NCBI RefSeq assembly: GCF_037094465.1
Contig: NZ_CP146609.1
Location: 1,675,501 to 1,739,500 of the forward strand
DNA: 64,000 nt
Direction: 5' to 3'
Source of the DNA: Pseudodesulfovibrio sp. 5S69
Lineage (GTDB): Bacteria; Desulfobacterota; Desulfovibrionia; Desulfovibrionales; Desulfovibrionaceae
How positions within the stretch are numbered: the stretch's first letter is position 1; each line of letters begins with the position of its first letter. This document shows, piece after piece, positions 1-64,000 of this stretch. The position numbers and the translations under genes are program-made. The notes beneath the pieces were generated by a model. The model was given only the letters and a program-made list of their open reading frames with translations. It was not told the origin of the DNA and did no database searches.

Positions 1-80
1 ACCATCCGCTTGGCCGCTTCCTGGCCGATGATGTATTTGTCCAGTTCCGATACGATTTCACGCGGTGTCAGATTGCTCAT
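1..80 (-). CDS. hslU: ATP-dependent protease ATPase subunit HslU (5' part only)
   Basis: Only the first 26 codons lie in the window; the gene runs off the left edge. The visible N-terminus, [20 protein letters not shown] followed by EAAKRM, matches the start of HslU, the AAA+ unfoldase that feeds substrates to the HslV peptidase in the cytoplasm. It lies downstream of hslV on the same strand, the usual hslVU order. Its Shine-Dalgarno GGAGG sits about 8 nt before the ATG and is formed by the end of an intergenic repeat (88-156). Family assignment is strong because of both the N-terminal match and the hslV neighbour. Confidence 0.93.
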
Positions 81-87
81 GGGTGAT

Positions 88-156
88 GCCTCCGGCGGCC
101 AGAGGGGAAACTTTTGAAAAAGTTTTCCCTCTGGACTCCCTTTCAAAACTTTTTAT
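88..156 (+). repeat. Intergenic repeat family A, copy 1
   Basis: Begins with GCCTCCGGCGGCC, continues with a long hairpin (AGAGGG-AAACTTTT / AAAAGTTTTCCCTCT) and ends with an AAAACTTTTTAT box. Read on the minus strand, the GGAGGC end lies just before the hslU start and provides its ribosome binding site. Copy 2 faces it in inverted orientation in the same hslV-hslU gap. Confidence 0.8.
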
Positions 157-272
157 CGCACGCCTGTCGGCGTGGGAGTGTTCTCGATTCAATGGCACGT
201 CTTTCGGGGACGCACCCTCCATGCCGCCATGTCGTCTGTTCAAGTTCCTCGTCCCTTCCAGGCGGCGTGGCC

Positions 273-330
273 CGAAAAGTTTGGAAGGGAGAGCGCGAGA
301 GGAAACCTTTTCAAAGGTTTCCCTCTCGCA
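273..330 (-). repeat. Intergenic repeat family A, copy 2 (shortened)
   Basis: Inverted relative to copy 1. It shows the AAAAGTTTGGAAGGGAGAG box and a hairpin with arms GCGAGAGGAAACCTTT and AAAGGTTTCCCTCTCGC, lying 14 bp after the hslV stop codon. The GCCTCCGGC end is missing here. Confidence 0.7.
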
Positions 331-343
331 TCTTCATCACAAA

Positions 344-883
<540 letters not shown>

Positions 884-892
884 GGATTCTCC

Positions 893-1441
893 TTACAGGA
901 TGTCTTCGGCGATGCGCGACCAGGTGTGAAAGGCCGTCTCGCCGTGCAGGACCATGACCGCCTCGCGGGCCAGTTCCTCTTCGAGTCCCTGTTTGAGGGC
1001 CGAAAGCGCGATGCGCGCCGCGTCCTCGACCGGGTAGCCGTAGGCGCCGCAGGAAATGGCCGGGAAGGCCACGGTGCGTAAGTCGTGTTCGTGGGCGAGC
1101 CGCAGGCTGTTCCGGTAGGCGTTGCCGAGGAGTCCGGGCTCGTTGTCGTTGCCGCCGTGCCAGATGGGGCCGACGGTGTGGATGATGTGGGATGCGTGCA
1201 GGTCGAAGCCGGGGGTGATGACCGCCTCGCCGGGGGCCAGGGAGCCGATTTCCCGGATGATCTCCCGGCAGGCCGCCTGGAGCCGGTTGGCGCCCGCCGC
1301 GCGGTGGATGGCTCCGTCCACGCCGCCGCCCCCGGCCAGCCGGGAGTTGGCCGCGTTGACGATGGCGTCCACGTCGAGCCGGGTGATGTCGCCTTCGCGG
1401 ACGGACAGCCGTCCGGGGCCTGCGCTCCATGTTTTCTGCAT
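893..1441 (-). CDS. Macro-domain protein, probable O-acetyl-ADP-ribose deacetylase
   Basis: A 182-residue stand-alone macro domain, a fold that binds ADP-ribose and, in the MacroD/YmdB branch, removes acetyl or ADP-ribosyl groups. Diagnostic motifs are visible: GDITRLDVDAIVNAANS near residue 17, the glycine-rich GGGGVDGAIHRAAG loop near 38, and FPAISCGAYGYP near 125. The Asn and Asp in NAANS and GGVDGAIH are the residues expected for a catalytically active MacroD-type enzyme. It is the first gene of a likely operon with hslV and hslU, an uncommon partner for that protease. The substrate cannot be told from sequence. Confidence 0.9.
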   Translation of the reverse strand: MQKTWSAGPGRLSVREGDITRLDVDAIVNAANSRLAGGGGVDGAIHRAAGANRLQAACREIIREIGSLAPGEAVITPGFDLHASHIIHTVGPIWHGGNDNEPGLLGNAYRNSLRLAHEHDLRTVAFPAISCGAYGYPVEDAARIALSALKQGLEEELAREAVMVLHGETAFHTWSRIAEDIL

Positions 1442-1537
1442 GACGCTTTGTTAGGTAATGCCTCTGCGCGGATTGGCAAGGGGGACACGGCTCGAAAACC
1501 TTTTCGACACCCGTTGGTTCGTGATAGGGTACGGGGT

Positions 1538-2728
1538 ATGAGCAAGTCCGAGACCATACTGCTCGTGGACGACCAGCCCGAGAACATCACCATCATGATC
1601 GAGGCGCTGCATTCCCTGTATACCCTGTTGGCGGCTACCGACGGGGCCACGGCGCTTGAGCGCGTGGCGGGCGAGCCCCGGCCGGATTTGGTCCTGCTGG
1701 ACGTGATGATGCCGGGTATGACCGGCCACGAGGTCTGCAGCCAGATCAAGAGCAACCCGGCCACGCGCGACATTCCGGTCATCTTCGTGACCTCCCTGGA
1801 CGCCCCGGACGACGAGGCCAGAGGGCTGCGCATCGGGGCCTCGGACTACATCACCAAGCCCATCAGCCCGCCCGTGGTCCAGGCCAGGGTTCGGGCGCAT
1901 CTCGACCTCAAGCGGGCCAGGGAGCAGTTGCAGAGCCAGAACACGGCCCTGGAGGAGCGGGTCAGAGAACGAACGGCCGAGGTCATCCAGGCGCAACGGG
2001 AGCGGGTCGAGAGCCTCAAGCACTTTGCCGACGCCATGGCCCACCAGATCCGCAACCCGGTCATGTCCATCGGCGGCATCGCCGGGCTGCTGCTGCGCAA
2101 GACGCCGGAAGGCAGCCCGCTGGCGACCTACGCCGAGGCCGTGCGCGAGGACAGCCTGCGGCTGGAAAGCCTGGTCGGCGTGATCAGTGAATACGTGTCC
2201 CTGTCCGCCGGGCCGTTTGAAAATGTCCAGGTCAACGGACTCATGGAGGCGGCGCTGAACAAGGCGCGCGGCTTCGCGCGGGCGTCGGGGGCGGACTTTG
2301 CCGTGGAGAGCGGGTTGCAGCCCGCGCTGGTCAAGGTGGACGCGCGCATCGTGGTCACGGCCTTCGCCGAGATCATCGTCAATGCCATGGAATTTTCCGG
2401 GGAGCGGAGCGTGAACCTGACCATTCGCGGCGGGGTCGGCCTGTTCGGCGACGAGCTGGCCGAAGCCGGGCTGACCGGGACGGTGGGCCAGCGTTACGGC
2501 CTCCGCATCAGCGACGACGGGCCGGGCATCGACAAAGATGTGCTGCCGTACGTGACCGATCCCTTCTATACCACCAAGGCGCAGGGGGCGGGCATGGGGC
2601 TGACCAAGGTCAAGCGGGTCGTCTGCGACGAGCACGGCGGGACCCTGCTCATCCAGTCGCCCGCCGTGTCCCCTGAAAACCGGGATCGGCCGGGAACTTC
2701 CGTCACCTTCGACCTGCCCCTGGCCTAG
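1538..2728 (+). CDS. Response-regulator/histidine-kinase hybrid (REC-HisKA-HATPase)
   Basis: A 396-residue soluble signalling protein. Residues 5-125 form a receiver domain with the acidic pair DD (11-12) and phosphoacceptor Asp55 in LLDVMMPGMTG. A coiled-coil linker rich in E/R/Q follows (130-165), then a divergent H-box (ADAMAHQIRNPVMSIGG) and a HATPase domain with DDGPGIDK and GMGLTKVKR. A receiver placed before the kinase suggests a relay sensor that takes its signal from another kinase rather than sensing directly. No membrane segment is seen. The ATG at 1538 was chosen because the receiver domain starts immediately after it; the open frame extends upstream only as antisense to the macro gene. 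Confidence 0.85.
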   Translation: MSKSETILLVDDQPENITIMIEALHSLYTLLAATDGATALERVAGEPRPDLVLLDVMMPGMTGHEVCSQIKSNPATRDIPVIFVTSLDAPDDEARGLRIGASDYITKPISPPVVQARVRAHLDLKRAREQLQSQNTALEERVRERTAEVIQAQRERVESLKHFADAMAHQIRNPVMSIGGIAGLLLRKTPEGSPLATYAEAVREDSLRLESLVGVISEYVSLSAGPFENVQVNGLMEAALNKARGFARASGADFAVESGLQPALVKVDARIVVTAFAEIIVNAMEFSGERSVNLTIRGGVGLFGDELAEAGLTGTVGQRYGLRISDDGPGIDKDVLPYVTDPFYTTKAQGAGMGLTKVKRVVCDEHGGTLLIQSPAVSPENRDRPGTSVTFDLPLA

Positions 2729-2733
2729 GGGCG

Positions 2734-4623
2734 CTATTCCTTGACGGCGGGCTTGAGTTCCGCGCTCAACGCGGCCTCGTCCCGGCCCTCGCCCTTTACC
2801 TGGGCGATGGCCTCGGCGTAGGCCAGGAACACGTCGTCGCGGTTGATCAGGCCGATGATGTCCGAAGTGTCGGTCTCGGAGACCACCGGAATCTGGCCGT
2901 AATCCGTGTTCACGAAGCGGAGCAGGGCCTGGTACAGGTCGTAGTCCGGGCGGACGTAGACCGGCCGCGACATGAGGTCGCGAACCACCACCAGGTCGTG
3001 CAGGTCCTCCTCGAACATCCAGTTGCGCACGTTGTGGATGGAGACCATGCCCACGTAGGTGCCGTCCTGGGAGCGCACCGGGAAGTAGAACTGGTCCGAG
3101 TGGGCGATGATGTCGGTCAGGGCCTTGAGGGTGGTGCCCTCCTCCAGGACGATGACGTCGCCGGGGTTGTAGAAGTCCGAGACGTGCATCTGCTCCAGGA
3201 TGTTGATGGTCGCGTCCTCGGCGTGGGCCGGGGAGTCGAACTTGTTCTCCACCTGGTGTTCGTAGAGCGAGAAGTTGCGGCCGAGCACGATGCACAGGGC
3301 CGAGGCGAGCATGAGCGGGGCCAGCAGGCCGTAGCCCTGGGTCAACTCCGTGACCATGATCAGCGGGCCGATGGGGGCGTTGGCCACGCCCGCGAAGAAG
3401 GCGGCCATGCCGACCAGGATGTACGCGCCGGGCTCGGTGACGATGTTCGGGAAGAAGTGGTGGCCGAGCTTGCCGACCAGGCCGCCGGACATGCCGCCCA
3501 CGAACAGGGCGGGCGCGAACATGCCGCCGGACATGCCCGAGCCGATGGTCACCGAGGTGGCCACGGTCTTGCCGATGATGATGTAGCACATGCCCAGCGC
3601 CGGAATCTGGCCGAGGATGGCCAGTTCGAGCCAGCCGTAGCCGCCGGACAGGATGCCGCCGGTGACCAGGCCGGCGTGCGCGGTGTACGGATAGAGGACG
3701 CCGAGCAGCCCCATGGCCAGGCCGCCCAACCCCATGGACCAGACCAGGCCGATCTTTTCCTTGAGCGGGAAGAAGATGTGGTACTTGATGGTGTAGAAGG
3801 TCTTGACGTAGAGCCAGCCCACGGCCGCGCAGACGAAGGCGAGCAGGGCGTAGAAGAGCAGCTCGCGCGGGTCGTGGAAGGAAAACCGCGGGATGCCGAA
3901 GATGGGGTCCGTGCCGTAGAAGAAGGTGAAGATGGAGTAGGAGACCACGGAACTCATGACCGAGGGCAGGATGGCCTCGGACTCGAAGTCCTCGCGGTAG
4001 ATGACCTCTACGGCGGTCAGCGCGCCGCCCAGCGGGGCGCGGAATATGGCCCCCAGGCCGCCAGCGGCGCCCGCGAGCAGGAGCATGCGCCGCTCCTTGG
4101 CGGACATGTTGAAGATTTTGGCCAGCCAGGAGCCGATGCCCGCGCCCATCTGGGTGATGGGGCCTTCGCGGCCGGCCGAGCCGCCCGAGGCGATGGTCAG
4201 GACCGAGCACAGCCCCTTGATGATGGCCACCCTGGCCCTGATGATGCCGCCCTGGTTGTGGAAGGCGTTGATGGTCGAGTCCGTGCCGTCGGTGCCGCCG
4301 TTGATGGTCTCGGGGATGAAGGTCTTGACCAGCCAGCCGGTGAGCAGGGCCGTGCCCGTTGTGAAGGCCGGGATGACCCACGGCCGGTATACGCCGGCCG
4401 GGCCTTCGAACAGCCCTTCGCCCGCCGGGTCCGGGGAGACGATGCCCGCCAGTTGGTGCTGGATGAGGAACTTGCCGCTCTCCACCAGCCAGAAGAAGCC
4501 CGCGGCCACGAGCCCGGACAGGGTGCCGATGACCACGCCGATGACCAGCCATCGGAACGAGGTGACCGTGCGGTACGACTTGACGAAATCTTTCCAGTAA
4601 TTGATCAGACGGGTGATGGGCAT
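2734..4623 (-). CDS. CLC-family chloride channel/transporter with C-terminal CBS pair
   Basis: A 629-residue integral membrane protein. About ten hydrophobic helices span residues 20-430, with the CLC selectivity-filter motifs GREGP (in ASGGSAGREGP, carrying the gating glutamate) and GGMFAPALFVGG. The canonical first filter motif GSGIP is replaced by GGTDGTDST, so ion selectivity may differ from classical chloride channels. Residues about 460-610 form two CBS domains (INRDD, VSIHNVRNW), which usually bind adenine nucleotides. The start follows the ribF stop by 5 bp and uses GGAGG inside the end of ribF, so the pair is probably cotranscribed and translationally linked. Confidence 0.88.
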   Translation of the reverse strand: MPITRLINYWKDFVKSYRTVTSFRWLVIGVVIGTLSGLVAAGFFWLVESGKFLIQHQLAGIVSPDPAGEGLFEGPAGVYRPWVIPAFTTGTALLTGWLVKTFIPETINGGTDGTDSTINAFHNQGGIIRARVAIIKGLCSVLTIASGGSAGREGPITQMGAGIGSWLAKIFNMSAKERRMLLLAGAAGGLGAIFRAPLGGALTAVEVIYREDFESEAILPSVMSSVVSYSIFTFFYGTDPIFGIPRFSFHDPRELLFYALLAFVCAAVGWLYVKTFYTIKYHIFFPLKEKIGLVWSMGLGGLAMGLLGVLYPYTAHAGLVTGGILSGGYGWLELAILGQIPALGMCYIIIGKTVATSVTIGSGMSGGMFAPALFVGGMSGGLVGKLGHHFFPNIVTEPGAYILVGMAAFFAGVANAPIGPLIMVTELTQGYGLLAPLMLASALCIVLGRNFSLYEHQVENKFDSPAHAEDATINILEQMHVSDFYNPGDVIVLEEGTTLKALTDIIAHSDQFYFPVRSQDGTYVGMVSIHNVRNWMFEEDLHDLVVVRDLMSRPVYVRPDYDLYQALLRFVNTDYGQIPVVSETDTSDIIGLINRDDVFLAYAEAIAQVKGEGRDEAALSAELKPAVKE

Positions 4624-4628
4624 GTGGC

Positions 4629-5612
4629 TTATCGGACCTCCGGGCCCATGCCGAAATCCGGGTGGGTCAGTTTGATGGCCGCTTCGGGCTGGGCGAGGAT
4701 CTGGCGGCCCAACTCCACGTCCTTGGCAATGCGTGCCTTGAGTTCGTCCAGGCCGCTGAACTTCTTCTCGTCGCGGATGCGCTGTACGAAGTGGACCCGG
4801 ATTTCGTCCCCGTAGATGTCGCCGGAAAAGTCGAGCAGATGGGCCTCCACCGAGAGCACGTCGTTGCCGAACGTCGGGTTCAGGCCGATGTTGGCCACGC
4901 CTTCGTAAACCGCGCCGTCCACCTCGGCCCAGATGGCGTATACGCCGGGCTTGGGGAAGAGCTCGTCCACCAGCTTGAGGTTGGCCGTGGGGAAGCCGAG
5001 CAGCTTGCCGCCGCGGTTCATGCCGTGCACCACCTCGCCCTTGACCTGATAGAACCGGCCGAGCAGGGGGCGCACCGCCCAGACGTGCCCGGCCTGGACC
5101 AGGTCGCGGATGCGGGTGGATGAGACGATGGCGTTGTCGATGGTCACCGGGTCGAGCCGGTCCACGGTGAAGCCGTACTTTCTGCCCAGCCCGCACAGGG
5201 TCTCGAAGTTCCCGGCCCTGCCCTTGCCCAGGTGGTAGTCGTAGCCGATGATCATGTCCTTCACGTTCAGCCCGTCCACCAGGTAGGTCTTGACGAACTC
5301 CTCTGGGGAGAGCTTGGCCATGTCCATGGTGAATTCGAGCAGCAGACAGACCTGCGGCCCGTACTGGGAGAGCAGTTCGATCTTTTGCTCGGTCAGGGTG
5401 ATGAAGGGGGGGGTGCGGTCACTGCGCAAGACCCGCAGGGGATGGGGGTCGAAGGTGACGACCACGCTGATGAGATCCCGGGCCTTGGCGCGCTCGCAGG
5501 CCAGCGCGATGAGTTTCTGGTGACCTTTGTGGACTCCGTCGAAGTTGCCGATGGTCACGCATGACCCGGCGATGACGTCCTGGATGTCCTGTATGGTCCG
5601 TGCGACGATCAT
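4629..5612 (-). CDS. ribF: Bifunctional riboflavin kinase/FAD synthetase
   Basis: A 327-residue cytoplasmic enzyme that phosphorylates riboflavin to FMN and adenylates FMN to FAD. The N-terminal nucleotidyltransferase half carries TIGNFDGVHKGHQKL (residues 18-32) and SSTRIRDLV. The C-terminal kinase half carries GEVVHGMNRGGKLLGFPTAN and the ANIGLNPTFG motif. Length is standard. ATG at 5612 was preferred because the upstream in-frame residues do not resemble RibF. It is followed at once by the CLC gene. Confidence 0.95.
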   Translation of the reverse strand: MIVARTIQDIQDVIAGSCVTIGNFDGVHKGHQKLIALACERAKARDLISVVVTFDPHPLRVLRSDRTPPFITLTEQKIELLSQYGPQVCLLLEFTMDMAKLSPEEFVKTYLVDGLNVKDMIIGYDYHLGKGRAGNFETLCGLGRKYGFTVDRLDPVTIDNAIVSSTRIRDLVQAGHVWAVRPLLGRFYQVKGEVVHGMNRGGKLLGFPTANLKLVDELFPKPGVYAIWAEVDGAVYEGVANIGLNPTFGNDVLSVEAHLLDFSGDIYGDEIRVHFVQRIRDEKKFSGLDELKARIAKDVELGRQILAQPEAAIKLTHPDFGMGPEVR

Positions 5613-5679
5613 TGTGTAGGGTGTTCCTGTTTGAAAAAAATGCAACCTACGCCAAAACACCCCTGTACACAAGGGTTGG

Positions 5680-7116
5680 CTACTTTCTGATTTCGGCGCG
5701 GGCCTTGATGGTGTCTTCGAGCTCCCTGACCCGGTCCTTCTGTTCCTGGGTCTGAGCCAGGTCCCGGGCCCGCTGCATGTACTCCCTGGCCTTGCCCAGG
5801 CGCATGGAATAGACCCCGGCGTAGGCCAGGTGCAGGTTGCCCCCGAATGTGTCGCCGGATTCGCCCAGGATCATGCCCAGATGTTGGTGGACTTCCCAGT
5901 CCTCGGGCACCAGCTCGTTGACCTTGCGCATGTTCCTGGCCGCCTCGGCGTACTGCTTGGCCTCGGCCTGGAGCCGGGCCAGGTAGAACAGGGCCATGGC
6001 GTCGTCCTTGTCCATGATGGCCGCCTTCTGCAACAGCGCCGCGGCGCGGTCGGCCTGCCCGGCCTTGAAAAAGAAGATGCCCGCTTCGCGGACCACCAGG
6101 GGGTCGTCCTTGGCCAGGGACAGGGCCTTTTCGAAGGCCGCCTGGGCCTCGTCGATGCGCTTCAGGCGCTCCAGGGTGATGCCCCGTCCCACATAGTCCA
6201 TGGGCTTGTATTCGCTTTCCTCCTTGTCGTCCCAATAGGCCAGCGCCGTGTTGGCCGGAGACATGCGCGCCCGGATGAGCACCTGGACCCGATTCAGCCG
6301 GGTGTTGTCATCCTTGCGTTCCAGAAACGACTTGGGCATGCGCGCGATGCGGTCGTTGAGGTAGGTGATGCGGTCTTCGGTGCCGGGGTGGGTGGACAGG
6401 TAGCTCGGCATGTTCGAGCTGTTGTCGTACCACTTGTTCTTGAGCATGATCTGGAAGGTCTGGGGCAATCCCTCGGGGTTATACCCGGCCTTGACCAGGG
6501 AGTTGAGGCCCACGTGGTCGGCCTCGCGCTCGTCCTCCTGGGAGTAGTGCAGCATGGCGGCCGTGGCCACGCCCTGAGAACCGAGCACCAGCGCCTGGCC
6601 CGCCTGGGCCGCGTTGCCCCCGCCGCCGGCCACACCCAGCAACAGCCCGGCCAGCATGCCCGCCGTGGACAGCAGGGTGATCTTCTTCTGCTTCTCGATG
6701 CGGCTGACCACGTGCCGCTGGGAAACGTGCGCCAGCTCGTGCGCGATGACCCCGGCCAGTTGCGATTCGGTGGTCACGGACTGGATCAGCCCCGTGAAGA
6801 CGTAGATATACCCGCCGGGGATGGCGAAGGCGTTGATCAGCGGATTGGCGATGACCGCGCTCTTGACGTGGAACGGCATGGGCCGCTTGCCCGTGACCAC
6901 ACGGGCGACCACCCCGGCCACGTAGTCCGTGATGTAGGTGTCCCCGACCATGTTCTGCTGGGCGCGGATGATCTGGTCGAAGTCGTGACCCATCTTGTTC
7001 TCGTCGCGCAGGGTCATCTTGCCGCCGAACAGGTCGGCGCGCGCGGTCACGGCCGGGGCCAGGACCAGCAATACGGCGGCCAACAGGGCCGGGAATATGG
7101 CGAGCGGAAAGCGCAT
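5680..7116 (-). CDS. Periplasmic M48 metalloprotease with TPR repeats (BepA-like)
   Basis: A 478-residue protein with an N-terminal signal peptide (MRFPLAIFPALLAAVLLVLA... ending at ARA). The zinc protease core has the HExxH motif in GVIAHELAHVSQRH, and a second glutamate region in EDEREADHVG. The C-terminal half, from about residue 300, is built of TPR repeats. This is the layout of BepA/YfgC, a periplasmic protease-chaperone that monitors outer-membrane protein assembly. It is separated from rho by 320 bp holding a repeat, a terminator and a second repeat type, so it is probably transcribed on its own. Confidence 0.88.
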   Translation of the reverse strand: MRFPLAIFPALLAAVLLVLAPAVTARADLFGGKMTLRDENKMGHDFDQIIRAQQNMVGDTYITDYVAGVVARVVTGKRPMPFHVKSAVIANPLINAFAIPGGYIYVFTGLIQSVTTESQLAGVIAHELAHVSQRHVVSRIEKQKKITLLSTAGMLAGLLLGVAGGGGNAAQAGQALVLGSQGVATAAMLHYSQEDEREADHVGLNSLVKAGYNPEGLPQTFQIMLKNKWYDNSSNMPSYLSTHPGTEDRITYLNDRIARMPKSFLERKDDNTRLNRVQVLIRARMSPANTALAYWDDKEESEYKPMDYVGRGITLERLKRIDEAQAAFEKALSLAKDDPLVVREAGIFFFKAGQADRAAALLQKAAIMDKDDAMALFYLARLQAEAKQYAEAARNMRKVNELVPEDWEVHQHLGMILGESGDTFGGNLHLAYAGVYSMRLGKAREYMQRARDLAQTQEQKDRVRELEDTIKARAEIRK

Positions 7117-7190
7117 GACGACATAGTAACCATTTGCCCGCCCAAAGCAACCACCGGCCGATTGTTGCACAAGATGCGCAGGAGAAGGAT

Positions 7191-7310
7191 GCCTCCGGCG
7201 GCCGGGAGAAGGGGAGAGGGGGAGCCTTTTCTTCAAAGGGTTCCCCTCTCCCCTTTTCCCGGACCCCCATTCCCTCTCCCTTCCTAAACTTTTTATGGCC
7301 ACTTCGCGGT
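7191..7310 (+). repeat. Intergenic repeat family A, copy 3 (full length)
   Basis: A complete copy: GCCTCCGGCGGCCGGG, a long hairpin centred on CCTTTTCTTCAAAGGG with GGGGAGAGGG/CCCTCTCCCC flanks, then CCCTTCCTAAACTTTTTAT and the terminal CACTTCGCGG. It lies in the gap between the rho stop codon and the M48 protease start. Confidence 0.8.
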
Positions 7311-7318
7311 TTAGCCCA

Positions 7319-7352
7319 ATAAAAAAGCCCCGGCTCAGCACTGAGTCGGGGC
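7319..7352 (-). terminator. Intrinsic terminator downstream of rho
   Basis: On the minus strand GCCCCGACTCA pairs with TGAGCCGGGGC around a short loop, followed by a run of six T. It lies about 85 nt after the rho stop codon. Confidence 0.85.
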
Positions 7353-7364
7353 TTATTTTGCCTC

Positions 7365-7400
7365 TTTGGAGCGATTCGGGTGCGCAGCACCCGACAGCGG
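7365..7400 (+). repeat. Short hairpin repeat family B, copy 1
   Basis: TTTGGAGCGATTCGGGTGC then GCAGCACCCGACAGCG. The core CGGGTGC-GCA-GCACCCG is a perfect hairpin. A second copy with the same flanks occurs on the minus strand at 29605-29641, differing at one stem position by a G-U pair. Confidence 0.6.
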
Positions 7401-7436
7401 CTCTTCTCTTCAGCCGCCATATCGGAAGCCGTCTAC

Positions 7437-8795
7437 CTACTTGCTCATCGAATCCAGGAAGTCTTTGTTGTTCTTGGTGCCCTTCATCTTGCCCCGGAGA
7501 AATTCCATGGAATCGATGGAGTTCATGGGGGAGAGGAGCTTGCGCAGGATCCAGACGCGGTTGAGCACGTCCTCTTCCAGGAGCAGCTCTTCCTTGCGGG
7601 TGCCGGAGCGGTTGATGTCGATGGCCGGGTAGATGCGCTTGTCGGACAGGTGGCGGTCCAGGTAGAGTTCCATGTTGCCGGTGCCCTTGAACTCCTCGAA
7701 GATGACCTCGTCCATGCGCGAACCGGTGTCGATGAGCGCGGTGGAGATGATCGTCAGGGAGCCGCCTTCCTCGATGTTGCGGGCCGCGCCGAAGAAGCGC
7801 TTGGGCCGTTGCAGGGCGTTGGCGTCGATACCGCCGGAGAGCACGCGGCCCGAGGACGGGGTGACCGCGTTGTAGGCCCGGCCGAGCCGGGTGATGGAGT
7901 CGAGCAGGATGACCACGTCGCGCTTGCGCTCGACCAGCCGCTTGGCCTTTTCGATGACCATCTCGGCCACCTGCACGTGGCGGGTCGGGGGCTCGTCGAA
8001 GGTGGAGGAGACCACCTCGGCCTTGACCGTGCGCTGCATGTCGGTCACTTCTTCGGGCCGCTCGTCGATGAGCAGGACGATGAGGTCCACCTCGGGGTGG
8101 TTGGCGTTGATGGAGTTGGCGATGGTCTGGAGCATGATGGTCTTGCCGGTGCGGGGCGGGGCCACGATCACGCCGCGCTGGCCCTTGCCGATGGGCGCGA
8201 GCAGGTCGATGATCCGGGCGGAATAGTTGGTCGCACCGTTTTCGAGCCGGAGCTGCTCCTCGGGATAGAGGGGCGTCAGGTTGTCGAACAGGACCAGGTT
8301 CTTGGAGTGCTGCGGATCCTCAAAGCCGATCTCGGACACGCGCAGCAGGGCGAAATAGCGCTCCCCCTCCTTGGGCGGGCGGATCTGGCCCGAAACCACG
8401 TCACCCTTGCGCAGGCCGAAGCGGCGTATCTGCGAGGGGGAGACGTAGATGTCGTCCGGGCCGGCCATGTAGCTGTACATGGGCGAGCGCAGGAATCCGA
8501 AGCCGTCGGGCAGGATTTCCAGTACGCCCTCGCCGAATATCTGGCCGTTCTGCGAGGCGCACTGTTGCAGCAGGGCGAAGATGAGCTCCTGCTTGCGCAT
8601 GGTGCTCGGGTTCTCCACCTCGAAGGACATGGCCAGATCGGTCAGGTCCTGCATGGATTTTTGTTTGAGTTCGGTGAGGTTCAGGCTGCCGCCGTTGCCG
8701 TTTTGTTCGGGCACGGCCTTGGGGGTCTTTTTGCGGGTGGTCTTTTTGGGGGCGCCTTTGCCTTTGCCTTCTGAGTCAGTCTTTTTAGTGACCAT
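7437..8795 (-). CDS. rho: Transcription termination factor Rho
   Basis: A 452-residue RNA-dependent hexameric ATPase. After a Lys-rich N-terminal extension (residues 2-30) come the Rho N-domain ([13 protein letters not shown]), the cold-shock-like RNA-binding domain ([14 protein letters not shown], with the RNP1-like GFGF), and the ATPase core with Walker A APPRTGKT, Walker [16 protein letters not shown], the Q-loop region and the R-loop [11 protein letters not shown]. Full length. It follows carD on the same strand but is separated by 286 bp, and it has its own terminator at 7319-7352. Confidence 0.97.
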
Positions 8796-8834
8796 GTTTG
8801 GAAATTCTTGTTGAGGGTTACGGAATTATGTCAA

Positions 8835-9070
8835 CTCGGACAATGGGATACGGTAATATTGTGCGGGGTGGCCGCCGTGGCGGGCAACAAACGCGGGATG
8901 TCGCGGGTGAACCTTTCCGGCCGGACGGTTCGGGTGTGAGGAAACGGGAGCATACCTCTCGTTGAAGTTGCGCTAACAGCCTCGGGACGTCTCAAAAACC
9001 AAGTGGGAGTGGGGTGATCTGAAAGCCGCGGTGCGGCACAAAGAGGCAGTTACCTCAAACGGTGGACCTT
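8835..9070 (-). ncRNA. Possible structured RNA between carD and rho
   Basis: No credible ORF lies in this 286-bp gap. On the minus strand a segment beginning CCTCTTTGTGCCGCACCGCGG (near 9050) can pair with GCGCAA and AGAGG about 85 nt later. A weak promoter-like pair, TTGTCA-17 nt-TAACTG, ends just before it. The long-stem-with-internal-bubble shape is reminiscent of 6S RNA, but I cannot identify it; it may simply be the carD 3' end and the rho leader. Confidence 0.25.
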
Positions 9071-9081
9071 GACAAGCCCTG

Positions 9082-9597
9082 CTAGTCGTTTTTCTCCTGC
9101 GCGGCGATGACGTCGGCGAACATCTCGTTGATGTCCTCCTTGATGACCTCCTGGTCGCGGTCCAGCGAGTAGGCCAGTTCCATGGAGACCAGCCCCATGG
9201 CCTGCTCCAGCAGGCGGCGTTCGCCGAACGAGAGTTCCTTGTCCTTGCCGATGAGGAAGAGCTCCTTGAGGACGTAGGCCACGTCGGCCAGGTCACCGCT
9301 CTTGAGCTTCTCGGAATATTCGCGGTAGCGCCGGTTCCAGTTTTGGCCGGTGTAGCCGGTGAATCCGGTGCGGTCCTTGAGGGATTCGAAGATGCTCTGG
9401 CCGACTTCGGCCGGGCACACGGAGCGCAGGCCCACGTTTTCGGCGTTGGCTACGGGGACCATGAGGGTCACGTTGTTGCTCAAGATCCGGACTATGTAAA
9501 AATCGGCCTTGACGCCGCCGATCTCCTGGGATTCGACACGCTCAACGCGTCCCACGCCCTGGGAGGGATACACAACCAATTCGTCGACCTTGAACAC
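9082..9597 (-). CDS. CarD-family transcriptional regulator
   Basis: A 171-residue protein. The N-terminal part (VDELVVYPSQGVGRVERVESQEI, residues 4-26) is the CarD/TRCF Tudor-like RNA-polymerase-interacting domain, which contacts the beta subunit. The rest (RTGFTGYTGQNWNRRYREYSEKL and on) is the helical DNA-contacting part of the family. CarD proteins stabilise open promoter complexes. The start is GTG at 9597, supported by GAGG 8 nt upstream and by the domain beginning at once. It has a clear promoter directly downstream of pth. Confidence 0.93.
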   Translation of the reverse strand: MFKVDELVVYPSQGVGRVERVESQEIGGVKADFYIVRILSNNVTLMVPVANAENVGLRSVCPAEVGQSIFESLKDRTGFTGYTGQNWNRRYREYSEKLKSGDLADVAYVLKELFLIGKDKELSFGERRLLEQAMGLVSMELAYSLDRDQEVIKEDINEMFADVIAAQEKND

Positions 9598-9647
9598 TTG
9601 GACCTCAGTTCTTGAAAAGACTACAATTTTACATGCGACAGAAAGAC

Positions 9648-9676
9648 ATTATACCGAAAAGGCCGGGAGGAGTCCA
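9648..9676 (-). promoter_or_regulatory. Promoter of carD
   Basis: On the minus strand TGGACT (9671-9676) is followed after 17 nt by a perfect TATAAT (9648-9653). Transcription would start near 9641, about 44 nt before the GTG start of carD. Confidence 0.7.
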
Positions 9677-9679
9677 CGA

Positions 9680-10297
9680 TTACTCCGATTCTTCTTCCCG
9701 GAGGGAAAAGGCGTTGACGTGCTGCTGGGCAAAGCCTATGCCGCGCCGGAAAAAAATGTCCAGCCCCTTGGCGGCATGGCCGATGATTTCGGGCAGGGCC
9801 GCCTTCGCCCGTTCGTCAAATGGTTCCAGGACCCAGTCGGTGATGGGCTTGTACGGGTCCTCGGGGCGTCCGATGCCCAGCCGCAGCCGGTTGTAATCCG
9901 GGGTGCCGAGCCGCTCCTGGATGGACTTGAGCCCGTTGTGGCCGTTGTCCCCGCCGCCGCGCTTGAACTTCATCCTGCCCACGGGCAGGTCCAATTCGTC
10001 GTGGACCACCACCAGGTCTACAGGCTCGATGCCGTGGCGGCCGCAGACGCGGGCCACGGCCTTGCCGGACAGGTTCATGTATGTCAGGGGCTTGACCAGG
10101 AGCCGATAGGCCCCGGCGAACTTGCACCGCCACAGGTCGTAGTCGCCGGATTCCTCGATCTTTTCAAGCCGCATGGACTTGCGGTCATTCGCCAGGTGCA
10201 GGAGATGGTCCACCAGCATGAACCCGACATTGTGCCGGGTGTCCTCGTATTCGGGACCGGGGTTGCCCAGCCCCACTATGGCGCCTTTGAAATCCAT
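9680..10297 (-). CDS. pth: Peptidyl-tRNA hydrolase
   Basis: A 205-residue enzyme that releases tRNA from stalled peptidyl-tRNA. The catalytic set is visible: Asn12 in GLGNPG, His22 in DTRHNVGF, and the Asp of VVVHDELDLPVGR. The substrate-binding GGGDNGHNGLKS motif is also present. It sits between rplY and carD on the same strand; rplY-pth is a very common gene pair. Confidence 0.96.
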   Translation of the reverse strand: MDFKGAIVGLGNPGPEYEDTRHNVGFMLVDHLLHLANDRKSMRLEKIEESGDYDLWRCKFAGAYRLLVKPLTYMNLSGKAVARVCGRHGIEPVDLVVVHDELDLPVGRMKFKRGGGDNGHNGLKSIQERLGTPDYNRLRLGIGRPEDPYKPITDWVLEPFDERAKAALPEIIGHAAKGLDIFFRRGIGFAQQHVNAFSLREEESE

Positions 10298-10369
10298 GAG
10301 TCGGGTCCATTCTCCGCGTGGCGGCCACGCGCTGCGAAAGGGAGTCTATCAGTCTCTTCGCCGGGAAGC

Positions 10370-10407
10370 AAAAAAAAATCCCGGAGCACGACATCGCGCT
10401 CCGGGAT
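10370..10407 (-). terminator. Intrinsic terminator after rplY
   Basis: On the minus strand ATCCCGGAGC pairs with GCTCCGGGAT, followed by nine T. It starts about 24 nt after the rplY stop, so pth probably depends on readthrough or its own promoter. Confidence 0.85.
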
Positions 10408-10430
10408 GTGGTGTCGTTGACGATGCCGGG

Positions 10431-11072
10431 CTATTCGGCCTCGGACTCTTCGGCTTCCTCGGCGGCAGCCTCGACGCCCTCTTCGGCCCCTTCGTCCTCT
10501 CCCTCTTCCTGCATGGCAGTGATGGACAGGACGGCGTAGTTTTCATCAAAGACCGGGGTGACGCCTTCGGGGAAGGTGACGTCCTCGATGTGGACGTGAT
10601 CCATGATGTCCATGTCGGTGATGTCGATGACGATGGACTCGGGGATGTCCATGGGCTTGCAGATGACCTCAATGTGGTCGCGGTACTGCTCGAGCACACC
10701 GCCGAGCTTGACGCCCTTGGAGGAGCCGACGAGCTCGAAGTGGACGGCGACCTTGATTTCCTTGGTCAGGTCCACGCCGAAGAAGTCCACGTGTTCGGGC
10801 ACGCCCTTGACCGGCTCGTTGCGCACGCGCCACAGCATGGCGGGCATGGTTTCGGTCTTGCCGCCGCGCTCCAGGACCAGTTCAAAGACCTGGGAGTTGC
10901 CGACGGCGGCGTAAGCCTTCTGCAGGGGGACCATCTCCACCTTGACCGGGATGTTGGCGCCCTTGGCGTCGTAGTAGATGCCGGGGACCATGCCGGTGGC
11001 ACGGAGGCGGCGGTTGGGGCCTTTGCCCAACTCGGTCCGTTCCTGGACGTTCAGTTTCAGCAGTTCTGCCAT
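10431..11072 (-). CDS. rplY: 50S ribosomal protein L25 (general stress protein Ctc type)
   Basis: A 213-residue long form of L25, which binds 5S rRNA. The N-terminal domain includes RTELGKGPNRRLRATGMVPGIYYD, and the C-terminal TL5/Ctc domain spans roughly residues 95-190. An acidic Glu-rich tail (residues 188-213) is typical of this form. It lies between prs and pth on one strand, a conserved neighbourhood, with 96 bp after prs. Confidence 0.95.
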   Translation of the reverse strand: MAELLKLNVQERTELGKGPNRRLRATGMVPGIYYDAKGANIPVKVEMVPLQKAYAAVGNSQVFELVLERGGKTETMPAMLWRVRNEPVKGVPEHVDFFGVDLTKEIKVAVHFELVGSSKGVKLGGVLEQYRDHIEVICKPMDIPESIVIDITDMDIMDHVHIEDVTFPEGVTPVFDENYAVLSITAMQEEGEDEGAEEGVEAAAEEAEESEAE

Positions 11073-11168
11073 GAGAGTTTCTCCTTGTTACGCCCTGGCC
11101 GTCCACCATGGACGGACGCTCGCGCTTTAAATGGTTGCGGCGGCCTCGAAGGCCCCCGTTTACGTTCC

Positions 11169-12107
11169 TTATACGAACAATACGGACACGGAGGATTCCG
11201 TGTGCACGTTGTTGATGGCTTTTGCCAGCAGGGAGGCCACGGAGCGGACCTTGAGCTTGCTGCACTGGTCCTGCTTTTCGCCCAGGGGGATGGTGTCGGT
11301 GACGACCACCTCGGAGAAGGCGGACTCTTCCAGCCGTTGGCAGGCCGGGCCGGACAGGACCGGGTGCGTGGCGCAGGCCATGACGTCTTTGGCCCCGTTC
11401 TCCATGATCACGTTGGCCGCCGCACACATGGTGCCCGCGGTGTCGATCATGTCGTCGATGACCACGGCCACCTTGCCCTTGACGTCGCCGATGATGTGCA
11501 TGGCCTTGGCCTGGTTGGGCGCGTCGCGGCGTTTGTCCACGATGGCCAGGGTGGCGCCGAGGCGTTTGGCGTAGGCACGGGCCCGTTCCACGCCGCCCGC
11601 GTCCGGGGAGATGATGACGAAGTCGTCGTTCCGGTCGCGCAACTGCTCAATGAGCACGGGCGCGGCGAACAGGTTGTCCACCGGGCAGTTGAAGAAGCCC
11701 TGGATCTGGCCGGCGTGCAGATCGATGGTCACCAGCCGCTGCATGCCCGCGGTGGACAGGAGGTCGGCCACGAGCTTGGCGGAGATGGGCGCGCGGGGCA
11801 CGACCTTGCGATCCTGACGCGCGTAGCCGAAGTAGGGGACCACGGCGGTCACGCGGGAGGCGCTGGCGCGCTTGAGCGCGTCGAGCATCAGGCACAACTC
11901 CATGAGGTGGAAGTTGACCGGGGAACAGGTGGGCTGGACGACAAAGACGTCGTCGCCCCGGACGTTCTCGCCGATCTCGATGCGGATTTCGCCGTCGGAA
12001 AACCGTTCCCGGAGGACCGGGGACGCCTTGGTGCCGAGATGCTCGCAAATGGCTTCGGCCAGTTTCGGACTCGAGGATCCGCTGATGATCTTCAATTCGC
12101 CGTGCAT
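11169..12107 (-). CDS. prs: Ribose-phosphate pyrophosphokinase
   Basis: A 312-residue enzyme that makes PRPP from ribose 5-phosphate and ATP for nucleotide, His and Trp synthesis. The N-terminal [12 protein letters not shown], the flexible catalytic YARQDRK loop, the [11 protein letters not shown] segment and the PRPP-binding loop [12 protein letters not shown] are all present. Full length. It lies directly downstream of tRNA-Gln and upstream of rplY. Confidence 0.96.
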
Positions 12108-12140
12108 GAGACTACCCTCTGTGCGATCTTTTTTAATTTT

Positions 12141-12215
12141 TGGCTGGGGCGGGAGGACTCGAACCCCCGAATGTCAGGACCAAAACCTGATGTCTTACCA
12201 CTTGACGACGCCCCA
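12141..12215 (-). tRNA. tRNA-Gln (anticodon UUG)
   Basis: On the minus strand a complete cloverleaf starts with acceptor TGGGGCG and ends CGCCCCA-G-CCA. The anticodon stem TCAGG/CCTGA encloses loop TTTTGGT, giving anticodon TTG. The T-arm GTTCGAGTC is canonical, and CCA is encoded. It sits between ispE and prs, a common arrangement. Confidence 0.97.
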
Positions 12216-12544
12216 GCAAAAAATATCGATAAGCGGCCGATCGCTGCGTTGCTGCGCAAAATCCGGACCCTTGCGTATTGGGATACGCGGCGGTCCCGAA
12301 TTTTGCTTGCGCCTTGCGCTCGACCACTTCTCGACATTTTTTGTCCCTGCTCCGTTCGGGGGAGCGCCGTCTCGGCTGCCCGCTTTGCGGGCGGCCATCG
12401 TCGGCTGGGGCTGTCGGTAAGCGGCTGGCGCTTGCTTGACCTTTCGACTTGGCCCTTTCGGGGGTCGCTTCGGGTGGTGGCTCCCGGCGCTTGGCGGCGG
12501 GGGCGGCGACGTCGAGTGGTCCGGCCCTTAACCGGTTTCGTGCC
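12216..12544. other. Non-coding gap with a long imperfect hairpin
   Basis: No credible gene is seen in this 329-bp stretch between ispE and tRNA-Gln. At about 12253-12312, GCGCAAAATCCGGACC can pair with GGTCCCGAATTTTGC, and inside it GCGTAT-TGGG-ATACGC forms a perfect inner stem. A GATCGCTGCGTTGCTGCG segment precedes it. Its GC skew and repetitive GGCGG tracts look like a dispersed intergenic element, but no second copy is in this window. Confidence 0.45.
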
Positions 12545-13411
12545 CTAAGGGCAGTCCACCTGGAAAATTTCAATTCCCTGTTTTTCGAGAGCCTGGACTG
12601 CGGACGTGGCAGAACCCCTGTCCCGGTAGATGCCGAACAGGGAGGCTCCCGAGCCGCTCATCGCAGCGTGCTCGGCCCCGTGAGCGAGAAGTGTTTGCTT
12701 GATATCCCGGAGGGATGGGTGCTTCTCGAAGACGATGGACTCGAAGTCGTTCGTCATCTCCCGGGGCGAAACGGGAGAAGGATTCTTAGTATCCCCCCAG
12801 TCGGATGTCAAGGATTCTTGGGGACCTGCCGCCGCGTATTTCTCGTCCCAGGCGCGGAAGGCCCAGGCTGTGTTCACGTGGATGTCCGGGCAGGCAAGGA
12901 CCAGGGTCGCGCCGGACAGGTCCACCTCGGCCGGGGTGAGCTCCTCGCCGATGCCGCCTGCCCAGGCCGGTCCGTCCAAAAGAAAGAAGGGCACGTCCGC
13001 GCCGAGCTGCGCGGCCAGGGCGATCATGGTCTGCAGGGGCAGCCCCTTGCCGCCGGCCTCCCGGTTGAGCCACTTGAGCAGGGCGGCCGCGTCGGAACTG
13101 CCGCCGCCCAGGCCGCCGCCCATAGGGATGCGCTTGGTCAGAGCCACGAAGATGCCGGGCCGGAAGCCGGTGGCCTCGCCGAACGTTTTCCAAGCCTTGT
13201 ACAGGATGTTGGAGGTGGTCTCCAACTCCGGGCGTTCGGCGCAACGGATGTAGAAGTCGTCGTCCGGGCTGGGCATGACCTCAATGAGGTCGCAAGGCAG
13301 GGGGACCGGATAGAAGAGGGTGCGCAGCTCGTGGTAGCCGTCGTCCCGCAGGCCGAGGATTTCAAGGTGCAGGTTGATCTTGGCCGGGGCGATGAGGGTG
13401 GCTGCTTGCAT
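12545..13411 (-). CDS. ispE: 4-diphosphocytidyl-2-C-methyl-D-erythritol kinase
   Basis: A 288-residue GHMP-superfamily kinase of the MEP isoprenoid pathway that phosphorylates CDP-ME. Visible motifs are the substrate loop APAKINLHL (residues 8-16), the ATP-binding glycine-rich PMGGGLGGGSSDAAALL, and the C-terminal MSGSGASLFGIY motif. Length is typical. ispE followed by tRNA-Gln and prs is a widely conserved order in bacteria. Confidence 0.95.
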   Translation of the reverse strand: MQAATLIAPAKINLHLEILGLRDDGYHELRTLFYPVPLPCDLIEVMPSPDDDFYIRCAERPELETTSNILYKAWKTFGEATGFRPGIFVALTKRIPMGGGLGGGSSDAAALLKWLNREAGGKGLPLQTMIALAAQLGADVPFFLLDGPAWAGGIGEELTPAEVDLSGATLVLACPDIHVNTAWAFRAWDEKYAAAGPQESLTSDWGDTKNPSPVSPREMTNDFESIVFEKHPSLRDIKQTLLAHGAEHAAMSGSGASLFGIYRDRGSATSAVQALEKQGIEIFQVDCP

Positions 13412-13417
13412 GGGTAT

Positions 13418-13446
13418 AAAAAAAGGGGGCTCCCTGCGGAGCCCCC
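13418..13446 (-). terminator. Intrinsic terminator after degP
   Basis: On the minus strand GGGGGCTCC pairs with GGAGCCCCC around a 4-nt loop, followed by seven T. It lies 15 nt after the degP stop and directly before ispE. Confidence 0.9.
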
Positions 13447-13461
13447 CGGTTGATTGGTGTC

Positions 13462-14880
13462 TTACTTGTTGTCCAGGGGCAGGGCAACGAAGCTGTTGCG
13501 TCCCTGGCGCTTGACCAGGAGCATGACCGCGCCGCGCTTTTCGGCGTTCTTGATGACGCCGTTCAGGTCGGCCACGGAGTTCACGTCCTTCTGGTTGGCC
13601 TGGAGGATGACGTCGCCCTGTCGGATGCCTTCCTCGCCGGCCGCGGTGTTGGGATCGACGTTGACCACGAGCAGACCCTGGGCCTTGTCCAGTCCCAGCG
13701 CCTGGGCTTCCTGGTCGGAGATCGGCTTGAGCGCCATGCCGAGCACGGTGGCGGCCTGTCCCTGATCCTGGTGGTCCGGGGTCATGGCGGCCATGGCCTT
13801 TTCATTGCGCTGGCCCAGGGTGACGGTCCGGGTCACCTTTTCGCCGTTACGCCACAACACGAGGTTTGCCTCGTCGCCGGGGGCGAGGCCCGCGATCTTC
13901 TTGAGCAGGTCGTTGTTGTCCCCGACCTTCTTGCCGTTGACCTCAAGGATCACGTCGCCCTGCTTGACGCCGCCCTTGTCGGCGGGAGCGCCCTTGCCCA
14001 CGGAGGCGACCAGCGCGCCGGTGGGTTCGGCCAGGCCCAGGGCCTTGGCCTGGTTCTCGCTGACCTGCTGGATGGTCACGCCGAGCCAGCCGCGCTGGGG
14101 CGTCTTGCCTTCCTTGAGCAGGGCGATGACCTTGGCGGCCTGGGTGGACGGGATGGCGAAGCCGATGTTCTCGGCCGCGGCGTTGATGGCCGTGTTGATG
14201 CCGATGACCTCGCCGTCCATGTCAAGAAGCGGACCGCCGGAGTTGCCGGGGTTGATGGACGCGTCGGTCTGCAGGAAGTTGTCGAACGGGCCGGCGCCGA
14301 TGATCCGGTGCTTGGCGGAGATGATGCCCGCGGTGACCGTATTGTCCAGGCCGAAGGGGTTGCCGATGGCCAGCACCCATTCGCCCACCTTGATGTTGTC
14401 GGAGTTGCCGAACTTCAGGGTCGCCAGGGGATGGTCGGCCTTGATGCGGATGACGGCCAGGTCGGTTTCCTGGTCGGCGCCCACGACCGTGGCCGGGTAT
14501 TCCTTCTTGTCGTCCTGGAAGCGCACGGTCACCTTGTCCGCGCCGTTGATGACGTGGTTGTTGGTGACGATGAGCCCGTCGGGGGAAATGACGAAGCCGG
14601 AGCCCTGACCGAGCATCTTGCGCGGCTGCTGCCCCTGCGGGCCGAAGAACTGGTCGAACCGCTTGAAGAACTCGTGGAACGGGTGCCCTTCGGGGACCTG
14701 CTGCCGGAATTGCTCCATGCTCGGGGCCTTAGTTGTTTTTTCCGTGGAAATGAAGACCACGGCCTTGCCCGCCTTGGCGGCCAGCTCCGTGAACACGGGC
14801 AGGTCGCGCGCCTGTGCAATAACCGGCACAGACAGCACAAGGGTCAGTACAAGGATGAGAAGTTTAGCCTTACGATTCAT
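13462..14880 (-). CDS. degP: Periplasmic serine protease, DegP/HtrA family (Do)
   Basis: A 472-residue protein with an N-terminal signal peptide (MNRKAKLLILVLTLVLSVPV, then IAQA). The trypsin-like domain has the catalytic triad His in VTNNHVI, Asp in ETDLAVIRIK and Ser in NPGNSGGPL. Two PDZ domains follow, the first with RGWLGVTIQQV and the second in the last 100 residues. HtrA proteases degrade or refold damaged envelope proteins. The ATG at 14880 is preceded by GGAGG. Monocistronic between a terminator and a 386-bp non-coding stretch. Confidence 0.95.
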   Translation of the reverse strand: MNRKAKLLILVLTLVLSVPVIAQARDLPVFTELAAKAGKAVVFISTEKTTKAPSMEQFRQQVPEGHPFHEFFKRFDQFFGPQGQQPRKMLGQGSGFVISPDGLIVTNNHVINGADKVTVRFQDDKKEYPATVVGADQETDLAVIRIKADHPLATLKFGNSDNIKVGEWVLAIGNPFGLDNTVTAGIISAKHRIIGAGPFDNFLQTDASINPGNSGGPLLDMDGEVIGINTAINAAAENIGFAIPSTQAAKVIALLKEGKTPQRGWLGVTIQQVSENQAKALGLAEPTGALVASVGKGAPADKGGVKQGDVILEVNGKKVGDNNDLLKKIAGLAPGDEANLVLWRNGEKVTRTVTLGQRNEKAMAAMTPDHQDQGQAATVLGMALKPISDQEAQALGLDKAQGLLVVNVDPNTAAGEEGIRQGDVILQANQKDVNSVADLNGVIKNAEKRGAVMLLVKRQGRNSFVALPLDNK

Positions 14881-15211
14881 ATTTGCCTCCATACAGGATG
14901 CGGAAAACAGGATGGCGGCTCGCACCGCCTTCCCCACATATAGCCTTTTTTTCCCCGTTGTAAATAGTGTGCCCGAATTTGCACACTCATTTCCCGCGCC
15001 CGGTCCCGTCCAGGCTGCCGGTTCCGCCCACAGCCTGGGCGGACGCCCGGAACATATCTATATGTAAATACCCGGAAAAGCGGGAGGGCCCCGGAGCGGC
15101 CGCGGGAAACCGGCTAACCGGATGCGGTTTCGGCTCTCGCCCGCAGGCTGTCGACCCGCGGCCTTTACCGCCCGAAACACGGGCATCGGGCCCTCCTGCG
15201 AGACGAAAGAC
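14881..15211. other. Non-coding region upstream of degP and tRNA-Arg
   Basis: No ORF of coding character is seen. The part next to degP contains an A/T-rich block (about 14940-14990) likely to hold the degP promoter, but I could not define convincing hexamers. No heat-shock consensus is evident. The middle has GC-rich inverted segments (GCGGCCGCGGG...). Confidence 0.4.
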
Positions 15212-15240
15212 TTGCCTTTTCACCCGCCATTGGCTAGGAA
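15212..15240 (+). promoter_or_regulatory. Probable promoter of tRNA-Arg
   Basis: TTGCCT (15212-15217) and TAGGAA (15235-15240) are separated by 17 nt. The predicted start lies about 20 nt before the mature tRNA 5' end. The -10 is weak. Confidence 0.45.
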
Positions 15241-15266
15241 CGATTCCCCGGCACCTGCCGGAACGT

Positions 15267-15343
15267 GCCCCCATAGCTCAGGTGGATAGAGCACAGGATT
15301 CCTAATCCTGGTGCCGCGTGTTCGAATCGCGCTGGGGGCACCA
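15267..15343 (+). tRNA. tRNA-Arg (anticodon CCU)
   Basis: Acceptor GCCCCCA pairs with TGGGGGC, followed by A and an encoded CCA. The anticodon stem CAGGA/TCCTG encloses TTCCTAA, giving anticodon CCT for the AGG codon. The T-arm GTTCGAATC is canonical. A strong terminator follows within 10 nt, so it is a single-tRNA unit. Confidence 0.97.
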
Positions 15344-15350
15344 AGAAGAC

Positions 15351-15382
15351 AAAAACCCGCTTTCGTGAGAAAGCGGGTTTTT
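15351..15382. terminator. Bidirectional intrinsic terminator
   Basis: AAAAACCCGCTTTC pairs with GAAAGCGGGTTTTT around GTGA. It ends the tRNA-Arg transcript on the plus strand and the DUF169 gene on the minus strand. Confidence 0.92.
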
Positions 15383-15449
15383 CGTTTCGGGGGGTGGCCA
15401 ATCCGCAGGCCGGAGGGTGAAGGGACAGGACTGCGGCCGCAAAGGCCGA

Positions 15450-16295
15450 TCAGTTGCTTTCGCTCCAGGCCTTTGCACTGCGCTCGACCTTCTTGCGTAC
15501 GCCCTTCCAGTCGGTCTCGTGCGTGAACATGGATTCGGGCAGGGCGGCGAGCATCTTTTCGTAGAGCTCCAGAGAAACCGTGAAGGTCAGTTCGTCGGTC
15601 TTCATGAACTTCCTGGCCGAGGGGTCGAAACCGCCGATGACCGCTTTTTCCAGTCCCTTGCCCTTGTAGTAGAGGGGCCAGGAGATCATGTTGGTGCAGC
15701 CCGCGCCGAAGGGCGAGACCACGCAGTCCATGTCGCCTGTGGTGAACACCGCCTGGGTGAAGAGGCCGCTCAGCACCTCGGGACGGGCAAAGAAGATGAT
15801 GAATTCGGGCTCCTCGCCGTCGGCGAAAAGGGACAGCGGCTTGAAGATGCAATACTTGGCCGGCGCCTCGCGGGGATTCACCTCAAGCATGAACTTCCGC
15901 ATGGCGTCGGGGTTCGGCATGTATCGTTCGCCCTGCAGGGGGGTGCCCTCGTACCCGGTGGACACGTAGTGCTCGATGAACCTGAGATGGGGCTTCATCA
16001 TCGAACAGTAGTACACGCCGCCGAGGCAGCCGTATTCCTCCGAGGAGATGAAGGCGGCTCCCTTCTTTTTTCTGGCCAGCCAGACGTTGCCCATGACGCA
16101 GGAGAACGACTTCATGACCTCCTGCATGTCCAGCTCTCCCTTGTCCTCCTGCTCGCGCGAGATAGGCGTGCCTTTTCTCGGCCCGTAGGCGTTCTCCGGC
16201 AGGGTGTCGGAGTAGTAGACTCCGAAGGGCTCCTCCCCCAGGCCGAGATATTCCAGGAAGGTGGCGGTGCCTTCGAATATGGATTGCTTCGTCAT
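15450..16295 (-). CDS. DUF169 family protein
   Basis: A 281-residue soluble protein of unknown function that matches the DUF169 family in overall character: LGLGEEPFGVYYSD near the N-terminus, conserved Cys residues in SFSCVMGNVW, EEYGCLGG and GVYYCSMM, and a late SPFGAGCTNM. The Cys and Gly pattern hints at a metal or cofactor site, which I cannot assign. The start at 16295 has AGGAGA 6 nt upstream. It is divergent from a LysR regulator 126 bp away, which probably controls it. Confidence 0.8.
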   Translation of the reverse strand: MTKQSIFEGTATFLEYLGLGEEPFGVYYSDTLPENAYGPRKGTPISREQEDKGELDMQEVMKSFSCVMGNVWLARKKKGAAFISSEEYGCLGGVYYCSMMKPHLRFIEHYVSTGYEGTPLQGERYMPNPDAMRKFMLEVNPREAPAKYCIFKPLSLFADGEEPEFIIFFARPEVLSGLFTQAVFTTGDMDCVVSPFGAGCTNMISWPLYYKGKGLEKAVIGGFDPSARKFMKTDELTFTVSLELYEKMLAALPESMFTHETDWKGVRKKVERSAKAWSESN

Positions 16296-16421
16296 GTCTT
16301 TCTCCTTTGGTCGATCGTTGTTAGCCCTCAAGATGGCGATCTTGTTGCCTTTGGATTTCTCTTTTCATAGCATGCTCGTGGATTAAATAAATGGGGCAAA
16401 AAGAAAAACTCTTTTCCATGG

Positions 16422-17318
16422 ATGAGCATAATGAGACAGGAATTCCTGAATGACGTGCCGCTGTTGGTGGAGGTGGCCCGGCAAAAGAGCTTCACCAAGG
16501 CTGCGGAAGTCCTCGGCATGGGCGTCTCGACGCTGTCCAGGCGCATCAAGCTGCTGGAAGAGCGGATGGGGGTCCTGCTTTTTTATCGGGACACGCGCAA
16601 CGTCGAACCGACCGACAACGGCGCGTACTTGCTGGACCGGTGCGGATTTGCCCTGGACGAAGTGCACAACGCCTATGATGCCGTCATGATGAACATGCAG
16701 AAGCCGTCAGGGCTGATCCGGATCTGCATGTTCCTGGACCTGTATGACGACAGGCACTTCAAAGACGCGTTGCTGGATTTTGCCGCGACGTGGCCGGACA
16801 TCCAGATCGACCTGACCATTGTGGAGCATCCGGTGGATATGCGCACCGATCCGTATGATGTGGCCTTTCTCATCGGGCCGTCCATCGCACCGTCCCTGGT
16901 CGCCAGGAAACTCCTGACCATCGAGCCGTTCCTGTATGCCTCGCCCCGGCTGCTGGAGCGGTACCCCATGCCGCAGGAGCCCGGCGACCTGCACGGCCTG
17001 CCCTGCATCGTGCTCCAGCGTTTCGGCAACCGCTGGCCCATGCATGACGGCAAGCGCCAGGTAACGGTTGAGGTGCAGCCCCGCTACAGCTTCGGTTCCG
17101 TGGAGATGTGCCGCGAGTTCGCCCTGGCCGGGCACGGGGTGGCCCTGCTCAAGAAGGAGAAAGCCGAGCCGGACGAGACGGCGGGCCGCCTGGTCCGCGT
17201 GCTGCCCGGCTGGAGCGGCGGGTTTGTGCACGACGTGTATCTGGTGACGGGCTCCAATCAGCTCCCGCAGCGGGTTCGGCTGTTCGTGGACCACGTCTTG
17301 CCCAGCCTCGGGCGGTGA
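16422..17318 (+). CDS. LysR-family transcriptional regulator
   Basis: A 298-residue regulator. Residues 8-67 form the winged helix-turn-helix (SFTKAAEVLGMGVSTLSRRIKLLEE), and the rest is the periplasmic-binding-like effector domain. The phrase STLSRRIKLLEERMGVLLF is typical of the family. It is divergent from the DUF169 gene, so that gene is the likely target. ATG at 16431 is an alternative start, and neither has a strong Shine-Dalgarno. It converges with the next kinase gene, with only 36 bp between. Confidence 0.9.
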   Translation: MSIMRQEFLNDVPLLVEVARQKSFTKAAEVLGMGVSTLSRRIKLLEERMGVLLFYRDTRNVEPTDNGAYLLDRCGFALDEVHNAYDAVMMNMQKPSGLIRICMFLDLYDDRHFKDALLDFAATWPDIQIDLTIVEHPVDMRTDPYDVAFLIGPSIAPSLVARKLLTIEPFLYASPRLLERYPMPQEPGDLHGLPCIVLQRFGNRWPMHDGKRQVTVEVQPRYSFGSVEMCREFALAGHGVALLKKEKAEPDETAGRLVRVLPGWSGGFVHDVYLVTGSNQLPQRVRLFVDHVLPSLGR

Positions 17319-17354
17319 CCGTGCCGGTCGGGACCTCGCCGGGGGCCTCGCCGT

Positions 17355-19922
17355 CTAGCCGGGGCAGGTGTTGCCGTCCGCCGGGACCGTGGGCAGGGTG
17401 AAGGTGAAGACGCTGCCCTGGCCCAGCGCGGATTCCACGCGGATGATGCCGCCGTAGTGTTCGACGATCTCCTTGCAGATGGCCAGGCCCAGGCCGGTGC
17501 CCTGTTCCACGTTGCGCACCGTGTCGCCCAGGCGGGATTTGTGGAACTTCTCGAAGATGTAGCCGATCTCGTCCTCCGGGATGCCCGAGCCGGTGTCGCT
17601 GACGGATACGGTCAGCAGACCGTCCTGTTCGCGCATGGTCACGGTGACGCGACCCTGCCTGGTGAACTTGTGGGCGTTGTTCAGCAGGTTGATGAGCAAC
17701 TGCTTGATCTTGTCGGGGTCGGCGTGGATGCGCCGGGCGGTGTCGGTCAGGACCGTGTCCAGCTCCACGCTCTTGGAGGCGTCGAAGCCGCCGGAGGCCG
17801 AGGCCACGGCGTCACGGATGATCTCTGCCGGGTTGAGAATTTCGTCGTTCCAGCACGCCTTGCCCGATTCGATGCGGTTGATGTCCAGGAAGTCGTTGAT
17901 CAGCCTGGTCAGGCGCTCGCCCTCGGTGTCGATGATCTGCAGGTTGCCCTGGATACGCGACCCCTTGGCGGACAGTTTGTCGCCCTCGGCCAGGGGGATG
18001 AAATACCGGCTGAAGTCTTTGGCACAGAGCTTGGCGAACCCCCGGATGGAGGTCAGCGGGGTACGCAGTTCGTGGGAGACCGACGAGACCATGGACGACT
18101 TGATCTCGTCCAGGGTCATCAGCCGCCGGTTGGCCTCCTCAAGCTCGGCCTTGCGGGCCTCTATCTCGGCGGTGCGCTGTTCGACCTTGTCCTCCAGGTC
18201 CTCGTTGAGCCGGGTCAGGGCCTCCTCGATGGTCTTGCGTTCGATGGCCATGGCCACCTGCTCGGACACGGCGGTCAGGAAGGTGGCGGCTTCTCCCGAA
18301 TACCGTCTCGGGTTTTCGTAGTCCTGTACGACCATGGCTCCAACCACTCGGTCGCCCTGCCTGAGCGGCACGCCCAGCCATGCGGCCGGCGGGGTGCCGA
18401 TGACCCCGATGGAGGCCATCCGGGACTCGGCGTCGGGGTCGGCCTGGGAGAGGTGCAGCGGCGCGGCGGTACGGAAGACATGGATGGTCAGGCTGCTCTG
18501 TCCCGGATCGCTGATGTTGGGGATGTCGAAATAGTCGTCCATCTCGTCCTGGAAGTAGACGAAGCGGAGTATGTCCCTCTCCTCGTCCCGCATGGCGATG
18601 AAGAAGTTCTTGGCCTCGATGACCTCGCCGATGATGGCGTGGATGGTCTGGTACAGCTCCCGGAGGTCGCGGGTGGTGTTGACCGCCGTGGAGATGGCAT
18701 ACAGGGCGTGGGTGGTGCGCTCGTTGAACTTGCGCTGGGTGATGTCCGTATGCGACCCGGATATCCTGTATACCTTGCCGTTCTCGTCCCTGCTGCTGCC
18801 GCCCCGGCCGAGAATCCAGCGGATGGAGCCGTCCTTGTGTATCTGGCGGAACTCCACCTGGAACTGCTCGACCTTGCCGTCGATGCAATCCTTGTTGGCG
18901 GCCAGGGCCTTTTCGCGGTCATCCGGGTGCAGGCTGTTCAGCCATGAGTCCATGTGGTTGGGGAACTCTTCCTCGGTGTAGCCGAGGATCTCCCGGTATC
19001 GGGGGGAGTAGAAGCACTCGTTGCTGCCCAGGTACCAGTCCCAGAGGCCGTCGTTGGCGCCGCGGGCCATGAGTTGGTAGCGCTCCTCACTCTTGCGCAG
19101 GGCACGCAGGGTCTCGTCGCGCTCGGTGACGTCGATGAGGGAGCAGACCCGGTCATCCGTGCCGGGGACGTTGCGCACGAACAGGTGGATGCGCCTGTGC
19201 TTGCCGTCCTTGGTCAGGAAATTGAATTCGTAGTCGGTGGGCGGGTCGCCGATCCTTTTCTCGCGGTACTCCTGGTAGCGGGTCATGCGTTCCCGCTCGT
19301 CGAGGGGCACGAAATCCATCCAGCTCATCTTGCCCTCTATGTCCTCGCGCATGCAGCCGGAAATGAGGCAGAACTGCGAGTTGCAGCTCTTGATGACCGC
19401 GTCCCGGCCCAGCAGGACCATGGCTGTGCCGGTGGTCTCGAACAGGGTGCGGTAATGGCTCTCGCTCTTGCGCAGGGCGTCCTCCACCATGCGGATTTCG
19501 GACACGTCGATGACCACGCCGCGTACCCCGATGATCTCCCCATCTTGCCGCATGGGCTGTGAATAGACCTTGACGGGCAGGGTGGTGCCGTCCCTGCGCA
19601 CGGCCTTGTATTCCTCTTGCTCGAAGTCCTGGCCGGACAGGAGCCGGGCGAGGTTGTGGCGGACGCGGTGGATGGAGTCGCGGTGGATGATGTCCGGCAG
19701 GGTGAGCCCGCCCCGGAGATCGGCCTCGCTGTAGCCGAAGCTTTCGAGGGCGTAGCGATTGGCGAAACGGAAGGTCCCTTCCAGGTCCATTTCGAAAATG
19801 AACAGCGGGAGTTCGTCGGCATCGGGCGGTCCGGCCTCGCCGTGTCCGTGGTCAAGCCGGGCGCGGAGGCCGTCCAGCTCCGCTATGAGCTCTGCCTTGG
19901 TCTTGCGTTCATCGCCAGTCAT
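17355..19922 (-). CDS. Multi-PAS/GAF sensor histidine kinase
   Basis: An 855-residue cytoplasmic sensor kinase without membrane segments. In order: a short coiled coil (1-30), three PAS/PAC units (about 35-150, 155-270, 280-400; for example FGYSEADLRGG and LGYTEEEFPNHMDSW), a GAF domain (about 410-570), a coiled coil (575-615), HisKA with SSVSHELRTPLTSIRGFAKL, and HATPase with LLINLLNNAHKFT, DTGSGIPEDE and GTGLGLAICKEIV. All catalytic boxes are intact. No response regulator is adjacent, so it is an orphan whose partner must be elsewhere. Confidence 0.93.
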   Translation of the reverse strand: MTGDERKTKAELIAELDGLRARLDHGHGEAGPPDADELPLFIFEMDLEGTFRFANRYALESFGYSEADLRGGLTLPDIIHRDSIHRVRHNLARLLSGQDFEQEEYKAVRRDGTTLPVKVYSQPMRQDGEIIGVRGVVIDVSEIRMVEDALRKSESHYRTLFETTGTAMVLLGRDAVIKSCNSQFCLISGCMREDIEGKMSWMDFVPLDERERMTRYQEYREKRIGDPPTDYEFNFLTKDGKHRRIHLFVRNVPGTDDRVCSLIDVTERDETLRALRKSEERYQLMARGANDGLWDWYLGSNECFYSPRYREILGYTEEEFPNHMDSWLNSLHPDDREKALAANKDCIDGKVEQFQVEFRQIHKDGSIRWILGRGGSSRDENGKVYRISGSHTDITQRKFNERTTHALYAISTAVNTTRDLRELYQTIHAIIGEVIEAKNFFIAMRDEERDILRFVYFQDEMDDYFDIPNISDPGQSSLTIHVFRTAAPLHLSQADPDAESRMASIGVIGTPPAAWLGVPLRQGDRVVGAMVVQDYENPRRYSGEAATFLTAVSEQVAMAIERKTIEEALTRLNEDLEDKVEQRTAEIEARKAELEEANRRLMTLDEIKSSMVSSVSHELRTPLTSIRGFAKLCAKDFSRYFIPLAEGDKLSAKGSRIQGNLQIIDTEGERLTRLINDFLDINRIESGKACWNDEILNPAEIIRDAVASASGGFDASKSVELDTVLTDTARRIHADPDKIKQLLINLLNNAHKFTRQGRVTVTMREQDGLLTVSVSDTGSGIPEDEIGYIFEKFHKSRLGDTVRNVEQGTGLGLAICKEIVEHYGGIIRVESALGQGSVFTFTLPTVPADGNTCPG

Positions 19923-19985
19923 CGGTTCTCCTGGGGGGCTTGCCCAAGATATCGGGGAGCAGGAAAAGAAGCAATTATTAAACGC

Positions 19986-20024
19986 CGTCCCGCCAGGGAA
20001 AAATGGATATTCCCTGACGGGACG
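19986..20024 (-). terminator. Hairpin terminator after the DEAD-box helicase
   Basis: CGTCCCGCCAGGGAA pairs with TTCCCTGACGGGACG (one mismatch, 15 positions) around a 9-nt loop, 10 nt past the helicase stop. The T-run after it on the minus strand is short, so efficiency is uncertain. Confidence 0.6.
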
Positions 20025-20033
20025 TCGGTCCGG

Positions 20034-21686
20034 CTAGCGTCCCTGTTTGGGCTTGTAGCGCTGCTTGTAGGGCGGCTTGCCTCCCGGTCTTCCGTTCTTC
20101 TTGGGGAACCGGCCCGGCGGCTTGCGCCGCGATTCGTCCCTGGCGACGACGGGGGCGCCTTCCCGGCTGTTGACCGCGTTCACGACCTTGTCCGCCTCGG
20201 CGGCCGGGACCGTGAAGGTGGTCCGCTCGCCCTGGACCCGGACGTGCTGAATGGCCCACGGCTTGATGCGCGCGGCGGTGGCGATGAAGTCCACGAACCG
20301 TTTGGGGTTCATGCCGTGGGCGCGGCCCAGTGCGCAGACCAGGTCGGCGCGGCCCCGCCCGCCGGGCCCCACGGCGTCGATGCGGCGGTAGCCGGACTCC
20401 ATCAGTTCCTCGCCGAAGGTGTTTCGAAGCAGGGCGGCGACCACCTGTTCGGCGGGGCGGTCGCGGAGCAGTTCTCCGGCCATGGCCAGATAGGCGCTGT
20501 GCCCTTCGGCTTCCAGGATGTCGTTGAGCTCGGCCACCACCTTGCGCTTCTTGGAGTGGATGACGTCCTCGATGCGCGGCAGGGGCTCCTTGGCAATCTC
20601 GATGCCGGAGCTCTTGGAGATGTACATGAGCTTGCGGAACTCGCTCGGCGTGATCAGGGTGATGGCCACGCCTTCCTTGCCCGCCCGGCCCGTGCGCCCG
20701 GTTCGGTGCACGAAGGTCTGCGGGTCCTGGGGCAGGGCGAAGTTGACCACGTGGGTCAGGTCAGGCACGTCGATGCCGCGCGCGGCCACGTCCGTAGCCA
20801 CCAGGATGGTCGCCTTGCGTTTGCGGAAGCCGTTCAGGATTTTTTCGCGCTGGGCCTGGTTCAGGTCGCCGTGGATGGGCTCGGCCGGATAGCCTCGCTG
20901 GGTCAGCCGGGCGGCCACCTGGTCGGCGTCGGCTCTGGTGCGCACGAAGACCAGGCCATAGAAGTCCGGCCGGGCATCGATGACCCGGCACAGGGCCTCG
21001 AAGCGGTCAGAGTCGGCCATCTCGTGGAAGACCTGGCGGGTCAGGGGCGCGTCCGAGGTCTCGGGTTTGACCGTGACCACGTCGAAGTCGCCCATGAACT
21101 CCTTGGCGATGGCCATGACTTCGCGGGCCATGGTCGCGGAGAACATGAGGGTGCGCCGGTCCTCGTTGGCCGAGGCCAGGATGGCGCGCACGTCGTCCAC
21201 GAAACCCATGTTGCACATCTCGTCAGCCTCGTCGAGAATGAAGTAGTTCAACGCATCGATCTTCAAGGAGCCGCGCTCCAGGTGGTCCATGATCCGGCCG
21301 GGCGTGCCCACGACCACGTCCACGCCGCGTTTGAGCGCCTTGAGCTGCATGTGGATGGCCTGGCCACCGTACACGGGGAGCACGCGGATGCGCTTGCCGC
21401 CCTTGAGGGAGTCGATCTCCTCGGCCACCTGGATGGCCAACTCGCGGGTGGGGGCCAGAATGAGCGACTGGACGCGGTGCGCGCCCTCCTCGGCCGCCTC
21501 GATGACGGGCAGGCCGAAGGCCGCGGTCTTGCCCGTGCCGGTCTGGGCCTGGCCCACGATGTCCCGACTGCCCGAGAGCAGCTTCGGGATGGTCAGGGCC
21601 TGGATGGGGGTGGGGGCGGTGAACCCCTTGGATTCCAGGGCGTCCAGGGTTGATCCCGAAAGCCCCAGTTCCTTGAAACTGGTCAT
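20034..21686 (-). CDS. DEAD-box ATP-dependent RNA helicase with DbpA-type RNA-binding domain
   Basis: A 550-residue helicase. All core motifs are readable: Q motif (PTPIQ), motif I AQTGTGKT (47-54), Ib, motif II LDEADEM, motif III SAT, motif V and motif VI HRTGRTGRAG. Residues about 450-525 form the DbpA-like RNA-recognition domain (GRADLVCALGRAHGMN), and a basic Arg/Lys/Gly tail follows. The family (DeaD/CsdA) unwinds structured RNA in ribosome assembly and cold adaptation. Its neighbours infA and an RRM protein fit an RNA-metabolism cluster. ATG at 21686 begins exactly at the family N-terminus MTSFKELGLS. Confidence 0.95.
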   Translation of the reverse strand: MTSFKELGLSGSTLDALESKGFTAPTPIQALTIPKLLSGSRDIVGQAQTGTGKTAAFGLPVIEAAEEGAHRVQSLILAPTRELAIQVAEEIDSLKGGKRIRVLPVYGGQAIHMQLKALKRGVDVVVGTPGRIMDHLERGSLKIDALNYFILDEADEMCNMGFVDDVRAILASANEDRRTLMFSATMAREVMAIAKEFMGDFDVVTVKPETSDAPLTRQVFHEMADSDRFEALCRVIDARPDFYGLVFVRTRADADQVAARLTQRGYPAEPIHGDLNQAQREKILNGFRKRKATILVATDVAARGIDVPDLTHVVNFALPQDPQTFVHRTGRTGRAGKEGVAITLITPSEFRKLMYISKSSGIEIAKEPLPRIEDVIHSKKRKVVAELNDILEAEGHSAYLAMAGELLRDRPAEQVVAALLRNTFGEELMESGYRRIDAVGPGGRGRADLVCALGRAHGMNPKRFVDFIATAARIKPWAIQHVRVQGERTTFTVPAAEADKVVNAVNSREGAPVVARDESRRKPPGRFPKKNGRPGGKPPYKQRYKPKQGR

Positions 21687-21800
21687 GATTTGCCTTTGGT
21701 AAAAAGTAAAAACGGAAAATACGGTTCCACCGGACAGCACACCATATGAAAACGGCACAGTCGCGCCCGCGCCTGCGTCGAGGTCTCGAAGAGGGAGAAG

Positions 21801-21882
21801 GAGGTGGGGTCCGGGGGAAGGGGAAGGGGGGAAGACCTCGCATGGAACTCCTCGCTTTCCCTTCCCCCGGCCGCCGGGAGGC
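21801..21882 (-). repeat. Intergenic repeat family A, degenerate copy
   Basis: GGTGGGGTCCGGGGGAAGGGGAAGG on the left and CCCTTCCCCCGGCCGCCGGGAGGC on the right match the outer parts of repeat A, with the GCCTCC end against the infA stop. The central A/T-rich hairpin is replaced by an unrelated GAAGACCTCG...CTCCTCGC segment, and the AAACTTTTT box is absent. Confidence 0.5.
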
Positions 21883-21887
21883 GGCGG

Positions 21888-22106
21888 TTACCTGGGACGG
21901 AAGGTGATGCGGCCCCGGGTGAGATCGTAGGGGGAGAGTTCCACGGTTACGGTGTCGCCGGGCATGACGCGGATGCGGAACTTGCGCATCTTGCCGGAGA
22001 TGTGGGCGAGCACGGTGTGGCCGTTTTCGAGTTCAACGCGGAACATGGCGTTGGGCAGGGCTTCTTCGACTACGCCCTGGACGACGATTCCTTCTTCTTT
22101 AGCCAT
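21888..22106 (-). CDS. infA: Translation initiation factor IF-1
   Basis: A 72-residue single S1/OB-fold protein that binds the ribosomal A site during initiation. The motif series [35 protein letters not shown] and [22 protein letters not shown] is diagnostic. It lies downstream of the RRM gene, with a terminator-like hairpin between them, and upstream of a DEAD-box helicase gene on the same strand. Confidence 0.97.
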
Positions 22107-22138
22107 ATACTTCTTTACCTCTTGTTGCAGGCGACGGG

Positions 22139-22166
22139 AAAAGCCCGCCCCGGGGCGGGGCGGGCT
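22139..22166 (-). terminator. Hairpin terminator between the RRM gene and infA
   Basis: On the minus strand AGCCCGCCCC pairs with GGGGCGGGCT around a 5-nt loop, then TTTTC. The T-run is short, so partial readthrough into infA is possible. Confidence 0.6.
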
Positions 22167-22201
22167 GGCTTATGTCTTTAACTAACGACGGGCGACCGGC
22201 G

Positions 22202-22465
22202 CTACCAGCGCGGACGCTCGGGACGCGGACGGGCTTCGTTGACCTTGATGTTGCGGCCGCCGAAGTCGGAGCCGTCCAGGCTTTCAATGGCGGCAAGGGC
22301 CCCCTGGTCTTCCATTTCGACAAAACCGAAGCCGCGGGGACGGCCGGTTTCGCGATCGTTGATCAGTTTGACGGAAATGACCTCCCCAAAGGTCTCAAAC
22401 GCTGCGCGTACATCCTCTTCCGTGGCGCTCCAGGGCAGGTTGCCCACATAGATATTCTTAGCCAT
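22202..22465 (-). CDS. Small RRM-type RNA-binding protein
   Basis: An 87-residue single RNA-recognition motif. RNP2 is IYVGNL (residues 5-10) and RNP1 is RGFGFVEM (about 44-51). A short Arg/Pro tail (ARPRPERPRW) follows. Such one-domain RRM proteins are common in cyanobacteria and delta-proteobacteria and are often cold-inducible RNA chaperones; a role here is inferred. The 238-bp upstream gap is non-coding and contains a TTGACG hexamer and the inverted repeat CTACT-GT-AGTAG (22629-22640), possibly an operator. Confidence 0.92.
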   Translation of the reverse strand: MAKNIYVGNLPWSATEEDVRAAFETFGEVISVKLINDRETGRPRGFGFVEMEDQGALAAIESLDGSDFGGRNIKVNEARPRPERPRW

Positions 22466-22703
22466 TACGTACCAAACTCCGAAAAAATAGTGAAATAAAA
22501 CGGCGAACAACGCCTGGTGAAAGGAGATCGAGGAAGCGTAGGCGCGCAAGCCTTGCAGAACCTGAAGCCATTCCACCCTTGTCGGTGCGGACCGGCCGAA
22601 ACCGGCTGCGTCCCCGTGGACGCCACCGACTACTGTAGTAGAGGCCCTTACGTGGGGGCAGGGGTATTCGTCAAGGAAAAAATGATTTGAACAGGAATAT
22701 CTC

Positions 22704-23003
22704 CTAGATAATCGCCTTCATATCCGAAAAGATCCGATCCGGATCATACAGGCCGGGGTGCTCCTCGGCCAGGGCCTCCATGGTCTCGAAGTAGGCGTCC
22801 CATCCGGTCACCTCGGCCACTTTCTTCTTGTCCACGAAGATCTTGAAGGTGGTCCCCTCGGGGCACTTGGTCAGGTTGAGCTCAAGCACGCCCTCTCCGG
22901 TCATCTCGGTCCAGAAGGCGGACCAGGAGGAGCGGTCGCCCTCGGTCTTCTTGTACTTTTCGAAATAGGCCTCGAAAATCCTCTCGATGTCGGCGCGTTC
23001 CAT
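22704..23003 (-). CDS. Possible separately translated 99-residue protein inside the sialidase-like frame
   Basis: Within the longer frame, an ATG at 23003 is preceded by AAGGA at a good spacing of 8 nt. The encoded 99 residues (MERADIERIFEAYFEKYKK... ending DPDRIFSDMKAII) form a plausible compact alpha/beta domain unlike the propeller before it. No stop separates the two. This may be an internal start giving a second product, or a gene that became fused when a stop codon was lost. Confidence 0.35.
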   Translation of the reverse strand: MERADIERIFEAYFEKYKKTEGDRSSWSAFWTEMTGEGVLELNLTKCPEGTTFKIFVDKKKVAEVTGWDAYFETMEALAEEHPGLYDPDRIFSDMKAII

Positions 23004-24569
23004 GTTTCCCGTCCTTGGTTGCGGTGCGCGGGGGTTGAAGTCCTCCGGATAAAAACGGGTTCCGGCGATATGCGCGGTCTTCAGCGGTTCGTAGCCGGGC
23101 TCCCCGGCCCCGCCGTGGTGGTAGGCGCTGAAGAAGCTCCCGTCCGCGAGCCGCGTCCATCCGGAATACCCGAAATCCGGGGCCGCCGCGTGCCGGTCGT
23201 TGCGAAGCTCCAGGACGTGGTCCCGGACCCAGGCGTCGGGCCGGCCGTCCCCGGCGGTCCAGTTCCAAGCATACACCCGGTCATAGGCGGGTTCAAGAAC
23301 GTTCAGGGAAATTCGTCGCCAGGTGCAGTCGACCGCGTTGTCCTCGAAGGGGTAGGGCGCGCCGAACATGACCGGCCGGGTCTCGGCGTGGTCCGGGTCC
23401 ACCTCGACCGCGGCTCGCCGCTCGCCATTGACGAAGGCCGTCACTCTCCCGGCCGCGTACTCGAAGCGCAGCCGGTTGAACCGCCCGCGCGGCAGGGGGA
23501 CGGCCTGTGCGCCCGCCGCGTCCGGGAGCATCCGGTCCGGGGCCAGACGCCACCAGCAGCCCACGCGTACGGCGCAGCCGTTGGGCCCGGCCTCGTCCAT
23601 CCGGACGTCTGCCGTGAGGTCCAGGCGCGCGCTGCGCGGATCGGTCATGGGCCGCAGGGCGTAGCGTACCACGGCTGCGGGTCCCGCGCCGTTTCGGATG
23701 CGCATGCCGTCATGGGTGAACGTCGGGTTGGCCGGGTCGGCGGCGCGGCCGTGGACCCGGAATCCCGAGGCCAGCTCCTCGGCCGTGCCGAGCCATGCGC
23801 AGGTGCCCCAGTCCGGGCCGGTGTTGCGGTAGGTGACCAGCAGCCGCCCGTCGTCGAGCAGCCCCATGGTCGGGCGGTGTCCCATGAGCGCGGCGGGCGC
23901 GGGGCGCGACCAGGTGGCCCCGCCGTCGTCGCTGTGGACCAGGTACATGGGCTCGAACACGAAGCTGTTTTCGCGCAGCAGGGCCAGGATGCGGCCGGAC
24001 GGCAGCTGGGTCATGGAGGCCTCGCACAGGACCAGGTTGCGCTCGGCGGCCATGACGGACAGGCGCGTCCAGGCGCGTCCATGATTCGTGGAGCGGAAGA
24101 CGACCTGCTCGGTGGGCGGCTGGCGGATGGCCGGGTGCTCCTCGCCGCCTACGTGCCGGTGCCCGGCGGTCAGCCAGCTCCCGTCATCCAGGGCCAGGAT
24201 GCGGTCGTGCATGTCGTGGGTCAGTCCCTCGGCGGTAAAGGGCAGCCAGGTGCGGCCGTTATCAAGGCTCTCGAAAAAGATTCGCGAGCTGTCGGACAGG
24301 ACGATGGTCCCGTCCGGGAACAATTTCAGGCGGGGGCTGTGGCTGCGCGGGGAATCGGGATAGACGGGCGCGGACCAGGTCGCCCCGTTGTCGCGGCTGG
24401 TCTTGACCACGAGCACCCGGCGGTTGGGGCGAACGTGCCGGTCCGCCTCGTTGTAGGCGACGATCAGCGTGCCGTCCTGCGCCCGGATCACGTCCGGGAA
24501 GGCCAGGTAGTTCCCCTCCCTGCGGTCGATGACCACATGGCGGTCCGATCGTTCCGACAGGCTGGGCAT
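22704..24569 (-). CDS. Sialidase-like BNR protein with an extra C-terminal domain
   Basis: A 621-residue soluble protein without a signal peptide. Four Asp-box (BNR) turns are visible: SRDNGATWS, SLDNGRTWL, STNHGRAWT and SDDGGATWS, marking a sialidase-fold propeller over residues 15-270. A lectin-like beta segment (about 290-420, with RLRFEYAAGRVTAFVNGERR) interrupts it, and the propeller resumes near 470. The classical FRIP motif is not evident, so sialidase activity is unproven. The last 99 residues, from Met523 (MERADIERIFEAYFEKYKK), look like an unrelated small alpha/beta protein and have their own AAGGA site upstream. It follows a phenylacetate-CoA-ligase gene by 10 bp. Confidence 0.75.
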   Translation of the reverse strand: MPSLSERSDRHVVIDRREGNYLAFPDVIRAQDGTLIVAYNEADRHVRPNRRVLVVKTSRDNGATWSAPVYPDSPRSHSPRLKLFPDGTIVLSDSSRIFFESLDNGRTWLPFTAEGLTHDMHDRILALDDGSWLTAGHRHVGGEEHPAIRQPPTEQVVFRSTNHGRAWTRLSVMAAERNLVLCEASMTQLPSGRILALLRENSFVFEPMYLVHSDDGGATWSRPAPAALMGHRPTMGLLDDGRLLVTYRNTGPDWGTCAWLGTAEELASGFRVHGRAADPANPTFTHDGMRIRNGAGPAAVVRYALRPMTDPRSARLDLTADVRMDEAGPNGCAVRVGCWWRLAPDRMLPDAAGAQAVPLPRGRFNRLRFEYAAGRVTAFVNGERRAAVEVDPDHAETRPVMFGAPYPFEDNAVDCTWRRISLNVLEPAYDRVYAWNWTAGDGRPDAWVRDHVLELRNDRHAAAPDFGYSGWTRLADGSFFSAYHHGGAGEPGYEPLKTAHIAGTRFYPEDFNPRAPQPRTGNMERADIERIFEAYFEKYKKTEGDRSSWSAFWTEMTGEGVLELNLTKCPEGTTFKIFVDKKKVAEVTGWDAYFETMEALAEEHPGLYDPDRIFSDMKAII

Positions 24570-24579
24570 GGGGGAGCGG

Positions 24580-25869
24580 CTACTCTTCCCCGCGCGAGTC
24601 TTCCACTCGCTTGGTCTTGGAGAAACTGCGGGGCAGCTCGCCGGGACCGAGGATGGTCACCTCGCCGCGCACCAGGATGTTCTTGCGGATTTCGTCGGCC
24701 AGGGCTCTGGCCAGCCCTTCGTCGTTCCCGGACGCTGCGCCGGGCGCGCGTTCCACGTGCACGGCCATGTGGTCCAGCCCGTCCTTGCGGCTGAGGAAAA
24801 TGCGGTACTCGGCGGACAGCTCCTTGAAGTGTTCGAGCACGGAGCCGATCTGGCCGGGGTAGATGTTCACGCCCCGGAAGATGAACATGTCGTCGGACCG
24901 GCCCAGGATCTTGTCCACGCGCGGCATGGTCACTCCGCAGGCGCATTGGCCCGGGATGAGCCGGGTCAGGTCGTGGGTCCGGTAGCGGATGAGCGGGGAG
25001 GCCTCCTTCCTCAACGAAGTGACGACCATCTCGCCAACCTCGCCGGGGGCCACGGGTTCGAGCGTCTCGGGGTCGATGATCTCGGTGATGTACATGTCCG
25101 CCCAGTAGTGGATGCCGTCGTGGGCCTCGCACTCCAGGCCGGTGCCGGGGCCGTACAGCTCGGTCATGCCGATGATGTCGAAGCTGTCCTCCAGCCCCAG
25201 GGCCTCCTCGAACTGGCGGCGCATCTTGGGGGTGTGGGTCTCGGAGCCGAAGATCGCCTTCTTCAGGCTGATCCTGTCGGCCAGCCCCTGTTTCTGGACC
25301 TCTTCGCCCATGAGCAGAGCCATGGAGGCCGTGGAGCACATGCAGGTGGACTTGAGGTCGGTGAGCATCTGGAGCTGGATTTCCAAAAGCCCCGGCCCCA
25401 CGGGCAGGGCCATGGCCCCGAACCGTTCGCAGCCGAGCTGGAAGCCCGCGCCAGCGGTCCACAGCCCGTAGCCCACGCAGATCTGGACCCGGTCCTCGCG
25501 GGTCAGCCCGGCCATCTCGTAGCAGCGGGCGAACATGTCCTTCCAGACGTCGACGTCGTTTTGGGTATAGGCCAGGATCTTGCGCTTGCCCGTGGTTCCG
25601 CTGGAGCCGTGGATGCGGACCACGTCCCTTTCGGGCACGGACAGCAGCGGCATGGGGTAGCCGTCCTTGAGGTCTTCGGCCGTGGTGAAGGGGAGCCTGC
25701 GCAGATCGTCCAGGGAGGCGATGTCGCCCGGCTCCACGCCCTGTTCCTTCAGGCGGGCCTGGTAGAAGGGGCTGTTGGCGTAGGTGTGGCCCACGGTCCA
25801 TTTCAGCCCTTCGAGCTGGATGTCGGCGATCTGTTCCTCGGTCAAAGTCGGTATGAAACGGTGGTCCAT
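24580..25869 (-). CDS. Phenylacetate-CoA ligase family enzyme
   Basis: A 429-residue adenylate-forming enzyme of the PaaK type. The AMP-binding P-loop IHGSSGTTGKRKILAYT (about residues 90-106), the AFGSETHT-like region (IFGSETHTPKMR), GMTELYGPG and the C-terminal hinge GRSDDMFIFRGVNIYP are present. Desulfovibrio-type genomes carry several such genes, some acting on aryl or indole acetates; the substrate is not predictable. ATG at 25869 has GGGAG upstream. It is likely cotranscribed with the sialidase-like gene and is divergent from prepilin peptidase. Confidence 0.9.
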   Translation of the reverse strand: MDHRFIPTLTEEQIADIQLEGLKWTVGHTYANSPFYQARLKEQGVEPGDIASLDDLRRLPFTTAEDLKDGYPMPLLSVPERDVVRIHGSSGTTGKRKILAYTQNDVDVWKDMFARCYEMAGLTREDRVQICVGYGLWTAGAGFQLGCERFGAMALPVGPGLLEIQLQMLTDLKSTCMCSTASMALLMGEEVQKQGLADRISLKKAIFGSETHTPKMRRQFEEALGLEDSFDIIGMTELYGPGTGLECEAHDGIHYWADMYITEIIDPETLEPVAPGEVGEMVVTSLRKEASPLIRYRTHDLTRLIPGQCACGVTMPRVDKILGRSDDMFIFRGVNIYPGQIGSVLEHFKELSAEYRIFLSRKDGLDHMAVHVERAPGAASGNDEGLARALADEIRKNILVRGEVTILGPGELPRSFSKTKRVEDSRGEE

Positions 25870-26000
25870 CTGGGGCTCCCTTGATGCGTATACGGCGGCG
25901 CTTCCCTTGTGCCGGGAGGGGAAATCCGGTAGCCTGCAAAGTGTTGCGCCAGCGGTATTCATGCAGCAAAAGCCGCGAATCTTCAAGCCCCAAGGACGTT

Positions 26001-26783
26001 ATGGACATCATCCCCACCTGGGCCTTCTACCTCGCCGCCGCCGTGGCCGGACTCGAACTCGGCGGCCTGGCCACCATCTTCATCCAGCGCTGGATCGACG
26101 AGGAGCCCATCTGCAAGCCGGGCGGCTCCCGGTGCCCCGAGTGCAATGCCAAGCTCTCCTTCCGGGACACCATCCCGCTGGTCAGCTTCCTGCTCCTCAA
26201 GGGGCGCTGCCGCCACTGCGGCGCGGCCATCGGCCCGCAATACCTGCTGGTGGAGCTGTCCTGCCTGGCCTGGGCTCTGGCCTCGGCCTACACCTACGGA
26301 TTGTCCCCGGAGTGGGGCGTGTACCTGGTGCTCGGGGTCATGCTCATCGCGGGCAGCTTCATCGACTTCGAGACTTTCCTGCTGCCCGACCGCATCACCT
26401 TGGGCGGTACGGCCGTGGCCCTGGCGGCCAGCTTCGTGCTCAGGGAAGGCCCCACCTGGCAGGACGCCCTGCTCGGCGCGGCCGTGGGTGCGGGGTTGTT
26501 CTGGGTCCTGCAGCAGCTCTACCGGCTGTGGCGCAAGCAGGAGGGGCTGGGCACCGGCGACGTCAAGCTCATGGCCATGATCGGGGCCATCACCGGCCTG
26601 GCCGGACTGCCCCTGACCATCCTGGTGGGCAGCGTGACCGGGGCGCTCGGCTCGATCTACTACATGCTCCGTCCGGGCAAGGGCGGCATCCGGGGCCGCG
26701 TCCCCTACGGCCCGTTCCTCAGCCTCGGCTGCATGCTCTACCTGCTCTATGGTCCGGAAATCATGCGCTGGTGGCACTCCTAG
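26001..26783 (+). CDS. pilD: Prepilin leader peptidase/N-methyltransferase
   Basis: A 260-residue inner-membrane aspartyl protease that cleaves and N-methylates type IV prepilins or type II secretion pseudopilins. The N-terminal cytoplasmic loop has two zinc CxxC pairs (Cys45/48 CPEC and Cys70/73 CRHC). The catalytic aspartates are in DFETFLLPDRIT and the GxGD motif GTGDVKLMAMIG. Seven or eight hydrophobic segments are seen. The ATG at 26001 was chosen because the upstream frame is antisense to the ligase gene. No pilin gene lies nearby. Confidence 0.94.
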   Translation: MDIIPTWAFYLAAAVAGLELGGLATIFIQRWIDEEPICKPGGSRCPECNAKLSFRDTIPLVSFLLLKGRCRHCGAAIGPQYLLVELSCLAWALASAYTYGLSPEWGVYLVLGVMLIAGSFIDFETFLLPDRITLGGTAVALAASFVLREGPTWQDALLGAAVGAGLFWVLQQLYRLWRKQEGLGTGDVKLMAMIGAITGLAGLPLTILVGSVTGALGSIYYMLRPGKGGIRGRVPYGPFLSLGCMLYLLYGPEIMRWWHS

Positions 26784-26825
26784 CCGGCCCGGCATCTCCG
26801 TTTGCTTCCCTGAAACCGGCCCATG

Positions 26826-26856
26826 AAAAACCGCCCGTGTCGGTCGGGCGGTTTTT
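26826..26856. terminator. Bidirectional intrinsic terminator
   Basis: AAAAACCGCCCG pairs with CGGGCGGTTTTT around a 7-nt loop, between the convergent prepilin peptidase and BON lipoprotein genes. Confidence 0.92.
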
Positions 26857-26894
26857 CGGGGAAGGGCCTGCGGTCGTCCTGGAGGGTGGGAGGA

Positions 26895-27704
26895 TCACCG
26901 TCCCCTGTCGGGGTTGGAGACCGCCAGCACCGGGTGTGCTTCCGGCTTCGGCTTTCTTTCGACCTTGGGCCTGGTTTTCTTGGGTTTGGTCTTGGGCGGC
27001 GGCGGGATCTCCCTGGGCGGCGCCGGGGACGGCTCGGGCGCGGGGGCCAACTGGGCGCTCATGATCTGCGGCTCGGGCCCGGCGTTCTCCTGGTGGTAGA
27101 GGTAGGAGACCACCCGATTCACTCCCTTCACGCTCATGGCGTGGGCCACGATGCGGTCACGTTCCTCTTTGTCGTGGATGACCCCCAGAAGGACGATGTC
27201 CCCTTGGACGATCTGGACCTCGACGGGGGTGCTGGTAACCTCGAAATCGGCCATGAGCTGCGTGCGCAGTTCGGCGTAGGTGGCCTGGTCCCTGAAGAAG
27301 GTGTTGTCCGCATTTTCGTCGTGCAGGTACAGCCGGCTGATGATCTGACGCTTGCCCTCGACCTTGTCCATGCATTGGTAGATGGTCTTGAGCTGCTCCT
27401 GGGAGTCGTACTCTCCCACCAGGTAGAGTTTGCCGAAATAGCAGTAGGTGTGGATCTGGTCCGCCCGGATGTCCTTGTTCTTGTAGAGCTCGGCCTGGGC
27501 GTGGCCCGCCACGATGGCGTCGAGCATCTGCTGCTCGGTGGTCCGCTCGTCCATGGCCGTCGCATACACGGACTGCCCGCTGCCGATGAGCGACGAGACG
27601 TAGGCGGGCGCACCGGGTATGAGCCCGATGCCGAACGGCACCATGGAGCACCCCGGTAACAGGAAAATGAAGGAAACTACCAACAACAACTTGAGTCTGA
27701 ACAT
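26895..27704 (-). CDS. BON-domain lipoprotein
   Basis: A 269-residue lipoprotein. The signal peptide ends in the lipobox LLPGC, with Cys19 as the lipidated residue. Two BON-like units follow (about residues 40-125 and 130-205, for example VQGDIVLLGVIHDKEERDRIV). The family, typified by OsmY and the BON lipoproteins, acts at the envelope and binds phospholipid surfaces. The last 60 residues are Pro/Lys-rich and probably disordered. ATG at 27704 is preferred over an upstream TTG because it carries a GGGGGGA site. Confidence 0.85.
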   Translation of the reverse strand: MFRLKLLLVVSFIFLLPGCSMVPFGIGLIPGAPAYVSSLIGSGQSVYATAMDERTTEQQMLDAIVAGHAQAELYKNKDIRADQIHTYCYFGKLYLVGEYDSQEQLKTIYQCMDKVEGKRQIISRLYLHDENADNTFFRDQATYAELRTQLMADFEVTSTPVEVQIVQGDIVLLGVIHDKEERDRIVAHAMSVKGVNRVVSYLYHQENAGPEPQIMSAQLAPAPEPSPAPPREIPPPPKTKPKKTRPKVERKPKPEAHPVLAVSNPDRGR

Positions 27705-27866
27705 TTTCGCCGTCCCCCCCAATTAAAGTGTTCAGGCTCCACCCTGGACAGAGAACAGCAAGAAGCCTGCCACCGGGGGAATGGCGGCGGGCGCAAACCG
27801 GCATAGCCCTTGGGAGGCCAAAGGAATTGCAATAACGGTACGTTGCGGTGGGGAAAACGAGTGTCT

Positions 27867-27887
27867 AAAAAACGTGGATTATCCACG
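27867..27887 (-). terminator. Intrinsic terminator after the GT39 gene
   Basis: On the minus strand CGTGG pairs with CCACG (loop ATAAT), followed by TTTTTT, about 40 nt after the stop codon. Confidence 0.6.
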
Positions 27888-27927
27888 CGCAGAGGGGGCG
27901 CGTATCCAGGAAAAATGGACCGGGGGG

Positions 27928-29520
27928 CTAGAACCTGCCGGAGTGGCGGGGCCAGTACCCGGTGAACCCCTTGCAGACGATGATGGTGAACTTGCGTCCT
28001 TTCCCGCCCTTGAAGGAGGAGCTGTAGAAGATGGGCTCGCTGACGTACTCGAACATCTTGTTCAGCTCGGGCACGGGGCTTTTGCGGAACCGTTTGCGGA
28101 CCATGACCGCACCCCAGCCGAGCTTGTCCTTGCCCGGCGCGGGCCAGAGGTCGTACTGGTTCATGCGTCGGTCTTCGCTCCAGGTGCAGAAAGTGAAGGG
28201 CTGCCCCTTGAGGTAGAAGGCCAGTTCCGAGGTGAACCCGTAGTTGTCGGACATGGCGAAGACTCGGGACGGGTCGTCGAACTCGGTGTTGATGACGTCG
28301 TCCACCTTGCGGCCCAGGTCGGCCCAGCCCTTGAGCCGGAGGGTGATGTTCATGGAATCCGGGAGCGGCAGGAGCGGGGAGACGAAGATGGTCAGGGCCA
28401 GGATCGCGGTCACGCCGGCCATGATGGCCCGTCCGCGCGTCTTGCGGGCGGGGGCGTCCCACCACGCCTTGAAGGCCAGGCCCGCCAGGATCGCGGCCGT
28501 GCCGAAGGCTGCGGCGGTCCAGTTGGCCTCCACTTTGGAGAAGAGCGCCTTGAAGGTGATGATGCCCCACAGGGGCCAGAAGAAGAGCACGGACAGCAGG
28601 TCGCGCCGGTAGCCTGCGTCGAACCGGCCCACCGGGCCGACCCATGCCTTGCGCACCGCGGCCGGGGTGGCCGCGAGGATGAACCAGAACCACCACGGCG
28701 CGAGCAGGCCGATCTGCGCGCCGAGCATCTCGAAGAACGGGCCGATGCGGTCGGGCAGCCAGTCGCTGCCGCCCACGCCCGAGGTCAGCTTGGCCACGTG
28801 CTTGTAGGCCACCCAGCCGTTGTCCATGTTCCAGATGACGATGGGCGCGAGCCCGGCGGCCGAGCCGATGACCCCGGCGATGAGGAAGCGCGCCCAGAAG
28901 CGTTTGGGCAGTTGCCCCCGGAACTGCAGGATGACCGCGTAGATCAGGGCCACGGCCAGGAAGGTGAGCATCATGTACTTGGCCAGGATGCCCACGGCCA
29001 TGCACAGGCCCAGGATGATGAAGGGGAGGTTGGACACCGGACGGTCCGGGTCGTGGCGCGTGGCCGCGGCCAGGGCGAAGAAGGCCACGGTCCAGAAGAA
29101 GATCAGCGGGCAGTCCGTGGTGGCCAGGATGCCCAGTCCGTTGAGCAGGGGCATGGTCGCGGCCGCGAAGAGCACGAACACGGCCAGCCGGTGCTCCCGC
29201 CAGACGCGCGACACCCCGACGTAGAGCGCGGCCTGGATGCCGGTCATGCCCAGGATGGACCCGAAACGCACGCCCAGCTCGGTGTTCCCGAACACCCAAG
29301 TCCACAGGCTGATGATCCAGGCGATGAGCGGCCCTTTGGAATAATAGGACAATTGCGGCCGTCTGATCCAATCCCAATACTGCGCCTCGTCCTGCACCAG
29401 GTTCAACTGGCCCGAGGCCACGAACCAGTAGCGCACCAGAAAGGACGCGAGGATGATGAAAAAGGCGAGGACATCCAGCCGGGGTGAGTATGTATCGCGG
29501 GGCGTGGTCATGACCGGCAT
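27928..29520 (-). CDS. GT39/ArnT-type membrane glycosyltransferase
   Basis: A 530-residue polytopic membrane protein of the PMT/ArnT superfamily, which moves sugars from polyprenyl-phosphate donors onto lipids or proteins on the periplasmic side. The acidic motif QLNLVQDEAQYWDWIRRP in the first periplasmic loop (about residues 35-52) holds the catalytic-type DE pair. About 11 hydrophobic segments follow, with a soluble C-terminal domain from about 400. ATG at 29511 is an equally possible start. The acceptor is unknown. It follows the methyltransferase gene by 165 bp that contains repeat B. Confidence 0.87.
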   Translation of the reverse strand: MPVMTTPRDTYSPRLDVLAFFIILASFLVRYWFVASGQLNLVQDEAQYWDWIRRPQLSYYSKGPLIAWIISLWTWVFGNTELGVRFGSILGMTGIQAALYVGVSRVWREHRLAVFVLFAAATMPLLNGLGILATTDCPLIFFWTVAFFALAAATRHDPDRPVSNLPFIILGLCMAVGILAKYMMLTFLAVALIYAVILQFRGQLPKRFWARFLIAGVIGSAAGLAPIVIWNMDNGWVAYKHVAKLTSGVGGSDWLPDRIGPFFEMLGAQIGLLAPWWFWFILAATPAAVRKAWVGPVGRFDAGYRRDLLSVLFFWPLWGIITFKALFSKVEANWTAAAFGTAAILAGLAFKAWWDAPARKTRGRAIMAGVTAILALTIFVSPLLPLPDSMNITLRLKGWADLGRKVDDVINTEFDDPSRVFAMSDNYGFTSELAFYLKGQPFTFCTWSEDRRMNQYDLWPAPGKDKLGWGAVMVRKRFRKSPVPELNKMFEYVSEPIFYSSSFKGGKGRKFTIIVCKGFTGYWPRHSGRF

Positions 29521-29604
29521 GAAGTATATTATTCGGCGGAAGGTGGCAAGTTGAGGGTGCGGGGGGCGGCTGTCGGAAGCCTGTTCCGAGCGCGGGGTAC
29601 CAAG

Positions 29605-29641
29605 TCGCTGTCGGGCGCTGTGCACCCGAGTCGCTCCAAAG
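29605..29641 (-). repeat. Short hairpin repeat family B, copy 2
   Basis: Read on the minus strand: TTTGGAGCGACTCGGGTGC then ACAGCGCCCGACAGCGA. It matches 7365-7400 at nearly every position, including the TTTGGAGCGA flank. One stem change (A to G) keeps pairing through a G-U pair. Confidence 0.6.
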
Positions 29642-29685
29642 GGAAAAGAAAGATGGTTTTTGGCCTGGTATCGAGATGAAAGGTT

Positions 29686-30279
29686 TTACCGCGCCTGGAA
29701 ACAGATGAGGTTGGCATGGCCGGTGTCCAGGGTCGAGGCGTGGCGGAAGCCGTGGGGCTCCACCATGGCGCGGACGTCGCCCTCGGCGAGGCGGGAGTGG
29801 AGCGGCGGGCCGAAATTCGCTTCGACCTTTTTGCATTCGAGCACGGCCAGGGTGCCGTCGGCCCGCAGGACGCGGTGGAATTCGCGGAACATTTCGGGCG
29901 CGCGGTCGCGGACCATCTTGATGTGCAGGACCGTGGACAGGAAGATCGCGTCCACGGAGTGCGGGTCGATGGGCAGGGTGTCGGTGATGTCCCCGGCAAA
30001 GGCGGTGATGGGGGCCTCGCCGGGCCGGGCGGGCAGTGCATTCAGTGCGTCCGTGGACAGGGCGATGTTGTCCACGGCGATGACCCGGCCTGCCTCGCCG
30101 AGCAGGCGCGCGGCGTACAGGGAGTATTCCCCGGCCCCGCACCCGGCATCGAGGAAGACCTGTCCGGGTTCAAGCCCAAGATGCGCAAAGACCATAGCTG
30201 GCTCCTGCAACCAGAAGCTGGTCGGGCCATACCCCTTGCGGGATGTCTCGTCCGTTTGCGGCGATGTCGTGTTACTCAT
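29686..30279 (-). CDS. Class I SAM-dependent methyltransferase
   Basis: A 197-residue Rossmann-fold methyltransferase. Motif I is FLDAGCGAGEYSLYAARLL (about residues 43-61), followed by the acidic VIAVD end of strand 2, and motif post-I and DAIFLSTVLHI. Such small stand-alone enzymes (UbiE/arsenite-like) cannot be assigned a substrate from sequence. It lies between the trp operon end and the GT39 gene on the same strand. Confidence 0.85.
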   Translation of the reverse strand: MSNTTSPQTDETSRKGYGPTSFWLQEPAMVFAHLGLEPGQVFLDAGCGAGEYSLYAARLLGEAGRVIAVDNIALSTDALNALPARPGEAPITAFAGDITDTLPIDPHSVDAIFLSTVLHIKMVRDRAPEMFREFHRVLRADGTLAVLECKKVEANFGPPLHSRLAEGDVRAMVEPHGFRHASTLDTGHANLICFQAR

Positions 30280-30332
30280 TTAACTAAGGTAATATCGAGC
30301 GGATACAACGTCAATCACCTGAGCCCGCCCCC

Positions 30333-30442
30333 CCCGCGCAGCGGCTATAAAAAGTTTAGGAAAGGAGAGGGGATGGGCGGGGGGAAGGAGAGGGACAACC
30401 CTTTTCAAAGGGTTTCCCTCTCCTTCCCCGGCCGCCGGAGGC
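30333..30442 (-). repeat. Intergenic repeat family A, copy 4 (full length)
   Basis: Read on the minus strand from the trpA stop: GCCTCCGGCGGCCGGGGAAG, a hairpin around CCCTTTGAAAAGGG, a long purine-skewed spacer, then TTTCCTAAACTTTTTATAGCCGC. It begins 4 nt after the trpA stop codon. Confidence 0.82.
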
Positions 30443-30446
30443 ACAC

Positions 30447-31208
30447 TTACTTCCACGGCTCCATGAAGGAGTCGCTGGAGTGGCCGGATTCGATGTGGGA
30501 GATGAGGGCGGAGCCGAACACGGCGGCGTCCATGAGGCCTCCGAATTCCTTGAGCTGGTCCGGGTGTTTGATGCCGAAGCCGAGCGCCACGGGGATGTCG
30601 AAGACTTCCTTGGCCTCGGCCAGTTTTTCCTTGATGCGCGCGGGCAGGGACTCGCGCTGGCCGGTGGTGCCGAGCACGGACACGAAGTAGCAGAACCCCT
30701 GGGCGCCGTCGGCGTAGAGCCGCATGCGTTCCTTGGTGGTGTTCAGGCCGATCAGGGGGACCAGGGCCACGTTGTGGGGTTCCACGGCGTCCTTGACGAA
30801 CTGCGACTCTTCGAGCGGCATGTCCGCGATGATCAGGCCGGAGACCCCGGCGGCCTCGCAGTCCGCGCCGAACTTGTCCAGGCCGTACTGGTAGACCGGG
30901 TTGAGGTAGCCCATGAGCAGCAGGGCGGCCTTGAACTGCCCTTTGCGCTTCTTGAGTTCGGTCAGAATCCAGGTCAGGTTGATGCCGTCTTCCAGGCATT
31001 TGAGGGACGCCTTTTCGACCACCGGGCCGTCGGCCACGGGGTCGGAGAAGGGCATGCCGATCTCGATGACGGACGCGCCCGCCGCGTCGAGCTCCTCCAT
31101 TTCCTTCCAGAATTGCTCGCGGTTCGGAAACCCGGCGGGCAGGAACGGAATGAGCCCGACCTTCCCTTTGGCCCGAGCCTCTTCTATCTTCACTTGCATT
31201 TTATTCAT
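30447..31208 (-). CDS. trpA: Tryptophan synthase alpha subunit
   Basis: A 253-residue TIM-barrel enzyme that splits indole-glycerol phosphate to indole, which passes to TrpB. The catalytic Glu is in VIEIGMPFSDPVADGP (about residue 50) and the Asp in IIADMPLEES. The phosphate-binding GFGIKHPDQL is also seen. It is the last gene of the aromatic supraoperon. AAGGA lies 8 nt before the ATG. The 108-bp gap to trpB holds a repeat-A copy, so this junction is looser than the others in the operon. Confidence 0.97.
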   Translation of the reverse strand: MNKMQVKIEEARAKGKVGLIPFLPAGFPNREQFWKEMEELDAAGASVIEIGMPFSDPVADGPVVEKASLKCLEDGINLTWILTELKKRKGQFKAALLLMGYLNPVYQYGLDKFGADCEAAGVSGLIIADMPLEESQFVKDAVEPHNVALVPLIGLNTTKERMRLYADGAQGFCYFVSVLGTTGQRESLPARIKEKLAEAKEVFDIPVALGFGIKHPDQLKEFGGLMDAAVFGSALISHIESGHSSDSFMEPWK

Positions 31209-31229
31209 CTTATTATCCTTTTTTCGGCG

Positions 31230-31311
31230 CCCCCGCTTGCGCGAAGCGCACCCAAAAAGTTTTGGAGATCCCTAAGAACCTTTTTCAAAAGGTTCTTGGG
31301 CCGCCGGAGGC
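31230..31311 (-). repeat. Intergenic repeat family A, copy 5
   Basis: Read on the minus strand from the trpB stop: TGCCTCCGGCGGCCCAAGAA, a hairpin AAGAACCTTTT/AAAAGGTTCTT, then CCAAAACTTTTTGGG and a GCGCTTCGCGC end. It lies between trpB and trpA inside the operon, so it must be read through. Confidence 0.8.
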
Positions 31312-31316
31312 ATTCT

Positions 31317-32480
31317 TTACAGAATCTGGTCGAGTATCCCCAGATCCTTGTCGCCGCGTCCGGACAGGCAGACGAGCACGGACTTGCCTTGCAGCTTTTC
31401 CCGGTTCTCGATGGCGTAGGCCACGGCGTGGGACGATTCCAGGGCCGGGATGATGCCTTCGCGCCTGGAGAGGGTCTTGAAGGCGTTGATGGCCTGGGCA
31501 TCGTTGATGGTCGTGTAGTCCACGCGGCCGATGGCGTCGAGATGGGCGTGCTCCGGGCCCACGCCGGGGTAGTCCAGGCCGGGCGCGATGGAATGGGAGG
31601 GCTCGATCTGGCCGTCCTCGGTCTGGAGCAGCTTGCTCATCATGCCGTGCAGCACGCCGTCGGTGCCGTGGTCGATGGGCGCGGAGCTGTAGCAACCCGG
31701 CTCGCCGGTTCCGGCGGCCTCGACGCCCACGATCTTGACGGACTCGTCCGGGACGAAATTGTGGAACATGCCGATGGCGTTGGACCCGCCGCCCACACAG
31801 GCCACGACCACGTCGGGCAGGTTGCCGTCGTTGCGGGCCATGAACTGCTCGCGCGCCTCCTTGGAGATGATCTGCTGGAACTCGCGGACCAGGGTGGGGA
31901 AGGGGTGCGGCCCGGCGGCGGTGCCGAAGCAGTAGTGGGTGGTTTCCTGGTCGGACAGCCAGCGGCGCAGGGCCGCGTTGATGGCGTCCTTGAGGGTCTT
32001 GGTGCCCGACTCCACGGCCACGATCTCCGCACCCATGAGGCGCATGCGGCCTACGTTGGGGGCCTGGCGGACCACGTCGGTGGCGCCCATGTAGATGACG
32101 GCCTTCATGTCGAGCATGGCGGCGGCGACCGTGGTGGCCACGCCGTGCATGCCCGCGCCGGTCTCGGCCAGGAGCACGTCCTTGCCCATCATTTTGGCCA
32201 GCAGTCCCTGGCCCAGGGTGTTGTTGATCTTGTGCGCGCCCGAGTGGTTGAGGTCCTCGCGCTTGAGCCAGAGGTCCAGGCCGAGGTCCTTGGACAGGTT
32301 CGGGCAGTAGGTGATGGCCGACGGGCGGCCCACGTTTTCCTTGAGCATATTGGTGAAGCGGGTCTGAAACTCCTCGGTGGGGAGGATGGTCTTCATGGCC
32401 TCTTCAAGCTCGATGAGCGGCGGCATGAGCAGCTCGGGGATGAACTGCCCGCCGAAATCGCCGAAGTATCCTTTCTTCAT
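31317..32480 (-). CDS. trpB: Tryptophan synthase beta subunit
   Basis: A 387-residue PLP enzyme that joins indole and serine to make Trp. The PLP lysine lies in the motif HSGAHKINNTLGQ (about residue 84), and the phosphate-binding loop CVGGGSNAIG and the QTEDGQI segment are typical. This is the TrpB1 type that pairs with TrpA, not the TrpB2 type. It starts 9 nt after the trpF stop. Confidence 0.97.
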   Translation of the reverse strand: MKKGYFGDFGGQFIPELLMPPLIELEEAMKTILPTEEFQTRFTNMLKENVGRPSAITYCPNLSKDLGLDLWLKREDLNHSGAHKINNTLGQGLLAKMMGKDVLLAETGAGMHGVATTVAAAMLDMKAVIYMGATDVVRQAPNVGRMRLMGAEIVAVESGTKTLKDAINAALRRWLSDQETTHYCFGTAAGPHPFPTLVREFQQIISKEAREQFMARNDGNLPDVVVACVGGGSNAIGMFHNFVPDESVKIVGVEAAGTGEPGCYSSAPIDHGTDGVLHGMMSKLLQTEDGQIEPSHSIAPGLDYPGVGPEHAHLDAIGRVDYTTINDAQAINAFKTLSRREGIIPALESSHAVAYAIENREKLQGKSVLVCLSGRGDKDLGILDQIL

Positions 32481-32489
32481 GATAGATCC

Positions 32490-33116
32490 TTATTCCATTT
32501 CCGCGAGAATCCGGAAGACTTCCCGCAGTTTGGTCTCGTCCTTGATGCCCGGTGCCTTTTCCACGCCGGAATTGATGTCCAGGCCGGAGGGGTGTACGGC
32601 CAGCGCCTCGCGGATGTTATCGGGCCCGAGGCCGCCAGCAAGGAACCAAGGTGTTTGTATTTCGATAGGTTGCAGCATGGCAAAATCAATGGACTTGCCG
32701 GTGCCGCCCTGGCCTTTTCCGCCCGCGTCCAGGAGAAAGTGGCCGCAGACCTCGGCGTAGTTTTCGAGGTCCCGGAGCAGTGCCCGGGGCGAGGGATAGG
32801 TGTCGGGCCAGAAGGCCCGGATGACCCGGTCGGGGCCGATCTTCCAACAGAAGTCCACATCCTGTCCGCCGTGCAGTTGGGCTGCATGCAGTCCGCAACG
32901 GTCCATGGTCTCCAGGACCTCGTCGGCGGTCTGGTTGACGAACACCCCGACCTTGGAGACCTTGCCGGTCTTGACCGAGGCCACGAAGTCCGGGTCCGCG
33001 TTGCGCGGGCTCTTGGGGTGGAAGATGAAGCCGAGCAGGTCCACGCCGAGGCTCACGCAGAGTTCGACGTCCCGCATTCGGGTCATGCCGCAGACCTTGA
33101 CCAGGGGGCGGGGCAT
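32490..33116 (-). CDS. trpF: Phosphoribosylanthranilate isomerase
   Basis: A 208-residue TIM-barrel enzyme for the Amadori step of Trp synthesis. The catalytic Cys lies in VKVCGMTRMRDVELC (about residue 10) and the catalytic Asp in LLDAGGKGQGGTGK. HAAQLHGGQD and the C-terminal GGLGPDNI are also present. The start is separated from the trpC stop by one base, indicating translational coupling. It is not fused to trpC, unlike in enterobacteria. Confidence 0.96.
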   Translation of the reverse strand: MPRPLVKVCGMTRMRDVELCVSLGVDLLGFIFHPKSPRNADPDFVASVKTGKVSKVGVFVNQTADEVLETMDRCGLHAAQLHGGQDVDFCWKIGPDRVIRAFWPDTYPSPRALLRDLENYAEVCGHFLLDAGGKGQGGTGKSIDFAMLQPIEIQTPWFLAGGLGPDNIREALAVHPSGLDINSGVEKAPGIKDETKLREVFRILAEME

Positions 33117-33117
33117 C

Positions 33118-33888
33118 CTACTTGACTCCCGCCAGCTCGGCCAGCTTGGCACCGGGATCATCGGCCTGCATCAGCGAAGTGCCGATGAGGACCGCGTCGA
33201 ACCCCAGGGATGCCATCTCCTCGACCTGGGCGCGGGTCTCCACGCCGCTGGCGCAGATCCACAGCTCGCCGTCGTGCTTCTGCTTGATGAAGCGCCGGCC
33301 CTGGTCGAGGGTGGTGGTCAGGGTGTCCAGGTCGCGGTTGTTGACCTGGATGATGTCGGCCCCGGCCTCGCGGGCGCGGTCCAGGTCGGCCTGGTCGAAG
33401 ATCTCGACCACCGGGGCCAGGCCGGGCATTCGGGCGATGTCGATGAGTTGCTTGAGGTGGGCGGCGTCGTCGCACATGCGGGCGATGAGCAGCACGGCCG
33501 AGGCCGGGCTGCTGGCCGTCATGGCCACCTGGAGCGGGTCGAAGATGAAGTCCTTGCGCAACAGGGGCAGGCCGGGCCCGTTCATCATGAACAGGAAGTC
33601 CGGAGAGCCCTTGAAGTACTGGTGTTCGGTCAGCACGGAGATGGCTGCCGCCCCGTTGTTCGCGTAGGCGTCGGCGAAGTCCAGGGGGTTGAGGTGCTCG
33701 CCCAACACGCCCCGGCTTGGGCTGGCGGGCTTGAACTCGGCGATGATCGCGCCCGGCCCCTTGGCCCGGATGGCCTCGACGAACGAGGGGCGTTCGCCCT
33801 GGTAGACGGCCGGGATGCGCCCGGCCGCGAAGTCCTTGTGCAGCGACTCGATTTCGAGCCGCTTGGCCTCTCTGAATTTATCCAGCAT
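33118..33888 (-). CDS. trpC: Indole-3-glycerol phosphate synthase
   Basis: A 256-residue TIM-barrel decarboxylase-cyclase. Conserved stretches are IIAEFKPASPSRG (catalytic Lys near residue 53), AISVLTEHQYFKGS, LLRKDFIFD (second Lys) and IQVNNRDLDTL. The first 11 bases overlap the end of trpD, so the two are translationally coupled. Confidence 0.96.
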   Translation of the reverse strand: MLDKFREAKRLEIESLHKDFAAGRIPAVYQGERPSFVEAIRAKGPGAIIAEFKPASPSRGVLGEHLNPLDFADAYANNGAAAISVLTEHQYFKGSPDFLFMMNGPGLPLLRKDFIFDPLQVAMTASSPASAVLLIARMCDDAAHLKQLIDIARMPGLAPVVEIFDQADLDRAREAGADIIQVNNRDLDTLTTTLDQGRRFIKQKHDGELWICASGVETRAQVEEMASLGFDAVLIGTSLMQADDPGAKLAELAGVK

Positions 33889-34885
33889 AGGGAAGTCCTT
33901 TTGTCAGTCCTGTATGAACCACGTCGCGGGCGATGTCGGCGCATTCGGCCATGGTGCCCTTGTCCAGCAAGTTGAGGCACCCTGCCAGATTGAGGGCCAC
34001 CATGTCCATCATGGGTGCCGGGCCCTTCCCCGTCAGGATGTCCTTGAGTTTGGCTACGGCATCGTCCTTGCCGTTGACGCGCACGTCCTCGGGGGCGTGG
34101 CGCGGGAAGCCCAGGGAGGCGGGGTCGACCACGGCTTTGTCCATGCGCCCGTCGTCGATGATGTAGCCCCGGTTCACGCCCCAGGTGGTCAGCTCGTCGA
34201 ATCCGCCCGCGCCCGCGAAGATGAGCGCCCGCCTCACGCCGGTCAGGAGCAGGGTCTCGCCCATGAGGAAGAGGCGCTCCGCGTCGCCCACGCCGAGCAA
34301 CTGGTGCGAGGGGCGGGCCGGGTTGGTCAGCGGGCCCATGAAGTTGAACAGGGTGCGGATGCCGAGCTGCTGGCGTACGGGCATGATGTACTTGAAGGCC
34401 GGGTGGTAGGCGGGCGCGAACAGGAAGGCGAAGTGGTATTTTTCGAGCCCCGCGGCGGCCTCATCCGGGGTCTGGTCCAGGGGGATGCCCAGGGCCTCCA
34501 GGGCGTCGGCCGAGCCGCAGGACGAGGACAGGGCGCGGTTGCCGTGCTTGGCGATGGTGTAGCCCATGTCCGCCAGGAACAGGGATACGGCCGTGGAGCA
34601 GTTGAACGAACACTGGCCGTCGCCGCCCGTGCCGCAGGTGTCGATGACCGGCTCGGGCCGATTGCCCTCGAAGCCGGGGATCTTGCGGGCGTGGGAGACG
34701 ACCGCGCGCACGCCCGCGGCCAGGTCGGTGGAGTCCTCGCCCTTGGCGCGCAGCCCCATGAGGAACGCACCGGCCTGGGCCTCGGTCATCTTGCCGTCCA
34801 TGAGTTCGGCGAACATGAAATCGGCCTGGTCGTCGCTCAGGGATTTTCCCTGGGCCAGGATGTCGAGTATTTCAGATATGGTCAT
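33878..34885 (-). CDS. trpD: Anthranilate phosphoribosyltransferase
   Basis: A 335-residue enzyme that joins anthranilate to PRPP. The PRPP-binding glycine motif DTCGTGGDG (about residues 82-90), KHGNRALSSSCGSAD, and the FNFMGPLTNPARP motif are intact. It overlaps trpC by 11 bp and starts 4 nt after trpG. It is a stand-alone enzyme, not fused to trpG. Confidence 0.97.
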   Translation of the reverse strand: MTISEILDILAQGKSLSDDQADFMFAELMDGKMTEAQAGAFLMGLRAKGEDSTDLAAGVRAVVSHARKIPGFEGNRPEPVIDTCGTGGDGQCSFNCSTAVSLFLADMGYTIAKHGNRALSSSCGSADALEALGIPLDQTPDEAAAGLEKYHFAFLFAPAYHPAFKYIMPVRQQLGIRTLFNFMGPLTNPARPSHQLLGVGDAERLFLMGETLLLTGVRRALIFAGAGGFDELTTWGVNRGYIIDDGRMDKAVVDPASLGFPRHAPEDVRVNGKDDAVAKLKDILTGKGPAPMMDMVALNLAGCLNLLDKGTMAECADIARDVVHTGLTKGLPYAG

Positions 34886-34889
34886 GGTC

Positions 34890-35462
34890 TTATCCTTTGA
34901 TGTTCAGGAAGTTCTGCAGAAGCTTGGGGCCTTCAGGGGTGAGGATGGATTCCGGGTGGAACTGCACGCCGTGCCAGGGGCGGTCCTTGTAGCGCAGCCC
35001 CATGATCTCGCCCTGATCGGTACGGGCCGTGACCTCGATCTTGTCGGCCGCCTTTTCGGCCGGGACGATGAGCGAGTGGTAGCGGCAGACCGTGAACGGG
35101 GAGGGCAGTCCCTTGAACACGCTCCGGCCCTCGTGGAAGACCTCGGAGGTCTTGCCGTGCATGATCCGCTCGGCGCGCTCCACGGGCGCGCCCGCGAAGT
35201 GCCCCAGGGTCTGATGGCCCAAGCAGACGCCGAGCACCGGGACCTCTTTGGGCAGCCGGGCCAGGAACTCCAGGCAGAAGCCCGCGTTTTGCGGGTTGCT
35301 CGGACCGGGAGACAGACAGACGCGTTCGAGTTCGCCGCTTCCGGCCAGTTCCAGGACCTTCTCGCGGTCGTTGCGGATGACGATCGGGTCGGCGCCGAGC
35401 TGCTGGAAGGCCTGCACCAGGTTGAAGGTGAAGGAGTCGAAATTATCGATCAGCAAAAACAT
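34890..35462 (-). CDS. trpG: Anthranilate synthase glutamine amidotransferase subunit
   Basis: A 190-residue class I amidotransferase giving ammonia to TrpE. The nucleophile Cys80 lies in GVCLGHQTLG, and the His-Glu pair in GVQFHPESI. The N-terminal LLIDNFDSFTFNLVQ is diagnostic. Its first 20 bases overlap the 3' end of trpE, giving strong coupling of the two subunits. A separate pabA role is not indicated by the context. Confidence 0.96.
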   Translation of the reverse strand: MFLLIDNFDSFTFNLVQAFQQLGADPIVIRNDREKVLELAGSGELERVCLSPGPSNPQNAGFCLEFLARLPKEVPVLGVCLGHQTLGHFAGAPVERAERIMHGKTSEVFHEGRSVFKGLPSPFTVCRYHSLIVPAEKAADKIEVTARTDQGEIMGLRYKDRPWHGVQFHPESILTPEGPKLLQNFLNIKG

Positions 35463-36900
35463 CGGTGCCTCCCTTGCCGGTGATGACTTCGAGGATCACG
35501 CGGGCCTTGTTGTTGCATTCGTTCCATTCCGCTTCGGGGTCGGAGTCGTAGACGATGCCGCCGCCGGCCTGCCAATAGCACTGGCCGTCGCGGATCCACA
35601 TGGAGCGGATGGTGATGCCGGTGTCCAGGGAGACGACGTCGTCGTCCAGGCCCAGCCAGCCGATGCAGCCGCCGTAGGGGCCGCGTTCCTGGGGCTCCAC
35701 GTCGGCGATGATTTCCATGGCCCGGATCTTGGGCGCGCCGGACAGGGTGCCCGCCGGGAAGGTGGCCTGGAGCACGTCGATGGCGTCCAGCCCGTCCTTG
35801 AGTTCGCCCCGGACGTAGGAGGTCAGGTGCATGACGTGGGAGAACCGCTCCACGTTCATGAATTTCTCCACGGTCACGGTGCCGGGCTTGGAGATGCGGC
35901 CGAGGTCGTTGCGGCCCAGGTCCACGAGCATGACGTGCTCGGCCCGCTCCTTGGGATCGGCCAGCAGGTCGGCTTCCAGGCGGTTGTCTTCCGCTTCAGT
36001 GTCGCCGCGCCACCGGGTTCCGGCGATGGGCCGGACTTCCAACTGGCCCGCCGCGCTGCGGGCCATCATCTCGGGGGAGGAGCCGAGCAGGGTGGTGTTG
36101 CGGGTCTTGCCCATGGTCGGGCAGTCCGGGAACTTCATGTAGAACAGAAACGGCGACGGGTTGGCCTGCCGGAGCCTGCGGTAGATCTTGAACGGTTCGT
36201 CGGACAGGGGCACCGAGAAGCGGATGGACGGGACCACCTGGATGCACTCGCCCTCACTGATGAGCTCCTTGCAGCGCTCCACCGTGGCCATGTGCGCCTC
36301 CTTGCCGGGGAAGACCGTGGGGGCCCCCGCCTCCGGGGCGTTCAGGTCCGCGCCCCACTGAACCGGGGCGGGCCGTGGGGTCGCGCCTTCGTCCAGGCTC
36401 AGGTAGCAGCAGGAGTGGCGCAGGTGGTCGAAGAGGACCAGTTGGCCGGGCAGGATGAGGCAGGCCTCGGCGTCCTCGGGTTTGCACACGTCCTTGAGCT
36501 TGCGCTCGAACATGCCGGCCGTGCCGTAGCCGAAGTAGCCGTACAGGCCGCGCGTCAGGCCGGGCAGCCCGTCCCTGGGGTTGCCGCCCGTGGTGCGCTG
36601 TTCGATGGTCAGATTTTTAAGGACGGCCTTGAGGCCGGGGAGGTAATCCAGGCCCTCCAGTTCCTTGAGCGGGGCCAGGCGGTCGTCGCCCACGTCCACC
36701 ACCAGCTTGCCGTCCACGGGGTGGAGCATGAGCCTGTAGTCGAAGGCGATGAGGGAGTAGCGGCCGAGCCGCCCGTCCACCTCGGCGGATTCCAGGAGAA
36801 TGCCGGGCTGGTCGCCCACCAGTCCCATGTACAGGGAGATGGTGGTCTGCACGTCGGCAGGCAACCATTTGCCGTGCTGCGTGAGGGTGATTTTCTGCAT
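35443..36900 (-). CDS. trpE: Anthranilate synthase component I
   Basis: A 485-residue chorismate-using enzyme. The N-terminal regulatory segment contains LLESAEVDGRLGRYSLIAFD, with LLES being the usual Trp feedback-binding motif. The catalytic domain has the GTRWRGDTEAEDN, MLVDLGRNDLGRIS and TFPAGTLSGAPKIRAMEII motifs. It is the first gene of the trp half of the supraoperon. AAGGA sits just before the ATG. It lies 164 nt beyond a terminator that follows tyrA, which appears to control its transcription. Confidence 0.96.
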   Translation of the reverse strand: MQKITLTQHGKWLPADVQTTISLYMGLVGDQPGILLESAEVDGRLGRYSLIAFDYRLMLHPVDGKLVVDVGDDRLAPLKELEGLDYLPGLKAVLKNLTIEQRTTGGNPRDGLPGLTRGLYGYFGYGTAGMFERKLKDVCKPEDAEACLILPGQLVLFDHLRHSCCYLSLDEGATPRPAPVQWGADLNAPEAGAPTVFPGKEAHMATVERCKELISEGECIQVVPSIRFSVPLSDEPFKIYRRLRQANPSPFLFYMKFPDCPTMGKTRNTTLLGSSPEMMARSAAGQLEVRPIAGTRWRGDTEAEDNRLEADLLADPKERAEHVMLVDLGRNDLGRISKPGTVTVEKFMNVERFSHVMHLTSYVRGELKDGLDAIDVLQATFPAGTLSGAPKIRAMEIIADVEPQERGPYGGCIGWLGLDDDVVSLDTGITIRSMWIRDGQCYWQAGGGIVYDSDPEAEWNECNNKARVILEVITGKGGTDVFADR

Positions 36901-37063
36901 TGTCTATCCTTCGCAACGCGTGCGTGCGGGGCATGAACCGGCGCACAACCGCGTTCGCTGAAAACGTGTTATTAATGATATGGCCGGGGTATAACCTGCC
37001 ATCCCTTGATCTTCTTGCGGTTTTCCGATTTCTTTCACGTACCGTTCATCCGAGTTCTCCTTG

Positions 37064-37099
37064 AAAAAATGAAGCCGCACCCTGGGTCGGGGTGCGGCT
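37064..37099 (-). terminator. Attenuator terminator between tyrA and trpE
   Basis: On the minus strand AGCCGCACCC (37099-37090) pairs with GGGTGCGGCT (37082-37073) around a 7-nt loop, then TCA and six T (37069-37064). It stands between genes of one pathway, 46 nt after the tyrA stop, and has a competing upstream arm at 37135-37144. Confidence 0.85.
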
Positions 37100-37175
37100 C
37101 CGGTTACTGGTGTAATCGTGTGCCGGGCTCAAGCGCCGCACCCCATTAATATGATTCTTCGTTACGCCACCACCA
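37089..37175 (-). promoter_or_regulatory. Candidate Trp attenuator using the tyrA C-terminus as leader
   Basis: Three consecutive TGG codons of tyrA lie at 37175-37167, and the stop codon is at 37148-37146. Segment A, GGGGTGCGGC (37144-37135), begins one base after the stop. Segment A is a perfect 10-bp complement of segment B (GCCGCACCCC, 37098-37089), which is also the 5' arm of the terminator. Pairing A:B and terminator B:C exclude one another. A ribosome stalled at the Trp codons leaves A free, while one at the stop codon covers A. The pairing is seen in sequence; the regulation is inferred. Confidence 0.75.
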
Positions 37176-37916
37176 CTGGGCCCGGTCGGCCAGCAATTCG
37201 AGGTCGCCGCCCGCGGCCAGGCTGAGGTAGGACATGAATTTGCGGCTGACTTCCTGCAGGAACGGGTTGGCTTCGGAGATGATCTCGAACAGCTCGGTGT
37301 CCTGGGTGAGCATCTTGGCCGCGGAATCGAGCCTGCGCCGGAAGGAAGGGGTGACGAACTCCCGGATGCCGTCCACGTCGCGGGCGGCGGCCAGGAAGGC
37401 AACGGTGGAGGTGTAGTTCAGCCCCTGGATGTAGGCCATGGCCCGGTCGTGCTCCGCGGGAGTGGAGTCGAAGCAGGTGTAGCCGCAGCGGGTGAACAGG
37501 TCGGCGACCGATGCGGCCGCGTCCGCGTCCCGGTCGCGGCCGGGCATGACCGCCACCTTGGGTTCGAACCCTTCGGGGATGACCGCGCCGAACAGGGGGT
37601 GGGTGCCGACCACCGGCCCTTCGTAGCGCCTGAGCATGGCCTTGACGGGCATGACCTTCACCGAGCCCACGTCGCACAGGATGGTCGGTGCGGCGAGGTG
37701 GGGCGCCATGCGGTCGAGCACGGCGGCCATGGCCGTGACCGGCACGCTGAGCAGGAGCAGGTCGCAGCCGGACAGCGCGGCGCGCACATCCTCGTCCGAG
37801 GACTTGCGGCCCAGCCCGGTCACGGTCAGGCCGAGTCCGGCGAAGTCCGCCGAGAAGCGGCTGCCCATCTGCCCGTCCGCACCCACGATGGTGATGTGGT
37901 CGATTCCCTTTGTCAT
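37146..37916 (-). CDS. tyrA: Prephenate dehydrogenase (TyrA), Trp-rich C-terminus
   Basis: A 256-residue NAD(P)-dependent oxidative decarboxylase of prephenate for Tyr synthesis. The Rossmann motif is ITIVGADGQMGSRF (about residues 8-21; the usual GxGxxG appears as GADGQMG). The substrate-region VGTHPLFGAV and the catalytic-type HDRAMAYIQGLNY follow. No chorismate mutase or ACT domain is fused. The C-terminus reads AQWWWRNEESY and lies just before a terminator. It sits 20 nt after aroA, as in other aromatic clusters of this group. Confidence 0.92.
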   Translation of the reverse strand: MTKGIDHITIVGADGQMGSRFSADFAGLGLTVTGLGRKSSDEDVRAALSGCDLLLLSVPVTAMAAVLDRMAPHLAAPTILCDVGSVKVMPVKAMLRRYEGPVVGTHPLFGAVIPEGFEPKVAVMPGRDRDADAAASVADLFTRCGYTCFDSTPAEHDRAMAYIQGLNYTSTVAFLAAARDVDGIREFVTPSFRRRLDSAAKMLTQDTELFEIISEANPFLQEVSRKFMSYLSLAAGGDLELLADRAQWWWRNEESY

Positions 37917-37936
37917 GATTTTCCGGTTCGTTCCGT

Positions 37937-39277
37937 TTAGCCGGTGATCTTCTTCCACTCTTTGAAGAAGTCCGGGAATGATTTGCCCACGCAAGCCGGA
38001 TTGTCAAGCGAGACCTTGATCCCGGCCAGCTCGAACAGGGACATGGACATGGCCATGCGGTGGTCGTTGTAGGTCATGAAGTCCACCTCGCGGCCGCGCG
38101 GCAGGGGGGCCGGACGGATGATCAGCGAGTCGTCGGTGGTCTCGGTCTCGCACCCTGTGCGGGCCACTTCCGTGGCGCAGGCGGCCAGCCGGTCGGTCTC
38201 CTTGACGCGCAGATGGGCCACGTTCCCGATGGTCGTCGGAGTGGCGGCGAAGGCGGCCACGGCGGCCACGGTGGGCACCAGGTCCGGGCAGCGGCCCATG
38301 TCCACCTCAATGCCGCGCAGCCTGCCCGGCTCCACCAGGATGCCGTCGAAATTGACCTTGATGGAGGCCCCCATCTGGCTGAGGATGTCCATGATCGCCC
38401 GGTCGCCCTGGAGCGAATCGGCGGCCAGCCCCTTGAGCAGCACCGGGCGTTCGCCCACGGCCCCGGCGGCCAGGAAATAACTGGCGTTGGACCAGTCGCC
38501 CTCGACCTGGTACCCGGTGTTCTCGTAGCCGGTGGGCCGGACGATGAAGCGGACCTTGCCGGGGGTCACGCTCTTGATCGAGCGCCAGGGCACGGCCTTC
38601 CAGTCGCGCCCCTCGCGGACCTCCACGGTGAAGCCCGCCTTGAAGTCCTCCATGATCCGCAGGGTCAGGGCCGCGTACGGCCAGGATACGGCCTTTTTGC
38701 CGGTCACGGTGATGGTGATCTCGTGGTCGGCCATGGGCGCACCCAGGAGCAGGCCGGACAGATACTGGCTGCTCTCCTCCAGGGTGATCTCCACCTCTTT
38801 GCCCTTGAACCCCCCGGCGGTCATGACGAAGGGCAAAAAACCCGCCTCGCCCTCGAAGTCGAATTTGGTTCCCAGGCCGGACAGGGCGGTGGTCAGCTCG
38901 GCCATGGGGCGTTCGTGCATGCGCGGCGCACCGTGCACCCGGAAGGTCCCCCGGCCCGCTGCGGCCACGGCGGTCATCAACCGGCAGGTGGTCCCGGACT
39001 CGTGCATGAACAGCTCGTGCGGGGCCTCGTCCTTGTGCTTGCCGTCCGCGTTGCCCCCCTTGGGCCCGTCCTCCATGCCCCTGACCACGAGTTTGCCGTC
39101 CTTCTCCTCGATGGACGCGCCGCAGGCGGTCAGGCAGCCCCGTGTGCGGGTGATGTCGTCGGAGTCGAGGACCGAGGATATCTCGGACACCCCCTTGGCC
39201 AGGGCGGCCGCGATCAGGGTGCGGTGGGACAGTGACTTGCTGGCCGGGACGTTGACGATGATCGGGTCCTTGGTCAT
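37937..39277 (-). CDS. aroA: 3-phosphoshikimate 1-carboxyvinyltransferase (EPSP synthase)
   Basis: A 446-residue enzyme that joins shikimate 3-phosphate with PEP. Typical motifs are the N-terminal PASKSLSHRTLIAAALA (residues 11-27), the SGTTCRLM segment (usually GNAGTxxR, here ESGTTCRLM), and RVKETDRLAACATEV and YNDHRMAMSMSL. A charged insert of about 17 residues (GPKGGNADGKHKDEA) interrupts the early part. The start codon overlaps the pheA stop as ATGA, so the two are coupled. Confidence 0.93.
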   Translation of the reverse strand: MTKDPIIVNVPASKSLSHRTLIAAALAKGVSEISSVLDSDDITRTRGCLTACGASIEEKDGKLVVRGMEDGPKGGNADGKHKDEAPHELFMHESGTTCRLMTAVAAAGRGTFRVHGAPRMHERPMAELTTALSGLGTKFDFEGEAGFLPFVMTAGGFKGKEVEITLEESSQYLSGLLLGAPMADHEITITVTGKKAVSWPYAALTLRIMEDFKAGFTVEVREGRDWKAVPWRSIKSVTPGKVRFIVRPTGYENTGYQVEGDWSNASYFLAAGAVGERPVLLKGLAADSLQGDRAIMDILSQMGASIKVNFDGILVEPGRLRGIEVDMGRCPDLVPTVAAVAAFAATPTTIGNVAHLRVKETDRLAACATEVARTGCETETTDDSLIIRPAPLPRGREVDFMTYNDHRMAMSMSLFELAGIKVSLDNPACVGKSFPDFFKEWKKITG

Positions 39278-40377
39278 TGCAGTTCCTCCTGGGTGGGGTA
39301 GGTGCCGAGCACCCGCAGGGTCAGGCACTGGTGGCGGATGTCTTCCAGCACGTCCTCGTACCGGCCGCCGCCCAGGTCGCAGGCCAGGTCGGCGAAAAAG
39401 ACGTATTTCCACTTCTCGCCCCGGAAGGGACGGGATTCGAGCTTGGTCACGTTGATGCCCTGGTGGGCCAAGGTGGTCAGCACGCGGGCCAGCGCGCCCG
39501 GCCGGTTGGGCGTGGTGAACAGGATCGAGGTCTTGTCGCGTTTGTCCTCCTGGGACGGGGACGCGCCGATGATCACGAAGCGGGTCCAGTTGTCCGGCAG
39601 GTCCTCGATGGATTCGGCCAGCACGTTCATGCCGTGCATGTCCGCCAGCTTGCGGTGGCCGATGACCGCGGCGGCCTTCTTGTTCGCCACCACCTCGGCG
39701 GCCTCGGCCGTGGACTCCATGGGGATGGTCGGCACGTCGCGCAGGTGGGCGTGCAGCCAGTCGCGGCATTGGCCCAGCGGCTGCGGGTGGGAGTAGATAA
39801 CCTCCACGTCCTCCACCTTGTCGGCGTGCGAGATGAGGCAATGGCTGATGCGGCTGAAGACCTCGGCCTGGATGTAGACCTTGTACCTCATGAACAGGTC
39901 CACCACCTGGCCCACGGTTCCCTCGATGGAGTTCTCCAGCGGGATGACCCCCAGCTCTGCCCCTTCCTCGGCCACAGCCCGGAATATCTCCTCGAAATTC
40001 CCCTTGGGCGTCAGCGAGGCGGACGAGCCCATGTGCTCGATGGCCGCGAAATAGGAAAAGGTGCCCTCGGGGCCGAGGTAGACCACGCGCTCGGGTCGCT
40101 GCAGGTGGCGCGACGAGCTCATGATTTCGCGGTAGATGGTCCGCAGGTGCTTGTCCGGCAGCGGGCCGGGCGAGGAACCCGCGATCTTGTCCATGACCTC
40201 CTGCTCTCGGAACGGCTTGTAGATGGCCTCGCCCTTGGCCGCCTTGTACCGGCCCACGCTTAAGGAAACCTCGGCCCGCTGGTTGAGCAGGTCCACGATC
40301 CGCTTGTCCAGCGCGTCGATGGAATCCCGCAGCTCCGCGAGATCGGGGATGTCGTTCTGGTCTTTCATGTCAGCCAT
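39274..40377 (-). CDS. pheA: Bifunctional chorismate mutase/prephenate dehydratase (P-protein)
   Basis: A 367-residue enzyme for Phe synthesis. Residues 10-90 are the AroQ chorismate mutase helix bundle (LRDSIDALDKRIVDLLNQRAEV). Residues 97-275 are the dehydratase (VVYLGPEGTFSYFAA, LGVIPLENSIEGTVG, and the catalytic-type NWTRFVIIG). Residues 285-367 are an ACT domain with the Phe-binding ESRP motif, so feedback inhibition by Phe is expected. It overlaps aroA by 4 bases. A 303-bp gap with two inverted repeat-A copies separates it from the preceding gene. Confidence 0.96.
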   Translation of the reverse strand: MADMKDQNDIPDLAELRDSIDALDKRIVDLLNQRAEVSLSVGRYKAAKGEAIYKPFREQEVMDKIAGSSPGPLPDKHLRTIYREIMSSSRHLQRPERVVYLGPEGTFSYFAAIEHMGSSASLTPKGNFEEIFRAVAEEGAELGVIPLENSIEGTVGQVVDLFMRYKVYIQAEVFSRISHCLISHADKVEDVEVIYSHPQPLGQCRDWLHAHLRDVPTIPMESTAEAAEVVANKKAAAVIGHRKLADMHGMNVLAESIEDLPDNWTRFVIIGASPSQEDKRDKTSILFTTPNRPGALARVLTTLAHQGINVTKLESRPFRGEKWKYVFFADLACDLGGGRYEDVLEDIRHQCLTLRVLGTYPTQEELQ

Positions 40378-40393
40378 ATTGTCTCCAGGGAAA

Positions 40394-40480
40394 GCCTCCG
40401 GCGGCGCCTCTCCGGCGGGGCGTCTCCGACGGCCGGGAACCCTTTGAAAAGGGTTCCCGGACCCTCCTAAATTTTTTGTC
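40394..40480 (+). repeat. Intergenic repeat family A, copy 6
   Basis: GCCTCCGGCGGCGCCTCTCC, then the hairpin GGGAACCCTTT-GA-AAAGGGTTCCC, then CCTCCTAAATTTTTTGTCGC. It faces copy 7 (40569-40680) within the same 303-bp gap between DHQ synthase II and pheA. Confidence 0.78.
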
Positions 40481-40568
40481 GCGCCTCCGGCGGGGCCGTT
40501 TGAGCGCGGTGGTTTTCGCTCATCTTAATAATGTCATGCTTCATTGGACAGTTTTTCTCAACCCCCAC

Positions 40569-40680
40569 CCCGCGAAGCGGCATAAAAAGTTTAGGAAGGG
40601 AAAGGGGATGGAGTCCGGGGAAGGGAAAGGGAAAGCCCTTTTCAAAGGGTTTCCTTTCCCTTCCCGGAGCGCCAAAGGCG
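40569..40680 (-). repeat. Intergenic repeat family A, copy 7 (full length)
   Basis: Read on the minus strand it begins directly at the DHQ synthase stop codon, forms a hairpin of AAACCCTTT/AAAGGGCTTT with long flanks, and ends CTTCCTAAACTTTTTATGCCG followed by CTTCGCGGGG. Copies 6 and 7 have their AAACTTTTT ends towards each other. Confidence 0.8.
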
Positions 40681-41664
40681 CTACCCTTCCTTGATGTCTT
40701 CCTTGATGCGCATGCCGAAGTGGCGTCCGGCCTCGTCGGTGCGCACGAGGATCTTGTCCCCGACCTTGAGGGTGACCACGGACACGGGCTCGCCCTTGTC
40801 CGAGACCACGCGGATGGTTTCGGCGTTCTGCAGGAACACCTGGCCGGTCTTCACCCCGCTCGCGGTCTTGACCTCGGCGGTGATCAGCAGCATGGGCCGG
40901 ACCTCGACCTTGACGCGGCCCACGGTGGCCAGGGAGGTGGCCCCGTCCGCGCCCACGATGAGCACGTCTGTGCCCGCGGAGAGTTCTTCGAGATAGGTGG
41001 TCTTGTCGCCGGGCATCTGGGCGTAGGCGTGGACCGCGCCCGCGTTGACCCGGAAGGGGCGGGCGGCCACGTACGGATTCGATTCGGTCTCGGCGTGGAC
41101 CAGGAAGGAGAAGGCGCTGGAGTTGCCGATGAGCATGCCCTGGCCGCGTTTGAGCATGGAGATGGTGTCCACGCAGACGCGGTGGCCCAGGCCGGTGGGT
41201 TCGATGGCGGTGACGGTGGCGGTCGAAAGTTCCATGGTTCCCTGGGAGAGTTTGAGTTCGGCGACGATCCGCTTCAGGTCGGCGGCCCCTTCGGGCAGGA
41301 CCACGATGGTGTCGCAGCCCCGCTCCAGGATGCCCGCGGCGAGCAGGGCCCGGTCCAATGATTCGCACTCCAGGGCCAGGCTGTCCACCTGGGCCAGGAT
41401 GTTCTCGACCGGAATGATCTCCCAGCCCTTCTTGAGGACCACGTCCTTGCCCGCCTGGATGGCCTTGACGGCCACGTCTTCGTCGGCTTTCTTGGCCAGC
41501 TCGACCACGGGCATGTCCTCGGGGGTGATGACGGTCACGCGGCCGAGCGCCCGGACGGAATCGGCCTGATCCTTCTCGACCATGACGGCGTCCACGCCGG
41601 ATTCCAGGGCCAGGGTGACCAGGGTCTTGTCGAAGGGCACGGATTTGAAGATGACTTTTTTCAT
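40681..41664 (-). CDS. 3-dehydroquinate synthase II
   Basis: A 327-residue archaeal-type enzyme that turns ADH (2-amino-3,7-dideoxyheptulosonate) into 3-dehydroquinate with NAD+. It resembles the MJ1249 family, not AroB: KGWEIIPVENILAQ, VEVRPMLLITAE, GMLIGNSSAFSFLVHAETE and YVAARPFRVNAGAVHAY are characteristic. Its partner, ADH synthase, lies 10 nt upstream. This pair bypasses DAHP synthase and AroB. Length is within the usual bacterial range for the family. Confidence 0.93.
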   Translation of the reverse strand: MKKVIFKSVPFDKTLVTLALESGVDAVMVEKDQADSVRALGRVTVITPEDMPVVELAKKADEDVAVKAIQAGKDVVLKKGWEIIPVENILAQVDSLALECESLDRALLAAGILERGCDTIVVLPEGAADLKRIVAELKLSQGTMELSTATVTAIEPTGLGHRVCVDTISMLKRGQGMLIGNSSAFSFLVHAETESNPYVAARPFRVNAGAVHAYAQMPGDKTTYLEELSAGTDVLIVGADGATSLATVGRVKVEVRPMLLITAEVKTASGVKTGQVFLQNAETIRVVSDKGEPVSVVTLKVGDKILVRTDEAGRHFGMRIKEDIKEG

Positions 41665-41674
41665 GGCGGTTCCG

Positions 41675-42472
41675 CTATGCGTTGAGGTGGTTGAGGGCGG
41701 CTTCGACGGATTCGTCGCCGTGGACGATCATGTTCAGGGCCTGCACCAGGCGGGTGGGATTCTCGTGCTGGAAGACGTTGCGGCCCACGGACAGGCCCGC
41801 GCCGCCCGCCTCCAGGGAGTCGTGCACCATCTGGAGGAACGCCTCGGTGCTGTCGAGCTTAGGGCCGCCCGCGATGACCACCGGGATGCAGCAGGCGTCG
41901 CACACGTGGGCGAAGGTCTCCTTGTCGCCGGTGTAGTTGACCTTGACCACGTCCGCGCCCAGTTCGGTGCCCACGCGGGCGCAGTGGGCCACGATCTCGG
42001 GGTCGTACTCGTTCTTCACCTTGGGGCCGCGGGCGTAGACCATGGCCAGGAGCGGGATGCCCCAGTTGGCCGCCTCGGAGGACATTTTGCCGAAATCGTT
42101 GAGCATGGATGCCTCGGTCTCGTCGCCGAGGTTGCAGTGGATGGATACGGCGTCAGCGCCCAGGCGGATGGCGTCCTCCACGGAGGCGACCAGGGACTTG
42201 GCGTTGGGGAAGGGGGAAAGAGTGGTGGAGGCGGACAGGTGGACGATGAGCCCGATGTCCTTGCCCTGGGCGCGGTGGCCGCAACGGACCAGCCCCTTGT
42301 GCTCGATGACGGCGTTGGCTCCGCCGTCCACGACCCGGCCCACGGCCTCGCGCATGTCGACCAGTCCGTCGATGGGGCCGACGGTCACGCCGTGGTCCAT
42401 GGGGACCACGATGGTCCGGCCTGTGTTGCGGTTGAAGATGCGCTCCAACCTGATGGCTTTACCGATGTGCAT
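41675..42472 (-). CDS. 2-amino-3,7-dideoxy-D-threo-hept-6-ulosonate synthase (ADH synthase)
   Basis: A 265-residue class I aldolase of the MJ0400/FbaB-like family. It condenses aspartate semialdehyde with a 6-deoxy-5-ketofructose phosphate to start the alternative shikimate route. Motifs are [11 protein letters not shown] (catalytic Asp near residue 27), the Tyr in [10 protein letters not shown], and the Schiff-base Lys in VVKVNYTGD. It is the first structural gene of the supraoperon and starts about 60 nt after an attenuator-type terminator. AAAGGAGAG precedes the ATG. A fructose-bisphosphate aldolase role is the main alternative, but the adjacent DHQ synthase II argues for ADH synthase. Confidence 0.92.
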
Positions 42473-42530
42473 GTTCTCTCTCCTTTGAAGTTGTTTGCCC
42501 CAAGGAGCCGGCGGGAGGCCGGCGGCCGGT

Positions 42531-42568
42531 AAAAAAACAAGGGCCGCCGGCTTTCGCCCGCGGCCCTT
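42531..42568 (-). terminator. Attenuator terminator ahead of ADH synthase
   Basis: On the minus strand AAGGGCCGC pairs with GCGGCCCTT around GGGCGAAAGCCG, which itself contains GGC-GAAA-GCC, then G and seven T (42537-42531). It lies between the leader-peptide stop (42605) and the first enzyme gene (42472). Confidence 0.9.
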
Positions 42569-42604
42569 GAAGAAGTTCTTGCTTACGTGTGATCCACCAT
42601 CCGG

Positions 42605-42700
42605 TTACACGCCACCTCTTCCAAGCCCGCGGGCATGGCTAAACCAATACCAAAAATAAAAGTTGGAAAAGTATGCGTTGGAAACGGTGGTGGAGTTCAT
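42605..42700 (-). CDS. Aromatic amino-acid leader peptide of the aro-trp supraoperon
   Basis: A 31-codon ORF too short for normal gene calling. It begins MNSTTVSNA, and residues 10-20 read YFSNFYFWYWF: three Tyr, four Phe and two Trp in 11 residues. The tail is SHARGLGRGGV and the stop is TAA at 42607-42605. Codons 23-25 (GCC CGC GGG) include GCCCGCGG (42634-42627), a perfect complement of CCGCGGGC in the 5' arm of the downstream terminator. This is the layout of a ribosome-stalling attenuator responsive to Phe, Tyr and Trp. No Shine-Dalgarno is seen; the predicted transcript starts at or next to the ATG, so it may be leaderless. Confidence 0.85.
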   Translation of the reverse strand: MNSTTVSNAYFSNFYFWYWFSHARGLGRGGV

Positions 42701-42708
42701 GGGAAATA

Positions 42709-42737
42709 GAGCTACACCCTCAAGGGGCAACTGTCAA
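42709..42737 (-). promoter_or_regulatory. Probable promoter of the aromatic supraoperon
   Basis: On the minus strand a perfect TTGACA (42737-42732) is followed after 17 nt by TAGCTC (42714-42709), a weak -10. The predicted start is near 42702, next to the leader-peptide ATG at 42700. A separate TATAAT at 42785-42780 has no good -35 and is an alternative. Confidence 0.5.
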
Positions 42738-42817
42738 CTAAAACTTTTGTCACGATTCCGAGGAGATAGCGTGTATTACATTATATTCTTGCGACCGGCG
42801 GTCACTTTTTGTCGGTT

Positions 42818-42846
42818 TTGACAATTTTTTACATATTGACAATTTT
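42818..42846 (+). promoter_or_regulatory. Tandem TTGACAATTTT boxes upstream of amtB
   Basis: Two identical 11-bp boxes (42818-42828 and 42836-42846) lie 18 bp apart, about 115-140 bp before the sigma-54 promoter, in a strongly A/T-rich stretch. The distance suits an enhancer site for a nitrogen activator, but the boxes do not match the classical NtrC site. Confidence 0.35.
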
Positions 42847-42957
42847 GAGGTAATTTTCACCCTGCAAAAATGTACTTTATCACAAAAATGAAAAAATATG
42901 GTCACTAAAAAACGGGCGAAAAGCCGGATTTTACGCCAATAGCAATAAAAACCGTGA

Positions 42958-42974
42958 TTGGCACGACTCTTGAT
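42958..42974 (+). promoter_or_regulatory. Sigma-54 promoter of amtB-glnK
   Basis: TTGGCACGACTCTTGAT matches the -24/-12 consensus (TGGCAC-N5-TTGC) except that the final C is A. The predicted start is about 40 nt before the amtB ATG. This fits nitrogen control of amtB-glnK. Confidence 0.75.
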
Positions 42975-43023
42975 AAGAGAGGGGCAGGTTAGAAACGCAT
43001 TCCATTCAAAGAGGAGTATTGCA

Positions 43024-44358
43024 ATGTTTTCGAGAAAGTCCCCGACCCATGTTTCCAAGAGGCTCGCCATCGGCGCGGCCGCTTTGGTAGCAGTCCTGGC
43101 CCCCACTTTTGCCTACGCGCAGGATGTGGAGTACCTGACCCAGTCCAACGCCAACATTCTGTGGACGTTGATCGCAGCCGCGCTGGTCATGATCATGCAG
43201 GCCGGCTTCGCCTGCGTTGAGTGCGGTTTCACCCGCGCCAAAAACGCGGGCAACATCATGATGAAGAACTTCCTGGATTACGCAGCGGGTTCCATCATCT
43301 TCTTCCTGTTCGGTTACGCCCTCATGTTCGGCGCGGACGCCGGCGGGTTCATCGGCACCTCCGGGTATGCCCTCGGCGGCATCACCGAGGCGGACCTGCC
43401 CTGGACCTACACCTTCTGGTTCTTCCAGTCCGTGTTCGCCGCCACCGCCGCGACCATCGTTTCCGGCGGCATGGCCGAGCGCACCAAGTTCGGCACCTAC
43501 GTTATTATTTCCATGGTCATCTCCGGCCTGATCTACCCCGTCTCCGGCCACTGGATCTGGGGCGGCGGCTGGCTGGGCAACCTCGGCTTCTGCGACTTCG
43601 CCGGTTCCACCGTCGTCCACTCCGTGGGTGGCTGGATCGCCCTGGCCGGCGCCCTGGTGCTCGGCCCGCGCATCGGCAAGTACACCGAGGACGGCAAGGC
43701 CCGCGCCATTCCGGGCCACAACATTCCCCTGGCCGGTCTGGGCGTCTTCATCCTCTGGTTCGGCTGGTTCGGCTTCAACCCCGGTTCCACCGTCGAAGCC
43801 AACGACGCCATCGGCCTGATCGCCATGAACACCACCCTGGCCGCCTGTGCCGGTACCCTCGGCGCCATGGTCTTCGCCTGGATCCGCTTCGGCAAGCCCG
43901 ACATCTCCATGTCCATGAACGGCGCCCTGGCCGGCCTGGTCGGCATCACCGCGCCCTGCGCCACCGTCACTCCCGGTCCCTCCATCATCATCGGCCTGGT
44001 CGCCGGCGTGCTGGTCGTCCTGGCCATCGAGTTCATCGACAAGGTCCTGAAGATCGACGACCCGGTCGGCGCGTCTTCGGTTCACGGCGTCTGCGGCGCC
44101 TGGGGCACCATCTCCTGCGGCCTGTTCAACGTTGACGGCGGCTTGTTCTACGGCGGCGGCGTCCATCTTCTCGGCGTGCAGTTGCTCGGCGTGGGCGCGG
44201 TCTTCATCTGGGCCTTCGGCACCGGTTTCATCCTCATGAACGTCCTCAAGGGTGTCTTCGGCCTCCGCGCTTCCAAGGAAGAAGAACTCAAGGGCCTGGA
44301 CATCGGCGAGCACGGCTCCGAGGCCTACAACGGCTTCCAGCTCTTCAGCAACGAGTAG
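43024..44358 (+). CDS. amtB: Ammonium transporter AmtB
   Basis: A 444-residue inner-membrane ammonium channel. A signal-like segment ending AYAQ is followed by about 11 transmembrane helices. Family marks are FACVECGFTRAKNAGN, the first pore His in DFAGSTVVHSVGGW, the FGWFGFNPGS motif, and the second pore His in GASSVHGVCGAWG. A short cytoplasmic tail (KEEELKGLDIGEHGSEAY) is the P-II docking element type. AGAGGAG precedes the ATG. glnK follows by 42 bp and both are behind a sigma-54 promoter. Confidence 0.97.
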   Translation: MFSRKSPTHVSKRLAIGAAALVAVLAPTFAYAQDVEYLTQSNANILWTLIAAALVMIMQAGFACVECGFTRAKNAGNIMMKNFLDYAAGSIIFFLFGYALMFGADAGGFIGTSGYALGGITEADLPWTYTFWFFQSVFAATAATIVSGGMAERTKFGTYVIISMVISGLIYPVSGHWIWGGGWLGNLGFCDFAGSTVVHSVGGWIALAGALVLGPRIGKYTEDGKARAIPGHNIPLAGLGVFILWFGWFGFNPGSTVEANDAIGLIAMNTTLAACAGTLGAMVFAWIRFGKPDISMSMNGALAGLVGITAPCATVTPGPSIIIGLVAGVLVVLAIEFIDKVLKIDDPVGASSVHGVCGAWGTISCGLFNVDGGLFYGGGVHLLGVQLLGVGAVFIWAFGTGFILMNVLKGVFGLRASKEEELKGLDIGEHGSEAYNGFQLFSNE

Positions 44359-44400
44359 TCCGGCAACTTAACCAGAGATCATTCCAAGGAGATAAAAGAA

Positions 44401-44733
44401 ATGAAGCTTATCGTTGCATACATCAGGCCTGAAAAGTTGAATGACGTGAAGCAGGCGCTTTACGCCAAGGAGATCTACTCCCTGTCCGTGACCAACATCC
44501 TGGGCTCGGGCCGCCAGAAGGGATTCACCGAAACCTACCGCGGCGTGCAGATCGAAGTGAATCTGCTCAAGAAAGTCCGCCTCGAAATCGGCGTGAACGA
44601 CGACTTCGAACAGAAGGCCATCGACGCCATCCTGTCTTCCGGCCAGACCGGAACCGAGGGCGACGGCGTGATCTTCGTCACCGAACTGACCAAGGCCCTG
44701 CGCATCAGGACCGGTGAGGACGGCATCCTCTAG
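44401..44733 (+). CDS. glnK: P-II nitrogen regulatory protein lacking Tyr51
   Basis: A 110-residue trimeric signal protein that reads 2-oxoglutarate and ATP/ADP and blocks AmtB. The start [20 protein letters not shown] and the T-loop [14 protein letters not shown] are family marks. In E. coli GlnB/GlnK the T-loop has Tyr51 as the uridylylation site; here residue 51 is Ile (RGVQIEVN), so modification at that position is impossible. The B-loop ([11 protein letters not shown]) and C-loop are intact. It is cotranscribed with amtB. Confidence 0.95.
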
Positions 44734-44755
44734 AACGGATTGCGAAAGAATAAGC

Positions 44756-44787
44756 GCCGGGGCGGCGTCGACCACCGCCGCTCCGGC
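44756..44787 (+). terminator. Long stem-loop between glnK and the EAL gene
   Basis: GCCGGGGCGGCG pairs with CGCCGCTCCGGC (12 positions, one G-U) around an 8-nt loop, 22 nt after glnK. There is no T-run, so it could be a transcript-end stabiliser or a Rho-dependent end. It finishes 3 nt before an ATG and would hide that start. Confidence 0.5.
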
Positions 44788-44850
44788 CTTATGCATCGGC
44801 AACAGGCACTGAGGTTGATAAACGTAACGGCCGACAGGCAAGGTATTTCA

Positions 44851-46095
44851 GTGTTGACCGCAGTGCCCGATATACAAGAGATCATTGAAAATCGTTCGCT
44901 GATCACGCACTTCCAGCCCCAGGTATCGCTCAAGCGGAAAGCGGTCGTCGGGCTGGAGGCGCTGAGCAGAGGGTTTGACCCCCAAAGCGGAGAAATCATA
45001 CCTCCAACCCTGCTGTTCGAGCAGGCCCGGGACAAGGCATCCCGGCTCGCCCTGGACCGGGCCTGCCGAACCAACGCGGCGGAATCCTTCGCCGCGCTGC
45101 ACAGAAAAGACAAGAGCATGATGCTCTCCATGAACATCGACGCCTCGTGCATCAACGAGGAGACGCGCGGCTCCTGCCACGTGCTCAATCTGGTCACCCG
45201 CTGCGGCATCAGTCCGAGCAACGTGATCATCGAGATCATCGAGTCCCGGTGCGAGGACATGGACGCGCTCATGGACTTCGTCAGCTTCTACCGGGAAAAC
45301 GATTTTCTCATCGCACTGGACGACGTGGGCGCAGGGTTTTCCAACCTCGACCGCATCCCCCTGCTCAAGCCCGACGTCATCAAGCTGGACCGCACGCTCA
45401 TCAGCCGCGTGGACAAGCATTTCCACAAGCTCGAAGTGGTCCGCAGCTTCGTCCAGATGTCCAACCGGCTCGGCTGCCTGGTCCTGGCCGAGGGCGTGGA
45501 GACCGCCGAGGAGGCAATGTGCCTGCTCAGCAACGGGGTGGACGTGTTCCAGGGATTCTATTTCGCCCGGCCCGCGCCGGGGCTGGACGCGGTGCCCGGC
45601 ATGGCCACCAAGGTGGACGCTCTGGCCGAGCGGCACCGCGAGAACCGCACCCAGCAGATCGCGGACGACAAGCGGCTTTATTCCAGCTACGACCTGACCG
45701 TCCTGACCATGTGCCAGGAGCTGGCCGAGACCCTGGCCAAGGACATGGGCCAGGCCCTGTCCAGCTTCGTGGACACCTACGACAGTGTGGAGTGTCTCTA
45801 CGTCCTGGACATGCGCGGTAATCAGATTTCCGACACCGTGTGCGACCCGGACCGGCTCAAGACCTGCAAGCGGTTCCTCTACGAGCCCGCCGAGGTGGGC
45901 GCGGACCACTCGCTCAAGGAATATTTTCTGCCCATCCAGGCAGGGCTGGAGAAGTTCACCACCCGGCCGTACATCTCGCTCGCCTCGGGCAACCTGTGCA
46001 TCACCATCTCCCACGTCTTTTACCATAAGAGCAGCGGCCGTCATCGCATCCTGTGCGTCGACATGTCACGGGCCGAAGAGGGAGGCCCCCGATAG
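44851..46095 (+). CDS. EAL-domain cyclic-di-GMP phosphodiesterase (YkuI-like)
   Basis: About 414 residues. The EAL domain covers residues 10-245 and retains the catalytic set: EALSRG (Glu36), the Asn of MNIDAS, Glu in EIIESR, LDDVGAGFSNLD with the DD pair, the Lys of VIKLDR, LAEGVET and FQGFYFARP. An active c-di-GMP hydrolase is therefore expected. The C-terminal 160 residues resemble the PAS-like YkuI C-terminal domain (YDSVECLYVLDMRGNQISDTV). The GTG start has AAGG 8 nt upstream. An upstream in-frame ATG at 44791 is masked by a strong hairpin and lacks a ribosome site. Confidence 0.87.
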   Translation: MLTAVPDIQEIIENRSLITHFQPQVSLKRKAVVGLEALSRGFDPQSGEIIPPTLLFEQARDKASRLALDRACRTNAAESFAALHRKDKSMMLSMNIDASCINEETRGSCHVLNLVTRCGISPSNVIIEIIESRCEDMDALMDFVSFYRENDFLIALDDVGAGFSNLDRIPLLKPDVIKLDRTLISRVDKHFHKLEVVRSFVQMSNRLGCLVLAEGVETAEEAMCLLSNGVDVFQGFYFARPAPGLDAVPGMATKVDALAERHRENRTQQIADDKRLYSSYDLTVLTMCQELAETLAKDMGQALSSFVDTYDSVECLYVLDMRGNQISDTVCDPDRLKTCKRFLYEPAEVGADHSLKEYFLPIQAGLEKFTTRPYISLASGNLCITISHVFYHKSSGRHRILCVDMSRAEEGGPR

Positions 46096-46119
46096 GGTTG
46101 GCCGCGCGCTCGAAAAAGG

Positions 46120-46155
46120 AACCGCCCGGTTCGGCATATGCCGGACCGGGCGGTT
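46120..46155. terminator. Bidirectional hairpin terminator
   Basis: AACCGCCCGG pairs with CCGGGCGGTT, and the inner TCCGGCATATGCCGG-like part extends the stem. It lies between the convergent EAL and metK genes. Confidence 0.75.
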
Positions 46156-46178
46156 TGTCGTCGAAGGGGGGCGCGGAG

Positions 46179-47348
46179 CTAGATCTTGCAGGCGGTGCGC
46201 AGATCGTCCACGGCGTCGGTGGCTTCCCAGGTGAACTCGGGCAACTCGCGGCCGAAGTGGCCGTAGTTGGTGGTCTTCTGGAAGATGGGACGGCGCAGCT
46301 TGAGGCGCTCCTGGATGAAGTAGGGGCGCATGTCGAAGACCTCGGTAACGGCCTTGGTCAACTGCTCGTCGGACACCTGGCCGGTGCCGCGCGAGCTGAC
46401 GACCACGGACACGGGCTGGGCCACGCCGATGGCGTAGGCGATCTGGACTTCGCAGATATCGGCCAGGCCCGAGGCGACCACGTTCTTGGCCACGTAGCGG
46501 GCCATGTACGCGCCGGAGCGGTCCACCTTGGACGGGTCCTTGCCCGAGAAGGCGCCGCCGCCGTGCGCGCCCGCGCCGCCGTAGGTGTCGTTGATGATCT
46601 TGCGTCCGGTCAGGCCGCAGTCGCCCACGGGGCCGCCGATGACGAACCGGCCGGTGGGGTTGATGTAGGTCTTCAGCTTGTCGTCGATCAGCTCCTCGGG
46701 AAGGGTGTGCATGATGACTTCCTTGAGGATCGCCTCCTTCAGGTCGGAGTAGGCGATGTTCTCGTCATGCTGGGAGGAGACGACCACGTTGTCGATGCGC
46801 ACGGGCTTGCCGTTGTCGAACTGCACGCAGACCTGGGTCTTGCCGTCCGGGCGCAGGAAATCGAGGATGCCCTCCTTGCGCACGTAGGTCAGGCGGCGGG
46901 ACAGCTTGTGCGCGTAGTAGATGGGGGTGGGCATGAGCGTCGGGGTTTCGTTGGTGGCGTAGCCGAACATCATACCCTGGTCACCGGCGCCCTGGTCCTC
47001 GGGTTTGACCCGGTCCACGCCCTGGGCGATGTCCGGAGACTGCTTGTCGATGGACGAGATGACCGCGCAGGTCTGCCAGTCGAAGCCCATGGTGTCGGAG
47101 CTGTTGTAGCCGATGCCCTTGATGGTGTTCCGGACGATGTCCGGAAAATCGGCGAACGCGGTGGTCGAGATCTCGCCGGCGATGAAGGCCATGCCGGTGG
47201 TCACCAGGGTCTCGCAGGCCACGCGGGCGTTCGCGTCCTGGCCGATGATGGCGTCCAGGATGGCGTCGGAAATCTGGTCGGCCACCTTGTCGGGGTGGCC
47301 TTCGGTCACGGACTCGGAAGTGAAAAGGTATTTGCCTTCAATCTGCAT
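46179..47348 (-). CDS. metK: S-adenosylmethionine synthetase
   Basis: A 389-residue enzyme making SAM from Met and ATP. Motifs are [24 protein letters not shown] (residues 9-32), [12 protein letters not shown], and the P-loop-like [16 protein letters not shown]. Length is standard. ATG at 47348 has GGAGGGT upstream. It follows panD by 34 bp; no SAM riboswitch structure fits in that gap. Confidence 0.97.
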
Positions 47349-47382
47349 CGGACCCTCCTTCAGGGATGCTGCTTGATGTCGT

Positions 47383-47763
47383 CTAGAAATCCGGGTTGAT
47401 GAGCTCGCACTCGAGGATTTCGTCGACGGTATTGTTCTTGCCGGCGATGACGACCCGGGGCTTGCGGGTCTTCGCTTCATTTTCGTCCAGCCACATGTAT
47501 GCGGCGATGATCACGCGCTGTCCGACGCCGCCCTTGTGCGCGGCGGCGCCGTTCAGGCAGATCTCGCCCGGTTGGCCGGGGATGGCGTAGGTGGTCAGCC
47601 GCTCCCCGTTGTCCAGGTTGTACACGTCCACCTGTTCGTAGGGCAGCAGGCCCACCGTCTTCATCAGCTTGGTGTCGATGGAGATGCTGCCCCGGTATTC
47701 CAGGTTCGCGCAGGTAATGGTCGCGCCATGAATCTTGGCGCTCAAAAAACATCGTTGAGCCAC
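47383..47763 (-). CDS. panD: Aspartate 1-decarboxylase proenzyme
   Basis: A 126-residue pyruvoyl enzyme making beta-alanine for pantothenate and CoA. The self-cleavage site is Gly25-Ser26 in [11 protein letters not shown], leaving a pyruvoyl group on Ser26. The [20 protein letters not shown] and [19 protein letters not shown] motifs are typical. It starts 4 nt after panC, so both are one unit with metK. Confidence 0.96.
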
Positions 47764-47767
47764 GGGT

Positions 47768-48616
47768 CTAAACCTCTATCAATATATTATCTATCAGCCG
47801 GGCCTTGCCCATGCGCACGGCCACGGCGGCCAGGGCGGAGCGGGCAATGGTCTCAAGCGGTGAAATTTCGTCCGGGTCCACGATCTCGATGTAGTCCACC
47901 TGGCCCATGGGCAGGGCGGCGGCGTACTCGTCGGCCAGGAAGCGCTTCAGGGCGGCGCAGTCGCGCTCCCCGCCCCCGGCCTTGTCCGCGAGCTTGAGCA
48001 GCCCCCGGCGGATGTTCGGGGCGGCGGCGCGCTCGGCCTCGGTCAGGTAGGCGTTGCGGGAACTCAGGGCCAGGCCGTCCTCCTCGCGCACGATGGGGTG
48101 CCCGATGAGCCGGACCGGCATGTTCAGGTCGCGGACCATGCGGCGCAGGATGGCGAACTGCTGCCAGTCCTTTTCGCCGAACACGGCCACCTCGGCCTGG
48201 GTCAGCATGAACAGCTTGGTGACCACGGTGCATACGCCCCGGAAATGGATGGGCCGGGTGGCGCCGCAGAGGTTCTCGCCCAACCGGGGGACCTCCACCC
48301 AGGTGGCGTGGTTGTCCTCGTACATGGCGCCGGGTTCGGGCGCGAAGAGCAGGTCCACGCCGTGGGCCTCTGCCTTGGAGCAGTCGCTTGCAAAGTCGCG
48401 CGGGTAGCTGTCCAGGTCCTCGTTCTCGCCGAACTGGGCCGGGTTGACGAAGACCGAGACCACGAGCCGGTCGCACTCGGGCCGCGCCCGGTCGATGAGG
48501 GAGGTGTGGCCGTGGTGCAGATAGCCCATGGTCGGCACGAGGCCGATGGAGTGGCCCTGGCTGCGCCAGGCCAGGCACTGGCGCTGCAATTCTGTCGGAT
48601 CGGTGATGATATTCAT
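47768..48616 (-). CDS. panC: Pantothenate synthetase
   Basis: A 282-residue ligase joining pantoate and beta-alanine. Motifs are LVPTMGYLHHGHTSLI (HIGH-type), VSVFVNPAQFGENEDLDSYPR, VFGEKDWQQF and LALSSRNAYLT. It is the first gene of the panC-panD-metK operon. The 201-bp upstream gap shared with the divergent GGDEF gene holds the promoters, which I could not place precisely. Confidence 0.96.
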   Translation of the reverse strand: MNIITDPTELQRQCLAWRSQGHSIGLVPTMGYLHHGHTSLIDRARPECDRLVVSVFVNPAQFGENEDLDSYPRDFASDCSKAEAHGVDLLFAPEPGAMYEDNHATWVEVPRLGENLCGATRPIHFRGVCTVVTKLFMLTQAEVAVFGEKDWQQFAILRRMVRDLNMPVRLIGHPIVREEDGLALSSRNAYLTEAERAAAPNIRRGLLKLADKAGGGERDCAALKRFLADEYAAALPMGQVDYIEIVDPDEISPLETIARSALAAVAVRMGKARLIDNILIEV

Positions 48617-48817
48617 GGTTCGCCTCGAAGCTTGGTGAACACCTGACAGATTTACTGGGGGGAGTCAAACAAAATGTTTATATCTGGATGTATTGATATA
48701 GTTCGCCGGGCAGGGAGCGGAGGTGCCCTTGGGAGGCCCAAAAAACCGGTGTTGTCACGGACCATTACCCAAACTTTTGTTTGAGAAAAAACGGCCCTCG
48801 TTGTACCCTGCCGCATT

Positions 48818-51241
48818 ATGAGGACAAATAAGGACATCTTCTCGGACAGGGCCGTGTCGCTCACTCCCCAGGAGCTGATCGATTTCGAACACACCATCAA
48901 GGATTGCATGGCGGAGTTCGTTCCCTTCACCTCCTACAGCCTGTTCTTTCCCAGGGAGAAGTCGGCCGAGATTCCCGAACCCGAGTTCCGGGCCGAGGAC
49001 AGCGAGTTGATCCTGCCGCTGGTCTTCAAGGGCGAGATGATGTGTTACTTCATCGCCAAGGGCGTACGCCTCAAGGCCCCGGCCACGGCCCCGAAGTACC
49101 TCATGGCCCTGGCCGCATCCGTGCTCGAGAAGCTGGCCCTGTACAAGAAAGCGGTCACCGATCCGCTGACCGGCCTGTATTCGCGCAACTTCTTCTTCGA
49201 GGAACTGGAGCAGGCCATCGACCAGGTCCAGGGTTGCCTGGCCACGGGGTCCTGCCGGGCCGGAGTGGAGGCCCGCGAACCCGAGATGGCCTTTTCCGGG
49301 ACCTTCGGGGTCATCTTCCTCGATCTGGATACCTTCCAGCCCGTGAACGAGCGCTACGGCTACCTCAAGGGCGACGACATCCTGGGCGAGGTCGGGCGGC
49401 TGCTGGGCCTGGTCTGCCCCAAGTACACCACCGTGGCGCGCTTCGCCAACGACAAGTTCGCCATCCTGGTGCCCGACGCCAAGCCCCACGCCTGCTTCCA
49501 GCTGTCCGAGGTCATCCGCTCGGGGCTGAGCAAGCTGTCCTTCACCGACGACATCACCAACGACACCATCACCATCACCGGCAGCCTGGGCTACGTCTGC
49601 TATCCGCAGGGGCTGGAGGGCGCGCAGTTCCGGCGCACCCCTTCCGAGCAGGCGCGCATGATCGTGCGCAAGGCCCGCAAGGGCGTGGCCGTGGCCAAGG
49701 ACCAGGGCCGCAACCGGGTCTTCGGCTACGCCGACATCCTGTCCAAGGGCGGCCGGGTCCTCGAAACCCTGCCCATGAACCGCATGGTCGTGTCCCTGGG
49801 CGAGGCCTCCGGGGCCAAGGTCGGCCAGCGCTTCCTGGTCCGTTCGCCCAAGTCCGGCGGCATCGCCTCGGCCTCTCTGACCGAGGACGAGCGCCTTTCC
49901 GGCCGCTACCCGGCCATGTACAAAGGGGAGGTGGTCCTGGTCGAGGTCCAGGACGACATCGCCTTTGCCGAGGCACTGCATCTGGGCGACGCGGCCTGGG
50001 CCGTGGAGCCCGGAGACCGCCTGAACCTCATCGAGGGCGACGAAAGCCTGTTCTCGCCCGAACAGGAAATAAAGGACGACACCATGCCGAGCCACGACGG
50101 CGCGACCCAGCTTCTTCGATACGGCGAATTCGTCTCCTGGTTCGCCAAGGCCCGGCTCAAGCCCGAGTCCTTCGGCCTGTCCCTGATCCGCATCCTGGAC
50201 CAGCCCGAGGAGAACGACCGCTACCAGGACGGCATGGACCACATGGCCCGCGACGTGGCCAGACTCGCGCGCGGGGTGTTCGGCGACGCGGCCACCGGCG
50301 GGCGGTTCGGCCTCAACGGCATGATCTTCTTCAGCGATGGCGTGGACCGGCAGACCCTCATGGACCGCACTCTGGAGCTCGAACGGGCCGTGGCCCGCAA
50401 TCTCGGCCTCAAGCTCTCCGTGGGCTCCGCCCGCTACCCGTTCCTCAATTTCGACCGGGCCGACATGCTCGAAAACTGCCGCAAGGCGTTGGAGCACGCC
50501 CTGCTTTTGCCCGAACCGAGGGTGGCCGTGTTCGACTCCATCTCGCTCAACCTGTCCGCCGACCGGCGGTTCATGGACGGCGACATCTATGGGGCCATCG
50601 AGGAGTTCAAGCTGGCCCTGCTCGACGACGGCAACAACCTCCTGGCCCGCAACTCGCTCGGCATCTGCTACGCCCAGCTCGGCCGGTTCGAGGAGGCCCG
50701 CCACGAGTTCGAGCGGGTGGTGGAGCTCGATAAAAAGGACGTCCTGGCCCTGTACAACCTGGGCTGGGCCAACCACCGCCTGGGCGACCTCAAGTCCGCG
50801 GAAAAGGCATACCGCCAGTGCCTCAAGGCCGAGCCCGGACACGTCTATTCGCTCATGCGCCTGGGTTCCATCGAGGAAAAGGCCAACCACCTCAAGAAGG
50901 CCGCCAACCTCTACAAAAAAGCTGCCGACCAGCCCGGCGGCGAGCGCATGGTCCTGCGTCCGCTGGCCCGCGTAGCCTACCGCCAGGGCGACATCGAAGG
51001 CACCCGCGAATACCTGCACCTGGCCCTGAACGCCGACCACAACGACCACCAGGCCATGCACATGCTCGCCAAACTCTATCTCGACCAGGGCGAGGACCCG
51101 CAGATCGCCGAGGTCCTGGCCCGCCAGTCCTCGGCCCTGGCTCCCGGCGTGAGCGCCTATTGGGACACCCTGGTCGAAGCCCTCGAAGCCCAGGGCAAGG
51201 GCGAGGAAGCCGCCATCGTCGCTGCCAGGGCAGCGGGCTAG
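48818..51241 (+). CDS. Degenerate GGDEF-type protein with TPR repeats
   Basis: An 807-residue soluble protein. Residues about 105-300 form a GGDEF-fold domain (KKAVTDPLTGLYSRNFFFEEL), but the signature motif is FANDKF instead of GG(D/E)EF, so diguanylate cyclase activity is unlikely. A middle region (about 310-400) looks like a beta-rich linker. Residues about 415-575 resemble a second, still more altered cyclase-like fold (TLELERAVARNLGLKLSVGSARYP). Five or so TPR units fill 585-800 (AIEEFKLALLDDGNNLLARNSLGICYAQLGRFEEA). A scaffold or signal-binding role is inferred. Confidence 0.75.
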   Translation: MRTNKDIFSDRAVSLTPQELIDFEHTIKDCMAEFVPFTSYSLFFPREKSAEIPEPEFRAEDSELILPLVFKGEMMCYFIAKGVRLKAPATAPKYLMALAASVLEKLALYKKAVTDPLTGLYSRNFFFEELEQAIDQVQGCLATGSCRAGVEAREPEMAFSGTFGVIFLDLDTFQPVNERYGYLKGDDILGEVGRLLGLVCPKYTTVARFANDKFAILVPDAKPHACFQLSEVIRSGLSKLSFTDDITNDTITITGSLGYVCYPQGLEGAQFRRTPSEQARMIVRKARKGVAVAKDQGRNRVFGYADILSKGGRVLETLPMNRMVVSLGEASGAKVGQRFLVRSPKSGGIASASLTEDERLSGRYPAMYKGEVVLVEVQDDIAFAEALHLGDAAWAVEPGDRLNLIEGDESLFSPEQEIKDDTMPSHDGATQLLRYGEFVSWFAKARLKPESFGLSLIRILDQPEENDRYQDGMDHMARDVARLARGVFGDAATGGRFGLNGMIFFSDGVDRQTLMDRTLELERAVARNLGLKLSVGSARYPFLNFDRADMLENCRKALEHALLLPEPRVAVFDSISLNLSADRRFMDGDIYGAIEEFKLALLDDGNNLLARNSLGICYAQLGRFEEARHEFERVVELDKKDVLALYNLGWANHRLGDLKSAEKAYRQCLKAEPGHVYSLMRLGSIEEKANHLKKAANLYKKAADQPGGERMVLRPLARVAYRQGDIEGTREYLHLALNADHNDHQAMHMLAKLYLDQGEDPQIAEVLARQSSALAPGVSAYWDTLVEALEAQGKGEEAAIVAARAAG

Positions 51242-51474
51242 CCTGAATTCCTGCCACTTTTCCGGGGGTTGCCGCCCGGCTTCGGCGCACCGTGTCCGAC
51301 GCGGTGCGCTTCGAATTGATCGCTCAGTCGATTTATAATGGACTGGTCCTACCGCTTGCATCATGCTCTCCGAAGCACAACCCTAATCGCCTGTATTTTA
51401 TTGATATTTTACTATCATGAAAAATGCGGCGCTGTTGTTTTAGAGTTATCAGGTATGATTCCGAGGAGATGCAG

Positions 51475-53358
51475 ATGTTTAGTTGGATCGCAAAAAGTTT
51501 GGCCCGAGCCATCATGTTGCCGTGCATAGCGGCGATCGTGATCGGGATTGTGGCACTGGTGTATTACGTTAACGTTTCAACCTATGAAATGGCCCTGCGG
51601 AATGCGACCGGCAAGGCCGATACCCAGGCGCGAAGCATTGCGGATGCCTTGCACCTGTTCATCGAGGACAGCATGACGGCCACCTCCGCCATGGCCGACC
51701 GGTCGGCTATCAAGGCCGCCCTGCAAGGGGACCCCGAAAAGGCGGACGAATTTATCAGGCAGTACGTGCGCGACAACGAGAACCTGCAGGGGGCGAGCGT
51801 TTTCAACCTTGAGGGGAAAACCGTGGCGGGGGCGAGCTCCACGGGGGCTTCCATGTCTGGCCTGGATCTGTCCGAACGGGAGTACGTGAAGAACGTGATC
51901 GCCAGCGGCGAGGCGCAGGTTTCCAGCGGCGTTTTCAAGGTCAAGGGAGGGGAGACGATCATCTTCGCGGTCGGTGCGCCCGTCCGGGGCCCGAATGGAG
52001 AACTGCTCGGCGGTGTGGCCGTCTATTGCGACTGGGACAGGTTCTGCAAGACCTTCATCGACCCGGTGACCATCGGCGAGCACGGATACGGCTTCATCCT
52101 GAACGGTGCCGGGCGGTTCATCTATCACCCCAAGGACCGGTCCCTGATCATGCAGGACTACGCGCAGAACGACTTCGTGCGGCAGGCGCTCGACATGAAG
52201 AACGGGGAGGTACGTTACCAGTGGAAGGGCATGGACAAGGTCATGGTCTTCCACTCCGAGCCCTCGACCGGCTGGATCGTGTGCATGGCGGCCAACGAGG
52301 CGGACCTTGCCGCCGGGGCCATCCATCAGGCCTATGTCCTTGCCTGGATCGGCCTGGCCATCGTCCTGCTGGTCGTCGGCCTGATCGTGTTCTTCCTCAG
52401 ACGGCTGATCATCAAGCCGGTAGGCGACGGCATGGTCCTGGCCGCCGACATGTCCAAGGGCGACCTGGTCAAGGACATCGAGAGCAATTCGCCCAATGAA
52501 CTCGGCAATCTCATGCGCTCCCTCGGGAGCATGGTCGCGGCCCTCCGGAATGTGGTCCACGACGTCAAGAGCGCGGCGGAGAACGTGGCCACGGGCAGCA
52601 ACGAGATCGCCTCCTCGTCCACCCAGTTGAGCGAAAGCGCAACGGAGCAGGCCTCGGCCGTGACCGAGATCACCGCGTCCATGGAGGCGATGACGACCCG
52701 GATCCACGAGAGCATGGAGGCCGCCCAGGAGACCGAAGACACCGCGCTCAAGACGGGCGAACACGCCCGGAAGGGCGGCGAAGCCGTCAGGCAAACCCTG
52801 GGGGCCATGCAGGACATCGCCCAGCGGACGTCGATCATTGAGGAGATTGCCCGGCAGACCAACCTGCTCGCCCTGAACGCGGCCATCGAGGCCGCCCGCG
52901 CCGGGGAGCACGGCAAGGGGTTCGCCGTGGTGGCCGCCGAAGTCCGCAAGCTGGCCGAGCGTTCCGGCGTGGCCGCCTCGGAGATCGGCGACCTGACCGG
53001 GCGCAGCCTGGCCGTGGCCGAAAATGCGGAGGCCATGCTCGAAAAGGTGGTCCTCGACATCCAGCACAATGAGGAACTGGCCCGGAAGGTGGCCGAGGCC
53101 AACAAGGAACAGTACGCCTCGGCGGAAGAAATCGCGTCGGCCGTCAAGCAGCTTGAGGTCGAGACCCAGCGCAGCGCGGCATTTTCCGAGGAACTGGCCG
53201 CCACGTCGGAGGAGTTGTCCGGGCAGGCCGTCCAGTTGCAGCAGTCCATGGAGTTCTTCCGAGTGGCGCAGGACGGGCGCGCAATGGCCGCTTCCCTCGG
53301 GGCGCAGGTCATGCCTGCGCTGCCGGGAGGCGCAGGCGGCGAGTCCGGACGGGTATAG
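51475..53358 (+). CDS. Methyl-accepting chemotaxis protein with a Cache sensor
   Basis: A 627-residue chemoreceptor. One transmembrane helix lies at about 10-32 and another near 295-318. Between them is a periplasmic Cache domain ([46 protein letters not shown]). A HAMP unit follows, then the signalling coiled coil with the conserved tip [20 protein letters not shown] and [18 protein letters not shown]. The ligand is unknown. ATG at 51475 is 6 nt after GAGGAG. A TATAAT at 51333-51340 may be its promoter. Confidence 0.94.
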
Positions 53359-53376
53359 CCGCAAACGGAGGATAAC

Positions 53377-53404
53377 GGGGCGCGGCCTGACCGGCTGCGC
53401 CCCC
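53377..53404. terminator. Hairpin between convergent genes
   Basis: GGGGCGC-GGCC pairs with GGC-TGCGCCCC. It lies between the chemoreceptor and the protease, followed by CTTCGTTCG with no T-run. Confidence 0.5.
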
Positions 53405-53420
53405 TTCGTTCGTTCGGCGC

Positions 53421-54656
53421 CTAACGGCCTGCGGCCAGGGCACGGATGCGGGCCAAAACCGGGGGATGGCCGTATTCGAGCCAGACCGTGAGCGGGTGCG
53501 GCGTCAGGTTGGACAGGTTGGAGGCGGACAGCTTTTTCAGGGCCGAGATCATGGCGTCCGGGCGGCCCGTGGTCCGGGCGGCGAAGGCGTCGGCTTCGAA
53601 CTCGTGTTTGCGGGAGACCGCGTTGGCGACCACGCCCAGGGCCAGGGAGAGCGGGGTGTAGAGCAGCACGAAAAAGACGAGCCCCGCGTAGAGCGACATG
53701 TGCTCCATGCCGAAGGCCGCGAACAGCCCCGCGGAGTCCAGGAACAGGGACATGAGGTAGAAGACCGCCCCGGCCTTGAGGATGCCGGTGGCCAGCCGCT
53801 TTTTGATGTGCCCGAGCCGGGCGTGGCCCACCTCGTGGGCCAGCACGGCCACGATCTCGTCGGCGTCCATCTCCTTGATGAGCGTGTCGAACAGGGCGAT
53901 GCGCCGCCGCTTGCCGAACCCGGTGAAAAAGGCGTTGCCCTTGGTGGACCGCTTGGAACCGTCCATGACGAAGATGCCGGACAGCTCGAACCCGGCCTTG
54001 TCCGCGAAGGCCATGAGCTTGCCGCGCAACTCGCCCTCCTCCAGAGGGGTGAACTTGTTGAACAGCGGCAGGATCCAGGTGGGGGCCACGTAGGTCAGGC
54101 CAAGGGACAGGAGCACCGCGAACCCCCAGCACAGCAGCCAGGCGTACGGTCCGGTCTCGCGCAGGAAGAGCAGCAGGCCCGCCACCAGCGCGCCGCCGAT
54201 GACCGCGCCCAGGACCAGCCCCTTGATCCGGTCCAGGACAAAGGTGCCGGGCGTGGTGGTGTTGAAGCCGAACCGTTTTTCCAGCACGAAGGTGTGGTAG
54301 ATTTCGAACGGCAGGCCGATGACCCCGCTGATCAGGGCCAGGGCGGCGATATAGGCAAGCCCGGTGGCGAGCGGCCCGAACCCGGCGGTCCGGACCAGCA
54401 CATCCAGGAGGTTGAACCCGCCCGCCAGGATGGCGAGGACCAGGATCAGGGTGTTGAAGGTCTCGGAGACCGTGGAGAATTTCATGGACGCCAGGGTGTA
54501 GGCCTGGGACCTGGCGTAGGTCTCGGCGTCGAAGACGTCGGCCAGTTCCTCGGGCGGGGCGGGGCGCATGGCGCGGGCCGACAGCCGGTCGGACAGCACG
54601 CCCAGGAACCAGGCCGCCAGCAGGGAACCGATGATGATCGCGAGATAGATGTTCAC
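53421..54656 (-). CDS. Membrane M48 metallopeptidase (Ste24/CAAX protease type)
   Basis: A 411-residue polytopic membrane protease. At least six hydrophobic helices are seen. The zinc site is HEVGH in AVLAHEVGHARLGH, and the third ligand is in KHEFEADAFA. The N-terminal membrane part with LPFEIYHTFVLEKRFGFN is the Ste24-type arrangement. In bacteria the family acts in membrane protein quality control. GTG at 54656 was chosen because GGGAG sits 8 nt upstream; the longer frame begins with TTG. It is divergent from the TPR gene. Confidence 0.87.
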   Translation of the reverse strand: MNIYLAIIIGSLLAAWFLGVLSDRLSARAMRPAPPEELADVFDAETYARSQAYTLASMKFSTVSETFNTLILVLAILAGGFNLLDVLVRTAGFGPLATGLAYIAALALISGVIGLPFEIYHTFVLEKRFGFNTTTPGTFVLDRIKGLVLGAVIGGALVAGLLLFLRETGPYAWLLCWGFAVLLSLGLTYVAPTWILPLFNKFTPLEEGELRGKLMAFADKAGFELSGIFVMDGSKRSTKGNAFFTGFGKRRRIALFDTLIKEMDADEIVAVLAHEVGHARLGHIKKRLATGILKAGAVFYLMSLFLDSAGLFAAFGMEHMSLYAGLVFFVLLYTPLSLALGVVANAVSRKHEFEADAFAARTTGRPDAMISALKKLSASNLSNLTPHPLTVWLEYGHPPVLARIRALAAGR

Positions 54657-54857
54657 GTGGCACTCCCGGAGTAGGTGGACGGACCGCAACGAGTGGGTAC
54701 GCTATACGGTTTGGCTTGCGCGCGTCAACCAAAGCGGGTGCCTGGTATGGTCTAGTGGTCCGAAAATGCGGGATAATCGCGTCGATGCTTGCCAATTTTT
54801 CGTGCCTGTATTAATTTACCGCTGTCGTTTAGTGTTTTTTTCGAGACAAAGGACGCC

Positions 54858-55712
54858 ATGCCAACCAGTCCCATGACCGCCAAGGAAATCCGCGAAGACA
54901 TCGCGCGCGCCCGCGCCTATGCCAAGAAAAACGATTACCTGCGGACGCTCAAGTATCTGGCCAGCGCCATCCGGGGCATGGTCACCAGCCAGGTCTTCGG
55001 GGCGGAGAAGTTCGAGATTCAGGCCCACCTGGACGAGGCGCTGCGCGACCTGAACAAGATGAAGATGATCAAGAAGCTCTTTCCGGACGGGCTCAACTGC
55101 CGGAAGGGCAAGGAAAAGGCGTTCTTCCAGACCCTCATGCGGCTGCACAAGAAGCTCGGCGAGGCCATGGAAAAGGCCCGCGTGGCCAAGCTGCGCAAGC
55201 GCCTCGGCGTGTTGGACGACAACCTCATCAAGGCGGCCAAGCTGATCGACGCGGGCCAACCCCTGGAGGCCCGCAAGCTCTACAGCAAGATTGCCGAGTA
55301 CTTTCAGGACATAGAGGGCATCCACTCGGACATCGGCAACCGCATGGCCGCCTTCGGCCTGTTCGCCGAGGCCGTACCCTACCTGAACAAGGCCCTGGAG
55401 ACCCAGAACAACGACGCGCGCGCCCACAACGCCCTGATCCTCTGCTACGAGGGGCTGCACGAGCCGGACAAGGCCATGGCCGCCATCAAGGACGCCATGC
55501 GCTGGCTCGGGCCCAGCGAGAACCTCTATCTCCGCCTGGCCAGGCTGCACCTGCAAAAGCGCGAATGGGGCGAGGTCTTCAACAACGCCAAGGCCGCCCA
55601 CGACCGCAACCCCCTGAACACCGAGGCCGCCAAGCTCATGAAGCAGGCCGAGCCCAAGATATTCACATCCAAGGGGGCCCGCACGAAAAAATCCCACGAC
55701 CTGAATTTCTAG
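54858..55712 (+). CDS. TPR-containing protein of unknown function
   Basis: A 284-residue soluble helical protein. The first half is Lys-rich and helical (residues 10-130), and the second half has TPR-like pairs (EAVPYLNKALETQNNDARAHNALILCYEG). A repeated IRED/KKND pattern at the start (EIREDIARARAYAKKNDYLRTLKYL) resembles a helical hairpin. Length and composition give no enzyme signature. It stands alone between a protease and a LysR pair. Confidence 0.7.
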   Translation: MPTSPMTAKEIREDIARARAYAKKNDYLRTLKYLASAIRGMVTSQVFGAEKFEIQAHLDEALRDLNKMKMIKKLFPDGLNCRKGKEKAFFQTLMRLHKKLGEAMEKARVAKLRKRLGVLDDNLIKAAKLIDAGQPLEARKLYSKIAEYFQDIEGIHSDIGNRMAAFGLFAEAVPYLNKALETQNNDARAHNALILCYEGLHEPDKAMAAIKDAMRWLGPSENLYLRLARLHLQKREWGEVFNNAKAAHDRNPLNTEAAKLMKQAEPKIFTSKGARTKKSHDLNF

Positions 55713-55744
55713 CCGGCCCGCCGGAATCGTTTCCCCGCTCCGGT

Positions 55745-55763
55745 CCGTCCGGGACGGGGTTTT
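55745..55763 (+). terminator. Small hairpin terminator after the TPR gene
   Basis: CCGTC pairs with GACGG around CGG, followed by GGTTTT. It lies 33 nt after the stop codon. A larger GC-rich inverted repeat without T-run follows near 55797-55843. Confidence 0.4.
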
Positions 55764-55853
55764 CGCGGCCTGCCGGACGGCCCGGACACGGCAAGGCGGG
55801 CGGGTCGGGGCCGCTCATCAGGGACGCCCCCGGCCCCGCCCGGTTGTGGAGGA

Positions 55854-56318
55854 CTAGTCGGAAAAACGGAAATCCTCACGTGCCACACGCAGGATCTCGC
55901 CCTTGCCCGTGGCCGCGAGCAGGTTGCCGTCACGGTCGATGCTCAGCCCGGACACCGGGCTGCCGCAGCGGAAGACCCGGCTGACCGCACCGTCGAGCGT
56001 GACCGCGAAGATGTCCCCGGACGCCGTGCCCACGAAGAGCGTGCGCAGCCGGTCCACGGCCAGGGCCGTGGGACCGTCCACCCGTGCGTAGACCATGGGC
56101 TCGCCGTCCGGCGGCACGCAGAGGATCGTTCCGGCCGCGCGGTCCATGGTGTAGGCGTAGCCCCGGCAGTCCAGGACCAGCCCGGCGGTCTTTGGCAGGC
56201 CTGCGCCGATGACTCGCGTCCCTTCTTCCGCCCGGCCTGTGCCGCCCGTCCCGGCCAGGAGTGCGGCGGTTATGATAACACCCAGAAAATACGTACGAAT
56301 ACGCGAATAACCCTGCAT
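55854..56318 (-). CDS. Secreted short beta-propeller-like protein
   Basis: A 154-residue protein with a signal peptide (IRTYFLGVIITAALLAGTG). After it come three repeats of the NHL/SMP-30 kind: GLVLDCRGYAYTMDRAAGTI, ALAVDRLRTLFVGTASGDI and GLSIDRDGNLLAATGKGEI. A complete propeller needs five or more blades, so it is either truncated or assembles as an oligomer. It is divergent from a LysR gene 97 bp away and may be its target. Confidence 0.6.
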   Translation of the reverse strand: MQGYSRIRTYFLGVIITAALLAGTGGTGRAEEGTRVIGAGLPKTAGLVLDCRGYAYTMDRAAGTILCVPPDGEPMVYARVDGPTALAVDRLRTLFVGTASGDIFAVTLDGAVSRVFRCGSPVSGLSIDRDGNLLAATGKGEILRVAREDFRFSD

Positions 56319-56363
56319 GTCGTGCCTCCTTTGTGTTGGAGGACACGGTAGAAATGTGGTATC

Positions 56364-56403
56364 AATATGTCCAATACATATTTACACGAAGATCAATATG
56401 TAT
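56364..56403. promoter_or_regulatory. Inverted-repeat operator between the LysR gene and the propeller gene
   Basis: ATACATATT (56374-56382) and AATATGTAT (56395-56403) form a perfect 9-bp inverted repeat with a 12-bp spacer. A third half-site, AATATGT (56364-56370), lies 3 bp before the first. The A/T-rich site is 12 bp before the regulator start, as expected for autoregulation by a LysR protein. Confidence 0.7.
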
Positions 56404-56415
56404 TAGCTCTGAATC

Positions 56416-57306
56416 ATGGAACTGAGACAGATCAACTATTTCATTGCCGTGGCCGAGGAGCTGCATTTCGGACGGGCCGCCGAGCGGTGCCACATCGCTC
56501 AGCCGCCGCTGTCGCAGCAGGTCAAGCGTCTTGAAGAGGAACTCGGAGTGACGCTTCTGGAGCGGACCAGCCGGAGGGTCGCCCTGACCCCGGAGGGCAA
56601 GGAGTTCCTCAAGCGTTGCAAGGATGTGCGCGACCGCCTGAACGAGGCCGTCATTTGCATCCAGGACATGGCCAAAGGGCTCGAAGGGCAGCTCCGTGTC
56701 GGGTTCATCGGCCCGGCGTCCCTATCCAAGCTGCCCCAGGCCATCCGCTCGTTCCGAGAGCGCAACCCCAACATCCGGCTTGATTTTTCGGCCCAGTCCA
56801 CGACCGAGCAGTTGCCGCTGTTGCGCGGGGACCGGCTGGACATCGCCTTTGTCCGCCTGTTCGGGCACGACACGTCCGGCCTCAACTCACTGCTTTTCCT
56901 CCGTGAGCCTTATGTCCTGGCCGTGCCCGAAGGACATCCTTTTACCGAGCGCGACTCCCTGGACCTCAAGGACCTGGAAGGTGAACCCCTGGTCTTCTTC
57001 CAGCCTATGAATCAGCCTGCACTCTACCGCTCGCTCATAGGCGCTTTCCACAAGGCCGGGTTCATGCCCAATATCGTCCAGGAAGCCAATACCGAGCAGT
57101 CCATCATAGCCCTGGTCGCCACAGGCATGGGCTGTGCCCTCGTGCCCGCCTCCAGCGTTGTCGTCAATCGAGGCGGGGTCGTCTTCCGTCCCCTGACCGG
57201 CGACCTCCCCCAATGGGAGATCACCGCCCTCTGGAAAAAGAAGAACCAGTCCGTCATCCTCCAAAAGTTCCTCGACGTCGCCCGCGAGTTCCGCGAGGTG
57301 CATTGA
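56416..57306 (+). CDS. LysR-family transcriptional regulator
   Basis: A 296-residue regulator of the CatR/CbnR type. The N-terminal MELRQINYFIAVAEELHFGRAAERCHIAQPPLSQQ winged-helix region is diagnostic of this branch, with a 9-bp inverted repeat in its promoter. The effector domain (QLRVGFIGPASLSKLPQAI) follows. Relatives respond to aromatic acids, but the target here is unknown; the divergent propeller gene is the best candidate. Confidence 0.92.
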   Translation: MELRQINYFIAVAEELHFGRAAERCHIAQPPLSQQVKRLEEELGVTLLERTSRRVALTPEGKEFLKRCKDVRDRLNEAVICIQDMAKGLEGQLRVGFIGPASLSKLPQAIRSFRERNPNIRLDFSAQSTTEQLPLLRGDRLDIAFVRLFGHDTSGLNSLLFLREPYVLAVPEGHPFTERDSLDLKDLEGEPLVFFQPMNQPALYRSLIGAFHKAGFMPNIVQEANTEQSIIALVATGMGCALVPASSVVVNRGGVVFRPLTGDLPQWEITALWKKKNQSVILQKFLDVAREFREVH

Positions 57307-57316
57307 GGGAAGGCAT

Positions 57317-57408
57317 GCCTCCGGCGGCCGGAGGCAGGGAAAACCCTTTGAGAAAAGGGTTTTCCTCCCTTCCCCGGACCCATCCCTCCTTTTCCTGAAC
57401 TTTTTGAG
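57317..57408 (+). repeat. Intergenic repeat family A, copy 8
   Basis: GCCTCCGGCGGCCGGAGGC, hairpin GGGAAAACCCTTT/AAAGGGTTTTCC, then CCTTTTCCTGAACTTTTTGAG. It begins 11 nt after the LysR stop. Together with copy 9 it brackets the PH-domain gene in inverted orientation. Confidence 0.8.
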
Positions 57409-57549
57409 TGCCTTCGGCAGGGATGCGCGGGCGCGGGCGGCCGGGATGTTTTGCGTGTGGGCGATTGTGCGCGGGGTGGGTGGTATGATAGTGGTTTTGC
57501 TCAGTTAAGTGATGGCAATTCGACCAACCACAGCAAAAGGCAGAATACC

Positions 57550-57924
57550 ATGGGATTTCTTGACGGCTTGATGGGCAATGCGACCGAGGTTTCACTGGAG
57601 GACGTGCAGGCGGAACTGGCTCCTATCCTGGGCGACAACGAGTATATCGAGCGGGCCTTCAAGGTCATCCGCGACATGTACATTTTCACCTCGGGCCGTT
57701 TGCTGCTCATCGACAAGCAGGGCATGACCGGCAAGAAGGTCGATTACCTTTCCCTGCCCTACGGCTCCATCAAGGCCTTTTCCGTGGAGACCGCCGGACA
57801 CTTCGACCTCGACTCCGAACTGACCCTCCACGTCACCGGCCTGCACGAACCCATCAAAAAAGAACTCAAAAAAGGCAGCGACGTGGTCGGCATCCAGAAA
57901 TTGCTGGCGAACAAGGTGCTATAA
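57550..57924 (+). CDS. PH-domain protein (bPH_3/DUF1696 type)
   Basis: A 124-residue cytoplasmic protein that fits the bacterial pleckstrin-homology fold family: RDMYIFTSGRLLLIDKQGMTGKKVDYLSLPYGSIKAFSVETAG, followed by the LTLHVTGLHEPIKKEL strand and helix. Members of this family form oligomers; their role is mostly unknown. It stands alone between two inverted repeat-A copies. Confidence 0.8.
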   Translation: MGFLDGLMGNATEVSLEDVQAELAPILGDNEYIERAFKVIRDMYIFTSGRLLLIDKQGMTGKKVDYLSLPYGSIKAFSVETAGHFDLDSELTLHVTGLHEPIKKELKKGSDVVGIQKLLANKVL

Positions 57925-57939
57925 TAATGATATATTCCC

Positions 57940-58053
57940 TCCCGCGAAGCGGCGCTGAAAAGTTCAGGAGGGGAGATCGGATGGAGGTCCGGGGAAGGGA
58001 AGAGGGAAGCCCTTTCAAAGGGTTCCCTCTTCCCTTCCCCGGCCGCCGGAGGC
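57940..58053 (-). repeat. Intergenic repeat family A, copy 9 (full length)
   Basis: Read on the minus strand, it begins 5 nt after the Xre stop with GCCTCCGGCGGCCGGGG, has the AAGAGGGAACCCTTTG hairpin, and ends CCTGAACTTTTCAGCGCCG followed by CTTCGCGGG. Confidence 0.8.
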
Positions 58054-58057
58054 CGAG

Positions 58058-58273
58058 TTACTCCGGTTCGTCGGCCTCGTAGCGCAAAATGTCGCCGGGT
58101 TGGCAGTCGAGGGTCCGGCAGATGGCGTCCAGGGTGGTGAAGCGGATGGCCTTGGCCTTGCCGGTCTTGAGGATTGACAGGTTTTGCGGAGTGATACCCA
58201 CGGCGGCGGCCAGTTCCTTGGAACTGGTCTTTTTCTTGGCCAGCATGACGTCGAGATCGATGATGATGCCCAT
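58058..58273 (-). CDS. Xre-family helix-turn-helix regulator
   Basis: A 71-residue single-domain DNA-binding protein of the Cro/CI fold: MLAKKKTSSKELAAAVGITPQNLSILKTGKA, with the second helix and turn clear, and TLDAICRTLDCQPGDILRY at the end. Such short regulators (YozG-like) commonly accompany DUF2975 membrane proteins. It starts 9 nt after the DUF2975 stop, in one operon. Confidence 0.9.
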   Translation of the reverse strand: MGIIIDLDVMLAKKKTSSKELAAAVGITPQNLSILKTGKAKAIRFTTLDAICRTLDCQPGDILRYEADEPE

Positions 58274-58282
58274 GCCGCCCGC

Positions 58283-58852
58283 CTAGACCGTCAGTTCGTC
58301 GGTTTCGCGCAGCTTGCGCCCCTCGTCCATGATCCAGCTGACCAGGATGATGATCCCGGCGACGAGCAGGTCGCGGGCGTCGCCCGATTCCAGCGAAATG
58401 GTGATCAGCCGTTCGCCCGGGGGGTTGTGGATGGTCAGGACCAGGGTCAGCAGGGCCTCGTGGATCGGCATGAGGATCACGCCCGCCAGCATGGTCCAGC
58501 CGGTCCGGCGGATATACTTGACCGTGTTGCCGGTGAAAATCTCACCCGCGGTAAACAGCCCGAACAGGCGCGCCAGCCACCACAGGCAGAGCATGGTCGG
58601 CCCCAGCGGGATCAGGCTGACCGCAAGCCCCAGCCAGCGCTGGCTCCAGGGCAGCGGAAACGCGGGCGCGTGCGCTGCGTCCAGGCTGACATTGTCTCTG
58701 ACCAGCCCGATGATCGTGGTGGACCCGCCGTCCCCGAGCAAAACCTCTCCCCCGGAAAACCACAGGGTGGCCACTATCACCGGACTCAAGACGAATGCCG
58801 CTACGAAAATGGCCCGGAACACCCGGGCAAACCGTTGTATACGCTGTTCCAT
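58283..58852 (-). CDS. DUF2975 membrane protein
   Basis: A 189-residue membrane protein with four hydrophobic helices (about residues 12-32, 74-94, 118-138 and 155-175). The GEIFTGNTVKYIRRTGWTML segment is the family mark. Function is unknown; with the Xre gene it forms a regulator-plus-membrane-protein pair found in many bacteria. It is likely an autoregulated two-gene operon. Confidence 0.8.
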   Translation of the reverse strand: MEQRIQRFARVFRAIFVAAFVLSPVIVATLWFSGGEVLLGDGGSTTIIGLVRDNVSLDAAHAPAFPLPWSQRWLGLAVSLIPLGPTMLCLWWLARLFGLFTAGEIFTGNTVKYIRRTGWTMLAGVILMPIHEALLTLVLTIHNPPGERLITISLESGDARDLLVAGIIILVSWIMDEGRKLRETDELTV

Positions 58853-58986
58853 GGGAGACTCCTTGTGTTTGATAATCCCCTTTTGCGATGATTAATCATC
58901 GTTTGTCAATAACTATTTTGCGCAAAACAGTGTTGTGAGGAATTGAAAGCCGTTGGATGGTGCGGAGCGCCATCTGCGGCGGGTAC

Positions 58987-59025
58987 GAAAAAACCGGCCC
59001 CGGTCAATGAAGACCGAGGCCGGTT
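58987..59025 (-). terminator. Intrinsic terminator after groEL
   Basis: On the minus strand AACCGGCC-CGGTC pairs with GACCG-GGCCGGTT, then six T. It lies about 32 nt after the groEL stop codon. Confidence 0.88.
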
Positions 59026-59056
59026 GATAATGGCTAGGTTAGAAGCGCGGGGAGGC

Positions 59057-60721
<1,665 letters not shown>

Positions 60722-60769
60722 TTAAAGAATTTAGAAATGGTGTTTGTGTTGGAATGTGCCGTGGGGGAG

Positions 60770-61057
60770 CTATTCGACGATGGCGAGGATATCGTCCTCG
60801 CGCATGACCAGGTGCTCTTCGCCGTCGATGCTGATCTCGGTGCCCGCATACTTGGCGAAGAGGACGAGGTCGCCCGTCTTGACGGTGGGCTTCACGCGCT
60901 TGCCGTCTTCGTCCAGCTTGCCGGGGCCCACGGCCACGACTTCACCCTTCATGGGCTTTTCCTTGGCGGAATCCGGGATGTAGATGCCACCCGCGGTTTT
61001 CTCTTCCATTTCAAGACGCTTGACCAGGACGCGGTCATTCAGCGGTTTCAATTTCAT
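60770..61057 (-). CDS. groES: Co-chaperonin GroES
   Basis: A 95-residue ring-forming lid for Gro[33 protein letters not shown] includes the mobile loop, and [14 protein letters not shown] the base. The ATG at 61057 has GGAGG upstream. No CIRCE element was found in the upstream region, so HrcA control is not supported here. Confidence 0.97.
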
Positions 61058-61094
61058 CCTCTTATACCTCCAAAATGGATTTTTGAATTTTTGC

Positions 61095-61118
61095 GCCGGG
61101 CGACAGGTGCCGCCCGGC
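61095..61118 (-). promoter_or_regulatory. 5' end hairpin of the groESL transcript
   Basis: GCCGGGCG pairs with CGCCCGGC around 8 nt. The predicted transcription start (about 61119) lies at the very base of the hairpin, so the mRNA would begin with a stable stem, a type often linked to mRNA stability. Confidence 0.45.
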
Positions 61119-61125
61119 TTGCTGT

Positions 61126-61153
61126 TACATAAACACGGCACCGCGGGTGTCAA
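61126..61153 (-). promoter_or_regulatory. Promoter of groESL
   Basis: On the minus strand a perfect TTGACA (61153-61148) is followed after 16 nt by TATGTA (61131-61126). This is a housekeeping-type promoter rather than a clear heat-shock consensus. Confidence 0.65.
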
Positions 61154-61226
61154 CCCGGACGGATAAAAAAAAACGGACTCACGGCCGGTCGGCGGTACGG
61201 ATGGTTTAAGAGGCGGCGGGGGAGTC

Positions 61227-61661
61227 TTACTTTGCGGATTCCTTGCGGAACTTCGCGAAGTGGAGGTCCTTTTCCCGGATGTGCTCGTCGAACCAGTCGG
61301 CCAGGAATCCGTGGATTTTTACCAACGGGACGGACGTGCCGTTCATCAGCTCGGCCTCCACGCGGGTGAGATCGTCCAGGAAGCGCTCGTGAGCATCCTG
61401 CTGGTCATCCAGCCCGGGGTAGTCCGCCTCGTCCATGAGGTTCTCCTCGAAGCTGAAGTGCTGCATGGCCGAGTCCTTGAGGTCGTTCATGATGTCGAGC
61501 ATCTCGTCGGTCTCGTCGTCGTCGAGTTGGCGGTACATGTCCGGCGACACCGCGTCGATGCGGCCGAGCATGTCGAAAAGGGCTTGGTATTGGTCGTCGA
61601 GTTCGGGAATTCCCAGAGCGAGTTCGGGCAAATATCCGGCCGGGTTCGGTTTGGCTGACAT
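61227..61661 (-). CDS. Bacteriohemerythrin-like protein missing two iron-ligand histidines
   Basis: A 144-residue four-helix protein with the hemerythrin layout. Ligand positions compare as follows: the DxQH His is Tyr25 (LDDQYQALF); His68 and Glu72 are present (MQHFSFEE); of the HxxxH pair the first is Gln87 and the second His91; His127 and Asp132 are present (FDEHIREKD). Two of five histidines are therefore gone, one from each iron in the usual assignment. Oxygen binding in the usual way is doubtful. It lies upstream of groESL on the same strand and is divergent from the acyltransferase gene. Confidence 0.82.
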
Positions 61662-61897
61662 GCGTTTCTCCTGTAACGCTGGTTGCTTTTTTAGGCATCA
61701 TATACCGGGAATCCCGATGCATGTCACGCCCCGGCCGAAGTTTTTCATCGAAATCGCGACCGGCCCCGCGGTCGGGCAACCTGCGTCACACAGTCGCCAA
61801 GCGGGCGTCACCGAAAATCGCGAAATCGTCATGGAGGCGGCGCGAAGGAGGAGGGGGAGCGGGCGTACAGTCCGGTAACCATATCAGGAGGAAGGAA

Positions 61898-63745
61898 ATG
61901 GAAGATCGCCTTGCCGGTCCGCTGTTCAATCTGGATTCGCCCTTCAACGACCCCGTCCGCCACACCCTTTTTTCCATGGTCAGGCGCCCCCTGGCCAAAG
62001 TGCTCAGACTCGACACACTGAACTCGCTCTACTCGATCCTGCAGGCAGGGGAGTGCGACGGCTGTTTCGTGGACAAAGCCCTGGACCTGCTCGGGGTACG
62101 CTTCTCGGTGCACGGCCAGCCCGTCAGCCGGGTACCGCGCACCGGGCCGCTGGTCGCGGTGTGCAACCATCCCTTCGGCGTGCTCGAGGGGCTGCTCCTG
62201 GTGCGCATCCTGCGCGAGGTCCGTTCGGACATCAAGATCATGGCCAACTTCATGCTCGGCATGATCCCGGAGATGGACGACCTGATCATCCAGGTGGACC
62301 CCTTCGGCGGGGCCGGGGCCTCGCGCAAGAACATCGCCGGGCTCAAGGCCTGCATGCGCTGGCTCAAGAACGGCGGCATGCTGGTGGTCTTCCCGGCGGG
62401 CGAGGTGTCCAGCCTGAAGGTCAAGAAGCGCCGCGTAGGCGACCCGCTCTGGAGCCCCATGATCGGGCGGATCATCCGCAAGACCGGGGCCGCGGCCCTG
62501 CCGGTCTTCTTCGACGGGCGCAACTCCGGCCTGTTCCAGACCCTGGGGCTCATCCACCCCCGGCTACGCACCGTGCTTCTGCCCCACGAGAACCTGAAGC
62601 ACGCCGCCCGCGACGTCATCGGCGTGCGCCTGGGCACGGTCATCGGCCAGGACAAGCTGGCCGAGCTTGACGGCGACCAGGCGGTGGTCGACTACCTGCG
62701 CTTCCGCACCTACCTGCTGCGCCGCGAGCGCAAACCGCGTTTCCACTTCAAGGGGCGCGAGGCCAAACGGCGCATGGACCCCATCGCCAATTCGCGCGGC
62801 AAGCACATCCTCGCCTCCGAGGTGGCCAGCCTGCCCGACGAAAACGTCCTGCTGCACAACGGCGAATTCACCGTGTTCCACGCCGCGGCCGACGAGATAC
62901 CCAGGCTGCTGCGCGAGATCGGCATCCGCCGCGAGGAGACCTTCCGCCAGGTGGGCGAGGGCACGGGCCGGGCCATGGACATCGACCGATTCGACGACGC
63001 CTACCGCCACCTGGTGCTCTGGAACCACAAGGAGCGCGAGGTGGCCGGGGCGTACCGTTTCGCCCTGACCGACGAGATCATGGCCGAAAAGGGGCCGGAC
63101 GGGCTGTACACCTCGACCCTGTTCAACTACCGCCCCGGTTTCCTGGAGGGGCTCGGGCCCGCCCTGGAGCTGGGCCGATCCTTCGTGGTCCCCAAGTACC
63201 AGCGCAGCTACCAGCCGCTCCTGATGCTCTGGAAGGGGCTGGCCGAATACGTGGCCCGCAATCCCCGCTACCACCGCCTCTTCGGCTGCGTCTCCATCTC
63301 CAGCGAATATTCCGTGGTCGCCCGCGAGCTCATCGTCGGCTTCATGGAGCGTCACTGCTCCCTGCCGGAGTTGGCCCACATGGCCCTGCCCAAGCGGCCA
63401 CCCAAGGTCAAGCGGTTGAAGCGACTGGATTTCTCCCTGCCTGACGGGGTGTTCGACGACCCCGAGGACGTGGCCGACTTCGTCCGCGACGTAGAGGACG
63501 GCCGGTCCATTCCGGTGCTGCTCAAGCAGTACCTCAAGCTGGGCGGCAAGATCATCGGCTTCAACATGGACCCGGATTTCGGCAACTGCATGGACGGGCT
63601 TATCCTGGTGGACCTGCTCAAATCCGACCCCAAGGTTCTGTCCCGGTTCATGGGCCGCGACGGGGTAAGCCGTTTCCACGCCGCCAACCGCAGCGCGGTC
63701 GCCGCGCCGGCGGAACCGGTCCGGGTCGGCGACGCGGCCGCCTGA
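61898..63745 (+). CDS. Bifunctional acyltransferase, OlsF-like (PlsC-type plus GNAT-type)
   Basis: A 615-residue protein with two acyltransferase halves. Residues about 70-300 are of the PlsC/lysophospholipid type with NHPFGVLEG (the HPFG block) and the later VVFPAGEVSS motif. Residues about 335-590 resemble OlsB, the ornithine N-acyltransferase of the GNAT fold (EVAGAYRFALTDE, YQPLLMLWKGLAEYV, LFGCVSIS). OlsF proteins with this order make ornithine lipids in two steps. AGGAGGAAGG precedes the ATG. Substrate is inferred from domain order; a hemolysin-like or other N-acyl amino-acid lipid is possible. Confidence 0.83.
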   Translation: MEDRLAGPLFNLDSPFNDPVRHTLFSMVRRPLAKVLRLDTLNSLYSILQAGECDGCFVDKALDLLGVRFSVHGQPVSRVPRTGPLVAVCNHPFGVLEGLLLVRILREVRSDIKIMANFMLGMIPEMDDLIIQVDPFGGAGASRKNIAGLKACMRWLKNGGMLVVFPAGEVSSLKVKKRRVGDPLWSPMIGRIIRKTGAAALPVFFDGRNSGLFQTLGLIHPRLRTVLLPHENLKHAARDVIGVRLGTVIGQDKLAELDGDQAVVDYLRFRTYLLRRERKPRFHFKGREAKRRMDPIANSRGKHILASEVASLPDENVLLHNGEFTVFHAAADEIPRLLREIGIRREETFRQVGEGTGRAMDIDRFDDAYRHLVLWNHKEREVAGAYRFALTDEIMAEKGPDGLYTSTLFNYRPGFLEGLGPALELGRSFVVPKYQRSYQPLLMLWKGLAEYVARNPRYHRLFGCVSISSEYSVVARELIVGFMERHCSLPELAHMALPKRPPKVKRLKRLDFSLPDGVFDDPEDVADFVRDVEDGRSIPVLLKQYLKLGGKIIGFNMDPDFGNCMDGLILVDLLKSDPKVLSRFMGRDGVSRFHAANRSAVAAPAEPVRVGDAAA

Positions 63746-63822
63746 GCGCGGCGCGGGCGGGGGGAATCCTCCCCGGTCCGCGCCGGGCTTGGCTTTCCGG
63801 CGCGAAGAGCATATGTTGCCCC

Positions 63823-64000
63823 ATGCGCAAGAATCTGATCCTCCTGCCCCTGCTGATCGTCGCTCTGGCCCTTTTCGCCGGTTGCCGCCAGGCCGACGAC
63901 ACGTCGTCCGAGAAGGCCAAGCCCGCGCCCGAGTCCGGCCAGCATGGCTCGGCCTCGGCCCCGGCCGAGCCCCGCATCCCCAACGGCTGTTCGCCCGAGT
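63823..64000 (+). CDS. Lipoprotein, 3' part outside the window
   Basis: At least 59 codons. A signal peptide (LILLPLLIVALALFAGC) ends in a lipobox with Cys21. The following stretch is Ala/Pro/Ser-rich (KAKPAPESGQHGSASAPAEP) and probably a flexible linker. The gene runs off the right edge, so the folded part is unseen. It lies 77 bp after the acyltransferase gene on the same strand. Confidence 0.7.
   Translation, partial: MRKNLILLPLLIVALALFAGCRQADDTSSEKAKPAPESGQHGSASAPAEPRIPNGCSPE

Follow-up and report, generated by a model that had tools for sequence, protein, structure and literature searches.

What decides whether transcription of an aromatic supraoperon continues from tyrA into the trp genes? 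The stretch of DNA analyzed here (the window) comprises 64 kb of a single-contig, 4.16-Mb Pseudodesulfovibrio-like genome, with a TyrA that is 88% identical to P. mercurii TyrA. A sequence-only reading had assigned the decision to tyrA itself, as a Trp-sensing leader gating the trp genes. The comparisons described below make it highly probable that the tyrA 3′ end and the tyrA–trpE gap constitute a Trp-codon ribosome-mediated transcription attenuator, with full-length tyrA as its leader ORF.

Organization of the supraoperon

The genes concerned are arranged in an order that matches the one given for the D. vulgaris supraoperon in the portions of the report cited here (PMC1173090).

41675–42472, minus strand: aroA′ (ADH synthase)
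40681–41664, minus strand: 3-dehydroquinate synthase II
39274–40377, minus strand: chorismate mutase/prephenate dehydratase
37937–39271 (start provisional), minus strand: aroA
37146–37916, minus strand: tyrA, prephenate dehydrogenase family, 256 aa, the putative leader gene (translation, NCBIfam, PF02153)
35443–36900, minus strand: trpE, the first gene that the attenuator would gate (translation, NCBIfam)
34890–35462, minus strand: trpG
33878–34885, minus strand: trpD
31317–32480, minus strand: trpB
30447–31208, minus strand: trpA

The part upstream of tyrA (37937–42472, minus strand) was assigned by NCBIfam, as were G, D, B and A among the remaining trp genes (30447–35462, minus strand), where C and F are represented by ORFs only; going by ORF size and order, trpC and trpF are expected between trpD and trpB. 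The trpE start lies 246 nt past the tyrA stop. For the six solved TyrA relatives, the alignment reaches no further than residue 216 of 256, short of the tail. Among known Rfam elements, T-box included, only two tRNAs reach gathering thresholds in the window.

Attenuator segments in the window

Read on the minus strand, the TyrA C-terminus is WWWRNEESY followed by the stop, and the elements of the module extend from the Trp run to a U tract.

37167–37175, minus strand: three Trp codons TGG TGG TGG (residues 248–250), the proposed stall site, read directly
37146–37148, minus strand: tyrA stop codon TAA
37135–37144, minus strand: segment A, GGGGTGCGGC, the 5′ strand of the predicted antiterminator (pairing, comparison, A/B covariation)
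37120–37128, minus strand: segment A′, GCCCGGCAC, which can form a small hairpin with A (RNA fold)
37089–37098, minus strand: segment B, GCCGCACCCC, common to antiterminator A:B and terminator B:C (sequence, fold, covariation)
37073–37082, minus strand: segment C, the terminator 3′ arm (sequence, fold, covariation)
37064–37069, minus strand: terminator U tract of six T (sequence, terminator consensus scan)

Re-reading of the minus strand reproduced the positions proposed earlier for A, B, C and the six-T tract. Segment A begins one base past the tyrA stop and is the perfect 10-nt complement of segment B that had been claimed; of 300 mononucleotide shuffles of the sequence in between, none pairs as well (p = 0.003). 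The intrinsic terminator B:C was likewise recovered: RNA folding of 37147–37060 gives a 12-bp stem (z = −3.2) that none of 200 shuffles equals in stability, and a terminator consensus scan of 27500–43000 ranks it first of 14 terminator-like sites at a loose threshold at which shuffles yield 12.4. The distance from the last Trp codon to A, previously put at about 22 nt, measures 22 nt, or 21 nt if a flanking U·G pair is counted. Conservation across relatives is stronger proof than these chance tests on the window alone (terminator z, A:B shuffles).

Folded at equilibrium, the complete RNA adopts the terminator together with the A:A′ hairpin. Because equilibrium favors the terminator, the switch would be kinetic, decided during transcription, and untranslated RNA should terminate. 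In the window's genus, 15 loci all share GCC as the first three bases of A′, and the predicted A:A′ hairpin is a possible pause or no-translation structure.

Conservation of the module and its association with trpE

We searched 199 genomes of the family (176 with TyrA) and 150 of the order (140 with TyrA), many of them common to both sets, and read the tyrA 3′ ends of 130 of the 176 family genomes and of 40 order loci, giving 170; L031–L041 (possible duplicates of G genomes) and L042–L047 (distant) were left out of the counts. Modules were called at thresholds of our own: terminator score 20, at least 5 T in 8, A score 18 and spacing 8–30. The module was found in 101 of the 170 tyrA loci, spread over 25 genera and six families (f1, 70; f2, 10; f3, 6; f4, 8; f5, 6; f6, 1). 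The other loci comprise 18 with trpE downstream beyond 40 nt and no module called (9 genera), 23 with tyrA and trpE overlapping or at most 40 nt apart (8 genera), and 28 without trpE (10 genera), the last meaning none in the fetched stretch, which at some loci, such as L112, stops at a contig end. Among the 18, L053, L170 and L180 look by eye like threshold near misses, and those of g9, g10 and g13 include none. Looser hairpin thresholds revealed, in trpE-linked L089, L100 and L128 (g9) and L049 (g22), a weak hairpin with no convincing A arm (A-arm p = 0.99, 0.39, 0.25 and 0.07, respectively).

Relatives that keep the terminator and have lost A or the Trp codons had been named as evidence that would speak against the attenuator. 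Among tyrA loci with trpE downstream and a terminator called at the module thresholds, A is kept in 101 of 101 and at least three consecutive Trp codons in 99, the other two having two.

The downstream distances bear on an ordinary operon boundary, in which the terminator would end the tyrA transcript, trpE would have its own promoter, and A would be accidental or serve mRNA stability. The terminator stem ends at most 60 nt before trpE in 60 of the 101 loci (18 genera), which leaves little promoter room, although the gap reaches 781 nt in some loci and the window has a promoter-like match at 37002–36975 (9 of 12 positions, judged weak). A boundary of this kind is also at odds with the distribution of A, which accompanies the called terminator in 117 of 117 loci with trpE downstream (101 tyrA loci and 16 leader loci described below) versus 0 of 5 tyrA loci whose fetched stretch lacks trpE, and with the covariation of A with B. 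Since 16% of shuffles pass the A threshold, about 19 of the 117 would be expected by chance; among tyrA module loci, shuffle p is < 0.05 in 89 of 101 and ≥ 0.05 in 12. We regard a simple boundary as very unlikely and retain the attenuator.

Covariation and folding of the arms

The arms vary by genus yet match their own B: A is GGGGTGCGGC in the window, GGGACGCGGC in g29, GAGAAGTGC in g21 and GGGGAGGAGTGCG in g38. At the genus level, the A:B score is 25.9 for own arms and 20.6 for exchanged arms, with a maximum of 22.6 over 200 permutations. Pairing with foreign arms remains fairly good owing to a GGGAG-like core common to the arms; the share of foreign A arms pairing at least as well as the own arm has a median of 15%, and more than half pair as well in g7, g27, g36 and g50. 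The A:B helix is short in some genera, with 7–8 bp, often bulged, in g7. Within the window's genus (15 loci), A:B covariation is 0.109 versus 0.059 ± 0.009, B:C covariation is likewise seen, and L008 alters A, B and C together. The alignment of relatives suggested along with the original proposal shows conserved Trp runs and covarying A, B and C arms.

Folding was also performed on the RNA that each ribosome position would leave accessible. When the ribosome occupies the Trp run, the stretch still accessible ahead of it as far as the terminator loop forms A:B in 100 of 101 tyrA and 15 of 16 leader loci, a test that is partly circular because loci were preselected for A:B pairing. When the ribosome occupies the stop codon, the RNA outside its reach forms B:C in 98 of 100 tyrA and 14 of 16 leader loci.

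Three mutually exclusive segments are, as a matter of general knowledge, also the layout of metabolite- or protein-sensing RNAs (T-box, riboswitch, TRAP-like), which could use the same arms. Across module loci, however, the A–B spacer ranges from 16 to 59 nt with no common aptamer noticed by eye, and A often lies within the translated region; we consider such a sensor exceedingly improbable.

Geometry and the Trp codon run

Segment A starts 11–23 nt past the last Trp codon in all 101 module loci (SD 2.1; genus medians 13–19), while its start relative to the stop codon drifts from −23 to +8 (SD 8.8). It lies past the stop in the window, across the stop in most of g7 and g29, and inside the coding sequence in g21, g38, g52, g55 and others, where TyrA tails (GGVRQ, GGPAS, SGEVHQ etc.) thus double as RNA arm. 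As masking by a terminating ribosome needs, 100 of 101 loci have at least half of A between −16 and +14 relative to the stop codon, in agreement with the claim that A lies within the footprint of a ribosome at the stop; the footprint lengths behind this test are general knowledge.

At least three consecutive W are present in 99 of 101 module loci versus 30 of 69 others and, with genera counted regardless of relatedness, in all 25 genera that have the module versus 11 of the 22 that do not. The residue directly after the run is Arg in 89 of 101 module loci, compared with 13 of the 69 others. By these sequence counts, the Trp run is tied to the module and not exclusive to it; because WWW is kept in 11 of 22 module-less genera, TyrA protein function or inertia probably also maintains the run. 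Shorter runs were seen in 99%-complete genomes with no or a weak partial TrpE match (W in G042 and G039, WW in G230 and G240), and WWW is kept in G012 and G003 (83% and 89% complete), both without a TrpE match.

Persistence of WWW in genera lacking the module would suit a translation-coupled attenuator without amino-acid specificity, in which a slow or absent ribosome at the tyrA end sets A accessibility, trp expression follows tyrA translation, and the Trp run is a protein motif; A:B and B:C indeed depend on ribosome position, not on any particular codon. Such coupling leaves the constant Trp-to-A spacing unexplained while the stop drifts, as it does the long runs in every module genus (four W in five loci) and the stand-alone ORFs before trpE, which retain WW or WWW though too short for enzymes. 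We therefore judge non-specific coupling unlikely. The earlier proposal of tyrA as a Trp-sensing leader gating the trp genes appears sound with regard to A/B covariation, the held Trp-to-A spacing and the module before separate trpE; the part that does not stand is the Trp run as sensor alone.

Proposed mechanism

The anatomy of the module, its conservation, covariation, spacing and trpE association are direct observations. Ribosome stalling, coupling and Trp dependence would follow from trpL-type logic, under which polymerase arriving from the aro–phe–tyr genes would make A, B and C in turn with a ribosome trailing at the tyrA end. With charged tRNA-Trp scarce, the ribosome would halt at the Trp run; its front edge would stop short of A, at least 11 nt away, so that A could pair with B. 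If A:B forms before C is made, polymerase would read on into the trp genes. Otherwise a ribosome at the stop would mask A, B:C would form, and transcription would terminate.

Head leader of the supraoperon

A second leader-like element is located at the head of the supraoperon.

42605–42700, minus strand: head leader ORF MNSTTVSNAYFSNFYFWYWFSHARGLGRGGV closed by a stop, 31 codons, a mixed aromatic (Phe/Tyr/Trp) leader containing YFSNFYFWYWF
42531–42569, minus strand: intrinsic terminator after the head leader (hairpin z = −4.4)

We surveyed aroA′ homologues for the most aromatic-rich short ORF upstream, judged by reading. A similar head leader was identified in 27 of 30 aroA′ loci, with a Tyr run in L241; the exceptions are L225, L235 and L242. 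Many genomes carry aroA′ paralogues, so not every aroA′ locus need head a supraoperon. Trp codons are present in the head leader of genera with overlapping tyrA–trpE (g25, g41 and g31). An aromatic leader followed by a terminator at the head probably indicates two-tier control, general aromatic at the head and Trp-specific before trpE. The aromatic supraoperon genes, about 12 in number, would thereby fall into two tiers, and the arrangement provides a candidate Trp control for sulfate reducers.

Putative Trp leaders at separate trpE loci

Among 21 genomes chosen for a tyrA stretch without trpE, 16 have TrpE. All 16 loci of this first set carry an ORF with WW (2) or WWW (14) within 330 nt upstream of trpE, as exemplified by the stand-alone leader ORF MHVFLTTFLADSFNGWWWRINMRGGDVRA, closed by a stop and followed by a terminator, in L152. 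The same detector calls the module at 16 of 16 of these loci, with Trp-to-A distances of 12–17 nt and shuffle p < 0.05 in 10 and ≥ 0.05 in 6; the locus that least resembles trpL is L148 (g5). From a second group of 16 genomes, assessed by ORF reading only, came 12 usable trpE loci, 10 of them with an upstream WW ORF, including g47 (f4) and a TyrA stub; the ORFs of L246, L250 and L253 are among those that look weak.

The stub belongs to G250 (g55), a draft genome (91% complete) with a full tyrA on contig C36 without trpE. On contig C73, a 66-codon ORF before trpE matches the TyrA end and displays WWW, then after 17 nt an A-like arm, GGGGGAACC, and on visual inspection a terminator.

The order of events was derived by parsimony over a TyrA tree (115 columns, midpoint rooting) and family labels. 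One 16-row group (support 99/97) unites the rows of genera g40, g42, g6, g26 and g12 with g4 and g39 and with g21 and g38, two genera that have the tyrA module. From this grouping and the presence of the tyrA form in all six families, we infer that the leader form is the derived one and originated no fewer than two times. Placing the module label on the tree takes 12 changes, and the module was therefore lost, or gained, many times. Probably, a trp attenuator originated within the tyrA tail or was recruited into it. Later, in two or more lineages, namely the g40/g42/g6/g26/g12 group of one family and g47 of another, the tail would have become detached from the enzyme and survived as a stand-alone trp leader ORF, with the G250 66-codon stub in between; the TyrA tail would thus be shaped by RNA pairing, not enzyme function. 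This would be a rare example of leader-peptide origin in which both end states and a likely intermediate are extant.

At the stub locus (L249), an aromatic leader ORF, MNKIIPNHSSLYFFWCFYCNGSCGLGELL closed by a stop, and a terminator directly precede the 66-codon TyrA stub and trpE. The layout looks as if the genes from the head leader to the tyrA tail had been deleted, or pieces duplicated.

Relation to known systems

An attenuator has been predicted for the Desulfovibrio vulgaris aroA′-aroB′-pheA-aroF-tyrA-[trp] supraoperon (PMC1173090). It concerns the same supraoperon and fits the aromatic head leader of the window; the parts of that report cited here cover attenuators ahead of operons and mention none between tyrA and trpE (PMC1173090). 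TrpR regulons are reported for gammaproteobacteria only in the cited portion of PMC5343134, and the portion of PMC8632094 on cysS and aroF upstream-ORF motifs includes no Desulfovibrio among them.

In E. coli trpL, as outlined in the portion of PMC1183508 cited, a stall-dependent antiterminator is opposed to an intrinsic terminator. The window resembles trpL, to the extent of that outline, in its consecutive Trp codons followed by an Arg codon, in the antiterminator set against a terminator and in the same predicted sign of response, and unlinked relatives carry the module on a short trpL-like ORF. Its codon run is for the end product of the regulated operon (WWW, 37175–37167), an intrinsic terminator lies between sensor codons and structural genes, the mutually exclusive antiterminator has pairing that is conserved in relatives, and the spacings are those by which a stalled ribosome would free A and a ribosome at the stop would cover it. 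In place of a short dedicated ORF at the 5′ end, which in E. coli encodes a 14-residue peptide, the leader is a 256-codon enzyme gene, tyrA, mid-operon within the supraoperon. Unlike the four-segment E. coli trpL, the window has three segments, A being freed by the stalled and covered by the terminating ribosome.

Chlamydia trachomatis YtgCR offers a second parallel, in that a WWW motif links Trp supply to Rho-independent termination (PMC7755916). As described in the parts of that work cited, WWW lies inside a full-length protein gene with Trp-linked Rho-independent termination downstream; unlike in the window, starvation promotes termination in the same gene, trpBA is affected via loss of the YtgR repressor, and those parts describe no antiterminator arm. 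In the window, by contrast, starvation should prevent termination and the target would be the next cistron.

The window leader is a full-length upstream gene, as in E. coli rph-pyrE, where ribosome position near the gene end decides termination. There, UTP is sensed by polymerase pausing, with no codon run and no amino-acid codons, unlike the amino-acid codon run that would act as sensor here. Precedents thus exist for ribosome-mediated attenuation, for termination linked to WWW (in Chlamydia) and for a full-length gene serving as leader (rph-pyrE). What appears new, having no counterpart in the literature searched, is a biosynthetic enzyme gene as an amino-acid-specific leader for the next operon segment; we found no account of a tyrA-embedded trp attenuator in that literature, the coverage of which excludes most subscription papers. 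These findings suggest that a codon-run attenuator needs no dedicated leader, since sensor codons and an antiterminator arm can both be accommodated in the 3′ end of a working enzyme gene, and that intra-operon attenuators may be missed when sought only as short upstream ORFs.

Additional observations

Four consecutive Trp codons are found at the TyrA end in L178, L179, L186, L187 and L203 (genera g51 and g53). In L004, L006 and L007, extra sequence places trpE 529–862 nt past the tyrA stop, and the attenuator is kept.

A mini-ORF with a good Shine-Dalgarno sequence, ATG-x-x-Thr-TGA-Lys/Arg..., lies between the attenuator and trpE (36972–37049, minus strand). Of 21 loci in the genus, 18 have it at the corresponding position, and it is absent from L016, L018 and L033; outside the genus, 149 family genomes gave one doubtful match. 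In 14 loci, the in-frame continuation past the TGA reads as a basic peptide of 25 residues that is conserved (..KxxENRKKIKGWxVIPRPxH). Comparison of the post-TGA codons of 13 loci with the window revealed 104 synonymous and 45 nonsynonymous differences, with 36, 25 and 131 changes at codon positions 1, 2 and 3, respectively. The ATG..TGA start is kept and the later peptide lost in L004, L006, L007 and L031. The genome of the window contains selB, and the TGA of the mini-ORF may represent readthrough or selenocysteine.
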